Shown here in pieces: positions 1 through 64,000 of a stretch of 64,000 nt of DNA (position 1 is the stretch's first letter; every line of letters starts with the position of its first letter). A program made the position numbers and the translations under genes. The notes below the pieces were generated by a model, which searched no databases, was not told where the DNA came from, and saw nothing but the letters and a program-made list of their open reading frames with translations. Source of the stretch: Ancylomarina sp. DW003 (GTDB lineage: Bacteria > Bacteroidota > Bacteroidia > Bacteroidales > Marinifilaceae); NCBI RefSeq assembly GCF_029029505.1, contig NZ_JAKJSD010000021.1, forward strand, positions 1 through 64,000, written 5' to 3'.

Positions 1-1
1 A

Positions 2-496
2 GCCAAGCTAGATATTAATACTCAAAAGAGTCTAGCTTATTACGAATCAATAGCTGATACTATTAAAAAGGAGAATTATATTGGTTCATGGAACGAGATT
101 AAAACTACGGATTTTAGTGATGATATCGCATTTCATGATCCGGAAGAGGGAGATCTTGGCGGTCCAATTACCTTAGCTTTAGCACTCGAAAGAAAAGTAG
201 GAGATAAAGATCAGAGAATAATGATTTTAGGTGATGCAGATTGCTTTAGTAATGGTGAAACTTCACGTTTCAGAAAAAATATTAGAGCGAAGAACTTTGA
301 TATGGCAATGGGGATGTTTTTTTGGTTGTCAAATAATGAAGTACCTATTGATGTTCGTCGTCCGGCGGCGCCAGATGATGAGATTTATACAACAGAAAAA
401 ACCTTAGGGTTCTTGAGGGTGTTTTATAAAATAATCGCTCCTCTTTTACTTGGATTAGCCGGCTTGTTAATCTGGTTTAGAAGAAAAGGCCGTTAA
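2..496 (+). CDS. GldG-like ABC transporter auxiliary protein, C-terminal part (5' end outside window)
   Basis: The frame is already open at base 2 and stops at 494-496, leaving the last 164 residues. The fragment matches the end of the permease/GldG fusion at 31973-34285: both carry DQRI-(M/I)-(I)-(L/M)-GDADC-(F/I)-SNGE, a WLSN motif, and PID-(V/T)-RRP before one hydrophobic C-terminal segment and a basic tail. By family knowledge this is the extracytoplasmic GldG/ABC-auxiliary domain anchored by a terminal membrane helix. It is therefore the 3' end of a paralogous ABC module lying upstream of the window. Substrate and role are unknown; GldG homologues outside gliding bacteria are not necessarily connected with motility. 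Confidence 0.85.
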   Translation, partial: AKLDINTQKSLAYYESIADTIKKENYIGSWNEIKTTDFSDDIAFHDPEEGDLGGPITLALALERKVGDKDQRIMILGDADCFSNGETSRFRKNIRAKNFDMAMGMFFWLSNNEVPIDVRRPAAPDDEIYTTEKTLGFLRVFYKIIAPLLLGLAGLLIWFRRKGR

Positions 497-611
497 TTAT
501 TTATAATACGATTAGATATGAGATACCAGATTTGAGATTGTGAGTGAATTAGGATTGATTTACAAAAACAGTCTCATTTCTCAAATCTCTTAAGAGTTGG
601 GCAATTCTTAC

Positions 612-890
612 ATGACTTCATCAGACCTAAATATAGATGTATTTATTGCCATAGCCGAAGTTGCTGCAAAACACAACTTTTGTTTTGCTGAGATAGATAA
701 TAGTGAGACCAATATATTGGAAATGAAAGGAGTTTATCATCCTTTAATTCCTAATGCAATCTCCAACGATATCACAATTACCGAAGACAATAATATGGTA
801 TTCTTAACAGGTGCAAACATGGCAGGTAAGTCAATTTTCATGAAATCATTTATTACTAATAGAATGCCTTTTCAGGATTCATCAGAATAA
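612..890 (+). pseudogene. Left remnant of a MutS-family ATPase gene
   Basis: About 92 residues resemble the region just before and through the Walker A motif of MutS-like ATPases: a helix, an (E/K)GVYHPLI-type segment, then FLTGANMAGKSIFMKSF. Family members normally read TGPNMAGKST, so the Pro and the Mg-coordinating Thr/Ser are changed (to Ala and Ile). The frame stops soon after the P-loop, so the rest of the ATPase core is missing. The frame can also be opened from a TTG at 597. It is called a pseudogene because of the truncation, the altered P-loop and a likely matching C-terminal remnant at 4387-4494. Confidence 0.75.
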
Positions 891-956
891 TAGTAATACT
901 ATTTAAATTTCAATCCCGAATTCGGGATGGTATAAAATCAAATAACAAGCAACAGA

Positions 957-2546
957 ATGAAATCAAAATTAAAATTACCGACAGTATGTATGCTGATCTT
1001 AATCATTTTTTTTGCCTGCAACAATGCAAAAGATAACGGACAAAAATTTGAACTACACGGTACTCTTGAAGGGATTACCGATGGTGAAATTTTTCTGATG
1101 GATATGCATTCTGGTGTTGGATCGAAAGACTCAGCCCTTATTAAAAACGGAAAGTTTGTATTTAAAGGGGATTATCCTGCCCCAACAGAATTACGTTTGC
1201 TTTTATCAAATTCTCCAACCACCATACTTGTTGAGAATGTAAAAATGAACCTTACCGGACTTGTTCGTGAAGAAAAGAATATTTTAAAATTAGAGGATGT
1301 TAAAATCACAGGAGGAAAAGCACACGAAGATTTTGCCCGTTACTTCGAACTGCGAAATGCCTTGTTTAAGGCTGGAAACGATCTTAGAAAAGAATTTCAA
1401 TTATCAACAACAACTGAAGAAAGAAAAAAAGAATTAGAGCAGAATTTGCAAAAGCAAGAAGAAGAGAGGAATGCTTTAACAGAAAAATTCATCAAAGAGT
1501 ATCCTACAGTTTATTTCTCTGCCAGTCTGGTTGCAAAGAAAATGTCAGGTAAAAGTGCGGTTGAAACAGAAAAAATGATCAAAAACCTTGATCCTGCCTT
1601 ACAGAAAAACCCGGTCATCGTTAAACTGTTGGAGAAGACATTAAAACTAAAAGACATTGAAGTGGGCATTGATCAAATGGTGGCCAATGTGAGTAATGTA
1701 TCTTACAAAGTTGATGAAAAATTTAATGGAAGAGAATTAGAGGATATTATTTACCTGGGAGTATTTTCTAACAATAATATTTGTGCATTAAAAAAAGATG
1801 GAACGGTACAAATTTTAGATGCAAACGGAAAACAAATCAACAGTTTTAAGGCTGAATTAAAAGGACAAGCTTCTTGTTTGGCCGTAGATTCAGATAACAA
1901 GATCTACCTTATACGTCGAATTAACCACGAAATAAGGAAAAAGGTTAGAGGTAGAATGAAGACGCACACAGTAAGCTCTACCGAATGTTTGGTGTTTGAC
2001 GAAAAAGGAGTGAGTAAATCTCAATTTCTACTAAAAGGAATTATTTACGCCACTGGAGCAAGGGTGGTTGATAACAATTTAATTGTAGCCGACTGTTTCG
2101 GTGGAAAACTGGCCATGTTCGATAAAACTACCGGTAAAGTAGGCTCGGTAATGGAAAATATGAGGTCATGTTGCGGAATCCTTGATTTTAGTGTAAATAA
2201 GAAGAAAGAAATTCTGGTAGCCAATTTGGGAGCATTCCGTGTTCATGGATACGATTTTTCAGGGAAACAGCTATTTGCATTTGGACAAAAAGGAAGAACC
2301 TTAAACGATTTTCACGGCTGTTGCAACCCTGTAAGTGTAGCCGGTTTGTCAAGCGGAGCCATTGTAACGGTAGAAAAAGACCCCACACGTATTAAAATCT
2401 ACAGCAAAGAGGGTGCAAAGCAAATTGCCGGCATAGAAGAACTCGTGGAAGGCTGCTCTTACATTCCCATGATTGCTGACAGCAAAGACAACTTGTATTT
2501 AGCATCAAAAGAAAAAGGAATAGTGAAGTGTATATCGGTTAATTAA
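957..2546 (+). CDS. DUF4369-type lipoprotein with C-terminal NHL/6-bladed beta-propeller
   Basis: A 529-residue predicted lipoprotein: basic start, hydrophobic core and lipobox ending in FFAC with the lipidated Cys at 21. Residues about 30-120 look like the DUF4369 beta domain found at the front of TlpA-type thioredoxin lipoproteins (ELHGTLEGITDG, then KNGKFVFKG). Residues about 120-240 are a charged helical linker. From about 250 on there are NHL/propeller-like repeats (DKIYLI, NNLIVAD, KEILVANLGAFRVHGYD). In place of a thioredoxin domain the propeller carries paired cysteines, RSCCGILDF and HGCCNPV, plus late single ones (GCSYIP, VKCIS). It probably faces the periplasm or cell surface. Ligand unknown; redox or metal binding is possible but unproven. 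Close paralogue of the next gene. Confidence 0.8.
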   Translation: MKSKLKLPTVCMLILIIFFACNNAKDNGQKFELHGTLEGITDGEIFLMDMHSGVGSKDSALIKNGKFVFKGDYPAPTELRLLLSNSPTTILVENVKMNLTGLVREEKNILKLEDVKITGGKAHEDFARYFELRNALFKAGNDLRKEFQLSTTTEERKKELEQNLQKQEEERNALTEKFIKEYPTVYFSASLVAKKMSGKSAVETEKMIKNLDPALQKNPVIVKLLEKTLKLKDIEVGIDQMVANVSNVSYKVDEKFNGRELEDIIYLGVFSNNNICALKKDGTVQILDANGKQINSFKAELKGQASCLAVDSDNKIYLIRRINHEIRKKVRGRMKTHTVSSTECLVFDEKGVSKSQFLLKGIIYATGARVVDNNLIVADCFGGKLAMFDKTTGKVGSVMENMRSCCGILDFSVNKKKEILVANLGAFRVHGYDFSGKQLFAFGQKGRTLNDFHGCCNPVSVAGLSSGAIVTVEKDPTRIKIYSKEGAKQIAGIEELVEGCSYIPMIADSKDNLYLASKEKGIVKCISVN

Positions 2547-2653
2547 AGTGTTGTTTTGCTATTTCGAAACTGATAGCGATTAAAAGAATAATACTATTTA
2601 AACTTCAATCCCGAATTCTTGGGGCGGTATAAAATCTAATAATAAGCAACAAA

Positions 2654-4282
2654 ATGAAATCAAAATTTAAATTACCGGCAGTATGCATGCTGATCTTAAC
2701 CATTTTTTTTGCCTGCAACAATGCAAAAGAGAACGGACAAAAATTTGAACTACACGGTACTCTTGAAGGGATTACCGATGGTAAAATCTTTATTAATATT
2801 ACGCTTGGAGATAGAAAATATGTGATAGATTCAGCTCTTATTAAAAATGGAAAGTTTGTATTTAAAGGGGACTATCCTGAGCCCACAGGAGCACATTTGA
2901 TGCTGAGGATGGAGAGTATGGAATATTATTCGCTATACATTGAAAATGTGAAAATGAGCCTTACCGGACTTGTCCGTAAAAAAAAGAATAGATATAGGTT
3001 CCCTGGCACCCCGGAGTATGTTCTCGTATTAGAAGATGTTAAAATTACAGGAGGAGGAAAAGCACAAAACGATTTTGCCCATTACAATGAACTACGAAAG
3101 ACTTGGTCTAAGGATGAAGAAGTTCTTAAAAAAGAAATGCGTTTATCAACAACAACTAAAGAAAGAAAAACAGAATTATTGAAAATATTGGTAAAGCGAA
3201 GAGAAGAGCTTATAGATCAATACATAAAAGAGAACCCAACTTCCCGTCATGCTGCGGACATTGTGAGTGGAAGACTTTCTGGTAAAAGTGCAGCTGAAAC
3301 AGAAAAGGTGATTAAAAGCCTTGCTCCAGCCTTACAGAAAAATCCAGCTATCGTTGCACTCTTGGAGGAGACATTAAAACAAAAAGAAATTGAGTTGGGC
3401 GTTGACCAGATGATGGCCCAGGCAAGTAACGTTTTTTACAAAGTTGATGGAAAATTTGATGGAGAAGGACTGAAAGATGTCATTTACCTTGGAGTCTTCA
3501 CAAATAATAATATTTGTGCTTTACAAAAGGATGGAACGGTTCAGATTATCGATCCAAAAGGAAGTGTAATAAGCAGTTTTAAGCCTGAGCTAAAAGGTGC
3601 ACCTGCTTCAATTGCTGTAGATAAGTTGAATCAGATTTATGTGTTGAGTGCACTACAAAAAGAAGTGACTAAGAAAGTAAGAGGAAGGTCTCATAAACGT
3701 ATGGTTCCAGTAGGCGTTGCATGTGTTATTTGCAATGAAAAAGGAGAAATAGTAAACCAATATGATTTACCAAGTTTAAAAACGGCTACAGGTGCAAGAA
3801 TATCTGATGATGTTTTATTGGTTGCAGATTATTCGAACAAGCGTATTGCGATGTTTGATTCTAAAACAGGTAAAGCAGGTGCTTCTATCGAAGAGATGCG
3901 TCCTTGTTGTGGTATTCTAGATTTCGCGGTAAATGCTAAGAAAGAAGTTTTAGTAGCCAACTTAGGTGCATTTCGTGTTCAAGGTTTTGATTTTACTGGA
4001 AAGAACATCGTTGCTTTTGGTCAAAGAGGAAAATCACTTGACGAATTTCACGGATGTTGTAATCCAGTAAGTGTTAATAGTCTTTCAAATGGTGCAATTG
4101 TTACTGTTGAGAAAGACCCCACACGTATTAAAATCTACAGCAAAGAGGGTGCAAAGCAAATTGCTGGTGTTGAGGAATTAGTAAAAGGATGTTCTCATAT
4201 TCCAATGATTGTTGATGCTAAAGACAATTTGTATTTAGCTTCTGGAGCTAAAGGTATTGTGAAGTGTGTATCGGTTAATTAA
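2654..4282 (+). CDS. DUF4369-type lipoprotein with NHL/6-bladed beta-propeller (second copy)
   Basis: A 542-residue paralogue of the preceding gene, with the same lipobox (Cys21), DUF4369-like N-domain, helical linker and propeller. The paired-cysteine motifs RPCCGILDF and HGCCNPV and the late Cys residues are kept, which argues that they matter. Divergence is highest in residues about 45-110, where this copy has a longer loop, and lowest in the last 150 residues; a stretch of DNA around 4117-4160 is identical to 2381-2424, suggesting recent duplication or gene conversion. No operon partner beyond the first copy is visible. Function unknown. Confidence 0.8.
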   Translation: MKSKFKLPAVCMLILTIFFACNNAKENGQKFELHGTLEGITDGKIFINITLGDRKYVIDSALIKNGKFVFKGDYPEPTGAHLMLRMESMEYYSLYIENVKMSLTGLVRKKKNRYRFPGTPEYVLVLEDVKITGGGKAQNDFAHYNELRKTWSKDEEVLKKEMRLSTTTKERKTELLKILVKRREELIDQYIKENPTSRHAADIVSGRLSGKSAAETEKVIKSLAPALQKNPAIVALLEETLKQKEIELGVDQMMAQASNVFYKVDGKFDGEGLKDVIYLGVFTNNNICALQKDGTVQIIDPKGSVISSFKPELKGAPASIAVDKLNQIYVLSALQKEVTKKVRGRSHKRMVPVGVACVICNEKGEIVNQYDLPSLKTATGARISDDVLLVADYSNKRIAMFDSKTGKAGASIEEMRPCCGILDFAVNAKKEVLVANLGAFRVQGFDFTGKNIVAFGQRGKSLDEFHGCCNPVSVNSLSNGAIVTVEKDPTRIKIYSKEGAKQIAGVEELVKGCSHIPMIVDAKDNLYLASGAKGIVKCVSVN

Positions 4283-4386
4283 AGTGTTGTTTTACTATTT
4301 CGAAACCGATAGCAGTTAAAAGTATAATACCATTTTAATGTCAAAATAATTAAGATATAATGCCAATATACATTTGAAAACGAAAT

Positions 4387-4494
4387 GTGCCAACTTATTC
4401 TTATAAACTGAAGGATGGAATTAGGGACGATCGTCATGGCATAATCATCATCGAAAACGAAAAAATACTGGATATTATTAACCTAAATGTTTAG
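4387..4494 (+). pseudogene. Right remnant of a MutS-family ATPase gene (C-terminus)
   Basis: A 35-codon open stretch ending in TAG encodes YSYKLKDGIRDDRHG followed by IIIIENEKILDII. It lines up with the end of MutS domain V, where canonical proteins have a DG-x6-G pattern followed by a hydrophobic strand and a terminal helix (E. coli DGAASKSYG). No start or upstream domain is present. With the Walker A fragment at 612-890 it would give the two ends of one MutS-like gene whose middle has been lost and replaced by the lipoprotein pair. The assignment rests on a short motif. Confidence 0.5.
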
Positions 4495-4613
4495 TGAAAA
4501 CAAAAGTTGTTAGTTGTGAAAGAACAGGGAAATGGTTATTGTTTCATAATTATTCTAAGCATTCTCCCTGTTCTTTTTTTTATTGGCACAATAATTTAAA
4601 TGATTTAATAAGG

Positions 4614-5306
4614 ATGAGAAATATAATAATAAGCCTGACCCTTGTGCTGGGATTATCCTCTTGCAGTACAGAGGCGATAAAATTAAAAGGTGAGTTTAAA
4701 AACTTTACGAATTCAGATTCTTATATGGTCGTGAAGATAAAATCTAGGACACTTCTTAAGGAGCAAATACTAGACACCATAGATTTGAGTGATGGGAAAT
4801 TTGAATTTTACTCAAAGGCTATTAAGCCACCTGTAAAGTTGACCTTTATGTTTCCCGATAGTGCTGAGTTTGAAGTTTGGGTGGGGGAATATGGAACAAA
4901 GACTCTTGAAGTTAAAAATGAATCTTTATTCAATGTTAAAGTAGTCGGTTCTTTCTTTTGTGACGAATTGCAAAGAATGAATAAGAACTTGTATAAAATG
5001 TACATTGATCCCATAAAAGAGAAAGAGGTCGAAGTCGCTAGACTTGAAAAGCTTGCAAACTTAGAAGAGCTCTCAGAGGAAGATGATATGAGTTTATATT
5101 CTTTGAAGAAAGATATCAAGATGGCTTATCGCCTACGTAAAAAATCCATTTTAAAAACGGTGAGAAAACATGCTCAAAATCCGGTAGCGGTTGCTTTAAT
5201 GTGTCAAGAATACGATAGATTAACCTCTCATCAAAAAAAGGAATGTCTGAAGTATTTGAACCGAACATTTTCCGATACTGGTTTAAATTGGCAAATGAAA
5301 AATTAG
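4614..5306 (+). CDS. Small DUF4369-type lipoprotein without thioredoxin domain
   Basis: A 230-residue lipoprotein from the ATG at 4614, chosen because it gives a clean signal (MRNIIISLTLVLGLSSC, Cys17); an in-frame GTG at 4494 would put hydrophilic residues in front of it. After the lipobox comes a DUF4369-like beta domain (LKGEF, DGKFEF, VKLTFMF, EVWVGEYG) and a basic helical linker (HAQNPVAVALMCQEYDRL) of the kind that precedes thioredoxin domains in TlpA lipoproteins, but the protein ends there. The paralogue at 40489-41178 has the same build, and their last 60-odd residues are almost identical at DNA level. Both are followed by the same structured repeat. Function unknown. Confidence 0.75.
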   Translation: MRNIIISLTLVLGLSSCSTEAIKLKGEFKNFTNSDSYMVVKIKSRTLLKEQILDTIDLSDGKFEFYSKAIKPPVKLTFMFPDSAEFEVWVGEYGTKTLEVKNESLFNVKVVGSFFCDELQRMNKNLYKMYIDPIKEKEVEVARLEKLANLEELSEEDDMSLYSLKKDIKMAYRLRKKSILKTVRKHAQNPVAVALMCQEYDRLTSHQKKECLKYLNRTFSDTGLNWQMKN

Positions 5307-5321
5307 TCAACGATTCATTCC
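5118..5321 (+). repeat. Near-identical tract shared with 40990-41193
   Basis: About 204 bases covering the last third of the small lipoprotein gene and 15 bases past its stop match 40990-41193 with only two differences that I can count. The 5' two thirds of the two genes are clearly diverged. This mosaic is the pattern expected from gene conversion or homologous exchange between the paralogues. Confidence 0.85.
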
Positions 5322-5348
5322 GTTGTGAGAACGTTTAGTTAGTTGGTG

Positions 5349-5471
5349 AAGAGCAGAACCCTCAAGAGATTTTGTTTCGTGAGGATTGTCGCAAATTTCC
5401 CTTAAATTATCTTTGGTCGGATCTGATTGAATGGAAATTGAAACAAGGTTTTGGGTTTTGCTCTTTTTTTT
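5349..5471 (+). ncRNA. Structured dispersed repeat, copy 1 (3' UTR element/terminator)
   Basis: Starts 43 bases after the lipoprotein stop. Outer stem AAGAGCAGAACCC (5349-5361) pairs with GGGTTTTGCTCTT (5453-5465) with one G-U pair, and is followed by a run of T. Inside lie a small hairpin (CTCA 5361-5364 with TGAG 5380-5383), a possible stem AATTTCC/GGAAATT, and the conserved core ATCTTTGGTCGGATCTG (5409-5425) followed by GAAATTGAA. Copies 2 (41221-41346) and 3 (54551-54673) keep the core while the outer stem changes sequence and still pairs. It looks like an intrinsic terminator with a conserved, structured loop. Confidence 0.6.
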
Positions 5472-5532
5472 ACTGATTAGAAATTTGAAAAGAAACTCAA
5501 GATTTAACCTATGCATAAACTGTTGCAGCTAT

Positions 5533-5882
5533 ATGCGACATAAACCTAAAATTGATGAAAAAAATATTCTATCATTAGTCGTTCTATTTGCTTTTACTGG
5601 TGTATTCTCACAAGGCATTGAATTTGAGCGTGGATCGCTTGAAGAAACTTTAGTAAAGGTAAAAAAGGAAAGTAAAATTGTTTTCATGGATTGTTATACC
5701 ACTTGGTGTGTCCTTGTAAATGTTTGGCTAAGAATGTTTTCACTCAAAAGGAAGTTGGAGAATTTTTCAATAAGAATTTTGTGAATGTAAAGATGGATAT
5801 GGAATCGGAAGCAGGAAAGCCTTTAAAAAATATATACAATGTTAGTGTTTTCCCTACTTTATTATTTATGGACGAGTGCTAA
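5533..5882 (+). pseudogene. Frameshifted thioredoxin-family protein
   Basis: The sequence would encode a secreted thioredoxin-like protein like the one at 39006-40211: signal-like LSLVVLFAFTGVFSQ, then GIEFERGSLEETLVKVKKES, a VFMDCYTTWC strand, and in the next frame PCKCLAKNVFTQKEVGEFF, NVKMDMESEAG and NVSVFPTLLFMD. One base is missing inside the CGPC codons (about 5710-5713: TGT GT CCT TGT where TGT GGT CCT TGT is expected), moving the frame. The start appears shifted by a base as well, and the gene stops at 5880-5882 before the last strand. These lesions make a working product very unlikely. Confidence 0.85.
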
Positions 5883-6068
5883 GAGTATCATGTGTGTCTT
5901 TAAGAAAGATGATGGCTTGTTATGAATAATAAGCTGTAATCAGTGACTTATTATAGCCATAAAACAAATCTTAATTATTTCTGTATAAGTTGATATTAAC
6001 TAGTTGTTTGCGTATTGCAATCTTCTTACATTGAGTCATTAGCTCAAATTTCAAACCTAAATTACCAT

Positions 6069-6098
6069 TTTGTATTTCGCCCAATTCTTATACATTTG
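6069..6098 (+). promoter_or_regulatory. Bacteroidota housekeeping-type promoter for ECF sigma A
   Basis: TTTG at 6069-6072 and TACATTTG (TAnnTTTG) at 6091-6098 with an 18-base spacer fit the known Bacteroidota -33/-7 consensus. Transcription would begin near 6104, giving a leader of about 33 bases to the ATG at 6137. Confidence 0.6.
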
Positions 6099-6136
6099 TG
6101 CAGGTGAACCTAAATATAACAGGAAAATAATCTTAG

Positions 6137-6697
6137 ATGTCCCCAGCAGATTCGAAAGTGAAAATACGCGAAATTGATTTTAAGAAGCTATTCGATTCTT
6201 ATTTTCCATCGCTATGCGTATTTGCCAATAAGTTTGTGAAAGATGAGGATTTATCTAAAGATATCGTTCAGGAAGTATTCGTGAAAATATGGAATAAGGT
6301 AGATGAATTTGAATCTGAAAAATCGATGAAAGTTTACTTTTATTTATCCACAAAAAATGCTTGTTTTGATTCCTTGAAAAAGGAGAAGAAAAGAAATGTT
6401 TCGTATGAATCAGCTGAGATCATTGAGCTGGAAGATAAGCAAGTTGTTAACGAGATTCTTAGAGAAGAAACCTACCGAATGCTCGAAACTGCTATTGGAC
6501 AATTGCCGGACAAAGCACAAGAAGTGATGCGCCTGAACCTTAATGGTCTTTCTAATACCGAAATAGCAGATGAACTAGAAGTGTCTGTTAATACAATTAA
6601 AACACACAAGATTTTGGCATTTCGTAAGGTCAGGGAAATTTTTGGAAAAGAATTTGCAATCTTTCTTTTGGCTGACTTTTATCATTTCCTGAGCTAA
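6137..6697 (+). CDS. ECF-family RNA polymerase sigma factor (locus A)
   Basis: A 186-residue ECF sigma factor of the Bacteroidota FecI-like group. Region 2 is seen at residues about 15-85 (LFDSYFPSLCVFANKFVKD, then SKDIVQEVFVKIWNKVDEF) and region 4 at about 125-175 (QLPDKAQEVMRLNLNGLSNTEIADELEVSVNTIKTH, quoted here as one helix-turn-helix region). It should direct RNA polymerase to promoters of the adjoining importer when released by the FecR anti-sigma factor next door. The promoter in front is of housekeeping type, unlike the TCACCC-type sites at the fecR genes. A 267-base gap with a hairpin separates it from fecR. Confidence 0.92.
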   Translation: MSPADSKVKIREIDFKKLFDSYFPSLCVFANKFVKDEDLSKDIVQEVFVKIWNKVDEFESEKSMKVYFYLSTKNACFDSLKKEKKRNVSYESAEIIELEDKQVVNEILREETYRMLETAIGQLPDKAQEVMRLNLNGLSNTEIADELEVSVNTIKTHKILAFRKVREIFGKEFAIFLLADFYHFLS

Positions 6698-6782
6698 AAC
6701 ATTTTTGTCCCTTCTTGCTGCTCCGCACATGCGCCTACTGCCTCCAATAGGCTTAACTTGTATTTCAGATTTTATACACGAA

Positions 6783-6813
6783 TTGAGAATTCAAACTTCT
6801 TAGTAATTCTCAA
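6783..6813 (+). terminator. Hairpin between ECF sigma A and fecR A
   Basis: TTGAGAATT (6783-6791) pairs with AATTCTCAA (6805-6813), followed by a T-rich stretch. It probably ends the sigma-factor transcript, so fecR A would need its own promoter. Confidence 0.5.
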
Positions 6814-6893
6814 TCTGCTTTCTTTTCTTTATTGGTTTAATCTCAGGTAAATTGAACCTAAAGAATTATTTTCAAAAAAATATACCATTCTCT

Positions 6894-6925
6894 TCACCCC
6901 AAATAAATTTTTATCGTCTGTTTAA
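6894..6925 (+). promoter_or_regulatory. TCACCC-type promoter candidate before fecR A
   Basis: TCACCC at 6894-6899, 15 bases, then CGTCTGTTTAAT from 6915. An A-tract lies about 10-20 bases upstream. The same arrangement occurs before the other two fecR genes, ECF sigma B and dsbD. This copy has the weakest match in the downstream box. The predicted start lies about 35 bases before the fecR ATG. Confidence 0.5.
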
Positions 6926-6964
6926 TAAAGGCCGTCGAGAGAAATGCCTTAATAAATAGAACTG

Positions 6965-8164
6965 ATGAAAAAAAGAATACACTCTAATATTGATATAAGT
7001 CGTCTACTAACTCTTCATCTAAGTGGCGAAATTAATACAGATGAACAGATAGTCTTGGATAATTGGTTGATGGAAAATGAAAGTCATCAACAATTACTTC
7101 AAGATCTTGTAAGCAAAGAATTGTATAAAGACAGACAAGCTCTAATCAGTCGCATTGATATGACTAAAGAGTGGACAACATTCCAAAAGAAGATTGCTCC
7201 TGAAAAGGAAGTGATTGGTGCGAATTGGATGAGTGTATTAAAGTATGCGGCTGTAATAGCTTTACCTCTTTTAATAGGAACCTATATTTTAATACAAGAC
7301 CATACTCAGGAGGATTTTATAGCTAATATTCCTGTTGAAATTGAGCCAGGTGTTAAGAAAGCCCAATTGGTTTTAAGTAATGGCGAACGAATCGAATTGG
7401 GTGAAAATGCACTCGATTTAAGTCTAAAAGAGAAGAGTGTCAATATTGAAAATAAAAATCAGTCATTGAATTATACAACGACAGATAATACTAATGAAAA
7501 ATTAGTCTACAACCACCTTTTAATAGGGAGAGGAGAAGAATACCAACTGGTTTTGGCCGATGGAACAAAGGTGTGGTTGAATTCTGAATCGAAATTGACT
7601 TATCCAATACAATTTGCTGATAATATCCGTAAAGTAGAATTGGAAGGAGAGGGGTATTTTGAAGTCACTAAGAATCCTAATGCACCATTTATTGTGAAAA
7701 CAAAGCAAATAAATATTGAAGTTTTAGGAACCTCATTTAATGTCTCTGCCTATCAGGATGAAGAACTCATGAAAACGACATTAGTGGAAGGAAGTGTAAA
7801 GGTTACTGCGAACTTTGGAACAGATGAAGCCAGAATAATTAAGCCTGATGAACAGGTCGTATTTGATGTAAGTACAAATGAGATGATTCTGAATTATGTA
7901 AATGCAAAGATGTATGGTCGTTGGAGAGAAGGCGTTTTTTCATTTGAAGAAGATAATCTGGAGGAAATCATGAGGAAATTATCACGTTGGTATGATATCA
8001 AAGTATTCTTTCAAGATAATAATGCCAGAGATTATCATTTTTCTGGAAAACTGCCTCGTTTTGAAAACTGTAACGATTTGTTTGAGATGATTGAAAAGAC
8101 GACGAATGTAAAATTCGAGATTAAAAATAATGAGACTGTTCTTGTAAGTACAAGAAAGCAGTAA
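6965..8164 (+). CDS. FecR-family anti-sigma factor (locus A)
   Basis: A 399-residue inner-membrane anti-sigma regulator. The cytoplasmic N-terminal part (residues 1-88) would hold the ECF factor; a single membrane helix follows at about 90-110 (KYAAVIALPLLIGTYILI); the periplasmic FecR beta domain shows YQLVLADGTKVWLNSESKL and VELEGEGYFEVTKNP, and the C-terminal DUF4974-type domain shows LEEIMRKLSRWYDIKVFF. The periplasmic part is expected to sense the STN domain of the neighbouring SusC. It is transcribed in the same direction as susC, 104 bases upstream, with a strong hairpin in the gap. Confidence 0.93.
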   Translation: MKKRIHSNIDISRLLTLHLSGEINTDEQIVLDNWLMENESHQQLLQDLVSKELYKDRQALISRIDMTKEWTTFQKKIAPEKEVIGANWMSVLKYAAVIALPLLIGTYILIQDHTQEDFIANIPVEIEPGVKKAQLVLSNGERIELGENALDLSLKEKSVNIENKNQSLNYTTTDNTNEKLVYNHLLIGRGEEYQLVLADGTKVWLNSESKLTYPIQFADNIRKVELEGEGYFEVTKNPNAPFIVKTKQINIEVLGTSFNVSAYQDEELMKTTLVEGSVKVTANFGTDEARIIKPDEQVVFDVSTNEMILNYVNAKMYGRWREGVFSFEEDNLEEIMRKLSRWYDIKVFFQDNNARDYHFSGKLPRFENCNDLFEMIEKTTNVKFEIKNNETVLVSTRKQ

Positions 8165-8184
8165 GCTATAATAAATGAAAAATA

Positions 8185-8211
8185 CCGGAACATATTGGTA
8201 CTATGTTCCGG
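8185..8211 (+). promoter_or_regulatory. Intergenic hairpin between fecR A and susC A
   Basis: CCGGAACATA (8185-8194), loop TTGGTAC, TATGTTCCGG (8202-8211): ten perfect pairs and no long T-run. A hairpin occupies the same position in loci B and C, and the locus B loops also contain TTGGT. It could be a partial terminator or processing site that sets the fecR:susC ratio. Confidence 0.6.
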
Positions 8212-8268
8212 CTATTTAGAATTAATCATCCTTAAGGATGCGTGTCTAACCCTAAACATTACAAATTT

Positions 8269-11200
8269 ATGGAAAAATTTGAATTGTTTCGATATTCCAA
8301 GCTTTTTGGAATTCGAACGAAATGGCTAATCGCTATGAAAACATTTATTTTATTATTTTTTGCCTTTAGTATTCAGTTGAATGCTAGTGTTCTATCTCAG
8401 CAAAGAGTAAGCATGAAAATGAGCAATGTAAGTGCAAAAGAATTGATTAAAGAGATTGAATCTCAAACCAATTTGGGTTTCATTTACAACCTGACAGAAA
8501 TTGAAAAGTTAGATGGTTTGTTTATTGATGCTGATCAGCAAACTGTTGAAGAGGTACTTGATGAGGTTTTGGAAGGTACAGATTTAACTTACGAAATTGA
8601 TAAGTCAGTTATTATTATTATACCAAAGCCAGAAGAACCTAAGGTAAAAGTCCAGCAAGAAAAGAGAGAACTAAAGGGCACCGTTACCGACGAAGATGGT
8701 AATAGTTTACCTGGCGTATCAGTTGTTGTGAAAGGCACTATTACAGGTGTGGCAACTGATATTGATGGGAATTATAGCATTTTAATTGAAGGAAATAAAG
8801 CTGTTTTGGTTTTTTCATTTGTGGGAATGATTCCTCAAGAGGTTGCTTATTCTGGTCAGCAAGTAATTGACATTAAATTGCAAGCTGATTCTGAAGGATT
8901 AGATGAAGTAATGGTTGTTGCTTATGGAACAGCTAAAAGAAGTTCATTTACCGGAGCAGCAGCTGTTGTTGACAATGAAAGACTTCAGGAAGCTCAAGTA
9001 TCTAATATATCTAACGCGATGCAGGGAGTAAGTTCCGGGGTGCAAGTTATTTCATCTACAGGACAACCTGGATCTAGTGCAACAATTCGTATTAGAGGAG
9101 TGGGCTCATTATCAGGAAATAGTTCGCCTCTTTACGTTGTGGATGGTGTCCCTTATGATGGCGATTTAAATTCAATTAACCCATCGGATATAAAGTCAAT
9201 GACTGTATTAAAAGATGCTGCTTCAGCATCAATATATGGATCCAGAGCTGCAAATGGTGTGATTGTAATAACAACCAAAAAAGGAGAAAAGAATAAGAAA
9301 GCCGAAATAAGTATAAAGAGTACATTGGGTATATCTTCCAGAGCAGTAGCACCTATCGATCGAGTGAATACGAATGACTGGATGGAACTTTGCTGGGAAG
9401 CAATGCGTAATGGATACATTGATAATGGAATAGAGACAGACTTGGGCCTTGCAGGTAAAAGGGCATCAAAAGAGTTGATATCTAAAATAGGAATAAACCC
9501 TTACGGAACTGCAAATCCAGAACCTGTTGGAGTTGATGGAAAAATAAAAGATGGGCTTAATCCTTTATGGGATAATGATTGGGACGAAGAAATAATAGGA
9601 ACAGGAGTAAGATCAGAAACCAATGTAAATGTTAGTGGAGGATCTGAAAAAACTCAATATTATTTCTCGGGAGGCTATTTAGATGATCAGGGAATGATGC
9701 TTCGTTCCGGCTTTAGGAGAACGTCTGTGAGAATGAGTTTAAACAATCAAACAACAGATTGGTTAAAACTTAATCTGAACATGAATTACGTCAATTCCAA
9801 GACAAAACACAACGATAGTCAAGATAGTAACATTGGAAATGGTGCCACTTATGGTCTTAGTTTGGCTAATTTTTATCCTATTTATCAAAGAGACAGAGAG
9901 ACTGGAGCTTTTGTACTGGATAATGAAGGAAATAAAAAGTATGATTATGGTTTATATCGAACAAATTCATTTAAACGCTCTAACCTAATTGATCATTTAC
10001 CTCGAACGATTAATGAAACAAAAATTGATTTAATAACGCTGAGAGGAAGTGCAGAAATTGATTTTGGAAAAATTAACACTAAATTCTCTGCATTAAAGGG
10101 ACTTAAATTTAAGACGAGTTATAATGCAGACATAAGATCCTCAAATACTCATGATTATTCATTTGGAGTTACAGCTGATGGATCTGACCCTAATGGTTAT
10201 GATGTTATCCCCAATTTGCAATCAGTATCAGCATCAAGAAGTACGGGAACCAGACGTAACTTTACTTTCAATAATATATTGACGTATGATAAAGAATTGG
10301 CAGAAGCACATTCTATTTCAGTTCTCTTAGGTCAGGAACTTTATGAATACAGCTACGTTTATTCGGGAGGAAGCAAGGATAATTTTCCTTTGCCTAATAT
10401 AACTGAGCCTACTTTTGGTTCTAATATATCTGATTTTGATGCCTATTCTGATCTGTATCGTTTAAACTCTTACTTTGGAAGATTTGAGTATGGTTACGAT
10501 GGCAAATACAATGCTTCTTTTTCATATCGTTTTGATGGCTCGTCAAGATTTCATGAGGACAATAGGTGGGGACAATTTTGGTCTGTTGGCGCATCATGGA
10601 ATGTGACCAAAGAAAACTTTATGAAGAATAACAATACTTTTGATATTCTACGATTAAGATCAAGTTATGGTAGTTCGGGTAATCAAAATATAAACACATA
10701 CTATGCTTATCAGAATATGTATGCTTCGACCAATTTAGGAGGATCGCCTGGAATTTATCCAACTAGAATAGGAAATAAAGATCTTCAGTGGGAAGGAAAC
10801 ATTAGTACAAATATTGGTTTAGATTATGGACTTTTCGGTGTTGTTAGAGGTAATGTTGAGTGGTTTCAAAGAGTTTCTGATAATTTGATATATAGCCAAC
10901 CATTGCCTACTACTTCAGGATTTTCAAACATATTAACAAATGTTGGTAAATTAAGAAACAGAGGCTTCGAATTTGAAATTAGAGCTAGCCTTATTGATAA
11001 GGAGGATTTCAAGTGGGAATTAGGGATTAACGGGACTCATTATAAAAATGAACTTGTTGAATACCCTGTAGAAGAAGGGACGATAAGTGGAACGAAACGT
11101 TACAAAGCGGGGAGTGATATTTATGAATTCTTTATAAGAGATTGGGCTGGTAATACCAAAGGTGGAGAAACGACTTATATCAGACAAAACGATGGTTCTA

Positions 11201-11826
11201 TTGCTGAATCTACGAGTAAGGCACAAGGCGGACAAGCATCTTGGTATATTGTGGATGAGCAAGATGGAACAAAATACCAAACTACGGATTACAATTCTGC
11301 TGATAGAATCGAAGCTGGAAGTGCTTTGCCAGATTTGTATGGAGGAATCAGTACAGAAGTGAGAATACACAATTTTACTGTTTCAGCTCTGTTATCCTAT
11401 AGTTTAGGAGGTAAATTTTATACCGGAGGTGATTATACCAGACGATTTGGATACAGCAATAGTGAATCTGTAAGCCCTTGGGCAAAGCAGATGAAAAACA
11501 GGTGGACTCCTGATAATCCTGAATCTGATTTGCCAAGATTGACTTCAGCTTCTCTTTCAAATAGTTGGAGTTCTACATCAACAAGACATTTATATGATGC
11601 TAGCTATGCAAGGCTTAAGAATATTTCAATAACCTATAATTTTCCTGAAACAATAATAAGCAAATTAGGTATCTCGGATGCAAGTGTATTTATTCAAGGG
11701 GAAAATTTGATTACAATTTTTGGTTTGGATGGAGTTGATCCTGAAACAGGAGGTTTATCAGGGGTCTCAGGATATAGATATCCCGTATCAAGAGTTTTTT
11801 CAGGAGGTTTTAGTTTGAAATTTTAA
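8269..11826 (+). CDS. SusC/RagA-type TonB-dependent outer membrane transducer (locus A)
   Basis: A protein of 1,185 residues from the ATG at 8269, which directly follows CATTACAAATTT, the same 12 bases found before all three susC genes here; an in-frame GTG at 8242 is less likely. Order: signal segment (about 25-45), STN signalling domain (about 50-118, VSAKELIKEIESQTNLGFIY), carboxypeptidase-regulatory-like domain (ELKGTVTDEDGNSLPGVSVV), TonB-box region (LDEVMVVAYGT), plug (IRIRGVGSLSGNSSPLYVVDG, GSRAANGVIVITTKKG) and a 22-strand-type barrel ending in FSLKF. It imports a substrate with the SusD partner encoded next and signals through FecR. The substrate cannot be read from the sequence. Confidence 0.94.
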   Translation: MEKFELFRYSKLFGIRTKWLIAMKTFILLFFAFSIQLNASVLSQQRVSMKMSNVSAKELIKEIESQTNLGFIYNLTEIEKLDGLFIDADQQTVEEVLDEVLEGTDLTYEIDKSVIIIIPKPEEPKVKVQQEKRELKGTVTDEDGNSLPGVSVVVKGTITGVATDIDGNYSILIEGNKAVLVFSFVGMIPQEVAYSGQQVIDIKLQADSEGLDEVMVVAYGTAKRSSFTGAAAVVDNERLQEAQVSNISNAMQGVSSGVQVISSTGQPGSSATIRIRGVGSLSGNSSPLYVVDGVPYDGDLNSINPSDIKSMTVLKDAASASIYGSRAANGVIVITTKKGEKNKKAEISIKSTLGISSRAVAPIDRVNTNDWMELCWEAMRNGYIDNGIETDLGLAGKRASKELISKIGINPYGTANPEPVGVDGKIKDGLNPLWDNDWDEEIIGTGVRSETNVNVSGGSEKTQYYFSGGYLDDQGMMLRSGFRRTSVRMSLNNQTTDWLKLNLNMNYVNSKTKHNDSQDSNIGNGATYGLSLANFYPIYQRDRETGAFVLDNEGNKKYDYGLYRTNSFKRSNLIDHLPRTINETKIDLITLRGSAEIDFGKINTKFSALKGLKFKTSYNADIRSSNTHDYSFGVTADGSDPNGYDVIPNLQSVSASRSTGTRRNFTFNNILTYDKELAEAHSISVLLGQELYEYSYVYSGGSKDNFPLPNITEPTFGSNISDFDAYSDLYRLNSYFGRFEYGYDGKYNASFSYRFDGSSRFHEDNRWGQFWSVGASWNVTKENFMKNNNTFDILRLRSSYGSSGNQNINTYYAYQNMYASTNLGGSPGIYPTRIGNKDLQWEGNISTNIGLDYGLFGVVRGNVEWFQRVSDNLIYSQPLPTTSGFSNILTNVGKLRNRGFEFEIRASLIDKEDFKWELGINGTHYKNELVEYPVEEGTISGTKRYKAGSDIYEFFIRDWAGNTKGGETTYIRQNDGSIAESTSKAQGGQASWYIVDEQDGTKYQTTDYNSADRIEAGSALPDLYGGISTEVRIHNFTVSALLSYSLGGKFYTGGDYTRRFGYSNSESVSPWAKQMKNRWTPDNPESDLPRLTSASLSNSWSSTSTRHLYDASYARLKNISITYNFPETIISKLGISDASVFIQGENLITIFGLDGVDPETGGLSGVSGYRYPVSRVFSGGFSLKF

Positions 11827-11902
11827 CAGAGATAAATAAAACACACATGAATTTATTTATTAAGGGAGTTAAAATAATTTAGATAATTGAAAAACTATAG
11901 AA

Positions 11903-13603
11903 ATGAAAAATAAATTTATAAAATATATTGCCATATTCTTGATGACTGTCTCGCTAGGAGCTTGTGACGATTTTTTGGATGTGACACCACCAAGTAAAAT
12001 AACAGACGATGTAATAACAGACGATGCTTTATCTGCATATTATTCAGGAGCATTTAAAAATCTAACAACCTTTTGGTATTCTTATGCATATCCGGGATAC
12101 CGGTCTTTTCTTTTGTATCTCGAATCTGCAGGAGAAGATGTTATATATTCCGGAAAGAATTACGGAGGAATAAGATACTATTATTCATATCAATCTCAAA
12201 ATAATATCTCAGGAGGTTCAGCAAGTAACTACTGGCGAAAACTTTATTCAACAATTGTTTCTTGTAATTTAGGATTAGAAGCGTATGATAAATTGGAAAC
12301 AAAAAGCGACAAGGCAGAAATTATGAAAAACCAATTACTGGGATTAAGAGCCATGTGCTATTTTGACCTGGTAAGAGTGTGGCAACATACTTACGAAGTT
12401 GGTAAAGACATGCCCGTGTGTGTTATAACCAAAGAAGTAGCCGACGCTGAAACTGCTACAGCAGGTAAAGCTTTGTCTACAGTCGAGGAAGTGTATCAGT
12501 TTATGATAGAAGATATTGAAAAGAGTATTTCGGGATTCGAATCTTTATCGTCAGAATACAAAAGAAACAACAAAGGTTTTATTAATAAAAATGTAGCGTA
12601 TGGCATTGCAGCAAGAATTTACCTTACCAGAGGAACAAAGAAAGATGGTAGTGGTATAAAGGCTGATATGGATAAAGCTGCAGAATATGCTTACAAAGCC
12701 AAGGAAGGACTTACATTAATGTCTGAAGATGATTTTTTATCTGGATTTAACGAAGAAGCAAATTCTGAATGGATGTTATGCCTGCCGCAATCTTCGGATG
12801 ATGGCGATATGTCATATATCTTTAACTTTTTAGATACAAGAGGAGATGATGATAGAGCATATTATAAAAATATAATGCCAGATCCGTATTTCAAGAAACT
12901 GTTTGATTATGGAAGTGGCTATGATAATAATGATGTTAGGTTTAAACTATTTGAGGAGCCAAATACTTATGATAAAGTTAGTGGAATGCGAAAAAGGCTT
13001 AAATATCCTAAATTCAAATTCCGAGCATCTGAGAAAACAGGAGATATCTTATTTATGCGACTTTCTGAAATGTTCTTAATTGAGGCTGAAGCTATAGAAA
13101 GAGGAGGAAATTCGTCTGGTGGATTAACACCTTCGTCTATTATTACAGAATTAAGAAGTGCGAGAGGTGCTACAACTGTTGGATATACGGTGGATTTGGA
13201 TTTTATTCTTAAAGAGAGACGAAGAGAACTTTGGGGTGAAGGTGTTGCAGGGATATTTGATATCAACAGAACTCAGAGAATTGTAGATAGAAAAATTCTT
13301 GATTATGATGTACTCCCTGAATATAAAAATATTTTGGCCGTAAGCCCTGATGGTTACCCAATGAATAGTGCACAGATATATCACAATACAGATAATGGAA
13401 AATACTATGATCTTGTAGGTAATGAGATTGCAGCTCCTGGAGATTTTGAACAAGAGCAGTATGACATGACACAAGCTCACTATTCCTTTAAATATCCCAA
13501 TGGAACAAGTTTAAAGGTAGAATCAGCCTATAATTTCTTGCAAATACCAGAAGCAGAAATCTTGAATAACCCGAAAATAGAAGGGCCATTGCCAAGAAAA
13601 TAG
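11903..13603 (+). CDS. SusD/RagB-family substrate-binding lipoprotein (locus A)
   Basis: A 566-residue surface lipoprotein (signal with lipobox LGAC, Cys21, followed by DDFLDVTPPSKITDD, the classic SusD start). TPR-type helices follow, with LLGLRAMCYFDLVRVW at about 145-160 and the C-terminal SusD motif RRRELWGEGVAGIFDINR. It caps the SusC barrel of the gene 76 bases upstream and captures substrate. A strong terminator follows, so locus A ends here without any enzymes, accessory lipoproteins or transporters of its own. Confidence 0.93.
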   Translation: MKNKFIKYIAIFLMTVSLGACDDFLDVTPPSKITDDVITDDALSAYYSGAFKNLTTFWYSYAYPGYRSFLLYLESAGEDVIYSGKNYGGIRYYYSYQSQNNISGGSASNYWRKLYSTIVSCNLGLEAYDKLETKSDKAEIMKNQLLGLRAMCYFDLVRVWQHTYEVGKDMPVCVITKEVADAETATAGKALSTVEEVYQFMIEDIEKSISGFESLSSEYKRNNKGFINKNVAYGIAARIYLTRGTKKDGSGIKADMDKAAEYAYKAKEGLTLMSEDDFLSGFNEEANSEWMLCLPQSSDDGDMSYIFNFLDTRGDDDRAYYKNIMPDPYFKKLFDYGSGYDNNDVRFKLFEEPNTYDKVSGMRKRLKYPKFKFRASEKTGDILFMRLSEMFLIEAEAIERGGNSSGGLTPSSIITELRSARGATTVGYTVDLDFILKERRRELWGEGVAGIFDINRTQRIVDRKILDYDVLPEYKNILAVSPDGYPMNSAQIYHNTDNGKYYDLVGNEIAAPGDFEQEQYDMTQAHYSFKYPNGTSLKVESAYNFLQIPEAEILNNPKIEGPLPRK

Positions 13604-13633
13604 AGCTTCAAAATTATTTAAATTTATAATGTG

Positions 13634-13661
13634 AAGGATGTCCAAAAAGGGCATCCTTTTC
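13634..13661 (+). terminator. Intrinsic terminator of locus A
   Basis: AAGGATG (13634-13640) pairs with CATCCTT (13652-13658), with further CC/GG pairs inside and a T-rich 3' side (TTTTCTTTTC). Confidence 0.8.
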
Positions 13662-14216
13662 TTTTCAGATGGTATTACCAAAAACAAATTGATTGTTGGG
13701 AAGAATTTATTAGGAGTTGTTAGGTGAGGCGTGCCACAAGTCTTTATTTTATCTTTTCAATATGATTTGAATAATGTATAAAAAAATACTAAAAACGATA
13801 AAGGGGAATCTACTTCCTATTGTTGGTATAGTACCATACCTGTTGTATGTCCTTACCTATATCTATTAATAGTCCTTATCGCTACCGATACCATGTCCTT
13901 ATGCATACCGATTGTTATGGTCGTGTTGCAGGTGGCAAAAGTTGAAGAGATTGCTTTCCAGTTTTTCAATAAGTGAGTGTTTGGAACTTCGAAAAATGAA
14001 ACTTTTATGTTTTTTCTACAATATCAATAATTGTGCCCAAAATTACGCAAACGTTTTAATTCACAATATTTTAAGAAACTGAATTTTTCTTTCATATTAT
14101 TTGATTTTTGTCGTGTTTGGGTAGCTGATTATCCAAAAATAATTTTCAACTTTGAATATGAAATTGTATGCTGTAGAGCATGTTTTATTATTTCTAACTA
14201 AACAACCAAAATTGAA
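13662..14216. other. Intergenic region ahead of the giant gene
   Basis: No gene is seen. Between 13835 and 13920 there are loosely repeated short words: GTCCTTA three times, at roughly 22-26 base spacing, and TACCGAT twice. This might be a protein-binding array or a decayed repeat. No TAnnTTTG promoter with good spacing and no TCACCC box was found here. Confidence 0.4.
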
Positions 14217-17200
14217 ATGCACGTAACCGGAAGACCACAATCCGAGCTTAATTACGAGGCGCAGGTTTTTATAAACCTGTATCAGTCCTTGGGTGAAAGG
14301 GCCGAGAACTTTTTACCCCATCGTATTTTTGAGAGCCTTACACAATTTGTAAGGCTTTGTTATGAAGAGTCAGACGATCCTGTCAATCAGGACCTGGAAA
14401 TCAACAAACGTCTTCTTGACCTAAAAGAGGCCATTCCTGGCTATGTTGATGTGTCTTTAATGATTTTCCCTCATGAAAATTCGAAAGCATTCGAATACTC
14501 TGCTCGCCGACAGTCCTTTGTCAAGCGTATTGTCCACCTTATGGACATTGAGGCAGTAGATGAGAAGGAAAAGAAACAATTAAAGAGCATCCTTAATGCG
14601 CCCGATTTTTCTGTAGGAACACCTCCGGTTAGTCAGCATTTAATCAATTCCCTTTATCAGATTACTTTAGGAGATAAGGTTCGTGAGCTGCGTAAGTTTC
14701 GCGACGTTATTGGTGTAACAGGTTATGTCGAGGAAGCGCAATGGAATTACCTTCTTGATGTTTTGGATCAGTTGGTAGTACAATCAACCCATTACACGAC
14801 TGGGAAAGAAAAGGAGCATTTTCTAACGCGTACCGAATCAACGGTCAATTTCAAGGGACTAAATGGCTTTATTCGTACCCTTGTTTCCGGAACGGCTAAT
14901 ATGGCTATTAAATTGATTCAGGAGGAGATCTTCCAACCCGAATTGGTTAGAGTCATTGATTACACAAATCCTGATGAAGTTTACGATCAAATTTGCGAGG
15001 ATACCACTAGTATCTTTATCGTAAAGGTGAAAAATATGCGTCGTAATCCGCTGAATGATTTTAAGTGGTTCCCACTTTTAACGCGAATCATTTTTGTTGA
15101 TTGTTCGCCAGAGTCATTGGCATCGAACACCTGTTTGGTATTCTCTTTTCACAATGAGATCATCAATACCTTAAATAAGGTACACACCAAGAAATTGGGT
15201 GCGCCAGCCAATACGCAAATGAACCTTCGTCTGATTTTAGATAAGGTGAATGTGCGCAATCTGGAGAAATTCCGTTTGGCAGCAGAGGTGAAGATTAAGG
15301 ATTATGAAGAGGAGTTAGCTCGATTGAAATCTGAGCAGTTAGCTGAATCAGGAAATCCAGATCAGGATATCATTCTTTATAAGTTCGATGAGTTTGCTCG
15401 TCAGATTATTAAGGATAAATACATCTTGTCTAAGTTTGTGGCTTTTATCTCGTTTATCGAGAATATAAAGGACGAAGACAAGCATAGAGCGACCAATGAA
15501 ATTTTGCTTCAGGAGTTTGAAACTCGTATGAAGACTTATTTCTATGGAAACAGTTCTGATATCGAATTGGCGACTATCGTTGAAGGAGGTGGCAGAAATC
15601 AATTGAAAACTTATGGGGAGTATTTATTGGCTCGCCCATCTAAAAAAATAAAGAAAACTGTGGCAGAGCGTTGCCGTGTGATTTTGGATATCATTCCAGA
15701 TTCGTACCAGCGTACACTACACAATCATTTCCATAAAAACTTCGGCATCAATCTATTCTTAGAACGATACAAAGCGTATTTAACTAAGGTTGAAAATGAG
15801 GCTGATAATAAAGGACGATTCCGCAATCTGTTAATCGATTTAGGAATCGAAAAAAAGTACGAGCAAAAGACAGAGGAAGAGCAGCAAATCATTCGTGAGT
15901 TTATATCTGGTTTAGGAAATCTTGAAAAGACATCCATCTCGGATGATGTTCAGATGATTCTTCGCGACCTGGTCTTGAATCGTGGTGAGCTTAAGCCATT
16001 TATTTTCTTGAACCAACAAGCTGCTTGGGAGTATAAAGATTTGTTCCCAATCGAGACTTTTGATATGAATGCCTTCGATGTTGAGATTGAACTCGATGAG
16101 GAAGGTCGAATTGACTATGAGCGTTTCTTAACCAAACTGCAACGCATCAAGAGCTCTTTCCAGCTTTTTGATGAGACAGGTAGTTTATGGGATAATTTCT
16201 GTGCTAACTCAACCATTTTAATCAATGACCCATCGAACCCGACAGGTTATACCGATTTTAATAATGTGGCGCTTATTAAGTTCCTGAAATTTATCAGCAA
16301 CACACAGTTGACCTTATTCCTCGACGAGGCCTATAACGACTCTGTAAAGATTGATGACCCTGAAGAGCCTAAGTGGAGAACCATATCGAGCTATATCATC
16401 AATAATATGGCGAGTTATGCACGCATTTCTATGGTAGCTTCCATTTCTACGACTAAGAATTTGGGAGCAACAGGTGATCGCTTAGGAGCTTTGGCAGTAA
16501 CCGAGGCTAAAAAGGACTTGATCGTCTATGCGCGCAAGCAATCTGATGCAAGTAATGGGAACTCCTGTTCGCTATTTATGTTGGTGAATGTTCTTGAGGT
16601 GGCTCAACAAGCCAAGCGAATTAAGGGACAAATGGATGAGGCTTTACCTAAGGATGCATCGCGCCATAAGGTGAAGCAGAAGTTGGAGAACTTCATCAAA
16701 TCGGAGATTAAGAGCAATGTGCCAAGAACTATCGCAGGTAGCTCGGATGCAGCTAAGCGCGAATCTCTTTTCGAAGGATCGCCATTGCATATTTTCCTTT
16801 TGGATGAACTCTTGTCTCTGGATAAATTAGATGTACTGGAACTGCCAGATGATTTTAAATATAAAGGGGAAGCTTTCTTCTCTTATTACAAGCAGCACAT
16901 TGTTACTGAATTGAATCAATTCCGTGTCAATAGAATCTTTAGAACCGAATCGATCAAGCGATTGAAGATGGCAAAGAAGGTTGCGGCTAAGATTATTGAA
17001 GAGGAACAATTGACAGATGTGGGATTCCTTTCATCGGAAGGCGCTTACCTGTTTAATATGACCTTGAAAGGTTACTCATCTTACCAAGATCTAGAGCAAT
17101 TCACACAGGTCTTGGCTGAGAAAAGAGGGATTGCAGCTATTCCATATAAGAATGGAATTGTACGCTTCTCTTTGGGTGACTATGTTGAAGGAACTGAGGC

Positions 17201-20200
17201 TAGCTATCGCGTTTACGAAAAAGAGCTGGAAACTATCTTTAGACTCTTTATCAATACATGGATTCGTTTCAACCAAGGCAAACAAGATGCTGGTGAAAAC
17301 GAAGCGGTTTTATCTGGCTTATTCCCAGCTAAATTTGATCGCCAATTCATAGAGTCTGTTTTAACAGATTTCGATGAGATTCGTGACTTGGATAAGCGAT
17401 TCAATCAGAGTCTGAAGATTAATGATATTAAGACCATGTACCATGCCTTTCCTAAGGTGTGTGGGGTGAGTATTAATTCCATTGGTGATTCTAACAATGC
17501 GGTATTCGAATTTTACGAGAATATAGGTGCTTGCACAACATTGGTTGAGTTTTTGAATAGTCAGACTTTTTCTAAGATTTATGAGAATTTACTGCCTCAG
17601 ATCTATAAGAATATCCCTGCAATCAAGCATTTGGATATCAATGAAGTTTTGGCTCGATATGGCAAGCCAACCATTCAGAAGTATGTGCACAGCAAGCTCG
17701 AATATCAACCGAATGCTCACCTTTTAGATGGACCGAACGAGAAGTTAATCATGACTGAGATCTTGATTGATATGGAGCGCATTCTGTTCTCTGACTCTAA
17801 GGTGAAAATGCTAGTCTTGAATGCGAATGAGAAAGATCCTTCAGGAGACTTGGCAAAGCTTGAAGGTTATAATGTGATTCTTCGAAAGTACATTCAGGAG
17901 ATTCTGCTTCATTTCGATTTACCATTCGAGAAAGAGTTGATTGAACCATCGGTTGAGCAGTTGTTTGAAAAGGCATCTGAACGATTGGAAGAAATCTCTG
18001 GACAGAAACTAAGCCTTGTAAATAACAGCTTGCTTGTTCAGGAATTGTTGCAAGAATTTGCCAGCGAAAAGGAATTTGCAGAGCATTCGCATAAGAATCA
18101 AATGTCAGGTCATTTACTTTCAGCTCTGTCTGATTTAGCTAAAGATAAAACGGTTTCTGAGAAATTGTTACAGATCTATCTGGTGAAGAATGATGTGGCT
18201 TTAGTGAAGAATATCACGGATTCTGTGAATCGTTTGTTCTCTGGTCTTGAGACTCATGATGAGCCTGATACCAGATTGTATTCAGAAAGTTTAATTGCTT
18301 CTGAGGTGAAAACACAATTGGAGCAAAGCTTACGACGTTCATCTTATAAGCTGGTAGAAGAAAATATTCTTGCAGAAGCACGAAACGTTTCTTTATTCTT
18401 GACAAGTGCTTTAAATAGTAGTCGAAATACGCAGTTCTATAACCGTTTCAATCACATCCTGATTAAGTTGTTGAGCATGGATTACCTTCGCCAAAATTCT
18501 ATGCTGAATGAGATGATTCAGCATGGCTTTACGCTTTATCAAGATTTTGATATGGAGAACAAGATTCTTGATACCCATGAGGGTGGTAAGCTATCTTGGA
18601 TTAACGATGTGATGACTAAGTGTGGTGTGATTGCGGCCGAACAGCCTGTGCAAACCCATACACGAATGAATACTGACGCTAAGAAGCGAGAGTACCCATT
18701 CCACAAGATTGACCGATCAGATCATGAAGTCTTGAATGCTGAATTGGTAGGTGATCAATCGCCTCGAAATTTCATCAAGAATATGTCTACGCGACCATCT
18801 TCTGATTTCTTCGCAACAAGAATGTCGAAGTTCATAGAGAATATGGATGCTGACGATTACCGTTGTCGTATTGTTAAAGGAGGTTTGGTAAACGAGTTGT
18901 ATGTTTTTCAAAAGTCCTATATGAAATACTTAGCTGACAATTACCGATTGATTCAACCCAAGGCGGTGAGTTTAAAGGAAGCTAAGAATTTTGTTCCGGA
19001 TATCGTTCTTTTCTTAGGTGCACCAGAGAAGGTTATTTCCTACCCACAAATTGGCTTTTTCGATTTGAATGGACCTAAGGGGAAAATCAAGACCATCGTG
19101 ACTCCATTGAAGAAATCTGTCGATTACTTTGGTGATGTGAAGAAACCTCGACTGACTATGTTGAACGAGAAGGTGAAGGAAATGGGAGGCGCTCCTGTTC
19201 ATGGCTCTTTCTTTGTGATTGAAGGTGACGATGGAAGTATCTTCGGATTGTTGATTAGTGGTGACTCTGGAGTAGGGAAGTCGGAGATGTTAGCAGCCAT
19301 GATGTTAAAGTGGTTGAAGAAAGACTTACCGGGTATCCGTTCTATCAAACTGGTTGCTGGTGATATGCTTCATCTGTTCCCTGATACTGAAGGAAATCTA
19401 TACGGTGTTGGAACCGAGCTGGGTGACTTCTCTCGTGTGACAGATTTTGACCCTGAATACATCAAACAATATCGTCCTCTGTTCGAATCGAGTGCTGATT
19501 CTAATGTGGAAGACTTGAATTCACGTTCAACTATTTCAGGTTTCTGCGATATCAGTATGCCTTATAAGGTTGATATTGTGTTGACGGCTCATAATTATTC
19601 GAAGAACGAAGCGGGAATCACAAAGTATTCCAATGCGGAGAATTTTATGCTTTATCGCGATGCTCATGGGGAAAGAAAAGAGAAGGCAACTTCTCAGGAT
19701 AACCCGCATTTCCAACGAACATTATTGCGCTACACAGCCGATAAGAATATTGTTGATGTTTTGGATCAGCACGGGAATTATTTGGATGATGTTCTGAACT
19801 GGGAAAAGGATGCTAAGAATGGAAAATGGTATTTATGTTCTTCTTACAAGTTGATTGAGAAAATTGACATTGAAGAAGTCGTGAATAAGATTTTCATGGC
19901 AAAGCAATTCAAGCGAGATGGTAGAGAGTTAAGCGTTGAAAACATTCGATTCGATATTATTAAGAACCGATTTATTGTTGAAGCTTCTCAGGACGAAGAG
20001 AGTGTGGAATTTGTTTTAGATCGTGCTTTCTTCAGTAGTATTTTCAACTCCTTAGCCAGTACACCAGGAGGAAATCCATTTATTCATGAAGATGAAGAAT
20101 TGGAAATTCGTAAGCATCTGATTGATGTCTTAAAAGGTGGAAAGACTGGAAAAGGTAAAGGAAAGAGCATTCAATGTGGTATCCTTTCAACTGACCTTGG

Positions 20201-20882
20201 TAAATCAGGAAAGGAGATAAGTGGACCGCAAAAAGCTGCTCAGGATGTTCGAAGATTGATTCAGGAAGTTCGAAATACAAATCCGGAAATTCATAGAACT
20301 AAGGATTGGGTTAAGAAGGATATCGACCAGAAGTACGGTTGGTTATTCTTACACCATAAAAAGAGCTTGGAGATAGAGCGATACAATTTCTTCTTGTACC
20401 AAATGGAGCAAATGAGAAAGGCACGTTTTACTCGACTTGATAATTCTAAGAAAGCTGTTGATCTATCTGTGTTGGATGGTTACGAGCCTCTTCCTAAGAC
20501 TCATGTGTTTAGTCCTTTATTGGTAACACCAAACCTTAATATTGAGCTGAATAGTTTTACTGAAACTTACGAGCAGTTAATGTGGTTGCCAAACAATCAG
20601 GAGTTTGCAGATGAATTCTACGCCGATTGCGATCAGCTTTATGTTGCTGAGGGTTATAGCGAGGAAACCATTATCAATAATATGATTGTTCAGCTTCTGT
20701 TGAAGAATGGTTACATAGCTGTTGAGGATCTTTCGAGAGGTAAGATTACCGAGAAAGCTAATCGTGAGACTATTGCTGCCGCTAAGTTTGCTGCTGTTCG
20801 AAAGTTTAAAGAACAGAAGGAAACAAAATTTGCAAAAGCGAAAGAAGTAAAAACTTCAGCGAAAAAGCAGAATAAGTCTTAA
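14217..20882 (+). CDS. Giant PLP-aminotransferase-fold / HPr-kinase-like P-loop fusion protein
   Basis: One uninterrupted frame of 2,221 residues. Residues 1 to about 590 are mostly helical and not recognised, with a charged coiled-coil-like stretch near 345-385. Residues about 600-1070 have fold-type I aminotransferase marks in order: NDPSNPTG (670-677), LDEAY (703-706 for DEAY), the PLP-lysine motif STTKNLGATGDRLG with Lys747, then a small domain (SSEGAYLFNM near 937, GIVRFSLGDY near 980). Residues about 1080-1640 are helical and unassigned. Around 1660-1930 lies an HPr-kinase-like nucleotide-binding domain with P-loop GDSGVGKSE (1682-1690) and LVAGDMLHLF. A GKGKGK loop (about 1974) and a Lys/Ala-rich tail close it. 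No signal peptide or membrane segments, so cytoplasmic. It is a single-gene unit ending at a perfect terminator. Function unknown. Confidence 0.8.
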   Translation: MHVTGRPQSELNYEAQVFINLYQSLGERAENFLPHRIFESLTQFVRLCYEESDDPVNQDLEINKRLLDLKEAIPGYVDVSLMIFPHENSKAFEYSARRQSFVKRIVHLMDIEAVDEKEKKQLKSILNAPDFSVGTPPVSQHLINSLYQITLGDKVRELRKFRDVIGVTGYVEEAQWNYLLDVLDQLVVQSTHYTTGKEKEHFLTRTESTVNFKGLNGFIRTLVSGTANMAIKLIQEEIFQPELVRVIDYTNPDEVYDQICEDTTSIFIVKVKNMRRNPLNDFKWFPLLTRIIFVDCSPESLASNTCLVFSFHNEIINTLNKVHTKKLGAPANTQMNLRLILDKVNVRNLEKFRLAAEVKIKDYEEELARLKSEQLAESGNPDQDIILYKFDEFARQIIKDKYILSKFVAFISFIENIKDEDKHRATNEILLQEFETRMKTYFYGNSSDIELATIVEGGGRNQLKTYGEYLLARPSKKIKKTVAERCRVILDIIPDSYQRTLHNHFHKNFGINLFLERYKAYLTKVENEADNKGRFRNLLIDLGIEKKYEQKTEEEQQIIREFISGLGNLEKTSISDDVQMILRDLVLNRGELKPFIFLNQQAAWEYKDLFPIETFDMNAFDVEIELDEEGRIDYERFLTKLQRIKSSFQLFDETGSLWDNFCANSTILINDPSNPTGYTDFNNVALIKFLKFISNTQLTLFLDEAYNDSVKIDDPEEPKWRTISSYIINNMASYARISMVASISTTKNLGATGDRLGALAVTEAKKDLIVYARKQSDASNGNSCSLFMLVNVLEVAQQAKRIKGQMDEALPKDASRHKVKQKLENFIKSEIKSNVPRTIAGSSDAAKRESLFEGSPLHIFLLDELLSLDKLDVLELPDDFKYKGEAFFSYYKQHIVTELNQFRVNRIFRTESIKRLKMAKKVAAKIIEEEQLTDVGFLSSEGAYLFNMTLKGYSSYQDLEQFTQVLAEKRGIAAIPYKNGIVRFSLGDYVEGTEASYRVYEKELETIFRLFINTWIRFNQGKQDAGENEAVLSGLFPAKFDRQFIESVLTDFDEIRDLDKRFNQSLKINDIKTMYHAFPKVCGVSINSIGDSNNAVFEFYENIGACTTLVEFLNSQTFSKIYENLLPQIYKNIPAIKHLDINEVLARYGKPTIQKYVHSKLEYQPNAHLLDGPNEKLIMTEILIDMERILFSDSKVKMLVLNANEKDPSGDLAKLEGYNVILRKYIQEILLHFDLPFEKELIEPSVEQLFEKASERLEEISGQKLSLVNNSLLVQELLQEFASEKEFAEHSHKNQMSGHLLSALSDLAKDKTVSEKLLQIYLVKNDVALVKNITDSVNRLFSGLETHDEPDTRLYSESLIASEVKTQLEQSLRRSSYKLVEENILAEARNVSLFLTSALNSSRNTQFYNRFNHILIKLLSMDYLRQNSMLNEMIQHGFTLYQDFDMENKILDTHEGGKLSWINDVMTKCGVIAAEQPVQTHTRMNTDAKKREYPFHKIDRSDHEVLNAELVGDQSPRNFIKNMSTRPSSDFFATRMSKFIENMDADDYRCRIVKGGLVNELYVFQKSYMKYLADNYRLIQPKAVSLKEAKNFVPDIVLFLGAPEKVISYPQIGFFDLNGPKGKIKTIVTPLKKSVDYFGDVKKPRLTMLNEKVKEMGGAPVHGSFFVIEGDDGSIFGLLISGDSGVGKSEMLAAMMLKWLKKDLPGIRSIKLVAGDMLHLFPDTEGNLYGVGTELGDFSRVTDFDPEYIKQYRPLFESSADSNVEDLNSRSTISGFCDISMPYKVDIVLTAHNYSKNEAGITKYSNAENFMLYRDAHGERKEKATSQDNPHFQRTLLRYTADKNIVDVLDQHGNYLDDVLNWEKDAKNGKWYLCSSYKLIEKIDIEEVVNKIFMAKQFKRDGRELSVENIRFDIIKNRFIVEASQDEESVEFVLDRAFFSSIFNSLASTPGGNPFIHEDEELEIRKHLIDVLKGGKTGKGKGKSIQCGILSTDLGKSGKEISGPQKAAQDVRRLIQEVRNTNPEIHRTKDWVKKDIDQKYGWLFLHHKKSLEIERYNFFLYQMEQMRKARFTRLDNSKKAVDLSVLDGYEPLPKTHVFSPLLVTPNLNIELNSFTETYEQLMWLPNNQEFADEFYADCDQLYVAEGYSEETIINNMIVQLLLKNGYIAVEDLSRGKITEKANRETIAAAKFAAVRKFKEQKETKFAKAKEVKTSAKKQNKS

Positions 20883-20904
20883 TCGTAAATTTTGCAAATA
20901 GATT

Positions 20905-20934
20905 ATAAGGGCTATCTTTCTAGGTAGCCCTTAT
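20905..20934 (+). terminator. Intrinsic terminator after the giant gene
   Basis: ATAAGGGCTA (20905-20914) and TAGCCCTTAT (20925-20934) form ten perfect pairs with a ten-base loop, followed by TTATTA. Confidence 0.85.
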
Positions 20935-21036
20935 TTATTAGTATTTAACTGCATGTATCTGAGATTTGAAACTCACCAAAATCTTACATATTTAAAAAGT
21001 TAGAAAGAATCTAAATGAAAAAATGTTTTTTTTTAG

Positions 21037-21065
21037 TCACCCTTTTATAAATTAAAACGAGTTAT
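21037..21065 (+). promoter_or_regulatory. TCACCC-type promoter candidate before ECF sigma B
   Basis: TCACCC (21037-21042), exactly 15 bases, then CGAGTTAT (21058-21065). This suggests that ECF sigma B is transcribed by an ECF holoenzyme, possibly its own, while sigma genes A and C show TAnnTTTG boxes. Confidence 0.5.
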
Positions 21066-21143
21066 TTATTGATGTGTTTGCACTTCGATGCCTGTTTTTT
21101 GAGATAGGTAAAAAATAATAAGAAAAATGAAAGCCTTTTTTTA

Positions 21144-21677
21144 TTGAAAAAGCTATTGCTAGATAAAACCATTTTAGAAGAACTCTTTAAGGAAAACTAT
21201 AAGGGTTTGTATTATCATGCTTTGAGTTTTATTAAGGATGAAAATGCATCTAAAGATATAGTTAATGATGTATTTGAATATTTTTGGATCAATCGAAAAG
21301 ATATTGATATTTCCTATTCAGCCAAATCATTCCTTTATAGTATGGTTCGAAATAAAGCCATCAATTATTTGAGGCACGAAGAAGTTAAACGCAAGCATAT
21401 AAATTTTCAGCTTTCAAATGCAAATCTGGAATTGGAGGAATATGAAAATAACGAGTCATTAATTGATAAAATAAAGGTATCAATTGGAAACTTACCTCCT
21501 CAGGGAAGAGTTGTATTCGACATGTGCTTTATTCAGAACTACTCCTATAGGGAAATAGCTGAAGAGCTTAATATTTCGATCAACACTGTTAAAACTCATA
21601 TTTCTAAATCAATGAAAAAACTACGTGAGCAATTTTCCGAAGAAATTCTCCTATTCTATCTTTTTTTGAAAAAATAA
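21144..21677 (+). CDS. ECF-family RNA polymerase sigma factor (locus B)
   Basis: A 177-residue ECF sigma factor. Region 2: LFKENYKGLYYHALSFIKDE and SKDIVNDVFEYFWINRKD; region 4: LPPQGRVVFDMCFIQNYSYREIAEEL, then NISINTVKTHISKSMKKLRE (helix-turn-helix). The only start that keeps the family N-terminus is a TTG at 21144; the ATG at 21127 is out of frame and ends after six codons. A weak start may hold synthesis down. The gap to the fecR ATG is 63 bases and holds a TCACCC-type site. It should activate the locus B importer. Confidence 0.9.
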   Translation: MKKLLLDKTILEELFKENYKGLYYHALSFIKDENASKDIVNDVFEYFWINRKDIDISYSAKSFLYSMVRNKAINYLRHEEVKRKHINFQLSNANLELEEYENNESLIDKIKVSIGNLPPQGRVVFDMCFIQNYSYREIAEELNISINTVKTHISKSMKKLREQFSEEILLFYLFLKK

Positions 21678-21688
21678 TTAAAAAAGAG

Positions 21689-21717
21689 TCACCCATTTCA
21701 TTTTTAACTTGTGTTAT
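21689..21717 (+). promoter_or_regulatory. TCACCC-type promoter candidate before fecR B
   Basis: TCACCC (21689-21694), exactly 15 bases, then TGTGTTAT (21710-21717), 24 bases before the fecR ATG. An A-rich tract precedes it, as at the other sites. Confidence 0.55.
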
Positions 21718-21740
21718 ACTCAGACACAAGACAAATAGAA

Positions 21741-22931
21741 ATGAAAAAAAACAAGTACGAACGCATCCAAGAAGTCCTTTCAGTGTTGGGTAAGCCTCAG
21801 CAGTACAGTGCAGATTTCTTTATCAAACATGCTGATGATAAGGAAATGATGGATTTGTATGAAGAAATGAGAAAGTATAAGGAAGCTGGTCTTTCCTTAA
21901 ATGCGTTTTCTGATCCTGATGTGAATTTGCAATGGAATAAACTGAATAGAAAAATACAGACTGGAAGAAATACTTGGACGGTATTTACAGCAATTGCAGC
22001 AAGTGTTGTTATTCTTTTCACAATCGGTATTCTGTTAACGACTGATTGGTCTGCTGACCAGACTTCACAAATGTCACAGAATAAACTAGAGATTATTCCA
22101 GGTGATAGTCGTGCTGTATTAATAACATCTGATGGACAAGAGAGTTTTCTAGACACAAATAATTCTGTCTCTATTCAAGAAAAATTGGGTGTTAATATTG
22201 TATCACTCGATAGAAATACGATTTCCTACCAAGCTGGTGTGGGTGAAGATACTTTACTAGTAAAGGATGCCTACAATACTATTAAGATACCTCGTGCAGG
22301 TGAGTATCGATTAGTTCTTGCTGATGGTACTAAGGTGCGATTGAATTCGGAAACAGAATTGAAATACCCTTTAAAATTTGCGGGAAAGCAAAGAGAGGTT
22401 GAATTGATTGCTGGTGAGGCCTATTTTGATGTTGTGAGTAATCCTGAGAAACCTTTTGTTGTGAGATCAAAAAATGTAGATACCAGAGTTTTAGGAACGC
22501 AATTTAATGTGTCGGCATATCCTGAGGAAGATTTAAATATCACTTTGGTTGAGGGAAAAGTGAGTTTAAATAACAATCTGTCCAAACAAGAACATGTGCT
22601 TGTTCCAGGTGAGAATGCAAAACTTAAGGATAATGATACCCAAATTTCTATTGTAAAGGTTGATGTGAAAAAGTATGTATCCTGGATTGATGGCTATTTT
22701 TATTTTGAGAAAGAGCGCCTTGAGGATATCTTGGTAAAGTTAGAACGTTGGTATGACTTTAAGGTATTTTATCAAAATCCTAAAGTAAAAGATTATGAGT
22801 TTAGAATGCGGGCTGATCGAAATCTTCCTTTTAATGTCGTTTTGGATCGTCTGGAAATGACCGGTAGAATCAAGATTGAGATAAATGGTAGAGCTTTATT
22901 GGTTTCAGATGTACAACGATTAGAAAAATAA
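21741..22931 (+). CDS. FecR-family anti-sigma factor (locus B)
   Basis: A 396-residue regulator from the ATG at 21741; an upstream in-frame start at 21711 would lie inside the candidate promoter. Cytoplasmic part 1-78, membrane helix about 80-101 (VFTAIAASVVILFTIGILL), FecR domain (YRLVLADGTKVRLNSETEL, VELIAGEAYFDVVSNPEKPF) and DUF4974-type end (LEDILVKLERWYDFKVFY). It belongs with the sigma factor just upstream and the STN-bearing SusC downstream as the cell-surface signalling chain of locus B. Confidence 0.93.
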   Translation: MKKNKYERIQEVLSVLGKPQQYSADFFIKHADDKEMMDLYEEMRKYKEAGLSLNAFSDPDVNLQWNKLNRKIQTGRNTWTVFTAIAASVVILFTIGILLTTDWSADQTSQMSQNKLEIIPGDSRAVLITSDGQESFLDTNNSVSIQEKLGVNIVSLDRNTISYQAGVGEDTLLVKDAYNTIKIPRAGEYRLVLADGTKVRLNSETELKYPLKFAGKQREVELIAGEAYFDVVSNPEKPFVVRSKNVDTRVLGTQFNVSAYPEEDLNITLVEGKVSLNNNLSKQEHVLVPGENAKLKDNDTQISIVKVDVKKYVSWIDGYFYFEKERLEDILVKLERWYDFKVFYQNPKVKDYEFRMRADRNLPFNVVLDRLEMTGRIKIEINGRALLVSDVQRLEK

Positions 22932-22952
22932 CCCCATATGTAAATAAAAAAA

Positions 22953-23003
22953 GGGATAGTTGGTGCTATCCCTCAAATAACCGCTCATCATTGGTGTGAT
23001 GAG
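22953..23003 (+). promoter_or_regulatory. Two hairpins between fecR B and susC B
   Basis: GGGATAG-TTGGTG-CTATCCC (22953-22972) and CTCATCA-TTGGTG-TGATGAG (22984-23003): two seven-base-pair stems with the same six-base loop TTGGTG, 11 bases apart. Neither is followed by a T-run long enough for full termination. Confidence 0.6.
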
Positions 23004-23030
23004 TAATTGTTTAATCTTCATTACAAATTT

Positions 23031-26000
23031 ATGAAAAAAAATCTAACCTACCTTCTCCTATTTAGGGATAAGGAGAAAACCCGACAGTGGCTTATGAGAC
23101 TAACTGTGTTGAAAATGATTTTAATGATGAGTTTGCTCACGACTTATGGACGGGTGAATTCTCAGAAAATTATTTCGAGTTTAAGACTGGAGAACGTTTC
23201 ACTCTCCGAAGCGCTTGAGAAAGTTGAAGAATTATCTGATTATGATTTCATCTTTTCTTATGATGATGTCGAAGGTTATCTAGTTTCTGCTAACATGCAA
23301 TCTGTAACATTGGAAGAGTGCTTGGATAATATACTAGAAGAATTGCCTTTTGCTTTTGATACAGAGGATGATTTTGTTGTTGTCAGTTACAACAAATTTG
23401 AGTCAGTTATTAGCGAACAAGAAAAACAGATTACTATAAAGGGAAAAGTTACCGATAAGAATGGAGATGGTCTTCCAGGAGTTTCGGTTGTTATTAAGGA
23501 TTCAAATGTAGGTGTTGCAACCGATATGGATGGTAACTATGTCATATCAACATTGAAAGAGTCATTTGTGCTAACTTTCTCTTTCGTTGGGATGGTATCC
23601 AAAGAGATTACTTATACAGGACAACAAGCCATTAATGTCGTATTATTAGATAATGAGGCTAGTCTTAATGAAGTTGTTGTAACGGGTATGTTTAAGAGAA
23701 AGGCTGAGAGTTTTACTGGTTCAGCTGTTACAATGAAAGCCGATGATTTAAAGAGAGCAGGTAACGGAAATATTTTTGAGAGTTTAAAGAACCTGGACCC
23801 ATCTTTAAATTTAATACCTAACTTAGATATGGGTAGTGATCCTAATGCCCTTCCAGAAATGGAAATTCGCGGTACTACAACATTTCCTTCTGGAGGATTA
23901 GATACTGACCTTAAAAGTAATTTTATGGGAAATCCTAATGCCCCATTATTTATTTTGGATGGTTTTAGGGTTGATGTGTCTACAGTATTTGATTTAGATA
24001 TTGATAGAATTCAGTCCGTTACTATTCTGAAGGATGCTGCCGCAAAAGCTATTTATGGTTCCAGAGCTGCAAATGGTGTTATTGTACTGGAAACTAAGCG
24101 ACCTTTAATTGGTAATACAAGAGTGTATCTTACATCTTCTCTTAATATTACTTCTCCTGATTTAACTTCTTATGATTTAGCGAATGCAGCTCAAAAGATG
24201 GCTATTGAAGAAAATGCAAAAATATGGGAAGGTGATAGAATTGGAGATTTTAAATATAAAGAACCTGAATATCTTTTACGTAAGAGATTGTTAAGTGAAG
24301 GGGTAGATACTGACTGGATTAATAAGCCGCTAAGAACAGGTATTGGGCATAAGCAAAGCATTGGAGTTGAAATTGGCGAACAAAAAATGACAATGCTTCT
24401 TAATTTTGCTTACAACAAGGAAGCCGGTGTTATGCGTAATTCGGAAAGGGAAAACTTAAGTGGATCTATAAATTTACGATATAGGCATAAGGACCTTATT
24501 TTTAGAAATATATTGTCTATAACTGATAATAAAGGAACTGATAGTAATTATGGAGATTTTTCAACATATGCTTTAGCTAATCCGTATTTTCCAACTCATA
24601 CTAAAGATGGTGAGATTTTTGAAGCAAAAGGTTTCTCTAATCCTCTTGGAAATATTGATTTAAATACTGTTTCGGAAAATAAATACCTGAATATTACTAA
24701 TAATTTTTACGCAGAGTGGAAAATAACACCCGAACTTAAATTAACTAGTAACCTAGGCTTGTCAATCAAAAATACCGAATCTCATTATTTTTTCCCTGCA
24801 GCTCATACTATGTTTGACGAATATGAGGAAGAGGATGAGATAAGGAAAGGTAGTTATAATATGAATACTGGAAAGCAAAAAATATTTAGTTCTTCAGTAG
24901 GTTTCGAATTTAATAAGACAATAGATAAGCACTATATATCTGCTAATTTTAGTCTTAGGTCTAGTGATGAAACGTATAATGAGGTAGTAAATTACACTGA
25001 AGGTTTTCCTAATGATAAAATGAGTGATATTACATTTGCCTTACAATATGCTGATAATAAGACGCCATTGGGTATGGAAGGAAAAGTTCGTGATATAGGT
25101 ATTGTTGGTCTTATGGCTTATACTTATGATGATCGATTTTTAACCGATGTAACAGTAAGACGTAATGGTAGTTCTCAATTTGGTAAGAAAAATCGTTGGG
25201 GAACCTTTTATAGTCTTGGTTTAGGATGGAACCTGCATAATGAAAAGTTTATGCAAGAAATTAATTTTATTAAAAAAGCAAAATTAAGAGGATCATACGG
25301 AAGTACAGGATCTCAGGTGTTTTCTCCCTATGAATCTATTCCTACCTACAGTTATAATACCAGAAATCATTATACCGGAAATTACGGAGCATATATTATG
25401 TCTCTTGCAAATGAAGAAATACAGTGGCAAGAGAAAATAGAATATAATTTAGGTTTTGACTTAGTTATTGGTAGATTAAGTTTAATATCAAATTATTATA
25501 CTTCCCTAACAGATAATCTTATTACTGACTTAAGTATCGCTCCTTCTCTTGGTTTTACCATGATGAAAGAAAATGTTGGAAAAATAAGAAATGAAGGATG
25601 GGAAATTACAGCTAATTATCAGTTGCTAAAAAAGAAAAATGCTTATCTAAATATTAATGCTTCAGTATCTCATAACGAAAATACAATTGAAGAACTATCC
25701 GATGCAATGAAGAAATTCAACGATATGCAGGATGAAGCTGCTTCTAAAAGAGATAATAATAAAGTTTTTAAGAGATATATCGAAGGAGCTAGTTTAAATA
25801 CTATTTATGCCGTTAAAAGTTTCGGAATTGACCCAGAGAGTGGTAATGAAGTTTTTCAAAAAGCTGATGGTACACGAACAATAGTATGGGATGCTGATGA
25901 TCAAATTGCTGCTGGTAATACAATGCCAAAATTTCTTGGTAATGTTGGATTAAACGGCGAATTCAATGGAATTGGTGCTAGTGTACTTTGTACTTTCAGA

Positions 26001-26405
26001 GTAGGAGGTCAAATTTATAATAAAACACTAGTAGATAAAGTTGAAAATGTGGATTTACACCAAAATGTAGATGTCAGGGTTTTTGATGGTAGATGGACTG
26101 AACCTGGAGATCATGTTAAATATAAAAGATTGAGTCAATTTTATGATAGTGAAGCAGGAGAGTGGAAGTCTTATAATACAAGACCTACTACACGTTTCGT
26201 TCAAGATTTGGATGAATTCAATATTGGTAGTGTTAGTATGTACTATGATTTTAAGAAAGATTGGATAAAACCATTCGGTTTAGAAAAATTAAAGATATCT
26301 GTAAATGCTAATAATATTGCAACTTTTAGCAGTGTTAAAGTTGAGAGAGGAACTCAATATCCATTTGCAAGAAGATATTCATTTACCTTACGTGCAACAT
26401 TTTAA
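23031..26405 (+). CDS. SusC/RagA-type TonB-dependent outer membrane transducer (locus B)
   Basis: A protein of 1,124 residues from the ATG at 23031, right after the shared CATTACAAATTT; a TTG at 23007 is rejected. A signal segment near 20-40 is followed by an STN domain (VSLSEALEKVEELSDYDFIF), a carboxypeptidase-regulatory-like domain (KGKVTDKNGDGLPGVSVVIK), a TonB box (LNEVVVTGMF), a plug (GSRAANGVIVLETK) and the barrel ending in FTLRATF. Its plug lacks the usual short IRGVGS form and reads EIRGTTTFPSGG, with an insertion before APLFILDG. It forms an importer with the SusD gene that starts four bases downstream. Confidence 0.93.
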   Translation: MKKNLTYLLLFRDKEKTRQWLMRLTVLKMILMMSLLTTYGRVNSQKIISSLRLENVSLSEALEKVEELSDYDFIFSYDDVEGYLVSANMQSVTLEECLDNILEELPFAFDTEDDFVVVSYNKFESVISEQEKQITIKGKVTDKNGDGLPGVSVVIKDSNVGVATDMDGNYVISTLKESFVLTFSFVGMVSKEITYTGQQAINVVLLDNEASLNEVVVTGMFKRKAESFTGSAVTMKADDLKRAGNGNIFESLKNLDPSLNLIPNLDMGSDPNALPEMEIRGTTTFPSGGLDTDLKSNFMGNPNAPLFILDGFRVDVSTVFDLDIDRIQSVTILKDAAAKAIYGSRAANGVIVLETKRPLIGNTRVYLTSSLNITSPDLTSYDLANAAQKMAIEENAKIWEGDRIGDFKYKEPEYLLRKRLLSEGVDTDWINKPLRTGIGHKQSIGVEIGEQKMTMLLNFAYNKEAGVMRNSERENLSGSINLRYRHKDLIFRNILSITDNKGTDSNYGDFSTYALANPYFPTHTKDGEIFEAKGFSNPLGNIDLNTVSENKYLNITNNFYAEWKITPELKLTSNLGLSIKNTESHYFFPAAHTMFDEYEEEDEIRKGSYNMNTGKQKIFSSSVGFEFNKTIDKHYISANFSLRSSDETYNEVVNYTEGFPNDKMSDITFALQYADNKTPLGMEGKVRDIGIVGLMAYTYDDRFLTDVTVRRNGSSQFGKKNRWGTFYSLGLGWNLHNEKFMQEINFIKKAKLRGSYGSTGSQVFSPYESIPTYSYNTRNHYTGNYGAYIMSLANEEIQWQEKIEYNLGFDLVIGRLSLISNYYTSLTDNLITDLSIAPSLGFTMMKENVGKIRNEGWEITANYQLLKKKNAYLNINASVSHNENTIEELSDAMKKFNDMQDEAASKRDNNKVFKRYIEGASLNTIYAVKSFGIDPESGNEVFQKADGTRTIVWDADDQIAAGNTMPKFLGNVGLNGEFNGIGASVLCTFRVGGQIYNKTLVDKVENVDLHQNVDVRVFDGRWTEPGDHVKYKRLSQFYDSEAGEWKSYNTRPTTRFVQDLDEFNIGSVSMYYDFKKDWIKPFGLEKLKISVNANNIATFSSVKVERGTQYPFARRYSFTLRATF

Positions 26406-26408
26406 AAA

Positions 26409-27938
26409 ATGATTATGAAAAAAGTATTAATATTAATATTAACGTGTTTTGCATTCTTTGCATGTGATGATTATTTAGATGTTAAACCAAAGTCAAGAAT
26501 TGAAGCTTCTGATTTGTTTTCTACAGTAGATGGGTTTCAAGATGCTTTGACAGGCTGTTACCTAAATATGACTACCCCCCAAACTTATGGGAAAGACCTA
26601 TCTTGGAAGCTCTTAGAATTTATGGGACATACTTATAGTGCAACTAGTTCATCTGGAACTGAGTATGATCTTATACAGAAGTTCGAATGGGATAATTCCA
26701 TTATTAGACCAATTTTTGAAGATATTTGGTTAGGTCAATATAATACAATTGCTAATGTAAATAAGTTATTATCTGCTTTAGATGAAAATAAGAGTGTTAT
26801 AAGTGAAGAAGAATACCAAATGTTTAAAGGTGAGGCTCTTGCTATTAGGGCATATTGTTATTTAGATATATTAAGATTATTTGGTCATAATACATTTAAA
26901 AATCAAGATAATTTACAGAACCTTGCTGCTCCATTTGTTGAGAAATATAGTAAAGAATTGACTCAACAAGATACTTATGAAAATGTTTATGAAATTCTAA
27001 TTAGTGATCTTGATGACGCTATTGAATATTTGAAATATGATAGTTATTATCCTTTTGAAATAGAAAGAGATGAGTCTTATAAAGTGATTTCAAATAATGT
27101 GTTTTGGAGTGGGACAAGTTCTTTTTCTCGAAAAATGCGATTTAATTATGTCGCGGTTTGTGCATTAAAAGCTAGAGCTTTAATGTGGAAGGGAGATGTA
27201 GCTGAAGCAAATACTGCCGCTCAATTTGCAATTAAAGCTATTGAAGCTGCAGAAACTAATGGCTTCTTCCAATTTTCAAAGAACAATTCATATTTAAGTA
27301 AAACAGATGATTTGACGAATGTAGGTGAAATATTGTGTGGTTTGCATATTCAAAGTCTGGAAACCTATATGGAAAATGCATATGAAACCCATATCAATGG
27401 AACATGGAATCCAGTAGAACTTAGAATTTCTAATGATGTTATTAATGAAATATATGACATTACAGGGAGTGGTGAAGGACTCTCTGATGTTCGAGCTATA
27501 AATCAAATTATTGATCACCCTTCTGAAGATGATTTTAGCTATTGTATTAAACTTAGAACCTATGATAGAGATAGAGATTATCTGCATTATGATAATAGGG
27601 TTCCGTTAGTAAGGCTTGCTGAATCATATTTAATATATGCTGAATGTCAGTTATTGATAGGTGAAAAAGCTGAGGCAATAAAAACAATGAATTTCTTGAA
27701 GGAGATTAAGAAAATTCAACCTGATTTTTATTTAGAAGATGATTTGGAAATAGAAAAAGTAGATGAAGCAATAATTAAAGAGTATAGGAAAGAATTTATC
27801 CAAGAAGGTCAGTTATGGTATCTATATAAGAGGAGATATCTTAATAAGTTACCTAATAGTGGAGTTGAATTTGACCCTGAATCTACTTACGTTATTCCTT
27901 ACCCACAATCAGAAATAGAAATAGGAAAAAGAAAATAA
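26409..27938 (+). CDS. SusD/RagB-family substrate-binding lipoprotein (locus B)
   Basis: A 509-residue lipoprotein beginning three bases after the susC stop; ATGs at 26409 and 26415 are both possible. Lipobox FFAC (Cys19) followed by DDYLDVKPKSRIEASDLF. SusD TPR-type helices include GEALAIRAYCYLDILRLFG, and the end has EYRKEFIQEGQLWYLYKRR. Surface partner of SusC B, translationally close-coupled to it. Two more lipoprotein genes follow with gaps of 18 and 3 bases, so all four are probably one transcript. Confidence 0.92.
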   Translation: MIMKKVLILILTCFAFFACDDYLDVKPKSRIEASDLFSTVDGFQDALTGCYLNMTTPQTYGKDLSWKLLEFMGHTYSATSSSGTEYDLIQKFEWDNSIIRPIFEDIWLGQYNTIANVNKLLSALDENKSVISEEEYQMFKGEALAIRAYCYLDILRLFGHNTFKNQDNLQNLAAPFVEKYSKELTQQDTYENVYEILISDLDDAIEYLKYDSYYPFEIERDESYKVISNNVFWSGTSSFSRKMRFNYVAVCALKARALMWKGDVAEANTAAQFAIKAIEAAETNGFFQFSKNNSYLSKTDDLTNVGEILCGLHIQSLETYMENAYETHINGTWNPVELRISNDVINEIYDITGSGEGLSDVRAINQIIDHPSEDDFSYCIKLRTYDRDRDYLHYDNRVPLVRLAESYLIYAECQLLIGEKAEAIKTMNFLKEIKKIQPDFYLEDDLEIEKVDEAIIKEYRKEFIQEGQLWYLYKRRYLNKLPNSGVEFDPESTYVIPYPQSEIEIGKRK

Positions 27939-27956
27939 AATTTAAAATTTAAATAG

Positions 27957-28700
27957 ATGAAAATATTATATACGTTTTTCTTTTTATTGCTAATATATGG
28001 ATGTGATAAACAAGAAATAGAGAACTGGGAGTCAAACGAAAGAATGATTCAGTTTAAAGCTTCAGAAACATCATACAGCTTTAAATTATCTGATAAAGAA
28101 AATGATGTTATTGATATTCCTGTAAGCATTAATGGATTAAAAGTAGATCAAGAATCAACTTTTAGATGCGAAGTATTGTTAGACAGTACAACTATGCCGG
28201 CGGATTATTATGAGATTATTGATACCAAAATCGAAAAGGATAAAACCGAAGGCGTTGTTAAATTATCAATAAAAAAGTTTGGTGATATAGAGAGTGATGA
28301 TACAAGAATTTGGTTGCGATTACATTCTAATGAAAATTTTCTTTCTGGTCCATATAGATACCAAGATTGTGAAGTTTCTATAACAAACAAACTTTTACCA
28401 CCAATAACTTGGGGGCCTGGTAACTGGATGGCAAAATATGAATTAGGTAATTATAGTAGTAATTATTATGCAATAATTATTGAAGCTACGGGTTATACAA
28501 ATTTCATATGGCATAAAAGTTGGGAAAGATATAATCTTGGAAAACAAATGACTTCTGAAGAAAAAGCAGCGTTTAGAAATAATGTTCGTGCTAAAATTCA
28601 CGAAATGAAAAGAGCTTTACCCGAAGGAGAAAAGTTAGTACATGAAGATGGAACTGCTAAAGGTAAAGAAATTATTTATGGATTTTTTTATAAACAATAG
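27957..28700 (+). CDS. DUF4843-type lipoprotein
   Basis: A 247-residue lipoprotein with a short signal and lipobox IYGC (Cys16). The beta-rich body with paired sheet segments (VIDIPVSINGL, FRCEVLLDSTTMP, YRYQDCEVSITN) and its place after SusD fit DUF4843, a Bacteroidota family of about this length found beside SusC/D pairs; that assignment is from recollection of the family. Probably surface-exposed and accessory to substrate capture by locus B. No enzymatic motif is visible. Confidence 0.65.
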   Translation: MKILYTFFFLLLIYGCDKQEIENWESNERMIQFKASETSYSFKLSDKENDVIDIPVSINGLKVDQESTFRCEVLLDSTTMPADYYEIIDTKIEKDKTEGVVKLSIKKFGDIESDDTRIWLRLHSNENFLSGPYRYQDCEVSITNKLLPPITWGPGNWMAKYELGNYSSNYYAIIIEATGYTNFIWHKSWERYNLGKQMTSEEKAAFRNNVRAKIHEMKRALPEGEKLVHEDGTAKGKEIIYGFFYKQ

Positions 28701-28703
28701 GAT

Positions 28704-30320
28704 ATGAAAGTATTAATTAAATATATATTAGGATTGACATTATTGTTGGTCGTTTTCGTTTCATGCGATAAAGATGATAGCACTAGTTATACGCGAGAAA
28801 TAAATGAATATTTTTCAAGTGATGAAAGAGTAATTGATAGAAAGCCTTTAGGTGCATTTGTTAATGAACAATTTACGTTTGACCCTCAATTATCATGGCT
28901 AAACGAAAAAGGTGATACTATACGAATAACTGATTCTCAAATAAATAAATATAATTTTGAGTGGCGTTTGTATTTAACACCAGGTCTTTATGTTGATACA
29001 ATTAGTAAAGTTATTAGTACAGATTATATTTGTGATTATTTGGTTACGGATATAAATCCAGCTTCTAATGGTTATTATCTAAGTTTTTTGGCTACTAATT
29101 CTGAAACAGATGAATATCATAAATTATGGTTCGAATTAAAAGTATTAAGTACCTATGGCAATGGATTTTTGGTTGCAAATAGTTATGATGGTGCTAATAC
29201 TGATTTGAGTTTATTAATGTCTATTAATTGTACACCAGACTACGAAGAAGATTGGGAGCCAAAATTAAGACATAAATTGCTTGAAGAAAATAATGGCACA
29301 ACTTTACCGGGAATTGTAACTGATATTGCATCTATAGCATCTGGAAGTTCTTTCTTTGCTCAATTATGTGTACCAGGAGAATCAATTACTGAAGTTAATT
29401 TATTTAACATGAAATATGAGCGAAAAAATCAAGAACTTTTTGCCATTTCTCCTGAAGTCTGGAATCCTCAAGGTGTTGGTAGCAATGGATATGGTTTCAT
29501 GTCAGTAGTTAATAATAATAAATACACGTATTTTGATACTAGAAATGGATTTACCTATGATTTTGGTGATGATAGTCCTTATGATTTTGAAACATTTGGA
29601 CAAACTGATTATGATGGAGGATATACGGTAAGTGGAGGTTTCCAGGGCATAGATAAAAACACAAATAAACTTGTTTCTGTTAATTCTTATGGAGGTTTTA
29701 AAAGATTGAAAGTCGATAATGATGATGGCGCTTTCTCTATTAATGATTGGTCTAATTGGAACATTATAACTATAGGAAGAGGTCCAGATTATGAGTATCA
29801 TTATTTTGTTGTAGAAGATAAGAGCACTAGTGATAGATTTATTTTAGAAATGAAATCTGATTGGGGTGGTAATTATGAGGCATCAAGAAAAATAGATTTA
29901 TCCGCATTCCCAGGCACATCGGAAGTAAATCATTTCGAATTTTCAAGAAATGCAGAAGAATGTTTCTATGGTTATGAAAATAAATTGTACTGTATCCTTC
30001 TAAAGGATAATGCTGTAAATCTTATTGAGAGTTATGTATTTCCAGATAATGAGAGTGTTACGTTCCTAGCTAAACAAAGATCATATGATGGTCTGGTTTA
30101 TTGGGATCTTGCTACAAATGCTGATACTGGCAAAGAAGCTCCTAACTGGCGTTCGGGCCGTGAAATAATTGTTAATGTTGCTACTTATGATAATGCTACT
30201 AAAGAAGGTTACTTATATATGTTGCCGATTGAATTTAGTGGTAGAGGAGGAATAGCAGCAGAAGAATATACTAAAAAGTATGATGGTTTTGGAAAGATAA
30301 ATTACATTCACCATTTATAA
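28704..30320 (+). CDS. PKD-like family lipoprotein
   Basis: A 538-residue lipoprotein (lipobox FVSC, Cys21) starting three bases after the previous stop. It opens with a DUF/PKD-like Ig-type region (NEQFTFDPQLSWLNEKGD, YLSFLATNSETDEYHKLWF, ending in STYGNGFLVAN) followed by a long beta-rich region suggestive of a propeller. The order SusC-SusD-DUF4843-PKD-like is, as far as I recall, a common Bacteroidota arrangement. It is likely the outermost binding or docking lipoprotein of the importer. It is the last gene before a perfect terminator. Confidence 0.65.
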   Translation: MKVLIKYILGLTLLLVVFVSCDKDDSTSYTREINEYFSSDERVIDRKPLGAFVNEQFTFDPQLSWLNEKGDTIRITDSQINKYNFEWRLYLTPGLYVDTISKVISTDYICDYLVTDINPASNGYYLSFLATNSETDEYHKLWFELKVLSTYGNGFLVANSYDGANTDLSLLMSINCTPDYEEDWEPKLRHKLLEENNGTTLPGIVTDIASIASGSSFFAQLCVPGESITEVNLFNMKYERKNQELFAISPEVWNPQGVGSNGYGFMSVVNNNKYTYFDTRNGFTYDFGDDSPYDFETFGQTDYDGGYTVSGGFQGIDKNTNKLVSVNSYGGFKRLKVDNDDGAFSINDWSNWNIITIGRGPDYEYHYFVVEDKSTSDRFILEMKSDWGGNYEASRKIDLSAFPGTSEVNHFEFSRNAEECFYGYENKLYCILLKDNAVNLIESYVFPDNESVTFLAKQRSYDGLVYWDLATNADTGKEAPNWRSGREIIVNVATYDNATKEGYLYMLPIEFSGRGGIAAEEYTKKYDGFGKINYIHHL

Positions 30321-30331
30321 TAATTGTACTA

Positions 30332-30363
30332 AATAATACACCCATTTATTTGGGTGTATTATT
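30332..30363 (+). terminator. Intrinsic terminator of the susC-PKD operon (locus B)
   Basis: AATAATACACCCA (30332-30344) and TGGGTGTATTATT (30351-30363): thirteen perfect pairs with a six-base loop. Confidence 0.85.
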
Positions 30364-31027
30364 CTAATTGCTAGGTAAATAGGATTTGCAATCCAGACAA
30401 TATAGTACTAGTTATAAGAGGCTTGATTCTAAAACTACTCTTGTTTTTTTTGAATTGATGTCATCATATACCAAAGCTCTATTTTTAAAACTGATTAAGA
30501 ATGCCTTAATAAATATGGTGGTTTCGACAAAACTATTACTCCTGATTCACAACAATAAATAGTAATTACTGTCACTATAAATCATAGAGAGATTTATAAC
30601 CTATAAATTTCAAAAGACTTTGAAGTTAATTGAGGTTTAATAGGATTATTGTGTTTTTATTTTCACGAGAAATAAGTTGATTGTTACTTGCTTAGTGATT
30701 GTTATAGTGTGAGTTGTGGTGCTAGTTGATGAAGTTTCGCAATCAGCAATCGAAATATATACACTCATAATTTAAAGCAAATATTAACTGTGCTAATTAC
30801 GCATAAAAAAATATCTGCTACAAAGATGGTTTCTGTCTACACAGTTTAAACAAGAAACGGATAAATCTAATTTATAAGAAAGTAAATTATTTCCAACGTG
30901 TTATTTGTTGATTGTGATAATGGTGTTTGCCCAAGGAAACATGTTGATATAGAGGGTTTTTGAAAAATAATTGTTTGCTGCAGAACTACATTGGGGAAAC
31001 ATAAAGTTATTCTAATAAAAACATATA
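30364..31027. other. Gene-free region between locus B importer and ABC genes
   Basis: No intact gene. A second terminator-like shape lies near 30415-30449 (AAGAG with CTCTT, then a T-run). A CGTGTTAT word at 30897-30904 resembles the downstream half of the TCACCC promoters but has no TCACCC upstream. Just after it, IVIMVFAQGN can be read before a stop, which resembles the signal-peptide end of the secreted thioredoxin-like proteins and may be a decayed gene start. Confidence 0.35.
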
Positions 31028-31969
31028 ATGGAAATAGTTAAAGTTGAAAATTTATCACATAAGTATAGTTCTCAATGGGCTATTAAAGATATAGATTTTA
31101 AGATTAATCAGAATGGCGTGATTGGTCTTTTAGGATCTAATGGTGCAGGCAAATCTACGCTGATGAATATTATGTGTGGAGCTCTCGATCAAACAGTTGG
31201 TTCGGTATATATAAATGGAGAAGATTTAATGAAGAATCCTGTAGAAGCAAAAAAGCATATTGGATTCTTACCTCAAAAAGCGCCTTTACATATCGATTTA
31301 ACCGTAGATGAGTATCTAATTCATTGTGCCAGATTAAGGTTAATGAAAGAGGCAGATATTAAAGATGCTATAGATGTAGCCAAGACCAAATGTGGCATCA
31401 TGCATTTTAGTGACAGATTAATAAGGAACTTATCAGGAGGCTATCAACAAAGAGTCGGAATAGCGCAGGCTATAGTTCATGATCCCCAGTTTGTTGTACT
31501 TGATGAGCCAACAAATGGATTAGATCCAAATCAAATAATAGAAGTACGTCATTTAATAAAACAAATAGCTAAAGATCGTGCTGTACTTGTTTCTACGCAC
31601 ATATTATCTGAGGTTGAAGCTATATGTGACTATATAAGAATGATAGAAAATGGAATTATGGTTTTTGAGGGTACTATTAAAGATTTTAATAATCAAATAG
31701 AAACAAGAACTGTATTTGCAGAATTAAAACAACCTCCTACAATTAAGGAACTCGGATTAATTGATGGTGTTGAGTCTGTTACAGCCCTTAACGAATTGGG
31801 TGAATATCGATTCAAATTTGTCAAAGAGAGGGACATAACTCAAGAGATAATTAAAAAAAGTATTGAGAATAATTGGGAATTGAATCAGATAAATATAGAG
31901 AAAGTATCGTTAGATGAGGTGTTCGCAGTGTTGTCGCAAAAAGTATTTATAAACGAAGAAACAGTGTAA
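31028..31969 (+). CDS. ABC transporter ATP-binding protein (GldA-like)
   Basis: A 313-residue ATPase with Walker A GSNGAGKST (36-44), Q-loop region near FLPQKAP, signature LSGGYQQRVGIAQA, Walker B FVVLDEPTNGLDP and switch STHILSEVE, followed by an approximately 90-residue C-terminal extension usual in drug- or Gld-type ABC-2 exporters. It overlaps functionally with the permease gene three bases downstream and presumably energises it. It belongs to an export-type rather than import-type family. A second copy of this module evidently lies upstream of the window, since its last gene ends at 496. Confidence 0.9.
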   Translation: MEIVKVENLSHKYSSQWAIKDIDFKINQNGVIGLLGSNGAGKSTLMNIMCGALDQTVGSVYINGEDLMKNPVEAKKHIGFLPQKAPLHIDLTVDEYLIHCARLRLMKEADIKDAIDVAKTKCGIMHFSDRLIRNLSGGYQQRVGIAQAIVHDPQFVVLDEPTNGLDPNQIIEVRHLIKQIAKDRAVLVSTHILSEVEAICDYIRMIENGIMVFEGTIKDFNNQIETRTVFAELKQPPTIKELGLIDGVESVTALNELGEYRFKFVKERDITQEIIKKSIENNWELNQINIEKVSLDEVFAVLSQKVFINEETV

Positions 31970-31972
31970 ATT

Positions 31973-34285
31973 ATGAAAACTATTATTGATATAGCTAAAA
32001 CAGAACTGAAAACACTGTTTTATTCCCCAATAGCGTGGATCATCATGGCTATTTTTGCCCTGCAAGCCAACATGACATTCATAGATATATTTGTTGATTT
32101 CATCAAGTATCAACTAGCAGGTTACCCAAATAATAATATAACAACAGAATTGTTTACTAGTGATTCTTGGAGAAAGGCAGTTTTCCCTAATGTACAGCAA
32201 TATTTATACCTATATATCCCATTAGTAACAATGGGAATTATGAGTAGAGAGATTAGCAGTGGTTCAATAAAACTACTTCTGTCGTCACCTATTACATCTA
32301 AGCAAATCATATTTGGAAAGTTTCTTTCTATGATGATTTATGGTTTTGCACTTGTATCTATACTAGGGCTAACCGTGCTCTTTAGTATGTTTGGTGTTAA
32401 AGATTTAGATATATGGTATGTTTTATCAGGACTTCTAGGAATCTATCTATTACTATGTGCATATTCGGCTATAGGTATTTTTATGTCTTCCCTAACATCA
32501 TATCAGGTTGTTGCTGCTATTGGAACACTGGCTCTTCTGGCCCTTCTAAATTATATTGGTCAAGTTGGACAAAGTATAAATTTTGTTAGAGATTTAACAT
32601 ATTGGTTATCTATTTCTGGACGAGCAAGTGAGATGGTTGCTGGATTAATATCAAGTAACGATGTCTTATATTTTCTTGTAGTAATATCTATGTTTATCTC
32701 TTTCACAATAATAAAACTAGAGTCTGGGAAAATTAAAAAGAGAATTAAGATCGTAAGCCAATATACAATAGTATTGGTAGTATGTTTAATAATAGGCTAC
32801 ATGTCGTCTAGACCTGCATTGATAGTCTATGCTGATGCAACTAGAACCAATCATCGTACCCTTACCCCTAATAGTCAGGATGTAATTAATAAACTCGAAG
32901 GAGGGTTAACGATAACCACTTTTGTTAATATACTTGATCAAAACAGGTATCATGCAATGCCTGAAAATATTAATAAAGATCTTAAGAGATTTGAGCAATA
33001 TACTCGTTTTAAGCCAGAAATAAACATGAAATATGTTTACTATTGGGATAAAACAGATAATCCTCATCTATATAAAACCTATCCTAATCTGACTGATGAA
33101 CAAATTGCCCAAAAAGTTTGTGAGATATACGAATACGATTTCAACGACTTTTTAACACCTCAACAAGTAAAAAAAATAGCTGATCTGTCTGATGAAGGTA
33201 ATCGTTTTGTAAGGCTCATTGAGAGGGATAATGGGGATAAAACGTTTTTAAGAATCTACAATGATATGTATGTTCATCCTTTTGAATCAGAAATCTCGGT
33301 TGCTTTAAAACGTTTAGTAATGAAATTGCCTAAAGTAGGTTTTGTTACTGGTCATGGCGAGAGAGATATTTTAAAATCTGGAGATAGAGATTATAGCTCT
33401 TCTGCGCAATCAAAAACATTCAGAAATTCATTATTGAATCAAGGTTTTGAAATTGAGAGTATTCATCTTTCCGATTCTGAAATTGGTGATGATATAAGTA
33501 TCCTAGTTATTGCTGACAATAAAACTTCATTTACCGAAATTGAGACAGAAAGATTAAATCGATATATTGAGAAGGGTGGTAACCTGCTTATTGCCGCAGA
33601 GCCTCGTCGAGTTAAAGAGATGACTCCACTCGTATCTACATTTGGAGTTTCATTTAAGGATGGAATATTAGTTGAAAAAGGGCATGATTTTGCTCCAACA
33701 CTAATAATTAATGATTTAGAGAAGGATGCTCCTGAAAAAATATCGTATGTGTTTAATTCTATTCTAAAAAGGAAATTTAAGATAACTACACCAGGAACTT
33801 TAGCATTGGATTATTCACTTGCAAGTTCAAAAGGTTATCAAGTAACTCCACTACTAAAAACAAAAGACAAGAATTGTTGGAACGAAAAAGAATCAACCGA
33901 TTTTGTAGATGATGATGTTGTTTTGAATACAGAAATAGGCGAACAAGAAATATCTTCTACAACTGCCATAGCTTTAAACAGAACAGTTGGATATAAAGAT
34001 CAGAGAATCATAATAATGGGAGATGCCGATTGTATTAGCAATGGTGAAGTCTCTGCAAGACGTTCCGGTTTTAGAGCAGCAAACTTTTCATTTTTTACTG
34101 GTATGTTCCAATGGTTATCTAACGGAAAGGCTCCAATTGACACAAGAAGGCCAAAGTTGATTGACAATAAGGTGAATGTAGGTAAAACTGCAGGTAAATT
34201 TTGGTCAATCCTTTTTATATGGTTAGTTCCTTTAAGCTTATTGGTCTCATGTTTTATTATTTGGGTAAAACGAAGAAAGAAATAG
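31973..34285 (+). CDS. ABC-2 permease fused to GldG-like extracytoplasmic domain
   Basis: A 770-residue membrane protein. Residues 1 to about 265 hold about six membrane helices of an ABC-2/GldF-type permease (SPIAWIIMAIFALQ, LVTMGIMSREISSGSIKLLL, LLALLNYIGQVG), with the family motif SREISSGSIKLLLSSPI. A further helix at about 265-283 leads to a large outside domain of GldG/ABC-auxiliary type (VGFVTGHGERDI, LLIAAEPRR, MGDADCISNGE) and a final membrane helix near 745-765. In gliding relatives GldF and GldG are separate; here they are joined, which is common in Bacteroidota. Its cargo is unknown; the neighbouring periplasmic thioredoxins suggest something redox-linked. Confidence 0.88.
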   Translation: MKTIIDIAKTELKTLFYSPIAWIIMAIFALQANMTFIDIFVDFIKYQLAGYPNNNITTELFTSDSWRKAVFPNVQQYLYLYIPLVTMGIMSREISSGSIKLLLSSPITSKQIIFGKFLSMMIYGFALVSILGLTVLFSMFGVKDLDIWYVLSGLLGIYLLLCAYSAIGIFMSSLTSYQVVAAIGTLALLALLNYIGQVGQSINFVRDLTYWLSISGRASEMVAGLISSNDVLYFLVVISMFISFTIIKLESGKIKKRIKIVSQYTIVLVVCLIIGYMSSRPALIVYADATRTNHRTLTPNSQDVINKLEGGLTITTFVNILDQNRYHAMPENINKDLKRFEQYTRFKPEINMKYVYYWDKTDNPHLYKTYPNLTDEQIAQKVCEIYEYDFNDFLTPQQVKKIADLSDEGNRFVRLIERDNGDKTFLRIYNDMYVHPFESEISVALKRLVMKLPKVGFVTGHGERDILKSGDRDYSSSAQSKTFRNSLLNQGFEIESIHLSDSEIGDDISILVIADNKTSFTEIETERLNRYIEKGGNLLIAAEPRRVKEMTPLVSTFGVSFKDGILVEKGHDFAPTLIINDLEKDAPEKISYVFNSILKRKFKITTPGTLALDYSLASSKGYQVTPLLKTKDKNCWNEKESTDFVDDDVVLNTEIGEQEISSTTAIALNRTVGYKDQRIIIMGDADCISNGEVSARRSGFRAANFSFFTGMFQWLSNGKAPIDTRRPKLIDNKVNVGKTAGKFWSILFIWLVPLSLLVSCFIIWVKRRKK

Positions 34286-34352
34286 TGTAATAGAATTACG
34301 GATTTAGAATTGAGAGATTAAAATATAAATGTTAACAATAAAAAATAATAAG

Positions 34353-35939
34353 ATGAAAAGAATATTATTAGTCCTTTTAGCTGTAGTGTTAGTAAATACT
34401 GTTAGTATGGGACAAGGAATTTATTTTGATAAATCGTATGAAAGTGCTTTAGCGAAAGCAAAAAAGTGGGAGAGAGGCGTTTTTATTGATGTTATGACTT
34501 CTTGGTGTGGTCCATGTAAACAAATGGAAAAGAATGTTTTTCCTCAGGTAAAAGTTGGACAGTATTTTAACAATAATTATGTCAGCTTGAAAATTGATGC
34601 AGACAAAGGGGAAGGTCCTATGATCGCAAAGAAGTATGGTGTAAATTCATACCCTACTTTAATTTTCCTTGACAAGAATGGCAATTTTGTTCATAAAGTA
34701 ACAGGAGGATTAAGCGCGGAAAGGCTAATTCATGAGGCTAAACAATCATCTAGCCCAGAAGCAAAAAAGCTAAGAGTCCTAACCGAAAAATATAAATCCG
34801 GAGATATGGATGACTCCGAAATACTTGATTACTTAAAGCTGTTGAAACAAGTTGAATTAGATTACAGTACCGTTTTTGGAGAGTACTTTAAGGGGTTGTC
34901 AAACAAAGAAAAACGGTCTTTGAATACGTTTACTTTAATGAGAAAGTACATTACGCGATATGATGAATATCCTTTTGGGTATTTAATTAATAATTACAAA
35001 AAATATAGAAAAATTGTAGATAGAGATGAACTCGATCAGTATATGTACAGCAAACTTACTTTTGCTACGTATGTAAATGAAAGAGAGGGAAAGAGCAATG
35101 CTTTGATGTATAAGAAACTGGAAGAAGCTAAAATTCCTGTTTCAGCTTACGTGAAAGAAAATTACGCATTAGTAAAAATGGTTAAGGATCCTGCTAAACG
35201 AAATGAATTTATTGAAAGAGGTAAGCAATTATTTAAAAATTGTAAACATGCATACTCTGTTCTCTTAAATGAAGCTGTAAAAGAAGCTATATCTGACAAA
35301 AAATTAGAAGCATTTTGTAAGCAATCTTTGCTTGATTTCGCAAAGCTTAATAAAACTAGAGCTGCACATTCGTGTACAAGTTTAGCTTATCTATTTATTT
35401 TAAATGCCAGAGACAATGCATCTGCTTTAAAATATTATGAATTAGCAGTTAAAATCGATCCAAATGTTGTAGAAGGTGGATATGTTAAGAGTAATATGGA
35501 TTATTGTAAAAAGAGCCTTGGATTAGTTAAGTGTGACAATTATGGTGAAACTGCTCCTGCGTTTACTTTGATGGGGGTTGATGGAGAATCAGTTAGTCTA
35601 AATGATTATAAAGGGAAATTAGTCTTAATCGATTTTTGGGCTTCCTGGTGTGGTCCTTGTATAGGAGAGATAAAGTATTTGAAGGAAGCCTATGCGAAGC
35701 ATAAAAATGATAATATCGAATTTATAAGCATTTCTACAGATAAAGACAAAATGAATTGGAAAAAGGCCATAAATAAACATGGAATGTCTTGGTTACAACT
35801 TCTGGATGATGATAAAACAAGCAAAGATTACAAGGTTAGAGGTATCCCTAGAATAATGCTTATTGGTAAGGATGGAAAAATTGTAGCCGATGAATTAAGA
35901 GGTGAAGCAATTGAAAGAGAAATAAAAAAAGTTTTATAA
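34353..35939 (+). CDS. Periplasmic protein with two thioredoxin domains
   Basis: 528 residues from the ATG at 34353 (an in-frame ATG at 34329 lies outside the signal peptide). Cleavable signal to about residue 20 (LVLLAVVLVNTVSMGQG). The first thioredoxin-like domain (about 25-130) has MTSWCGPC (Cys52, Cys55) and the cis-Pro loop NSYPTLIF. A helical, TPR-like middle covers about 140-370. The second, TlpA/AhpC-type, domain (about 385-528) has DFWASWCGPC (Cys433, Cys436) and GIPRIML. Both active sites are intact. Likely passes electrons to periplasmic disulfides. It follows the ABC permease by 67 bases and probably shares its transcript. Confidence 0.88.
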   Translation: MKRILLVLLAVVLVNTVSMGQGIYFDKSYESALAKAKKWERGVFIDVMTSWCGPCKQMEKNVFPQVKVGQYFNNNYVSLKIDADKGEGPMIAKKYGVNSYPTLIFLDKNGNFVHKVTGGLSAERLIHEAKQSSSPEAKKLRVLTEKYKSGDMDDSEILDYLKLLKQVELDYSTVFGEYFKGLSNKEKRSLNTFTLMRKYITRYDEYPFGYLINNYKKYRKIVDRDELDQYMYSKLTFATYVNEREGKSNALMYKKLEEAKIPVSAYVKENYALVKMVKDPAKRNEFIERGKQLFKNCKHAYSVLLNEAVKEAISDKKLEAFCKQSLLDFAKLNKTRAAHSCTSLAYLFILNARDNASALKYYELAVKIDPNVVEGGYVKSNMDYCKKSLGLVKCDNYGETAPAFTLMGVDGESVSLNDYKGKLVLIDFWASWCGPCIGEIKYLKEAYAKHKNDNIEFISISTDKDKMNWKKAINKHGMSWLQLLDDDKTSKDYKVRGIPRIMLIGKDGKIVADELRGEAIEREIKKVL

Positions 35940-35948
35940 TTGATAATC

Positions 35949-37595
35949 ATGAAATTAATACAAACACTTATCATGTTAATTTTCATTTGTACTTGCTACA
36001 CAGCAAGTGCATTTGAAATAAAAGGTAAAGTTCTTATAAAAGATGGTTATGGTAATCCTATTAATGGACAAGTTGTTTACCTATATTCTAATCCAACTGG
36101 GGAGATTTGCGAAGAGTGGACAGGAACGAAGATGATTGATTCTTGTGCAATTGAAAATCAGGAATTTCATCTTTCAGCACCAGATACTGAATATGCAAGA
36201 TCGTACAAAATAGCGACAAAAACTGATTTTTTGTATTATTTTTTGAATAAAGAAGATAATATAAGTGCAACAATTGCAGATAAAAAAGGCTATAAGGTTT
36301 TTAAAGTTGAAACAAATAATCCTAAAACTGATTCTGTTTATCAGAAGTTTGTTCATGATGTAAATGTAAAATATTTTAATCCTTATTTAAAGAGGGAAGC
36401 TATTAATTACTTAAAAGAAAATATGGACAATGATGCGGGTATGTATTTGGCCGCATTATACTCAAGTAAAATTCCCGATCGTTTTCAAAGAACAACATTC
36501 TTTACATTTCCTCAAGTAAAAGAGGTTGTTGATGTAATTCCTGATTCTCAAAAAAATCATCCCTTGTATCAAACAATTATAGAGAACTATAAGAAGCTGG
36601 AATCTCAATATGAAGAGCCTGAGGGTTACAGAATATCGGGTTATGTTGATAATGTGTATAACAGTTACATGATATTGGCTATGCCGAAGCCAGGAACACT
36701 TAATTTAATTCCGCGAGATACAGTTCCAATTGTTAATGGGTATTTTGAGTTTACGGGTAAAGTTGAATATCCACAATATGCACTAATTGCTCTTGTTGAC
36801 GGAGGATTTAAAAAGCAATTATTTGTTGAGAACTCAGATATTGAAGTTAATCTGTTTAGTGGAAAAACGGGTTGTAACTATAAAGATAGCTGGTTAGTTG
36901 AAAAAGTTTGGGGTGTTAATTTCTGGGGATTTATAAATGGAAGCCAATCTTTAATTGAGTATAATAAGTTCAATGACGAGGTTTGCAAAGAAGGATATGA
37001 TGAAATTTCAAGTTGGATAAAATCTCACCCTAAAAGCCACCCAACCTTATTGACCGTAGCCGTTCAGTTATGCAAAACCACAAACCCTGCTGTTTCAAAA
37101 AAGTGGTTGTCTTATTTCGATAAGAGTTTGCATTCAACACCAAGTTATGAACATGCGTTGAAGGAGATTGAAACGAAGAAACGAACCAGTGATGGTGCAG
37201 GTGCTCCAGTCTTTAAATTACCAGATGTAAATGGAAAAATGGTATCACTTAAAAAGTTTAGAGGAAAATATGTTCTTCTCGATTTTTGGGCATCATGGTG
37301 TGGACCTTGCAAAGGTGAGGTGCCTTTTTTAAAGGAGGCTCATGAGAAATTTAAGGATAAAGGTTTGGCCGTTATTAGTATTTCTTCTGATCAGAAAAAA
37401 GAGGCATGGTTACGCGCAATTAAACATGAAAAGATGGATTGGTTGCAATTAAGTTCTCATGGCAGTGATGTTGGAAGTAAGTATGGTGTTAGTGGCATTC
37501 CACATATTGTCTTAATTGATAAGAAAGGAAATGTTGTAGCATCAGGACTGAGAGGGAAATCTATAATTGGGGAAATTGAAAGCTTAATTAAATAG
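35949..37595 (+). CDS. TlpA-like thioredoxin protein with DUF4369-type domain
   Basis: 548 residues from the ATG at 35949, nine bases after the previous stop. Signal peptide to about residue 24 (CYTASAFEIKG), with no clear lipobox Cys at the cleavage point. An N-terminal beta domain (about 25-110) and a second DUF4369-like domain (about 225-300, YRISGYVDNVYNSYMIL) are followed by a helical linker and a C-terminal TlpA domain with DFWASWCGPC (Cys451, Cys454) and SGIPHIVLID. Predicted periplasmic disulfide reductase. It overlaps no neighbour and continues the thioredoxin run. Confidence 0.85.
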   Translation: MKLIQTLIMLIFICTCYTASAFEIKGKVLIKDGYGNPINGQVVYLYSNPTGEICEEWTGTKMIDSCAIENQEFHLSAPDTEYARSYKIATKTDFLYYFLNKEDNISATIADKKGYKVFKVETNNPKTDSVYQKFVHDVNVKYFNPYLKREAINYLKENMDNDAGMYLAALYSSKIPDRFQRTTFFTFPQVKEVVDVIPDSQKNHPLYQTIIENYKKLESQYEEPEGYRISGYVDNVYNSYMILAMPKPGTLNLIPRDTVPIVNGYFEFTGKVEYPQYALIALVDGGFKKQLFVENSDIEVNLFSGKTGCNYKDSWLVEKVWGVNFWGFINGSQSLIEYNKFNDEVCKEGYDEISSWIKSHPKSHPTLLTVAVQLCKTTNPAVSKKWLSYFDKSLHSTPSYEHALKEIETKKRTSDGAGAPVFKLPDVNGKMVSLKKFRGKYVLLDFWASWCGPCKGEVPFLKEAHEKFKDKGLAVISISSDQKKEAWLRAIKHEKMDWLQLSSHGSDVGSKYGVSGIPHIVLIDKKGNVVASGLRGKSIIGEIESLIK

Positions 37596-37629
37596 ACTAA
37601 ATAACTTAAACATAAATAAACGTATCAAT

Positions 37630-38967
37630 ATGAATTTTAAATTTTTTTCATTAGCAGCACTAATAGTTATAAGCCTATTTTCTTGTGCTCCCAAAGTAAC
37701 TGAAATATCAGGCACACTAATTAATTTTAAAGGTGACAAAATTAATTTGGAGTACAATAATAAGGTAACAGAAGTTTCAGTAGGTACAGATGGTACATTT
37801 TCTTCAATGGTGAAACTTTCTCAGGATTCTTATGTGACATTAAAATGTGGAAGACATATCGTTAAAATGTATGCATTTGCAGGAAGGGATTTAACTGTTA
37901 ATTATAATCTTGAAGACAGAGAAAGAATATTTAATGGAGATTCGAAACACTTATGCGAGTATCTTGAATCGAAAAAAAGTATTGCTGAGAAAAGAGATTG
38001 GTATAGTCTTGGAGAAGATGAATTCCTTGAAGAAGTTCGTTCTTTTAATGAGGAAAGAAAGGAGATTCTTCTTGATCAGAATTTCAACGAAGAATTCAAT
38101 ATTAAAGAATTAGCATGTATGGAATATGAAACATACACATTTGTCTTGAATTATGTGCCATATCATGGATACAGTGTAGAGGGGGAATACGTGCCAAGTA
38201 ATAAAATTACAGATTTTTGTAACAATGCTGATTTCAATAAATCGGAGTTATTAAAATTATCGGAATATAGAGAATTCATTAATTTACGAGCTACTGAGAG
38301 AGGATATACTAAAAATAAAAGTGACCAGAAATTAAACATGACTTTAGAGTCAGCAAATTTTATACGCGATTTAAATACTTTACCTGAGATTAAATCCTAT
38401 ATGATTTTCAATTTGGTTAAACCTTATGTTGAGAGAAGAGGCACTGGTGCAGAAATATATTCACAACTTTATACCATTTTTATTGATTTATGTAAAGATC
38501 CTGAAAAAGTAGAAGAAGTAGCCAAGTTTGCTGCAAAATGGGATAAAATTGCAAAAGGTCAACCATCACCTTCTTTCGCTTTAAAAGATATAAATGGAGA
38601 AACAGTATCTCTAACTGATTTAAAAGGTAAATATATTTATATTGATGTATGGGCAACATGGTGTGGTCCTTGTCTTGGTGAAATTCCTCATTTGATGAAA
38701 CTTGAAGAGGAAATGCATGGAAAGGATGTAACATTTGTTAGTCTTTCTACTGACCGTAATAAGGAGCAATGGGAAAATTTTGTTAAGAAAAAAGAAATGG
38801 GTGGAGTTCAGCTCATTAATGATCCGTCCTGTACTTTTTGTAAGGATTATATGATTTTTGGTATCCCTAGATTTATTTTACTTGATAAAGAAGGTCGAAT
38901 TGTAGATAATAATGCTCCCAGACCTAGTGGTAAAATAAAAGACGTTTTACTTGGTCTTTTAAATTAA
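37630..38967 (+). CDS. TlpA-family disulfide reductase lipoprotein
   Basis: A 445-residue lipoprotein with lipobox LFSC (Cys19). DUF4369-like domain at about 25-100 (EISGTLINFKGDKINLEYN), helical linker to about 295, then a TlpA domain with IDVWATWCGPC (Cys345, Cys348), VTFVSLSTDRNKEQW and FGIPRFILLDKEGRI. It closely resembles the lipoprotein at 49426-50817 in locus C, including the NAPRPSGKI end. Membrane-anchored thiol-disulfide exchange in the periplasm is expected, with DsbD-type electron supply likely. Confidence 0.9.
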   Translation: MNFKFFSLAALIVISLFSCAPKVTEISGTLINFKGDKINLEYNNKVTEVSVGTDGTFSSMVKLSQDSYVTLKCGRHIVKMYAFAGRDLTVNYNLEDRERIFNGDSKHLCEYLESKKSIAEKRDWYSLGEDEFLEEVRSFNEERKEILLDQNFNEEFNIKELACMEYETYTFVLNYVPYHGYSVEGEYVPSNKITDFCNNADFNKSELLKLSEYREFINLRATERGYTKNKSDQKLNMTLESANFIRDLNTLPEIKSYMIFNLVKPYVERRGTGAEIYSQLYTIFIDLCKDPEKVEEVAKFAAKWDKIAKGQPSPSFALKDINGETVSLTDLKGKYIYIDVWATWCGPCLGEIPHLMKLEEEMHGKDVTFVSLSTDRNKEQWENFVKKKEMGGVQLINDPSCTFCKDYMIFGIPRFILLDKEGRIVDNNAPRPSGKIKDVLLGLLN

Positions 38968-39005
38968 TTCAAGACGGAAATAAATTCATTTAAAACAGTT
39001 TATTT

Positions 39006-40211
39006 ATGAATAAGTCATATGTATATAAAGGCATTATGCTTTTACTCTTCGCTATTTCTAGTTGTTTGAGTGTTTCTGCTCAGGGAGTTAATTTTGGTTC
39101 AGATTTAGATAAAGCATTAGTGTTGGCGAAGAAAGAAAATAAGTTAGTATTCGTCGACTTTTACACCTCTTGGTGTGGTCCATGTAAAATGCTGTCAAAA
39201 AAAGTGTTCCCACAAGAAAAAGTAGGTTCCTATTTTAACTCTCATTTTATTAATTGTAAAATTCAATGCGATGATAGTGGTTATGGTAAAGAATTAGGTG
39301 AAAAATACGAAATACAAGCCTACCCAACTTTAATGCTTATTGATTGTAATGGTGAGATTGTTCATTCTATGGCAGGAGCACCCGATGCCGATGGCTTAAT
39401 TGAATTTGTGAAACAAGGAATGAATCCTGAAAAAAACCTGAAGGCCGTTATAAAAAGGTATGAAGATGGAAACAGAGATAAAGAGTTTGTAGATTACTAT
39501 TTCAATTTTTTATTGGAGTCACGCAGAAATGCAAGGGCTAAAACTGACTTTACCTCCTATTTTAAAACACTTTGCAAGGCTGACAAAATATCCTCATTGG
39601 TGTTCAATTTAAGTGATAAGTTATCAATGGAAGTTGACACAGAAGTCTTTGGCTATATTGAAGGCAAGAGAAAAAAATATGCCAAAGTAATGGGAGAAAA
39701 AGAAGTTCATGATTACATCAAAAGATCATATAAAAAACAATTGCTGAACAACTATAACTCCAATAAACAAAAGTATGAGTCAGATAAAGAGGTGTTTATG
39801 AAGAAAGCATACTCTTTTGGAGATGAAGTCTGCGATTATGTGGATATTTATGGGCTTATTTATAGTGATGTGAAAAATAAAAAAGATCTATTTGCTAATA
39901 GAGCTGATTCATTTATTAAAAAATATGGCAATAAGAATGTTAGAGGATTTGTTCATACATATGGTAATTTTATATGGGGAAAAGATGCTGGGATAATAGC
40001 TATTAAATGGATAGAAGACGCTTTACTACAAGATAGAAGCATCGAAAATTTAAAGACCTATTCTTACATTCTTGTTCGAAATCTTCGTTTTGATGAAGCA
40101 ATTGTGATACAAAAAGAAATGAAGGCAATATATTTAAAGAATGGGGTTTCAACTGAAAGTGTAGATCAAGAAATAAAAGGAATAGAGGAATGTAAAATTA
40201 AATTTTCATAA
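39006..40211 (+). CDS. Secreted thioredoxin-family protein with helical C-terminal region
   Basis: 401 residues with a cleavable signal (LLFAISSCLSVSAQG). Thioredoxin-like domain at about 30-140 with FYTSWCGPC (Cys57, Cys60) and QAYPTLMLID; the rest is helical without a second thioredoxin domain, resembling the middle of the protein at 34353. The pseudogene at 5533-5882 is the broken counterpart from the preceding module, at the corresponding place beside a small DUF4369-type lipoprotein. Predicted periplasmic. A strong terminator follows. Confidence 0.87.
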   Translation: MNKSYVYKGIMLLLFAISSCLSVSAQGVNFGSDLDKALVLAKKENKLVFVDFYTSWCGPCKMLSKKVFPQEKVGSYFNSHFINCKIQCDDSGYGKELGEKYEIQAYPTLMLIDCNGEIVHSMAGAPDADGLIEFVKQGMNPEKNLKAVIKRYEDGNRDKEFVDYYFNFLLESRRNARAKTDFTSYFKTLCKADKISSLVFNLSDKLSMEVDTEVFGYIEGKRKKYAKVMGEKEVHDYIKRSYKKQLLNNYNSNKQKYESDKEVFMKKAYSFGDEVCDYVDIYGLIYSDVKNKKDLFANRADSFIKKYGNKNVRGFVHTYGNFIWGKDAGIIAIKWIEDALLQDRSIENLKTYSYILVRNLRFDEAIVIQKEMKAIYLKNGVSTESVDQEIKGIEECKIKFS

Positions 40212-40237
40212 GTTAAATAACGTTGAGAATCATGTAG

Positions 40238-40266
40238 CAAAGCCTTGTTATTACACCAAGGCTTTG
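40238..40266 (+). terminator. Intrinsic terminator after the thioredoxin run
   Basis: CAAAGCCTTG (40238-40247) pairs perfectly with CAAGGCTTTG (40257-40266). Confidence 0.8.
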
Positions 40267-40488
40267 TTCATAATTTGAAATTACCTTGTTGGAGTTGTCT
40301 ACTTTTATTATAGAATTGTGTTTCTGGCTTTCTTGAGTTTTAATATTCTTATAAATCTTATTGAAATCGTAATTGTGGTTGATACCTATTGGACTTGTGT
40401 ACCTCCTGTTTTTCTTATTCCGAAAGTATCTGTGTTATCAAAATGATTACACTTACTATTGAATTGTTTGTTATTAGATATTAAAAAA

Positions 40489-41178
40489 ATGAAAAAAGAA
40501 TATATCATCATAATGGTTTTGATGTTTTTTATGACATCCTGTGATAAAGAGGTCATAAAAATAAAAGGTAAAATTGATAGCTTAGGTAATAGTCAATTGA
40601 TTTTTAAGATGGATGGCGTGTCAGGTATGGATTGCAAGATCATAAATTCAATTACTTGTGAAAATGGCGAGTTTAATTTCAAACTAAAAAATATTAAACC
40701 TCCTGTAAAATTAACCTTATACGTAAATGATAGTCTTGAATCTGATATTTGGGTTGGAGAGTATGGAGTGACTACAATAGAAGGAAAATATGGGTCAATA
40801 TTTAAATGTAATGTTGTTGGATCTTTTTTTTGTAATGAATTACAGAGGATGAATGAGAACCTCAACAAGATGTACATCGAACCCATAAAAGAGAAAGAGT
40901 TAGAGGCTGTCAAACTAAAAGAGTTAGAGAAATTAGAAAAACTTTCTGATGCTGATGCTATTTACCTGAGCAAGATAAAAAAGGATATTAAGATGGCTTA
41001 TCGCCTACGTAAAAAATCCATTTTAAAAACGGTGAGAAAACATGCTCAAAATCCGGTAGCGGTTGCTTTAATGTGTCAAGAATACGATAGATTAACCTCT
41101 CATCAAAAGAAGGAATGTCTGAAGTATTTGAACCGAACATTTTCTGATACTGGTTTAAATTGGCAAATGAAAAATTAG
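40489..41178 (+). CDS. Small DUF4369-type lipoprotein without thioredoxin domain (second copy)
   Basis: 229 residues from the ATG at 40489 (lipobox MTSC, Cys18); an in-frame start at 40459 would add ten residues before the signal and is less likely. Same plan as the gene at 4614: DUF4369-like beta domain (IKIKGKIDS, ENGEFNF, VKLTLYV, DIWVGEYG), charged helical linker and a basic C-terminus, with no CxxC domain. The last third of the gene is almost identical in DNA to the other copy, although the first two thirds are diverged. Presumably an accessory or competitor of the TlpA lipoproteins; no direct evidence. Confidence 0.75.
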   Translation: MKKEYIIIMVLMFFMTSCDKEVIKIKGKIDSLGNSQLIFKMDGVSGMDCKIINSITCENGEFNFKLKNIKPPVKLTLYVNDSLESDIWVGEYGVTTIEGKYGSIFKCNVVGSFFCNELQRMNENLNKMYIEPIKEKELEAVKLKELEKLEKLSDADAIYLSKIKKDIKMAYRLRKKSILKTVRKHAQNPVAVALMCQEYDRLTSHQKKECLKYLNRTFSDTGLNWQMKN

Positions 41179-41193
41179 TCAACGATTCATTCT
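40990..41193 (+). repeat. Near-identical tract shared with 5118-5321
   Basis: Partner of the tract at 5118-5321. It covers the last third of the lipoprotein gene and the first bases of its 3' untranslated region, and runs into the next copy of the structured repeat. Confidence 0.85.
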
Positions 41194-41220
41194 GCTGCAA
41201 GAACGTTTAGTAGTTGAGTA

Positions 41221-41346
41221 AAGAACAAAAACCTCTGTAAGCTTTGTTTTAGTGTGAGCAAACTTTCATCTGAATCTTCTTTGGTCGGATCTGATTTGGT
41301 TGAAATTGAACACAAAATCCGGGGTTTTGTTCTTTTTTGCTACTCA
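41221..41346 (+). ncRNA. Structured dispersed repeat, copy 2 (3' UTR element/terminator)
   Basis: Begins 43 bases after the lipoprotein stop, exactly as in copy 1. Outer stem AAGAACAAAAACC (41221-41233) pairs with GGTTTTGTTCTT (41333-41344) with one bulged A, then a T-run. It holds the conserved core ATCTTCTTTGGTCGGATCTG (41274-41293) and GAAATTGAA. Relative to copy 1, G-C pairs in the stem are replaced by A-T pairs on both sides. Confidence 0.6.
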
Positions 41347-41410
41347 TAATTAATTAGATATTTTTCTATAAATGAATGAGAATTTCGTTAGTTGGATCAT
41401 ATTGTTTGTT

Positions 41411-41447
41411 AATAGCCCTCCAATTTTTAATTGGAGGGCTATTTTAT
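41411..41447 (+). terminator. Strong intrinsic terminator before locus C
   Basis: AATAGCCCTCCAAT (41411-41424) and ATTGGAGGGCTATT (41430-41443) form fourteen perfect pairs with a five-base loop and a T-rich tail. It insulates locus C from upstream transcription. Confidence 0.85.
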
Positions 41448-41548
41448 CAGAGCGTAAAATAGGTTCATTGAGTAACTTAGGGTTGTCTAACCATGAAGTT
41501 GACTTCTCCATTTTTTTTGCCTATTATTTTTTAGATTAAAAAATATTC

Positions 41549-41556
41549 TATATTTG
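41549..41556 (+). promoter_or_regulatory. TAnnTTTG box just before ECF sigma C
   Basis: TATATTTG at 41549-41556 fits the Bacteroidota -7 box, but no TTTG at the right distance upstream is seen. It ends only seven bases before the ATG at 41564, so the mRNA would be leaderless or nearly so. Confidence 0.45.
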
Positions 41557-41563
41557 ACCCCTA

Positions 41564-42118
41564 ATGAGTTTAAGTGATGAGCATATAGTTAGAATAGGAC
41601 AGGGCGATTTAAAGGCCTTTAAGGAGATATATAAGGATATGTTTCAGTCCCTATGTCTGTATGGTTACAAGATGTTATCCAATCAAGCTGTTGTAAGTGA
41701 TATTGTTCAGGAAGCCTTCATTATTATATGGAATAAAAGAGTAGAATTCAATTCTCTGGTTGGTACACGTGCCTATCTCTATACTGTTGTTCGTAATAAG
41801 ATTAGCGATCATGCCAAGAATTTAAAAACAGTTTCCATAGAAAACAATCCCGTTGAAGAGATTGATTTCAACAATCAAATAACTAAAGAAGAAACCTATA
41901 AAATTTTGCGCGAAGCCATAGCGACCTTACCTGGTCAGACTCAAAAGGTTATTAAGCTGAGCATGAATGGGCATACAAATCCTGAAATTGCCGAAGTGCT
42001 TGATATTTCAGTAAACACCGTTAAAACGCTTAAAAAGATTGGTTATTCAAAGCTCCGGGAATTGCTGAAAGATAATGTGTTTCTACTATTACTTTTGGCT
42101 GATCTGTTTGGCTATTAG
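41564..42118 (+). CDS. ECF-family RNA polymerase sigma factor (locus C)
   Basis: A 184-residue ECF sigma factor. Region 2: FKEIYKDMFQSLCLYGYKML and VSDIVQEAFIIIWNKRVEF; region 4: LPGQTQKVIKLSMNGHTNPE, then IAEVLDISVNTVKTLKKIG. It pairs with the FecR gene 268 bases downstream. The TAnnTTTG box lies almost on top of the start codon. As in locus A, the fecR gene has a separate TCACCC-type site, so sigma and anti-sigma genes may be transcribed separately. Confidence 0.91.
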   Translation: MSLSDEHIVRIGQGDLKAFKEIYKDMFQSLCLYGYKMLSNQAVVSDIVQEAFIIIWNKRVEFNSLVGTRAYLYTVVRNKISDHAKNLKTVSIENNPVEEIDFNNQITKEETYKILREAIATLPGQTQKVIKLSMNGHTNPEIAEVLDISVNTVKTLKKIGYSKLRELLKDNVFLLLLLADLFGY

Positions 42119-42333
42119 CAGAGATTCTGCTTTTCATCTCGTTTAATTCATCCTCCCAAAGAGTGCGAGGATAATTCTTTTCCCATTCATTTTTCTTTTC
42201 GAATTTATTTACTGAACTTATCCAGAGGTCAGTTTTGTGTTCTGACATCCTTATTTTTAGGCTTTTGAAGCTCATGTTTATGGGGCTAAATAGTTTTGGT
42301 ATTCTATTTTTTCAAAAAAAATCAGAATCCAGT

Positions 42334-42362
42334 TCACCCACTTGCGCTCTTTTTCACTATTA
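42334..42362 (+). promoter_or_regulatory. TCACCC-type promoter candidate before fecR C
   Basis: TCACCC (42334-42339), exactly 15 bases, then CACTATTA (42355-42362), 25 bases before the fecR ATG. The preceding GAATCCAGTTCACCC is close to GAATCTGATTCACCC at dsbD. Confidence 0.5.
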
Positions 42363-42386
42363 CTAACAAAGAATATTCGAAGAAAG

Positions 42387-43526
42387 ATGAAATCAACTAA
42401 AAACCATATAGAAAAAGCTAAGCTCTGGGCTGACAACATTCTTGGGAATAAGAATGATAGCCAGAGCTTGGATGCTGCCGACATTAAGGATATAGAATCC
42501 TTGAAAAGTGGTAAATATGAAAATTGGCGTAATGAGGTTACGAACCTGTTTGAAGAAGAAAAGGTGTGGGATTCTGTAGAAAAGAAAATTACAGTCTTTG
42601 CACCAAGAAGTGAAACCAGACGATTGATTAATTATTGGCAATCAGTAGCCGCAGTTCTTATTCTTGCAGTTATAGGTTCGGCTGGCTATATTTTATTTGA
42701 AGAATTCAGACAGATAGAGCAAGAACAATTTATCATGCCAGGGAAAGCCATGGCTTATTTGCAAGTGGATGACAATAAGGTGATAGAACTGAATAAAGTT
42801 GATACACTATTGTTGTTTAATAAGACAAAGGCGAATCTAGATTCTGGTCGAATTGTTTATTCGGAAGCTGAGAGTACAAAAGAAGCTATTGAATACCATA
42901 AAATAAATGTTCCCAGAAATGGAGAGTATTATGTGCAGTTATCAGATGAAACCAAGGTTTGGGTCAATTCCGAATCGAGTATTTCATTTAAATCTCGATT
43001 TGATGGCAAGCAACGTGTTGTAGAACTAAGTGGAGAAGCCTATTTCGAGGTAGCTAAAAATCCAGACCAACCTTTTATTGTAAGAACAGATAATATGGAT
43101 ATTCGGGTTTTGGGAACTCACTTTAATGTAAAAGCTTATCCTGACGAAGAATACACCTATGCAACACTGAATGAGGGGAAGATCTGTGTGAATAAGGATG
43201 ATCTGAATGAAGTTTTAGCTCCCAATCAGCAATTGGCTTTGAATAATATGTCGAAAGAATTCTCAAAACAAGAAGTTGATGCCTCAATTTATTCTGCTTG
43301 GGTAAAAGGCAAGTTTGTGTTTAAGGATGAGAAATTAGAAGATATATTAATTGCTCTAAGTCGTTGGTACGATATAAAAATCTTTTATGAGAATGCCCGC
43401 CTTAAGGAGGATAGATTCTCCATTAGTGTCAATCGGTACGATGATATCAATATTCTGTTGGATCACCTTAAACTAACAGGAGGTATTAATTTTGAAATTA
43501 ATAAGAACGCCTTAATCGTTAAATAA
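42387..43526 (+). CDS. FecR-family anti-sigma factor (locus C)
   Basis: 379 residues from the ATG at 42387; an earlier in-frame start at 42342 would fall within the candidate promoter. Cytoplasmic part 1-82, membrane helix about 84-104 (SVAAVLILAVIGSAGYILF), FecR domain (YYVQLSDETKVWVNSESSI, VELSGEAYFEVAKNPDQPF) and DUF4974-type end (LEDILIALSRWYDIKIFY). It is the signalling partner of ECF sigma C and SusC C. Confidence 0.92.
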   Translation: MKSTKNHIEKAKLWADNILGNKNDSQSLDAADIKDIESLKSGKYENWRNEVTNLFEEEKVWDSVEKKITVFAPRSETRRLINYWQSVAAVLILAVIGSAGYILFEEFRQIEQEQFIMPGKAMAYLQVDDNKVIELNKVDTLLLFNKTKANLDSGRIVYSEAESTKEAIEYHKINVPRNGEYYVQLSDETKVWVNSESSISFKSRFDGKQRVVELSGEAYFEVAKNPDQPFIVRTDNMDIRVLGTHFNVKAYPDEEYTYATLNEGKICVNKDDLNEVLAPNQQLALNNMSKEFSKQEVDASIYSAWVKGKFVFKDEKLEDILIALSRWYDIKIFYENARLKEDRFSISVNRYDDINILLDHLKLTGGINFEINKNALIVK

Positions 43527-43531
43527 AAAAA

Positions 43532-43562
43532 GGGAAAAAGATACTACGAATATCCTTTCCCC
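43532..43562 (+). promoter_or_regulatory. Hairpin between fecR C and susC C
   Basis: GGGAAA...GATA on the left pairs with TATC...TTTCCC on the right (43532-43562), an imperfect stem in the same gap that holds hairpins in loci A and B. Confidence 0.45.
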
Positions 43563-43608
43563 TCACAGTTAAATAATTGTTTCACGAACATCTAACCATT
43601 ACAAATTT

Positions 43609-46600
43609 ATGGAAAATTATTTGAATTCTTTCCGAACCTTGGTGAGGAAAAGAACTAAAACCCTACTAATTATGAAACTCATAGTTATGTTTCTTATCAT
43701 TGGCTCTTTGCAACTATCGGCCAGTGTCTATTCCCAAAATGGGAAAATGAATGTGCAAGTTTCAGAAATGAAACTAGCAGATCTACTGTGGGAACTACAG
43801 GAAAGCTCCGAATTTGTATTTGTTTATCGAACTGATGATATACAAGGAATAGGTAATATTAGCTTGGATCTTGAGAATACGAGTATTGAAGATATCCTTG
43901 ATGAAGTTTTATCCGATACACATTTGGAGTATAAATTGGATAATAATGTGGTTGTTATTAAGAAAAAAGAGCTTCAACCAATAGTTGTAGAAACAGATTC
44001 GGTTCAGGAGAAAAAAGAATTGAAAGGAACCGTTACCGATGAAGATGGTAATACCCTACCTGGTGTATCGGTTGTTGTAAAAGGAACAACCAATGGTACT
44101 GCAACCGATATTGATGGTAACTATACTATCAATTTTGATGAAGGCAAGTTTGTTTTAGTATACTCATTTGTAGGAATGGTTTCTCAGGAGATTGCTTACA
44201 ATGGTCAATCAGTCTTAAATGTGACTTTGGCAATGGATGCAGAAGTAATGGATGAAGTTGTTGTGACTGGATATGCTACAATTTCAAAAGAAAGAGCAAC
44301 GGGATCATATTCGAAAATAGCTAATGCAGATTTAGAACTTAGACCAGTTGAAAATATTGGAGAAGTAATAGGTAATTCTGTTGCTGGTGTTCAACAAGAT
44401 AGGAATGGAGATATTGTCATTAGAGGTGTTGGGTCTTTCCAGGCTGAAACAGCTCCTCTTGTAGTTGTTGATGGTTTTGCAATTTTAACTCCAAACCCAT
44501 TAGAGTCGGTAAATCCAACGGATGTAGCAAGCCTTACATTTCTAAAAGATGCTTCAGCAACTTCTATTTATGGAGCAAGAGCTGCAAATGGTGTTATTGT
44601 AATAACGACAAAAACACCTGCAAAAGGAAAGTTTAGTGTTGAATTTAACTCATTTGTTAATGTATCTGAACGAATTGATCTGGATCATGTGTTAAATATG
44701 GCAGGTACTGAAGCTACCATAAAATTTATGGAAGATGTTGAGGAATTTGTTCCAGAATCTGGTCTTCCATATTATAGCGACCCATACGGAGATCCATCAC
44801 GTTATTCTTGGGATTTGGCTCCACATGTGGCAAATATGTTTGAAAGAAGACACGGTAGTATGACTCAGGGAGAATACGATGCTGAACAAGCAAAGTTAAT
44901 TGCACAGGATGGTATATGGGAAGATCAGTATCAAGATAATTTACTGAGAAATAGAGTGTATCAAAGTCATAATTTAACGATAACAAGTTCGACTGATAAG
45001 AGTTCGTCGAAATTTAATTTGTCTTATGCCAAAGACTTAACGCACTTTAAGTATAATAATTCAGATAGATATCAAGCTAATTTCACGAATATCTACAATG
45101 TGAATCCTAATATTAAAGTTGGTATAACTTTTAATGGGATCTACGCAAAAAACCAAATGAATGGTACTAGTGTTAGTGAAATACGTGGTGTGACATCTCC
45201 CTATACAAGATTACTTGAGGACAATGGTGATTATGCTTATATGCCTAATGGTATATATTTGCCATACTTGAAAAATGGTACGGTTGATGAGTCATCTTTT
45301 CCTTATTCGTGGAGGTATAATTTATTAGAAGAAGCAAAAGCAAGAGATAATAATAATAATAATTACAATATGCGTTTTAATGGTTTTTTAGATGTTAAAA
45401 TCATTAAAGGTTTATCGGCAAATTTCTCCTTACAATACGAAATGGCTGGAAATAAAACCAAAAATTATTTTAGAGAAAATTCTTACTTCTATAAAAGTGC
45501 AGCAAATCGTTTTTCTGTTCTCGATCCTTCTACAGGTTTGCGAAATATTCCAAACGAATTTATTGAGGGAGATATAGTACAGACATCATCTAACAAAACA
45601 GAGGCTTATAATTTTAGATCCCAATTAAATTTCGATAGGGAATTTAAAGGCAAACACAGAATTACTGCATTAGCAGGTTTTGAAACAATTTCTAAGGATG
45701 TCGGTGTAAATTCAGCCACTAGACGACCAGGTTTTAATGAAAGAACATATACGACAAATCGTTATGTGGATTACACTTTAAGACTCCCAACTTTTGAAGG
45801 TCGTAATTCGTCTTTGCCCTGGTCTTTAGGAGGATATTCGGCAAACTATGACAGGTATGTATCGGGGTATTTAAATATGGCCTATACTTTTGATAATAAA
45901 TATACGCTAACAAGTAGTGCCCGTATGGATGGATCAAACTTTGTTGCAGAAGATGTGAATAGTAAAATTTCACCATTTTGGTCTGTTGGTGCTATGTGGA
46001 ATTTGAATAAGGAAGCTTTTATTAAAGACAATTTAAGTTTTGTAGATTATTTACGACTAAAAGTTACTTATGGTGTTGGTGGTATCGCTGCTGGTAAAAG
46101 AAGTGTTTCAACTGTTTCAACACTTGTAACTTATCAGTTAAATCAATTTGTAGGAGCAGGAGAAACCTCTTCAAGAACACGTAATCGTGCTATCGCTGAT
46201 TTAACTTGGGAAAAAGCTTATACTTTCAACCTTTCTACTGATTTTTCTATGTTTGAAGGGAAATTATTTGGCTCCTTAGGTTATTATAATAAGGATACTC
46301 GTGATGTATTAATGAACACCCCAGTATCATATGTTATAGGGGGTACTAGCTCTTTAACCTTGAATAGTGGAAACATAAACAATAAAGGTGTTGAGATAGA
46401 ATTAGGATCTCAATTAAATGTTACCAAAGACATTTTGTGGACAGGTAATTTGAACTTTACCTATAATAAAAATACGGTTGTTGAATGGGATGTGGAAAGA
46501 CCATATGTAGCTGCATACACAGGTAGCGGATCCCCTGTAAAAGGAGAGGCACTAAGTACTGTTTATGCTTTTAATTTAAGTGGATATTCCGATGAAGGTT

Positions 46601-47259
46601 TAGCTATTGTTAAGTTGAATGATGGTACTGAAGTTGTAGCCGATTCAAGAGATAACACCATGTTTTACTCAAGGTTTGATGAAGCAAACGGTGAAAGTAT
46701 TACAAATAATAACAAGTACACAAAAAACATAGGAACATTAACGGCTCCTATGTTTGGAGGGTTTAGAACTAGCTTTAAAGCGTATGGTTTTACCTTATCA
46801 GCAATGTTATCTGGTGAATTTGGTCATATTTTCAGTAGAAATGATGATTATGGAGATTCTGCGACAGAACGTAAATACCCAAAATCCTTAGAGAGTGCAT
46901 GGAATTTGGGTGATAATGCTTCGGAATTTACTTCCAGACCATATCCAAATGCTACAAATGCGCCTTATTTAGACTCGGGGTATCTAAATTTTTATTACGG
47001 AAATATGATACGTGCAGCTGAATCAAGTTATGAAAATGCCTCTCATATCAGGTTAAACGAGGTTTATCTTGGTTATGAAATTCCTATGAAAAAGATTCTA
47101 GGTCCAAATTCTACGATTACTAGAGCAAATGTTTATTTCCAGGTTAAAAATCTGGGAGTTGTTTGGACAGCAAATGACAAAGACTTGGATCCTTATAACT
47201 TACCTGGGACAATGAAAACTCCAACACAATTTACTTTTGGTTTAAAACTGAACTTATAA
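43609..47259 (+). CDS. SusC/RagA-type TonB-dependent outer membrane transducer (locus C)
   Basis: A protein of 1,216 residues starting at the ATG after CATTACAAATTT. Signal segment at about 20-45, STN domain (MKLADLLWELQESSEFVFVY), carboxypeptidase-regulatory-like domain (LKGTVTDEDGNTLPGVSVVV), TonB box (MDEVVVTGYAT), plug (IVIRGVGSFQAETAPLVVVD, GARAANGVIVITTKTP) and a long barrel ending in FGLKLNL. The regulatory-like domain is nearly the same as in SusC A, while the barrels differ, so the two importers probably take different cargo. SusD starts four bases after its stop. Confidence 0.94.
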   Translation: MENYLNSFRTLVRKRTKTLLIMKLIVMFLIIGSLQLSASVYSQNGKMNVQVSEMKLADLLWELQESSEFVFVYRTDDIQGIGNISLDLENTSIEDILDEVLSDTHLEYKLDNNVVVIKKKELQPIVVETDSVQEKKELKGTVTDEDGNTLPGVSVVVKGTTNGTATDIDGNYTINFDEGKFVLVYSFVGMVSQEIAYNGQSVLNVTLAMDAEVMDEVVVTGYATISKERATGSYSKIANADLELRPVENIGEVIGNSVAGVQQDRNGDIVIRGVGSFQAETAPLVVVDGFAILTPNPLESVNPTDVASLTFLKDASATSIYGARAANGVIVITTKTPAKGKFSVEFNSFVNVSERIDLDHVLNMAGTEATIKFMEDVEEFVPESGLPYYSDPYGDPSRYSWDLAPHVANMFERRHGSMTQGEYDAEQAKLIAQDGIWEDQYQDNLLRNRVYQSHNLTITSSTDKSSSKFNLSYAKDLTHFKYNNSDRYQANFTNIYNVNPNIKVGITFNGIYAKNQMNGTSVSEIRGVTSPYTRLLEDNGDYAYMPNGIYLPYLKNGTVDESSFPYSWRYNLLEEAKARDNNNNNYNMRFNGFLDVKIIKGLSANFSLQYEMAGNKTKNYFRENSYFYKSAANRFSVLDPSTGLRNIPNEFIEGDIVQTSSNKTEAYNFRSQLNFDREFKGKHRITALAGFETISKDVGVNSATRRPGFNERTYTTNRYVDYTLRLPTFEGRNSSLPWSLGGYSANYDRYVSGYLNMAYTFDNKYTLTSSARMDGSNFVAEDVNSKISPFWSVGAMWNLNKEAFIKDNLSFVDYLRLKVTYGVGGIAAGKRSVSTVSTLVTYQLNQFVGAGETSSRTRNRAIADLTWEKAYTFNLSTDFSMFEGKLFGSLGYYNKDTRDVLMNTPVSYVIGGTSSLTLNSGNINNKGVEIELGSQLNVTKDILWTGNLNFTYNKNTVVEWDVERPYVAAYTGSGSPVKGEALSTVYAFNLSGYSDEGLAIVKLNDGTEVVADSRDNTMFYSRFDEANGESITNNNKYTKNIGTLTAPMFGGFRTSFKAYGFTLSAMLSGEFGHIFSRNDDYGDSATERKYPKSLESAWNLGDNASEFTSRPYPNATNAPYLDSGYLNFYYGNMIRAAESSYENASHIRLNEVYLGYEIPMKKILGPNSTITRANVYFQVKNLGVVWTANDKDLDPYNLPGTMKTPTQFTFGLKLNL

Positions 47260-47263
47260 CGTT

Positions 47264-48853
47264 ATGAAAATAAAAAATATAGTACTTGTATTTATGCTTA
47301 GTTTGTTATTCTCGTGTGCAGATTTTCTGGACGAGAATCCAAACAGAGCAGGTAACGATCCAATTGAAGATTTGGAACAATTGGATAATATGATGAACGA
47401 AATGGCATACTTGCTCAAAGGACTTCCCTGGGGAGTCGGTAGTAGATCTAATTTTGTTAATGCCTTGGCCAGTGATGATTATGAGCTGCATCCTGAAATT
47501 CAGGAGAAAATTGGCGCTGAGAATGCTGGTCTGATTTCCATTTTAGACAGGGAATTTCTGACTTATCGATTAGCAAATTTTTATGAAATGGGTGATATGT
47601 ATGGTACGATATACCATCTAAATACTGTTTTAGTTAATCTTAATGATGTAGATGGTGATGATGAGGCGTTAAGAAAAAAGATAAAAGCTGAAGCACTAAG
47701 CTATCGTGCTTATTATCATTTTAATTTACTGGTAAATTATTCTTTACATCCTGTGCTTAATGGAGGGAATAATTTGGGAATGGGTTATAGAACCGATATT
47801 AGTTTTGCATCCAAGGGAATCTCATCTAGAAATACGGTTTCGTATACCATGGATAAAATATATGAGGATATTTCGAAAGCACAGGCTTTATTTGAAGAGG
47901 CTGGTGCAGAGGATTTTGAAGTTGAATATAACTGGAGGTTAAGCAAGATAGGTTTAATGGCTATAAAAGCCCGTATCGATTTATATAACGGGAACTATAA
48001 TGAAGCATTAACAGCGGCCAATTATGTATTGTCAAAATACAATTATCTTGAGGACTTAAATAATGATGCCAATCCTGGTGACCCATACTATGTGTATACT
48101 TCACAACATGCATATACGCCTACGGATGGAACTGTAGAAGAGATATTGGATGTGTTTGAGACTGAAATGAACAGGCAGGGGGAACTTCAGATGAATAATC
48201 CAGAAATGATTGTACCTGATTTTACTTCATACCCTTTGGGTGGTAATTTCCCAATGTCTGAGTCTTTATATGCTTCATTTGATATAAAATCTGATTTACG
48301 ACTTGCTAAGTTTTTTACTAATAATGCTTATTTAAAGAATGCTGGTGCTTCAAAATTTTCAATAGCTGAGATTAATGCTTTGAGCGCTGAGAAAACTCAT
48401 AATTTCCAAGGGCTAACTAATAGCACACGTAATGTATCACTTCAACAAGGACCTAATGTACCAGAAATGATGCTGATTAAGGCCGAATGTTTAGCTAGAG
48501 GAGAAGATGGAATTGCTAAAGATGAGGCCACGGCACAGTCAGTTCTTCAAACATTAAGAGCGAAAAGATTTACTTTGGTAATCGATGCTAATAATATATC
48601 TGGAACTCTTCAGGATGTTCTTACTGAAAGAAGAAGAGAAAGACCATATGTGATCAGATGGTACGATATTAAACGACTTAATGCCTTGGATAATGCAGGT
48701 ATCGTATTGTCTAAGAAATATTTCACAGATCGTGATGATTCTAATTCAGGAAGTAGTGTTTATTCTATTCAACCAAATTCAAATGCTTTTGCCTTACCGA
48801 TTCCTGACGCGGAATTAAATTTGTTGAATGGATGGGAACAAAACCCTGAATAG
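47264..48853 (+). CDS. SusD/RagB-family substrate-binding lipoprotein (locus C)
   Basis: A 529-residue lipoprotein (lipobox LFSC, Cys18; then ADFLDENPNRAGNDPI). SusD helices include KAEALSYRAYYHFNLLVNY and the C-terminal part ERRRERPYVIRWYDIKRLNA. Close-coupled to SusC C by a four-base gap. A clear terminator follows, so the thioredoxin remnant and TlpA gene downstream are probably transcribed separately. Confidence 0.92.
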   Translation: MKIKNIVLVFMLSLLFSCADFLDENPNRAGNDPIEDLEQLDNMMNEMAYLLKGLPWGVGSRSNFVNALASDDYELHPEIQEKIGAENAGLISILDREFLTYRLANFYEMGDMYGTIYHLNTVLVNLNDVDGDDEALRKKIKAEALSYRAYYHFNLLVNYSLHPVLNGGNNLGMGYRTDISFASKGISSRNTVSYTMDKIYEDISKAQALFEEAGAEDFEVEYNWRLSKIGLMAIKARIDLYNGNYNEALTAANYVLSKYNYLEDLNNDANPGDPYYVYTSQHAYTPTDGTVEEILDVFETEMNRQGELQMNNPEMIVPDFTSYPLGGNFPMSESLYASFDIKSDLRLAKFFTNNAYLKNAGASKFSIAEINALSAEKTHNFQGLTNSTRNVSLQQGPNVPEMMLIKAECLARGEDGIAKDEATAQSVLQTLRAKRFTLVIDANNISGTLQDVLTERRRERPYVIRWYDIKRLNALDNAGIVLSKKYFTDRDDSNSGSSVYSIQPNSNAFALPIPDAELNLLNGWEQNPE

Positions 48854-48940
48854 TTTGGATTGGCAGTTTGGATTAAGATGGATCCAAATCAATATCACAA
48901 ACAAAATAATGTATAAAAGCAATATATAAATTTGTATTTT

Positions 48941-48993
48941 AAGTTTGGTCTGCTTCATCGTGTTCGTATTATTTCACGGAGGCAGACCTTCTT
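48941..48993 (+). terminator. Long hairpin terminator after susD C
   Basis: GGTCTGCTTC (48947-48956) pairs with GGAGGCAGACC on the right (to 48988), and CGTG with CACG nearer the loop: about fourteen pairs with a two-base bulge, flanked by AAG/CTT and followed by TTCTTT. A weaker hairpin (TTTGGAT/ATCCAAA, 48867-48888) lies just upstream. Confidence 0.75.
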
Positions 48994-48999
48994 TACTAA

Positions 49000-49293
49000 T
49001 AGCACATTTTTAAGACTCATAATACCCAAACACAAAAAACACTTAATTAAACATAGTAATATTCTTAAGGTATTGAACATTGCACAGGATTGGGATGAAA
49101 AAAAATGGAAAAAAGCTGTTGAGCGAATCAAATGGACTGTTACAATATCATTAATAACGACAAAGAAGTAATTGATTGGGTTCTTAAGTATAACGTGATT
49201 GGTTTTCCAACAAAACTACTCATCAACCCTAAAGGAAATATTATTGGATGTTGGGTTGGTGAAGGCGAAGAGGGTGAGGAGTTATATCATTGA
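49000..49293 (+). pseudogene. Frameshifted TlpA/thioredoxin-like remnant
   Basis: One frame reads LNIAQDWDEKKWKKAVERIK and a second continues YNIINNDKEVIDWVLKYNV, then IGFPTKLLINPKGNIIG to a TGA at 49291-49293. Together these match the later half of a TlpA-like domain: SxDxD...W strand, cis-Pro loop GFPT and terminal strand. The frame changes near 49130-49140 and the CxxC half is missing. It lies where an accessory thioredoxin gene would be expected after SusD. Confidence 0.75.
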
Positions 49294-49425
49294 TTAATTA
49301 TTATCAATGAAAAATTAACAACTATTGAAGTTTGAACCAATTTGTGTGGTTCATTCATAATTTTAAATAATGTTTCTGATTTAATTAAAAAAAACAATCT
49401 CTCTTTAAAAATAAAAACAAATAAA

Positions 49426-50817
49426 ATGAGAAATTTAAGCGTGTTTGTAGTACTACTGACTTTGTTGGCCTGTAGTAAAAAAAATAAGAATGAAGTAACC
49501 TTAAAAGGTCATCTAATTAATTTCAATGAACCTTCGCTTGTACTTTATATGGGCGATAAAGTTGATACTGTTTTAGTAGATAAAGACGGACAATTTGAGG
49601 CTATTCTTCATCTTGATAAAGAAAAATCTGTGTATTTGGAAAGTAAAAGCTTTAGTAGACATTTTCTTTTGCTATCTGGTTATGAATTGAGTTTTTCTCA
49701 GGATGTGGCAAACAAAGATAAAGGATTTAAGTTTACGAATAAGAATGTACTTGTATCTGCTAACTTATATGCTAAGGCTACGCTCGAATTAGACGAAAAG
49801 TTAAAACAGAATTGGAGAGAAGCTTTAATTTTAGATGAAGATGCTTTTATAACAAAGGTCAATGATATTTATACACAGAAAATGAATCTTTTAGATGCTT
49901 TTGCAAAAGCGAATGACTATGCTGATTCTGATTTTGTTCGTCTTGAAATCAACAAAATTAAGTATGAAAGGCTAAATGATTTCTTAACTTATAAAAATTC
50001 ACATGGTGCATATATTGGAGATAGATCATTTGTTGCTTCAGAAAAAATCACGTCTCAATTGAAAGATGCTGATTTAAACTTAGGTGAATTAGTTGGTGTG
50101 TCGAGTTATAATAGCTTTGTTACTAATGTTTTGGCTAAAAAAGTGGAAGTCTATTTTGAAAATAATCCAGAAATAACTGTGACAAGAGAAAGTTATGAAT
50201 TGTATCGATTTGCATGTTTAGACGAGTTAATTACAAATTCAAAGGTTAAAGAATACTTAGCTTATGACATTTTACGAAATTGTACAAAAGACTATATTAC
50301 TAGTGGATCAGAACTTGTTAAAAAGTTTCGTGCTTTGGTTACAAAGGAGACTTACTTAAATCATATTAACTCTAAGGTTGCAGCTTGGGAAGCAATTGGC
50401 CAAGGGCAATTAGCACCAGATTTTGCAGGACAAACTGTGAATGGCAAAACCATTGCACTTTCTGACCTAAGAGGTAAGTATGTTTATGTTGATATTTGGG
50501 CGACTTGGTGTGGACCTTGTTGTGCTGAGATTCCTTACCTAGAAAAGCTAGAAAAAGAATATCACGGCAAAAACATTACTTTTTTAAGTGTATCAGTTGA
50601 TGCGGATAAAGATAAATGGAAGAAAAAAGTGATTGGAGATAAGATGGGTGGTATTCAAATTAATGTAGGCCAAGGTAATTCTATTAGTAAGGACTATATG
50701 ATTAGAGGTATTCCCCGTTTTATGCTTTTTGATATGGAAGGTAAAATCGTAAGCGTGAATGCTCCGCGTCCTTCCGGGAAAATTCGTGAGGTCTTAGATA
50801 ATCTTAAAGCTTTGTAA
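49426..50817 (+). CDS. TlpA-family disulfide reductase lipoprotein (locus C)
   Basis: 463 residues from the ATG at 49426 (lipobox LLAC, Cys16); the in-frame start at 49342 would put a polar stretch before the signal. DUF4369-like domain (about 20-100), helical linker, then a TlpA domain with VDIWATWCGPCC (Cys362, Cys365 and an extra Cys366), ITFLSVSVDADKDKW and RGIPRFMLFDMEGKI, ending in NAPRPSGKIREV. Paralogue of the protein at 37630. Predicted membrane-anchored periplasmic thiol-disulfide exchange protein. Confidence 0.9.
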   Translation: MRNLSVFVVLLTLLACSKKNKNEVTLKGHLINFNEPSLVLYMGDKVDTVLVDKDGQFEAILHLDKEKSVYLESKSFSRHFLLLSGYELSFSQDVANKDKGFKFTNKNVLVSANLYAKATLELDEKLKQNWREALILDEDAFITKVNDIYTQKMNLLDAFAKANDYADSDFVRLEINKIKYERLNDFLTYKNSHGAYIGDRSFVASEKITSQLKDADLNLGELVGVSSYNSFVTNVLAKKVEVYFENNPEITVTRESYELYRFACLDELITNSKVKEYLAYDILRNCTKDYITSGSELVKKFRALVTKETYLNHINSKVAAWEAIGQGQLAPDFAGQTVNGKTIALSDLRGKYVYVDIWATWCGPCCAEIPYLEKLEKEYHGKNITFLSVSVDADKDKWKKKVIGDKMGGIQINVGQGNSISKDYMIRGIPRFMLFDMEGKIVSVNAPRPSGKIREVLDNLKAL

Positions 50818-50834
50818 ATGAAACATAAGGATTT

Positions 50835-50858
50835 TATCTCAAATTTTAATTTGAGATA
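50835..50858 (+). terminator. Hairpin after the locus C TlpA gene
   Basis: TATCTCAAATT (50835-50845) and AATTTGAGATA (50848-50858), eleven pairs with a two-base apex. Confidence 0.6.
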
Positions 50859-50882
50859 GTCTCATTACCTAAATAAAAAAAG

Positions 50883-50918
50883 CTCTCTCAGCGTATCCAG
50901 ACTAAGAGAGGTGTTTTT
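50883..50918 (+). terminator. Second hairpin with T-run after the TlpA gene
   Basis: CTCTCT (50883-50888) pairs with AGAGAG (50905-50910), followed by GTGTTTTTG; an A-run precedes it. Confidence 0.6.
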
Positions 50919-50996
50919 GTATAAGGAATCTGTCTAATTTATAAATAGGTCTGCTTTTATGACTTATTGATATAAACTGATCATTTGCTAATGAAG

Positions 50997-51022
50997 AAAC
51001 GCTGCATACTAATGCAGCGTTT
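50997..51022. terminator. Hairpin between convergent genes
   Basis: AAACGCTGCAT (50997-51007) and ATGCAGCGTTT (51012-51022) form eleven perfect pairs. It could terminate transcription in both directions between the TlpA gene and the minus-strand HU-like gene. A second imperfect hairpin (GCCTTCGCAA with TTGCGAAAGGC, 51031-51077) adjoins the HU stop. Confidence 0.65.
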
Positions 51023-51090
51023 AAATTATAGCCTTCGCAACTTTTTGCAAAAGCGTTTGCAACTTATTGCGAAAGGCATAAATCGAAATA

Positions 51091-51474
51091 CTACATTTTA
51101 CTGTATTTTAATTTACCAAGCATCTCCTTTAGTTTTTTGCCAGGCGTAAAGATAATTTTAGACTTTTTAATACTATTGGCATTAATGTCTTCAGCCTTTT
51201 CCTCGCCTTCACTGCTAATGCTAACCCTGTAATTTCCAATGTCGCCTAACTTTACTGACTTTCCATCAGCAAGCATACTTGGAATAACATCCGTTAATGC
51301 ATACAATACAGCTCGAATGTCTGCGCCACTAACGGTACTGATTTTCTCAATACCTTCTGTTAATTCATCAATGTCGGCGTTTCCGCTGATCATATTACTG
51401 GCATAGAATTTCTTCTCACTACCACCTGCAACGCCAGGTTGGCCTCTTTCAATGACTTTAAATTTAATTGTCAT
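51091..51474 (-). CDS. HU-family DNA-binding protein (Bacteroidota HU-like type)
   Basis: A 127-residue basic protein with the HU/IHF-type core: an N-terminal strand (MTIKFKVIERGQPG), helices (DIDELTEGIEKISTVSGADI, RAVLYALTDVIPSMLADGKS), a KLGDIGNYRVSISSEG strand pair, and a Lys-rich FTPGKKLKEMLGKLKYSKM end. The length and the FKVIERGQPG start fit the diverged HU-like group common in Bacteroidota rather than classic 90-residue HU. Probably nucleoid-associated or locus-specific DNA bending. It is the only minus-strand gene between the left edge and 61 kb. Confidence 0.85.
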   Translation of the reverse strand: MTIKFKVIERGQPGVAGGSEKKFYASNMISGNADIDELTEGIEKISTVSGADIRAVLYALTDVIPSMLADGKSVKLGDIGNYRVSISSEGEEKAEDINANSIKKSKIIFTPGKKLKEMLGKLKYSKM

Positions 51475-52311
51475 ATCATTTAAATTACCTGTTATATAGA
51501 ATCAGGATTTTACGATTTAGTTTTTATATGGCGGGCCCATCGGCCTCCTCTTCCAAGTGCACTCGCCAAAGTTTACAGGGTTGATGACCAGCCGATGGAT
51601 TACCTTTTTGTTTTGATCTGGATGAAAAATCATCTCTTGAATCGAAACGTATCGAATTTAATTAAAATAGCCTCTTAGTATACTTATCAAATAGGTTAAA
51701 TTTTTGATAAGGAATTGGTTTTTAAGTGTAATTAACATTTTGTCCTTTTTATATGTTTTAATTCAGCTATTCTGTTTGTTCTAAACCCAATAATGTTTTT
51801 TTAATCTCTTGATATAAAAGGACTCTGAATATTTTTTGATGTACTTGCTTTAAGTATTATTCTTAATCTATTGAAGAGAATTGGAATAAGCTGGGTGGCA
51901 ACTCAATATTTTGAGAATTTATTTCAGGAAGCTTTTCTGTATATTCCTCTTGAAATTATATAGAACTGATTTAGGAATTATCATTTCATATAGATTGAAA
52001 TGACAATTGTTAAGCTCTTGTTAAATGCCGAAATTGTGGTTGTTTCTACTCTGTTTTTTCCAATTTTACATCAGAATACAGGATATATTAGAATAGTTGA
52101 GAAAGAAACTAAATAAAAATTGCATTTTTTTTCGTTTAAAATAAACTTTCTATTTTTATCTAATCTAGATTACATTCTAAATTGTAAGTTTAAGTAAATT
52201 AAGCTTATTGTGAGAATATAAATTAACAAAACATTTGATGTGATTGTTTAGTTAGATTGACTCTATCTAGTTGAGTTTAACAAATTTTGACAAAAATAAA
52301 TGGAATCTGAT
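51475..52311. other. Long gene-free region with a GC-rich patch
   Basis: No gene is seen over about 840 bases. Around 51530-51600 a GC-rich patch stands out in otherwise AT-rich DNA; its ends carry CCATCGGC and GCCGATGG, eight complementary bases about 50 apart. On the minus strand a short open stretch reads INPVNFGECTWKRRPMGPPY, which I do not recognise. The patch may be a structured 5' leader of the HU-like gene or a relic of transferred DNA. The rest is featureless AT-rich sequence. Confidence 0.4.
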
Positions 52312-52341
52312 TCACCCTTTTTGACTGTTTAAGGGTCTTAT
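52312..52341 (+). promoter_or_regulatory. TCACCC-type promoter candidate before dsbD
   Basis: TCACCC (52312-52317), 16 bases, then GGTCTTAT (52334-52341), about 116 bases before the dsbD ATG. An A-rich tract and GAATCTGA precede it, as at fecR C. Confidence 0.5.
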
Positions 52342-52457
52342 GAGTGTAAGAAAAACAAAAACAATCAAAGAAACTTGTCTCAGGCGAGACAAATAATAGA
52401 ATAGTGGTAATGTGGATTGCCATTAGCACACACAACAACTAACAAAAACTAAGACCA

Positions 52458-54461
52458 ATGAAATTGAATTTTAAGTTTGCTCTCGTTTTTATTTTGAGCA
52501 GCATGATTACTTTAAGTGCGTTTAGCCAGATTGTTCAGCCAGCCAAGTGGAAGGTTGAATTTTCGAAAAAAGATGTGAAGGTTGGAGAGACACTTGAAGT
52601 CTTAATTAAAGGAGATATTCAGGATACATGGCATGTATTTTCGAATGACTTCGATCCGGAATTAGGTCCTATTCTAGCGACTTTTAATTTTGAAAAAAAT
52701 GATTCTTACGAATTAGTTGGTAAAGTAACACCAATTAAACCTCATAAACATTACGACGAAGTTTGGGAAGGTGAAGTAAGCTACTTTGAGAAGAAAGCTG
52801 AATTTCGTCAAACCATTAAAGTATTACAAGCAGACGTAAAAGTTGCAGGTTCTTTCGATTATCAGGCTTGTACCGATGTTTCAGGACAGTGTGTGACTGG
52901 TGAAGAAGATTTTGATATTGCATTAACAGCTGAAGGTGGTTCTGTTGTAAAGAAAGAGGCTAAGGCCGAAGAATCAACTCCTGCTGAGAAAAAAGAATCT
53001 AAGAAAGGTCTTTGGGCTATATTTATTGGTGCATTTCTTGGTGGATTGATTGCAATTGTAACACCATGTGTATTCCCAATGATTCCAATGACAGTGAGTT
53101 ATTTTATGCATTCAGGTGGGGGTAATAAAGCAAAAGGTAGAATGAATGCATTCTTCTATGGTTTTTCTATTATTGCTATTTATACCGTTGTAGGAACAAT
53201 TCTGGCAGTTGTAATGGGACCAGATTTTGCAAACTTCCTAAGTACGCATTGGGTTCCAAATATTTTATTCTTTATCATTTTCGTTGTCTTTGCATTTTCT
53301 TTCTTTGGTATGTTCGAAATGACAATGCCGAGTTGGATGGTAAATAAATCTGTTGCAAACGAAGATAAAGGTGGTTTCATGGGTTCATTCTTTATGGCCT
53401 TTACTTTAGTGCTTGTGTCATTTTCATGTACAGGACCAATTGTAGGAACTATTTTGGTTGCTTCAGCTGGAGGAGAAGTTCTTATGCCAATTATTGGTAT
53501 GTTGGGATTCTCATTAGCATTTGCACTTCCATTTACATTGTTTGCAATTTTCCCGGGATGGTTGAATAATATGCCTAAGTCTGGTGGATGGTTGAACTCA
53601 GTGAAAGTTGTATTAGGATTCTTAGAATTAGCTTTAGGATTGAAATTCTTAAGTGTAGCAGATCAGACTTACCATTGGGGAATTCTAGATAGAGAAGTTT
53701 ACTTAGCGATTTGGATTGTGATCTTTACATTATTAGGTTTCTACTTATTAGGGAAATTAATGTTCTCTCACGATAGCCCTCTTAAGAGTATTAGTGTTCC
53801 AAGATTAATGTTGGCAATTGCTTCATTCTCTTTTGTGGTGTATATGATCCCGGGTATGTTTGGTGCTCCATTAAAAATGTTATCAGGTTTTACACCTCCA
53901 AAATCAGGTTTAGATTTTGATCTACCAACAATGATTGTTGAAAATGCAGGTTCAGGTGGTGTTAAGCATGAAAAAATTAGTGGAAAATACAGTGATTTCC
54001 TTCATTTACCTCCAGGGTTTCAAGGATACTTCGATATGGATGAAGCTATAGCAGCTTCTAAAGCTCAGAATAAGCCTGTGTTTGTTGACTTTACTGGACA
54101 CGGTTGTGTAAACTGTCGTGAAATGGAATCGAATGTTTGGTCTCACCCTGAAGTAGCAAAGAGATTGAAGAATGAATATATTATCGTAGCAATGTATGTT
54201 GATGATAAAACGAAGCTACCTAAGGAGGAGTGGATTGTATCGAACTACGATGGTAAGAAAAAGAAGACTTTAGGTAAGATAAATGCAAATTACCAGATTG
54301 AAAGGTATAATGTAAATGCACAGCCATATTATGTGCTTTTAGATAAGGAAGGTAAGGATTTGGTTCAGCCAACAGCATACGATCTTAACGTAGATAATTT
54401 TATTAAATTCCTTGATGAGGGAATAAAGAATTTTAAGAATGGGAAAAGCGTTGCACTCTAG
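52458..54461 (+). CDS. dsbD: Thiol:disulfide interchange protein DsbD
   Basis: 667 residues, three-part architecture. Signal peptide to about 24; DsbD-alpha-like periplasmic domain (about 25-160) with the Cys pair at 138 and 145 (QACTDVSGQC); membrane core of about eight helices (about 185-480) with TPCVFPMIP (Cys204) and SFSCTGP (Cys324); C-terminal thioredoxin-like gamma domain with FTGHGCVNC (Cys550, Cys553) and NAQPYYVLLD. It carries electrons from cytoplasmic thioredoxin across the inner membrane to periplasmic acceptors, which here would include the many TlpA-type proteins. All six catalytic cysteines are present. It has a TCACCC-type site upstream and is followed by copy 3 of the structured repeat. 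Confidence 0.93.
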   Translation: MKLNFKFALVFILSSMITLSAFSQIVQPAKWKVEFSKKDVKVGETLEVLIKGDIQDTWHVFSNDFDPELGPILATFNFEKNDSYELVGKVTPIKPHKHYDEVWEGEVSYFEKKAEFRQTIKVLQADVKVAGSFDYQACTDVSGQCVTGEEDFDIALTAEGGSVVKKEAKAEESTPAEKKESKKGLWAIFIGAFLGGLIAIVTPCVFPMIPMTVSYFMHSGGGNKAKGRMNAFFYGFSIIAIYTVVGTILAVVMGPDFANFLSTHWVPNILFFIIFVVFAFSFFGMFEMTMPSWMVNKSVANEDKGGFMGSFFMAFTLVLVSFSCTGPIVGTILVASAGGEVLMPIIGMLGFSLAFALPFTLFAIFPGWLNNMPKSGGWLNSVKVVLGFLELALGLKFLSVADQTYHWGILDREVYLAIWIVIFTLLGFYLLGKLMFSHDSPLKSISVPRLMLAIASFSFVVYMIPGMFGAPLKMLSGFTPPKSGLDFDLPTMIVENAGSGGVKHEKISGKYSDFLHLPPGFQGYFDMDEAIAASKAQNKPVFVDFTGHGCVNCREMESNVWSHPEVAKRLKNEYIIVAMYVDDKTKLPKEEWIVSNYDGKKKKTLGKINANYQIERYNVNAQPYYVLLDKEGKDLVQPTAYDLNVDNFIKFLDEGIKNFKNGKSVAL

Positions 54462-54550
54462 TTTTCAAGTGTAAATAAGGTAATATATAGCAGCGCCCTT
54501 GTTCTTAGATATTTGCAAATAGTTTTTAATTATTTTTTTAGTTAGTCGGT

Positions 54551-54673
54551 AGAGGGGCAGGATCCGTATAGAATCGTTTGGTGTTTTAGAAACACAACCT
54601 TCTTTAAAATCATCTTTGGTCGGATCTGGTTTTGAGGAAATTGAAAACGAGCTCTTGGGTTCTGTCCTTTCTT
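54551..54673 (+). ncRNA. Structured dispersed repeat, copy 3 (after dsbD)
   Basis: Outer stem AGAGGGGCAGGATCC (54551-54565) pairs with GGTTCTGTCCTTTCT (54658-54672) allowing G-U pairs and two single-base bulges. The inner hairpin is GTGTTT-TAG-AAACAC (54581-54595), different in sequence from copy 1. The core ATCTTTGGTCGGATCTG (54612-54628) and GAAATTGAA (54636-54644) are conserved. It lies in the 381-base gap between dsbD and the peptidase gene, which otherwise shows nothing recognisable. Confidence 0.55.
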
Positions 54674-54842
54674 ATTGATAAGACTTGCAAATAGTAGAAG
54701 AAATTCAAAGTCGAAAAACCAGTTGAACATGCTTGTTGTTTAACTTTAAATCAAATTAGTTACAATAGTTTAACTTGATACGTACACCACTATTAAAATC
54801 AAGATTAAGCTTATTGAACTATCCGAATTAAATATTTTTAAT

Positions 54843-57644
54843 ATGACTTCTAAATTAAAATTTTCACTCTTGTTATGCTTTAGCATTTTAGGATTGACTT
54901 CTTTTGCTCAGTACACCACACAGGTGCCTTTGAATGAGGCTGTGAAAACAGGTAAACTGAAGAATGGCATGACTTATTATATCATGCACAATGAGGAACC
55001 TAAGGATAGAGCAAGTTTTTACTTTGTTCAGAATGTAGGTGCTATTCTTGAAGATGATGCTCAAAATGGTTTGGCTCACTTCTTGGAGCATATGGCTTTT
55101 AATGGCCTTAAGAACTTTCCAGGTAAAAACATGCTTGATTACTTAGAGAAGAATGGTATTCTTTTTGGTCGTGATATGAATGCATACACAGCTCAGGACG
55201 AAACTGTTTATAATATCAGTAATATTCCAACGGCAAGTGAAAATTTGTTAGATTCTACTTTGTTGGTTTTACATGATTGGTCTGGTGGTTTACTATTAGA
55301 AGGAAAAGAAATTGAATCGGAGCGAGGTGTCATTCATGAAGAATGGAGAACACGCCGTAATTCAAGATTTAGATTGAATGGTAAAACGAGTCCTGTAATG
55401 TATAATCATTCAAAATATGCTGAGCGTGATGTTATTGGATCTTTAGATGTGATCGATAATTTTGAGCATTCTGCACTTCGTGACTACTACAAGAAATGGT
55501 ACCGTCCGGACCTTCAGGCTGTGGTTATCGTAGGTGATATTGATGCTGAGAAAATGGAAGCTAAAGTAAAAGAACTTTTCTCTAAAATTCCAATGCCTAA
55601 GAATGCTGCAGAACGTACGTATACGCAAATTGAAGATTCTAAGGAACTAGAGTATATTGTTGCTAAGGATAAGGAAGCGCAGCGCATGAATATCATGTGG
55701 TTATTCCGTCGTGATTTAGATGCAGTTAAAACTGAATCAACAGAGAGAAAAGCTATGATTAAGAGCATGGCTCAGCAAATGCTTAAGTCTCGTATCTCAG
55801 AAAAAACGAAGAAATTAGAATGTTCTTCAGTAGGTATGGAGTTTGGTGGTTTCGATATGGCTCGTACAAAAGGTGCTGATTATATCTATGTAGCACCTAA
55901 GCAGGGTAAGGAATTGGATGCTTTTGCTGAAGTTTTAACGGAGCTTGAGCGTGTTAAGCGTCATGGTTTTACAACTTCGGAGCTTAGCAGAACTAAAAAG
56001 CAAGTTGGAAGATCATATGAATCTTACTATGCTAACCGTGCAAAAATTAGTAATGATTCATGGGCTAAGCAACTAGGTGATTTATACTTAAAAGCAAAGT
56101 CATTTCCTTCTATCGAGTGGGAGATGCAATTTGCAGGAAAAACGATTCCTTCTATTACATTAGATGAGGTTAACGCATTTGTTAAGACATATTCAAATGA
56201 AGCAAATTCAGCTTTGATTCTTACAGGTCCTGATAATGCAACTCAAGTTTATCCAACAAAAGAAGACTTACTTGCTGTTGCAGCTAAAGTGAAATCTTCT
56301 AATGTAGAAGCTTATAAAGAAGAAGGTAGTGACAAGCCACTTGTTTCAACTAAATTGAATCCAGCTAAGATCATAAGTAATTTCGAAGTTGAAGGAACTG
56401 ATGCTAAAGGTTATGTTCTTGAAAATGGAGCTAAGGTAGTTGTACTTTCAACTGAGCTAAGCAAGGATAATATTTCTATGTCTTCATTTAGTTTTGGTGG
56501 AACATCTTTATTAGATACTAAAGATCTTGCTTCTGCTGATATGGCAACCGGTATTGTTGGTATGTCTGGTGTTGGTGAATTTAATGCAACAAATTTGAAG
56601 AAGAAGTTAGCTGGTAAGATTGTTGGTTTGCAGGCAAATTTAGGTGGATTAACTGAAGGTTTTTCTGGTTCAGCATCTCCTCAGGATTTTGAGACTTTAA
56701 TGCAACTGTTATACTTAAACTTTGAAGCACCACGTTTCGAGAAGGCTCCATTTGATGCTCAAATGGCACGTATTAATAACTACTTAGCGAATATAGGTGT
56801 TGATAATAAGAAAGCACTTAAGGATACTATTTCTTTAGCTAGTACAAATTATTCTCCTCGTACATTATTGTTTGGTGAAGAGTTTGTGAAGAATATTGAT
56901 TTCAACAGAGCTTCTGAAATTTATAAAGAGCGTTTCTCTGATGCCAGCGACTTTACTTTCATTTTTGTTGGTAATATCGACGAAAAAAAGCACTTGCCAA
57001 TGATTCAGAAGTATATTGGTAACATAAGCTCTTCAAACAGAAAAGAATCATTTGTAGATCATAAAGTAGGTCCTGCTAAGGGAAAAACAAGTAAGATTTT
57101 CGATCGTAAGATGGCTGTGCCAAAAACAACAGTATCATATGCTGTAAGTGGAGATTTAGATTATAATCTTAAGAACAGATTGATGCTTAATGTGGTTGGT
57201 CAACTTCTATCTAAACGTTATATGACTACTATTCGTGAAGAAGAAGGTGGTTCTTATGGTGTTGGTTGTAGCCCTTCATCTTCAAAATTACCAAATCCTG
57301 AATTCTCAATAAATATCAATTTCGATTGTGATCCTGCTAAGCGTGATCGTTTGGTTGAGATTGTTGAAGAAGAGATTGTAAGAATTCAGAAAGAGGCTTG
57401 TAATGCAGCTGACCTTGTTGAGATTAAGAATAATTTCATCAAAGGTAGAGAAGAAGCTGAATTACAGAATTCATTCTGGATGGGTGCAATTCAAAAGAAC
57501 TTGATGTTAGGTTCTGAATTCACATCTAAAGAAGATTACAAAAAAATAATTGAAGGTATCGACGCTGCCGCTGTTAAAAAGTTTGCAAAGAAACTTTTAA
57601 AGAAAACGAATATTGTAGAGGTTATCATGAACCCTGCAGAATAA
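54843..57644 (+). CDS. M16-family (insulinase/pitrilysin-type) zinc metallopeptidase
   Basis: 933 residues with a signal peptide (LLCFSILGLTSFAQ). The inverted zinc motif HFLEH lies at residues 79-83 (LAHFLEHMAFNG), with the downstream glutamate region ESERGVIHEEWRTRRNSR. Two M16 repeats cover about 35-480 and 510-930; the second half has lost the HxxEH motif, as is usual, and retains REEEGGSYGVG. Family members degrade peptides in the periplasm. It follows dsbD by 381 bases in the same direction and is ended by its own terminator. It supports the idea that the importers deliver peptides. Confidence 0.92.
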   Translation: MTSKLKFSLLLCFSILGLTSFAQYTTQVPLNEAVKTGKLKNGMTYYIMHNEEPKDRASFYFVQNVGAILEDDAQNGLAHFLEHMAFNGLKNFPGKNMLDYLEKNGILFGRDMNAYTAQDETVYNISNIPTASENLLDSTLLVLHDWSGGLLLEGKEIESERGVIHEEWRTRRNSRFRLNGKTSPVMYNHSKYAERDVIGSLDVIDNFEHSALRDYYKKWYRPDLQAVVIVGDIDAEKMEAKVKELFSKIPMPKNAAERTYTQIEDSKELEYIVAKDKEAQRMNIMWLFRRDLDAVKTESTERKAMIKSMAQQMLKSRISEKTKKLECSSVGMEFGGFDMARTKGADYIYVAPKQGKELDAFAEVLTELERVKRHGFTTSELSRTKKQVGRSYESYYANRAKISNDSWAKQLGDLYLKAKSFPSIEWEMQFAGKTIPSITLDEVNAFVKTYSNEANSALILTGPDNATQVYPTKEDLLAVAAKVKSSNVEAYKEEGSDKPLVSTKLNPAKIISNFEVEGTDAKGYVLENGAKVVVLSTELSKDNISMSSFSFGGTSLLDTKDLASADMATGIVGMSGVGEFNATNLKKKLAGKIVGLQANLGGLTEGFSGSASPQDFETLMQLLYLNFEAPRFEKAPFDAQMARINNYLANIGVDNKKALKDTISLASTNYSPRTLLFGEEFVKNIDFNRASEIYKERFSDASDFTFIFVGNIDEKKHLPMIQKYIGNISSSNRKESFVDHKVGPAKGKTSKIFDRKMAVPKTTVSYAVSGDLDYNLKNRLMLNVVGQLLSKRYMTTIREEEGGSYGVGCSPSSSKLPNPEFSININFDCDPAKRDRLVEIVEEEIVRIQKEACNAADLVEIKNNFIKGREEAELQNSFWMGAIQKNLMLGSEFTSKEDYKKIIEGIDAAAVKKFAKKLLKKTNIVEVIMNPAE

Positions 57645-57669
57645 TTTTGATTGTTAGTTTGTGTTAGTT

Positions 57670-57712
57670 GTGGATCGATCCGTTCTAAATGAACTGGTCG
57701 ATCCACTCTTTT
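57670..57712 (+). terminator. Intrinsic terminator after the M16 peptidase
   Basis: GTGGATCGA (57670-57678) pairs with TCGATCCAC (57698-57706), with inner CC/GG and GTTC/GAAC pairs and two bulges, followed by TCTTTT. Confidence 0.85.
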
Positions 57713-57787
57713 ATACACAGCATAAAAAGATTGAGTAAAGGTTTTAATGTGTTAGGGGCATTAAATTCTTAAAATATTATAGTATTG

Positions 57788-57805
57788 TGTCAATTTTTTT
57801 TGACA
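57788..57805. promoter_or_regulatory. Inverted repeat upstream of the cysteine desulfidase gene
   Basis: TGTCAA, six T, TTGACA: a perfect 6-base inverted repeat about 155 bases before the start codon, in the otherwise empty 315-base gap after the peptidase. It might be an operator or a small hairpin; no regulator can be named. Confidence 0.3.
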
Positions 57806-57959
57806 TTGTACCTAACCATAAACTCCCGTATTTTAGAATGGGGATTCTATGGTTTATTAACATCCTTTTCTAAGGGTGAGCTTTTTGAATCATCTTAGCC
57901 TGGAGGGCAATGATTTGTATTAACCTAATTTAAAAACGACTATTCGTTTTTGATAAAAA

Positions 57960-59246
57960 ATGATAATGAAAGAAGTTTACTTACAAAAGTTAAAGAAAGA
58001 GTTTGTGCCGGCCGCTGGCTGTACAGAACCTGCATCAATTGCCTTGGCTGCTGCTAAAGCAAGTGAAACATTAAATGCTGTACCTGAAAGAGTAGAAATG
58101 AAGGTAAGTGGGAATGTTTTTAAAAATGTGATGGGAGTAGGAATCCCTGGTTCCAACTTGGTGGGATTACCAATTTCAGTTGCTTTGGGAGCTTTAGGAG
58201 GTAAATCTAAAAATGGCTTAGAGATTTTTACGAATATTGGTGAAGAAATCGCTGATCAGGCTAAGAATTTCGTTAGTGAAGGAAAAGTAGAAATACATAT
58301 GGTGCACGATGTACCTAAGCTTCATGTTGAATGTATCAGTTATAAAGGAGATGATGTAAGTCGCGTTGTTATTCAAGATAGACATGAAAATATTGTTTTT
58401 GTAGAGCGAAATGGAAAAGTTGTCTTTTCTAAAGAGCTTAAAGCGGGTGAAAAAACAGAGGAAGTATCAGATGATTTTAGTGTTCAATCTATTTATGATT
58501 TTATCACTAGTGTTGAGATCTCTGAATTAGAATTTCTTCGTGAAGGTATTGAATTAAATAAGAGAATTGCAGAAGAAGGACTTAACGGAAGTTATGGTCT
58601 GCAAGTTGGTAAATCTATGCTATTGAACATTCAAAAAGGTATTCTTTCTGAAGATATCATGAATAAATCTGTGATGATGGCAGCTGCTGGTTCTGATGCC
58701 AGAATGGCCGGATGTTCAATGCCAGTTATGTCTAACTGCGGAAGTGGAAATCAGGGAATGAGTTTGACTCTTCCTATTATGGTTGCTGCGGAAAAACTAA
58801 AAATTGATGAAGAGATAAAACTAAGAGCTTTGGCTTTAGGCCTATTGGTTTCAATTCATATGAAAACTTTTGTTGGACAATTATCTGCTCTTTGTGGTGT
58901 TTTATTGTCAGGTGCTGGCGCTGCTTGTGGTATTACTTATATGTTGGGTGGAAACATGCAGCATTTAAATTCTACATTAAAGAATATGACTGGTAGTGTA
59001 ACAGGAATGATTTGTGATGGTGCAAACTCCTCTTGTGCTCAGAAAATATCTGCAAGTGTAGGTGCTGGTATTCAGGCTTCTCTATTGGCTATGAACAGTC
59101 AGTGTTTAAAGAGTAATGATGGTATTATTGACGAAGATGTTGAAGAAACAATTCGTAATATTGGCTTATTAGCAACTGAAGGTATGCAGATAACAGATGA
59201 TGTTATTCTTAAAACTATGGTAGGTAAGATGAACCGGGCTTGTTAA
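57960..59246 (+). CDS. cyuA: L-cysteine desulfidase (CyuA/UPF0597 family)
   Basis: 428 residues, the usual family length. Signature AAGCTEPASIALA at about 19-30 (Cys21), then MAGCSMPVMSNCGSGNQG and MICDGANSSCAQK, which supply the conserved cysteines for the Fe-S cluster. Family members cleave L-cysteine to pyruvate, ammonia and sulfide. Cytoplasmic; no signal peptide. ATGs at 57960 and 57966 are both possible. Standing after a peptidase and dsbD, it fits use of imported cysteine or cystine-containing peptides. Ended by a terminator. Confidence 0.88.
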   Translation: MIMKEVYLQKLKKEFVPAAGCTEPASIALAAAKASETLNAVPERVEMKVSGNVFKNVMGVGIPGSNLVGLPISVALGALGGKSKNGLEIFTNIGEEIADQAKNFVSEGKVEIHMVHDVPKLHVECISYKGDDVSRVVIQDRHENIVFVERNGKVVFSKELKAGEKTEEVSDDFSVQSIYDFITSVEISELEFLREGIELNKRIAEEGLNGSYGLQVGKSMLLNIQKGILSEDIMNKSVMMAAAGSDARMAGCSMPVMSNCGSGNQGMSLTLPIMVAAEKLKIDEEIKLRALALGLLVSIHMKTFVGQLSALCGVLLSGAGAACGITYMLGGNMQHLNSTLKNMTGSVTGMICDGANSSCAQKISASVGAGIQASLLAMNSQCLKSNDGIIDEDVEETIRNIGLLATEGMQITDDVILKTMVGKMNRAC

Positions 59247-59280
59247 GCAAAATACACTGAACTGAATAAGTTCAAAATAG

Positions 59281-59319
59281 AATGGGGCACAGGATTACCT
59301 GATGGCCCATTTTCTTTTA
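59281..59319 (+). terminator. Intrinsic terminator after cyuA
   Basis: AATGGG (59281-59286) pairs with CCCATT (59306-59311), with an inner AGG/CCT pair, followed by TTCTTTTAC. Confidence 0.7.
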
Positions 59320-59832
59320 CACGCCTTTGATATATTTAAACCTATTTTTAATTTATTGTAAATGCTCAGCATATCGTTGAGCATTTTTCATACCCTTCAA
59401 TTTCATCAGTTCCAAACGATGAAATCTCCTGATCTATCTTTATCAATAATTTCCATAATATTGATCATGGTAGGGTAGACCCTACCCGAAAAGTAGGGCA
59501 TTGCCTGCCCCTAAGAATGGATTCTCCCTATCAGAAGGGGAATAAATTTTTAAATCTTTAAGTCACAGAAATTTTACTTATTAAGAGTATTATAGCTTGT
59601 CTAATTAAAAAAAATACAACTTGCTTGGTCTATTGAGATTAGCCAATATTCATGAGGTTTATAGAAGATACCAAAGTTTTTTAAATTATCATAATGTATA
59701 AAAGTGCTTTTTTCTGTTTTTGTTCGATCTATAGTAATTCTGAGAGCAAGATTGAAGCGTTTTGATTTTAGGAGGTTAGAAGTGTGAATGCCCTTAGGAA
59801 GGAGCATTAAAAAGAAACGAAAGAGTAGCTTA
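59320..59832. other. Gene-free region with a cluster of GC-rich palindromes
   Basis: No gene seen. At 59469-59486 GGTAGGGT-AG-ACCCTACC is a perfect inverted repeat; GGGCA/TGCCC follows at 59496-59510. Such GC-rich palindromes in AT-rich DNA resemble REP-type repeats, but only one copy is visible here. The last 200 bases show nothing recognisable. Confidence 0.4.
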
Positions 59833-60750
59833 ATGAAATATACGCCAGAGATAAAAAAAATATTGGTTCCAATTATTAATGGAGACAGAGGAGTCATTGC
59901 ACTAAAACATGCAATGGCTTTTCATGAAATATATGCTTGTGAGATTATTCTGCTGCATGTCGTTACAAAAGTTTCAGTTATCAGTAGGATAGTACAAGCA
60001 GATAAGTTTAAGAAAAAGATTGAAAAGTCAGAAAAGAAGTTGGAACGTATTGCCACTGCTTTTTTTGAAGGAGAAGTGCCAGGCTTTATCAGTATGAAGG
60101 TTGAGGAAGGACAATTCGTTCAGATTATTCTCAAAACAGCTGAAGAAAATAAATGTGATTTAATAATATTAAAAAGAAGGAAACGCGTTCTGAGTAAACT
60201 TCGCTTGATTAAAAATGAAGATGAACTTATTGCTTCTTCAGCTTGTCCCATTTTAACAATTCCGGCGAAGAAGCTCAAAACAGACATAAAAGATATCCTA
60301 ATACCTGTTGATATTAGAAAAAAGGTTGATACAAAGATCGCTTGGGTAAAATACTTAGCTCTAAAATTTAATGCTAAAGTGCATATTGTCTCCGTTCTTG
60401 ACATTGATATTGCCCCTAATAGCAGTTTGGCGCACCAAAAGGCATTGACAATTGAAGACTCAATGAAAAAAGTTGGTATAGAAACAAATGTTTTATTGCT
60501 TAAATCTAAAGGACGAGCTAAACATGATGTCATACTAACTCACATTAAAGAGTTGAAGCCAGATTTTGTACTTATAATGACACATCAGGAATCAATACTA
60601 TTTGATAATTATATAGGAGAGTTTGCTTCGGAAGTGATTCACCAGTCAATTAGCCCGATTTTTAGTTTGGTTCCCAGAAAAGAGACCCTGATGACGAATC
60701 TGATTGAGTCAATAATCTTACCACAGAAATCTAGTGATACATTAATATAA
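59833..60750 (+). CDS. Tandem universal stress protein (UspA-like)
   Basis: 305 residues from the ATG at 59833; an in-frame ATG at 59788 would add 15 very basic residues and cannot be excluded. Two Usp domains: about 5-140 (KKILVPIINGDRGVIALKHA, DLIILKRRKR, SACPILTIP) and about 150-285 (KDILIPVDIRKKVDTKIAWV, DFVLIMTHQES, SISPIFSLVP). The classical ATP-binding G-2x-G-9x-G(S/T) signature is not clear in either half, so nucleotide binding is doubtful. Cytoplasmic stress or signalling role by family; no partner gene is adjacent. Confidence 0.82.
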   Translation: MKYTPEIKKILVPIINGDRGVIALKHAMAFHEIYACEIILLHVVTKVSVISRIVQADKFKKKIEKSEKKLERIATAFFEGEVPGFISMKVEEGQFVQIILKTAEENKCDLIILKRRKRVLSKLRLIKNEDELIASSACPILTIPAKKLKTDIKDILIPVDIRKKVDTKIAWVKYLALKFNAKVHIVSVLDIDIAPNSSLAHQKALTIEDSMKKVGIETNVLLLKSKGRAKHDVILTHIKELKPDFVLIMTHQESILFDNYIGEFASEVIHQSISPIFSLVPRKETLMTNLIESIILPQKSSDTLI

Positions 60751-60827
60751 ATACTGGTAGCATAATTATGAAGATTAATGGTAATAAACCCTTATATAGT
60801 ATGGTCAGGTAAAATGTGGGGTACAGA

Positions 60828-60850
60828 ACTTTGTCTTTAGAAGACAAAGT
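60828..60850 (+). other. Hairpin in the gap after the stress-protein gene
   Basis: ACTTTGTCTT-TAG-AAGACAAAGT (60828-60850), ten perfect pairs, about 50 bases before a strong terminator. The pair could be parts of the 3' untranslated region or a small RNA. Confidence 0.5.
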
Positions 60851-60902
60851 AGGTTTATAGTTAAGTTGCTTTAGTAGTCTGTCTCTTCATTTCCTGTATC
60901 AC

Positions 60903-60935
60903 AGCCCGGAGTTTTTAACTTCGGGCTTTTTTTTG
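60903..60935 (+). terminator. Strong intrinsic terminator
   Basis: AGCCCGGAGTT (60903-60913) pairs with AACTTCGGGCT (60917-60927), one G-U pair, followed by eight T. It points rightwards and may end the stress-protein transcript or a short RNA. Confidence 0.85.
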
Positions 60936-61005
60936 TGCTGGTACCAGTAGTGAAGTTTTGGGCTAATATGCCGGTGAACCTTTTAAATGTCTATCTAGAA
61001 ATATT

Positions 61006-62460
61006 CTATGATTTCTTGAAACCAACCTTAGTAATAAAGGATGCCGATTTATGTGTTTCAGCTTTACTGGTTAAGCTCGCAATTAAATAAACTAAGGCAG
61101 ATCCAAGCATACCAATCAAAACATGTTTAGCCGTACCAATTTCCCATGGGAGAGGCAAGTTAGCACCCAAGGCAACAGCTAGGTTATAAAGTGAAAAGAT
61201 GGTGCCGAAAAGCATAGATGACATGGCACCTATTGTTGTACCTCTTTTCCAAATAAAGCCCAGCATCAAAGGAACAAATGCTCCTGTTGAAAGTAAGTCA
61301 GCAGCAAGCCAGGAAACCTTAAGAATTGATTTTATTTCAAGACCTATTAAAAGAGCGATAAGTGTTACGATAATGGTTCCGATTTTTCCAACATACAGAA
61401 GTTGCTTCTGCTTGGCATCAGGCTTAAATTTGTTTTTGTAGATATCTACACAAAAAACCATAGCCCCTGTATTTATTAAAGAATCCATGGTTGACATAAT
61501 GGCAGAACAAATACCCACAAAGATCAATGCGCCAAGAAAAGGAGGCATATAATCGTTGATGATGCCAGAAATAACGCCACCTTGGGGCATTTCTTCAAAT
61601 AAACCTAAAGCTAACATGCCTGTGAAAGTTACCATCAGGTAAAGAGGGATGTAGACCAGAAAACTTAGACCAATCATTTTACGAGCATCCTGAGGTGATC
61701 GAGCTGCTGAAATACGTTGCCAAACATTGGCCTGAATCATCCAGGCAGAACCAAAAGTGATGATATAAACCATATTGCTTGATATCTGATGTGTGAATGA
61801 GAAATAGTTCGTTAAGCCTTTTGTATCGGCAATGTTCTTAATGGCAGGAACGCCACCAGAATAATAGTAGGCATATCCAAAAACCAATATTGAAGCGGAT
61901 AATAGAAAGATGAATTGGATAATATCGGTGCGAACAACAGCTTTAAACCCTCCAAAAAATGAATAGAGTAAGACAATACCTGTTCCAATAATGGCTGACA
62001 TCTTATAATCTAAGTGAAGAAATTTCTCGAAGAATATACCTATACCCACAATTTGTGAGGCAGCTGTAATGGTCATGAATAAAAAGATCAGTATAGAGAG
62101 CATTAGTGCAGGAGCTTTTCCATAGCGTTCTTCCAACAATTGAGGTTGCGTAATACTGCCAACCTTCCGAATGGCTCTTGCAAAGACAAAAAGCAAACCT
62201 GTTGAAAATAGAACAGGCATCCCATAAATCCAGAAAGCAGAAATGCCATTCTGATAGGAATGATCGGCTGTTTCGATTGCTGAACCAGCTCCCCACCACG
62301 ACGCTATAAAAGTGATAGCTAAAGCTAAAAAAGAGAGGGATCTGTTGGCTAGGAAATAACCTTCGACAGAATCACTCTTCTTAGAAAACAGTGATGATCC
62401 AACAATAAGAATAACATAAATTGCTAAAAGGGTAATGGAAAAAATTTGAAGAGGCGCCAT
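61006..62460 (-). CDS. Sodium:solute symporter family (SSS) transporter
   Basis: 484 residues with about 13 predicted membrane helices and no signal peptide. Typical SSS features: an N-terminal helix, ASWWGAGSAIETADHSYQNG in helix 2 (sodium-site region), GGFKAVVRTDIIQFIF, IMSTMDSLINTGAMVF near the second sodium site, and VSWLAADLLSTGAFVPLMLG. Substrate within this broad family cannot be deduced. It is the only other minus-strand gene, facing the stress-protein gene and divergent from the cobalamin-riboswitch unit. A TAnnTTTG-like match on its strand lies at 62629-62636. Confidence 0.9.
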   Translation of the reverse strand: MAPLQIFSITLLAIYVILIVGSSLFSKKSDSVEGYFLANRSLSFLALAITFIASWWGAGSAIETADHSYQNGISAFWIYGMPVLFSTGLLFVFARAIRKVGSITQPQLLEERYGKAPALMLSILIFLFMTITAASQIVGIGIFFEKFLHLDYKMSAIIGTGIVLLYSFFGGFKAVVRTDIIQFIFLLSASILVFGYAYYYSGGVPAIKNIADTKGLTNYFSFTHQISSNMVYIITFGSAWMIQANVWQRISAARSPQDARKMIGLSFLVYIPLYLMVTFTGMLALGLFEEMPQGGVISGIINDYMPPFLGALIFVGICSAIMSTMDSLINTGAMVFCVDIYKNKFKPDAKQKQLLYVGKIGTIIVTLIALLIGLEIKSILKVSWLAADLLSTGAFVPLMLGFIWKRGTTIGAMSSMLFGTIFSLYNLAVALGANLPLPWEIGTAKHVLIGMLGSALVYLIASLTSKAETHKSASFITKVGFKKS

Positions 62461-62685
62461 GCTTAATTTTAATACTTAAATATTCGTTTGTGATACATAG
62501 ATACAGATTTTCTGACGGAATAGAATGATAAAGGAGAATATTAGTCTGAACTTGAAGCTGTGATGATCTAAGTAAAAAGCTTATGATCATGATATTTGAC
62601 AGATGATCAGACTCTTGATGTTTTATAACAAATCTAAAAAAGAACAAAACGTCTTTTAATTGTTTTTAGCGTGAATAAAAAAACT

Positions 62686-62693
62686 TACATTTG
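62686..62693 (+). promoter_or_regulatory. TAnnTTTG promoter for the riboswitch transcript
   Basis: TACATTTG at 62686-62693 with a TTGTTTT-like -33 region at 62660-62666. Transcription would start near 62700, right at the beginning of the cobalamin riboswitch. Confidence 0.6.
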
Positions 62694-62696
62694 ACG

Positions 62697-62885
62697 CAGT
62701 TTTGGTGAAAGCTTAATCTTCGATTGAGCTTTAAAAGGGAATTCGGTTAAAATCCGAGACAGCCCCCGCTACTGTAAGTTTTTTATGGTTTTTACTAAAT
62801 CCACTGTTCCAACACTCGGGATGGGAAGGACTAAAACCGATCTATTGATCTACAAAACAAGTCAGGAAACCTGCCAAAATAGTAA
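62697..62885 (+). promoter_or_regulatory. Cobalamin (adenosylcobalamin-type) riboswitch
   Basis: All main landmarks are present in order: the P1/P2 start with TTTTGGTGAAAGC, GGGAATTCGGTTAAAATCCG (62738-62757), AGACAGCCCCCGCTACTGTA, and the B12-box-like GTCAGGAAACCTGCC (62861-62875). The expression platform would lie between 62885 and the ATG at 63028. It should lower expression of the following tetrapyrrole genes when cobalamin is plentiful. Confidence 0.92.
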
Positions 62886-63027
62886 TCAAACTTAAGACTC
62901 TTGGGGAAGAGAGTTGTTTGTAGATAAAGTATCTTCAATTAATCGCACATACCCCAATTCTGTTTTAAGTTGCTTACTAATAAATTGATTCGTTAAGAGT
63001 CAGAGTGTTAATGTAAACTAAAATGGG

Positions 63028-63639
63028 ATGAGCTGGTATCCGGTAAGTTTAAATTTAAAGGGTCGTAATTGTTTAATTGTAGGTGGTGGAAAAGTGGCAG
63101 AGCGTAAGCTGAAATCTTTGATCAAAGCCGAAGCTAATGTCACACTTATTGCGCCTAATATCAATGCCATATTACAAGAAATGCGTGAGGCTGGTGCCTA
63201 CCATTATCTTAAAAGCACCTATCAAGCCAATGATGTTAATGGTTTTTTTCTTGTTATTGCAGCAACCGACTGTTCTGAAACAAATTCTCGAGTAGGGGTA
63301 GATGCAGAATCACAAGCTATTCTCTTCAATTCAGCCAATTCATCTGAGTATTCCAATTTTTATCCTGCAGCAGCAAGTCATTGTGGCGATATTCAATTGG
63401 CTGTTTCATCCAATGGTCGAAATCCTTATTTAGCTAAGAAAATTCGTACATATCTCGATCAGAAATTTGATAGCTCTTTACAGGAAGAAGTTCTGGAATT
63501 GGGGCGTTTGAGAAACCAGATGGTAAAGGATACTGTTGGGTTTAGTGAAAAGGAAAAGAAGGCATATATGAGGGATAATTTACTTGAAAAGGTAGACGCA
63601 TTATTAGATAAGATTGATAAAAATACATGGGAGTTATAA
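63028..63639 (+). CDS. Precorrin-2 dehydrogenase / siroheme synthase N-terminal type
   Basis: 203 residues: Rossmann start NCLIVGGGKVAERKLKSLIK (Gly19-21), an NAD site, then ATDCSETNSRV and AASHCGDIQLAVSSNGRNPY, LAKKIRTYLDQKF, as in the Met8p/CysG N-terminal family. It oxidises precorrin-2 to sirohydrochlorin and may add iron to give siroheme. The ATG at 63028 gives the normal MSWYPVSLNLKG start; an overlapping ATG at 63023 is out of frame. It is the first gene behind the cobalamin riboswitch and is followed after 40 bases by the uroporphyrinogen methyltransferase gene. Confidence 0.9.
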   Translation: MSWYPVSLNLKGRNCLIVGGGKVAERKLKSLIKAEANVTLIAPNINAILQEMREAGAYHYLKSTYQANDVNGFFLVIAATDCSETNSRVGVDAESQAILFNSANSSEYSNFYPAAASHCGDIQLAVSSNGRNPYLAKKIRTYLDQKFDSSLQEEVLELGRLRNQMVKDTVGFSEKEKKAYMRDNLLEKVDALLDKIDKNTWEL

Positions 63640-63679
63640 AGTCGATTGACTTATTAAGATACCGATATAAAAAGAAGGA

Positions 63680-64000
63680 ATGAACGGAAAAGTATATATA
63701 ACTGGAGCAGGACCCGGAGATAAAGGTTTAATTACGGTTAAGGCTGCTGAGGCTTTAAAAATTGCCGATGTGGTATTCTATGACTACTTGGTTAATATTG
63801 AACTTCTGGACTATTGTAAGGACGGTTGCGAGAGTGTTTATGTTGGAAAAAAGCATAAGAATCACACCTGTCCGCAGGAAGATATTAATCAAATGATTGT
63901 GGATTACGCTAAGATGGGAAAAACGGTCGTACGTTTAAAAGGTGGCGATCCCTATGTATTTGGTAGAGGGAGTGAAGAAGCAATTAAATTGCTTGAGAAT
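63680..64000 (+). CDS. cobA: Uroporphyrinogen-III C-methyltransferase (3' end outside window)
   Basis: The first 107 residues of a SUMT: VYITGAGPGDKGLITVKAAE (SAM-binding loop GAGPGD at 9-14), VVFYDYLVN, KKHKNHTCPQEDIN and VVRLKGGDPYVFGRGSEE. It methylates uroporphyrinogen III twice to precorrin-2, the substrate of the preceding gene. It is cut by the window edge, so a fusion to another domain such as uroporphyrinogen-III synthase cannot be excluded. Regulated with the previous gene by the cobalamin riboswitch. Confidence 0.92.
   Translation, partial: MNGKVYITGAGPGDKGLITVKAAEALKIADVVFYDYLVNIELLDYCKDGCESVYVGKKHKNHTCPQEDINQMIVDYAKMGKTVVRLKGGDPYVFGRGSEEAIKLLEN

What the first reader, a model, noticed from the sequence alone, without database searches (positions are those of the whole stretch)
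14217..20882. A 2,221-residue protein joining an aminotransferase fold to an HPr-kinase-like ATPase
The sequence shows an ordered set of fold-type I PLP motifs (NDPSNPTG 670-677, DEAY 703-706, Lys747 in STTKNLGATGDRLG) and, about 930 residues later, an HPr kinase-type P-loop (GDSGVGKSE 1682-1690). Known members of either family are 300-450 residues. About 1,100 residues, including the first 590, match nothing I recognise. An enzyme that binds an amino acid through PLP and carries a kinase-like domain in one chain could couple amino-acid status to phosphorylation. It is transcribed alone. I know of no characterised protein of this build.
Basis: partly seen in the sequence, partly recalled or inferred. 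Interest (0 to 1): 0.8.

Follow-up and report, generated by a model that had tools for sequence, protein, structure and literature searches.

The report
Giant aminotransferase and PEPCK-like fusion protein
One very large bacterial protein carries both a vitamin-B6-dependent aminotransferase and an enzyme domain related to phosphoenolpyruvate carboxykinase, both with intact-looking active sites, so it may link two steps of amino-acid and sugar metabolism, but this has not been tested.

Summary
The ORF is real: 2,221 aa at 14217-20882, one copy in its genome, probably transcribed alone. It belongs to a conserved family of about 2,200-residue proteins, almost all in Bacteroidota (49 loci in one scan, 49-97% identity). 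It was wrong on two points. The P-loop part is better read as a phosphoenolpyruvate carboxykinase (PEPCK)-like domain (about 1439-2023) than as an HPr kinase: profile comparison, Foldseek on a predicted structure, and invariant K1643, H1662, K1688, D1716 and R1770 agree. And the N-terminal 590 residues are not all unrelated: in the predicted structure the aminotransferase fold starts at residue 72-128 and ends near 1020, so it is spread over about 940 residues by long insertions. Stand-alone relatives of the PEPCK-like part exist; some sit beside PEP carboxylase or aldolase genes. Best mechanism: an amino acid (aspartate is the natural candidate) is transaminated and the oxo-acid handed to the PEPCK-like site. 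The architecture is well supported; substrates and coupling are inference. No such fusion appeared in my literature searches. New variant of known kinds.

The parts
14217..20882 (+). the whole gene, 2,221 codons plus stop
14466..17279 (+). residues about 84-1021: class I/II (fold-type I) PLP aminotransferase fold with long insertions
14616..14627 (+). GTPP, residues 134-137, candidate for the N-terminal GxP element of aminotransferases (inference)
   Evidence: G134, P136, P137 identical in 51 of 51
14883..14903 (+). VSGTANM, residues 223-229, candidate PLP-phosphate loop of a split aminotransferase fold (inference)
   Evidence: V223, S224, G225 identical in 51 of 51; T226 varies (T 15, N 31, others 5); strand 219-224 then helix 227-238 in the model
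16224..16247 (+). NDPSNPTG, residues 670-677
   Evidence: N674 and P675 identical in 51 of 51
16323..16334 (+). DEAY, residues 703-706
   Evidence: D703, E704, Y706 identical in 51 of 51
16446..16487 (+). STTKNLGATGDRLG, residues 744-757; Lys747 (Schiff-base lysine) and Arg755
   Evidence: S744, K747, R755 identical in 51 of 51
17160..17177 (+). VRFSLG, residues 982-987; Arg983, candidate alpha-carboxylate arginine
   Evidence: R983 identical in 51 of 51; equivalence to Arg386 is recalled family knowledge
17967..18416 (+). residues 1251-1400: variable linker between the two modules
   Evidence: no invariant position in 51 rows
18531..20285 (+). residues about 1439-2023: PEPCK-like two-lobed phosphotransferase domain
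   Evidence: hhalign, Foldseek, VIA, alignment
19122..19145 (+). DYFGDVKK, residues 1636-1643, aligned with the PEPCK Y-G..MKK metal-lysine segment
   Evidence: Y1637, G1639, K1642, K1643 identical in 51 of 51; alignment
19194..19208 (+). PVHGS, residues 1660-1664; His1662, aligned with the PEPCK metal histidine
   Evidence: H1662 identical in 51 of 51; alignment
19260..19286 (+). GDSGVGKSE, residues 1682-1690, P-loop
   Evidence: G1682, G1687, K1688, S1689, E1690 identical in 51 of 51
19356..19367 (+). AGDM, residues 1714-1717; Asp1716, candidate metal ligand (PEPCK has GDD here)
   Evidence: D1716 identical in 51 of 51
19512..19526 (+). DLNSR, residues 1766-1770; Arg1770, aligned with the PEPCK N-T/S-R arginine
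   Evidence: R1770 identical in 51 of 51; alignment
20286..20879 (+). residues 2024-2221: C-terminal extension, no match found
20905..20934 (+). terminator-like hairpin, 13 pairs

Best explanation
It is a two-enzyme protein. Supported by sequence and predicted structure: the N-terminal module (about 1-1240) holds a fold-type I, class I/II PLP enzyme whose catalytic residues are kept, and the C-terminal module (about 1439-2023) is a PEPCK-like phosphotransferase with P-loop and metal-site residues kept; a variable linker lies between them. Inferred: the PLP module transaminates an amino acid to an oxo-acid, and the PEPCK-like module uses a nucleoside triphosphate to phosphorylate that oxo-acid or its enol, in one complex. 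The most natural pair is aspartate to oxaloacetate, then oxaloacetate to phosphoenolpyruvate plus CO2, which would feed sugar synthesis from amino acids. My odds by step: two-enzyme architecture 0.9; PEPCK clan rather than HPr kinase 0.8; the two steps share an intermediate 0.4; aspartate to PEP in particular 0.3. The confidence field is for the shared-intermediate reading.
Confidence: 0.4

Rival explanations
1. The PEPCK-like module is a kinase for another small molecule (for example a hydroxy-amino acid or an acid sugar), and the PLP module acts on the phosphorylated product by transamination, elimination or decarboxylation.
For: Substrate-loop positions differ from PEPCK; best sequence matches of the PLP part among solved structures are ACC synthases, which are not transaminases; weak NCBIfam matches to GntC cyclodehydratase and CobD decarboxylase.
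Against: The metal-site lysine and histidine and the N-S-R arginine of PEPCK are kept; the stand-alone relatives lie beside PEP carboxylase or aldolase in 4 of 7 loci, from two related genomes.
Confidence: 0.3
2. An amino-acid-responsive regulator: the PLP part senses an amino acid and the P-loop part phosphorylates a protein.
Against: The match to PEPCK covers 310-341 residues and both lobes; all 50 listed Foldseek rows are PEPCK; Hpr_kinase_C is below cut-off and covers 34 residues; no HPr-like partner stood out near the gene.
Confidence: 0.1
3. One or both enzyme-like parts are catalytically dead and serve as a scaffold or a structural protein.
For: Long insertions in both folds; one acid of the PEPCK pair is replaced; the first half of the aminotransferase fold is not recognisable by sequence.
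Against: Every tested catalytic position of the recognisable parts is identical in 51 of 51 sequences at 51-97% identity to the window protein, unlike a decayed site.
Confidence: 0.15

Closest known systems
Class I/II aminotransferases (PF00155; e.g. KAT-II homologue 1x0m, LysN 2zyj, ACC synthase 1iax)
   Same: Fold over 340-390 residues, NPTG, DxxY, SxxK with Arg eight residues on, and a C-terminal arginine
   Different: The fold is spread over about 940 residues instead of about 400, and is fused to a second enzyme domain
Phosphoenolpyruvate carboxykinase, ATP and GTP types (PF01293, PF00821; 3dt4, 1xkv)
   Same: Two-lobed match over 310-341 residues; metal lysine and histidine, P-loop and N-x-R arginine aligned
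   Different: Below the curated family cut-offs, altered GDD and substrate loops, about 105 residues inserted, and fused to a PLP enzyme
Stand-alone 576-599 residue PEPCK-like proteins of Bacteroidales and the Limosilactobacillus fermentum protein AYP99509.1 annotated as phosphoenolpyruvate carboxykinase
   Same: Closest relatives of the C-terminal module (hhalign Prob 99.6-99.9%; 97.8%)
   Different: No PLP module; function untested as far as I found
HPr kinase/phosphorylase (PF07475; 3tqf, 1jb1)
   Different: Family cut-off not reached; the match lacks the N-lobe region that the PEPCKs cover
DUF4914 (PF16260)
   Same: P-loop with GKSEM and a following DDM/E..WF.R segment
   Different: Weak match only (Prob 27.6%)
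Mycoplasma penetrans methionyl-tRNA synthetase with an appended aminotransferase domain (PMC7694997, title and start of abstract seen in the listing)
   Same: An aminotransferase fused to a second enzyme and said to be able to supply its substrate
   Different: Different partner enzyme; unrelated protein

Membership tests
Class I/II aminotransferase (PF00155) | curated family score | tested here: met
   41.9 bits against 19.7; 35 of 35 members match at E up to 1
Class I/II aminotransferase (PF00155) | Schiff-base Lys, PLP-ring Asp and Tyr, NPxG Asn, carboxylate Arg | tested here: met
   K747, D703, Y706, N674, R983 identical in 51 of 51; their roles are recalled family knowledge
Class I/II aminotransferase (PF00155) | fold | tested here: met
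Class I/II aminotransferase (PF00155) | phosphate-binding loop before the first helix of the large domain | tested here: inconclusive
   candidate VSGT/N 223-226; sequence profiles do not confirm it
Class I/II aminotransferase (PF00155) | PLP binding and transaminase activity | not testable with these tools
   needs the purified protein
PEPCK (PF01293/PF00821) | curated family score | tested here: not met
   no PEPCK family listed for the window protein up to E 10; relatives L010 and L012 reach at best 16.6 bits against 23.8
PEPCK (PF01293/PF00821) | P-loop, metal Lys and His, N-x-R arginine | tested here: met
   K1688/S1689, K1643, H1662, R1770 by alignment, identical in 51 of 51
PEPCK (PF01293/PF00821) | GDD metal-binding acids | tested here: inconclusive
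   AGDM: one Asp (D1716) kept, its neighbour is Gly or Met depending on register
PEPCK (PF01293/PF00821) | substrate-binding Arg of the N-lobe (TGRSPKD loop) | tested here: inconclusive
   the loop falls on TDAKKRE, with Ala under the Arg; R1483 and R1491 nearby are invariant, R1526 is not
PEPCK (PF01293/PF00821) | two-lobed fold | tested here: inconclusive
PEPCK (PF01293/PF00821) | OAA plus NTP to PEP activity | not testable with these tools
   needs the purified protein
HPr kinase/phosphorylase (PF07475) | curated family score | tested here: not met
   14.9 bits against 33.3; 9 of 35 members match at E up to 1
HPr kinase/phosphorylase (PF07475) | P-loop core fold | tested here: inconclusive

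The most novel reading that the evidence does not exclude
A single polypeptide that converts aspartate (or a related amino acid) to phosphoenolpyruvate (or a related phospho-enol acid) by handing the oxo-acid from a PLP aminotransferase site to a PEPCK-like site: a one-protein shortcut from amino acids to the entry of gluconeogenesis.
Probability: 0.3. Interest if true: 0.8.

Novelty: new variant of a known kind. Interest (0 to 1): 0.55.

Why it matters
Both parent families are textbook enzymes of central metabolism, yet my searches found no report of them in one chain. A roughly 250-kDa protein kept whole, with both active sites fixed, in several Bacteroidota families suggests a selected physical link between transamination and a PEPCK-type reaction. 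It offers a testable case of substrate passing between two well-understood active sites, and it points to a family of stand-alone PEPCK-like proteins, one annotated as PEPCK in Limosilactobacillus, whose substrate deserves a test.

Tried and rejected
Gene neighbours as a clue: in 44 loci holding the full gene (some cut by contig ends) the commonest neighbour families were an upstream pair (9 loci; HflK/HflC-like by eye, recalled), a trehalose-phosphate-synthase-like gene (8), a glycoside-hydrolase-like gene (8) and sigma-factor-like ORFs at scattered places (8); the first three are mostly in Marinilabiliaceae. No partner is conserved across the family.

Recent transfer as the cause of high GC: the window gene has GC3 0.413, highest of the 31 plus-strand ORFs compared, next 0.346. 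But GC3 follows each host and exceeds the mean of neighbouring ORFs in 29 of 32 loci (crude ORF calls), so codon selection is likelier. A quick tree of 43 rows keeps Rikenellaceae and Marinilabiliaceae together.

Phage or plasmid cargo: no match in phages; one plasmid record, matching the PEPCK-like part only. PADLOC mads_8 matched 1678-1884 weakly, E 8.3e-5; one paper search on it gave nothing relevant.

A second, lysine-less aminotransferase in 84-345 (built-in pseudo-dimer): considered from recurring elements there; profiles gave Prob 0.3% to aminotransferases and only a trivial end overlap with the active half. A split single fold fits the VIA ranges better: starts 72-128 and ends 1014-1026 in all 50 listed rows. 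But joining 80-275 to 655-1025 did not raise the score (88.4, against 88.7 for 440-1025 and 88.6-88.8 for two control joins). It lengthened the aligned stretch from 90 to 147 columns in one mode, and not in the other (88 columns in each of the four). The comparison set was small: 5 own-genome aminotransferases and 4, of 16 loci fetched. The split fold remains inference; I saw no residue-level structural alignment.

Profile searches of the C-module and of its stand-alone relatives against solved-structure sequences gave nothing meaningful and no PEPCK. Residues 1040-1240, 1250-1440 and 2024-2221 matched nothing convincing; this does not show new folds. Mutual exclusion of fused and stand-alone genes (16 and 5 of 247, none with both) is what chance would give. 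A Lactobacillus PEPCK paper search found nothing useful.

Literature: nine full-text searches, of which bear on the fusion. I saw listings and starts of abstracts only; no paper was opened.
Full report
THE OBSERVATION. The gene lies between two SusC/SusD-type operons: 613 bp upstream ends a SusD gene, and 261 bp downstream starts a sigma-70-family gene on the same strand. Terminator-like hairpins lie at 13633-13659 and, 22 bases past the stop, at 20905-20934 (8 sites found, 4.8 expected). Its genome, 4.84 Mb in 70 contigs, has one copy.

THE FAMILY. Of 58 genomes searched as relatives, own genome included, 11 matched: 9 with the full-length protein, one with two shorter proteins matching the C-terminal module only, one with a C-terminal piece. 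One scan of species genomes gave 49 loci at 49-97% identity (its peptide patterns reach close relatives only). Record titles are Bacteroidota groups except one Calditrichaceae and one Chlorobiota MAG, both nested among Bacteroidota in a quick tree. A phylum-wide sample had 3 of 392, own genome included. An order-wide sample had 16 of 247 with the N-terminal profile and 21 of 247 with the C-terminal profile. In all 16 the N-terminal match lies in an open frame of 2,150-2,320 codons, so the N-terminal part was not seen alone in that sample. The other 5 genomes hold 7 stand-alone proteins of 576-599 residues. Complete frames in the fetched full-length loci run from 2,203 to 2,320 residues, apart from L057 (two frames) and L058 (1,913 aa), both drafts. 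The distribution is patchy: 3 of 5 genomes of the window's genus have the gene.

CONSERVATION. In 51 aligned full-length rows (35 after removing near-duplicates), N674, P675, D703, Y706, S744, K747, R755 and R983, and K1642, K1643, H1662, G1682, G1687, K1688, S1689, E1690, D1716 and R1770 are identical in 51 of 51. Residues 1251-1400 have no invariant position, which I read as a linker between two modules.

CONTEXT. No neighbour is conserved around the fused gene. Of the 7 stand-alone relatives, 2 lie next to PEP carboxylase, 2 are divergent from class I fructose-bisphosphate aldolase, and 1 is near succinate-CoA ligase alpha. The first four are two copies in each of two genomes of one family, so they are not independent. 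The L. fermentum gene has no such neighbours. The host has an ordinary PEPCK (15 of 16 relatives do, own genome included) and 25 PF00155 matches. GC3 raised over neighbours in 29 of 32 loci would fit strong expression.

HOW IT MAY WORK. Supported: two intact-looking active sites in one chain. Inferred: the PLP site makes an oxo-acid and the PEPCK-like site phosphorylates it. Aspartate to oxaloacetate to PEP is the first pair to test, because these are the two families' textbook reactions (recalled). An aminotransferase domain that feeds its fused partner has a precedent in a methionyl-tRNA synthetase (PMC7694997; title and start of abstract seen). That the second site is a kinase for another metabolite is about as likely as the specific aspartate reading.

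VERDICT. Observation confirmed, interpretation half right. It is a conserved combination of two well-known enzyme kinds that I did not find described in the library searched (six searches bearing on the fusion; subscription papers are mostly not held).

Noticed in passing
L127, L128, L132, L133 (from genomes G545 and G052): Stand-alone PEPCK-like genes of about 577-598 aa come in two copies per genome, one beside PEP carboxylase and one divergent from class I fructose-bisphosphate aldolase.
   Followed up: partly
L126:3086-4795 (CP033373.1): A Limosilactobacillus fermentum plasmid protein annotated phosphoenolpyruvate carboxykinase belongs to this PEPCK-like family but scores far below the curated PEPCK models (17.7 bits against 806 at best); the annotation may be over-confident.
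   Followed up: partly
window 16770-16859 (residues 852-881): A strongly conserved stretch FEGSPLHIFLLDELLSLDKLDVLELPDDFK inside an apparent insertion of the aminotransferase (F852 to P856 invariant in the 35 rows); role unknown.
   Followed up: no
window 13847-13913: Two imperfect copies (76%) of a 21-base sequence 46 bases apart in the upstream intergenic region, with similar C/T-rich text around them.
   Followed up: no
window 19248-19868 (residues 1678-1884): Weak match (E 8.3e-5) to the PADLOC model mads_8, which suggests that this defence protein may also carry a P-loop of this kind.
   Followed up: no
window 6137-13603 and 21144-30320: The gene sits between two operons with sigma-70-family and FecR or SusD-type genes (Pfam for 6137, 11903, 21144 and 21711; the long ORFs at 8242 and 23007 look SusC-like by eye).
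   Followed up: no
L057 (Geofilum rubicundum JCM 15548): The gene reads as two ORFs of 579 and 1,395 aa in this draft: assembly error or decay.
   Followed up: no
L102-L111 (DUF4914 proteins): DUF4914 (PF16260) shows a weak profile match to the PEPCK-like stand-alone family (Prob 66.6%) and to PEPCK (Prob 61.6%), so this family of unknown function may belong to the same clan.
   Followed up: partly
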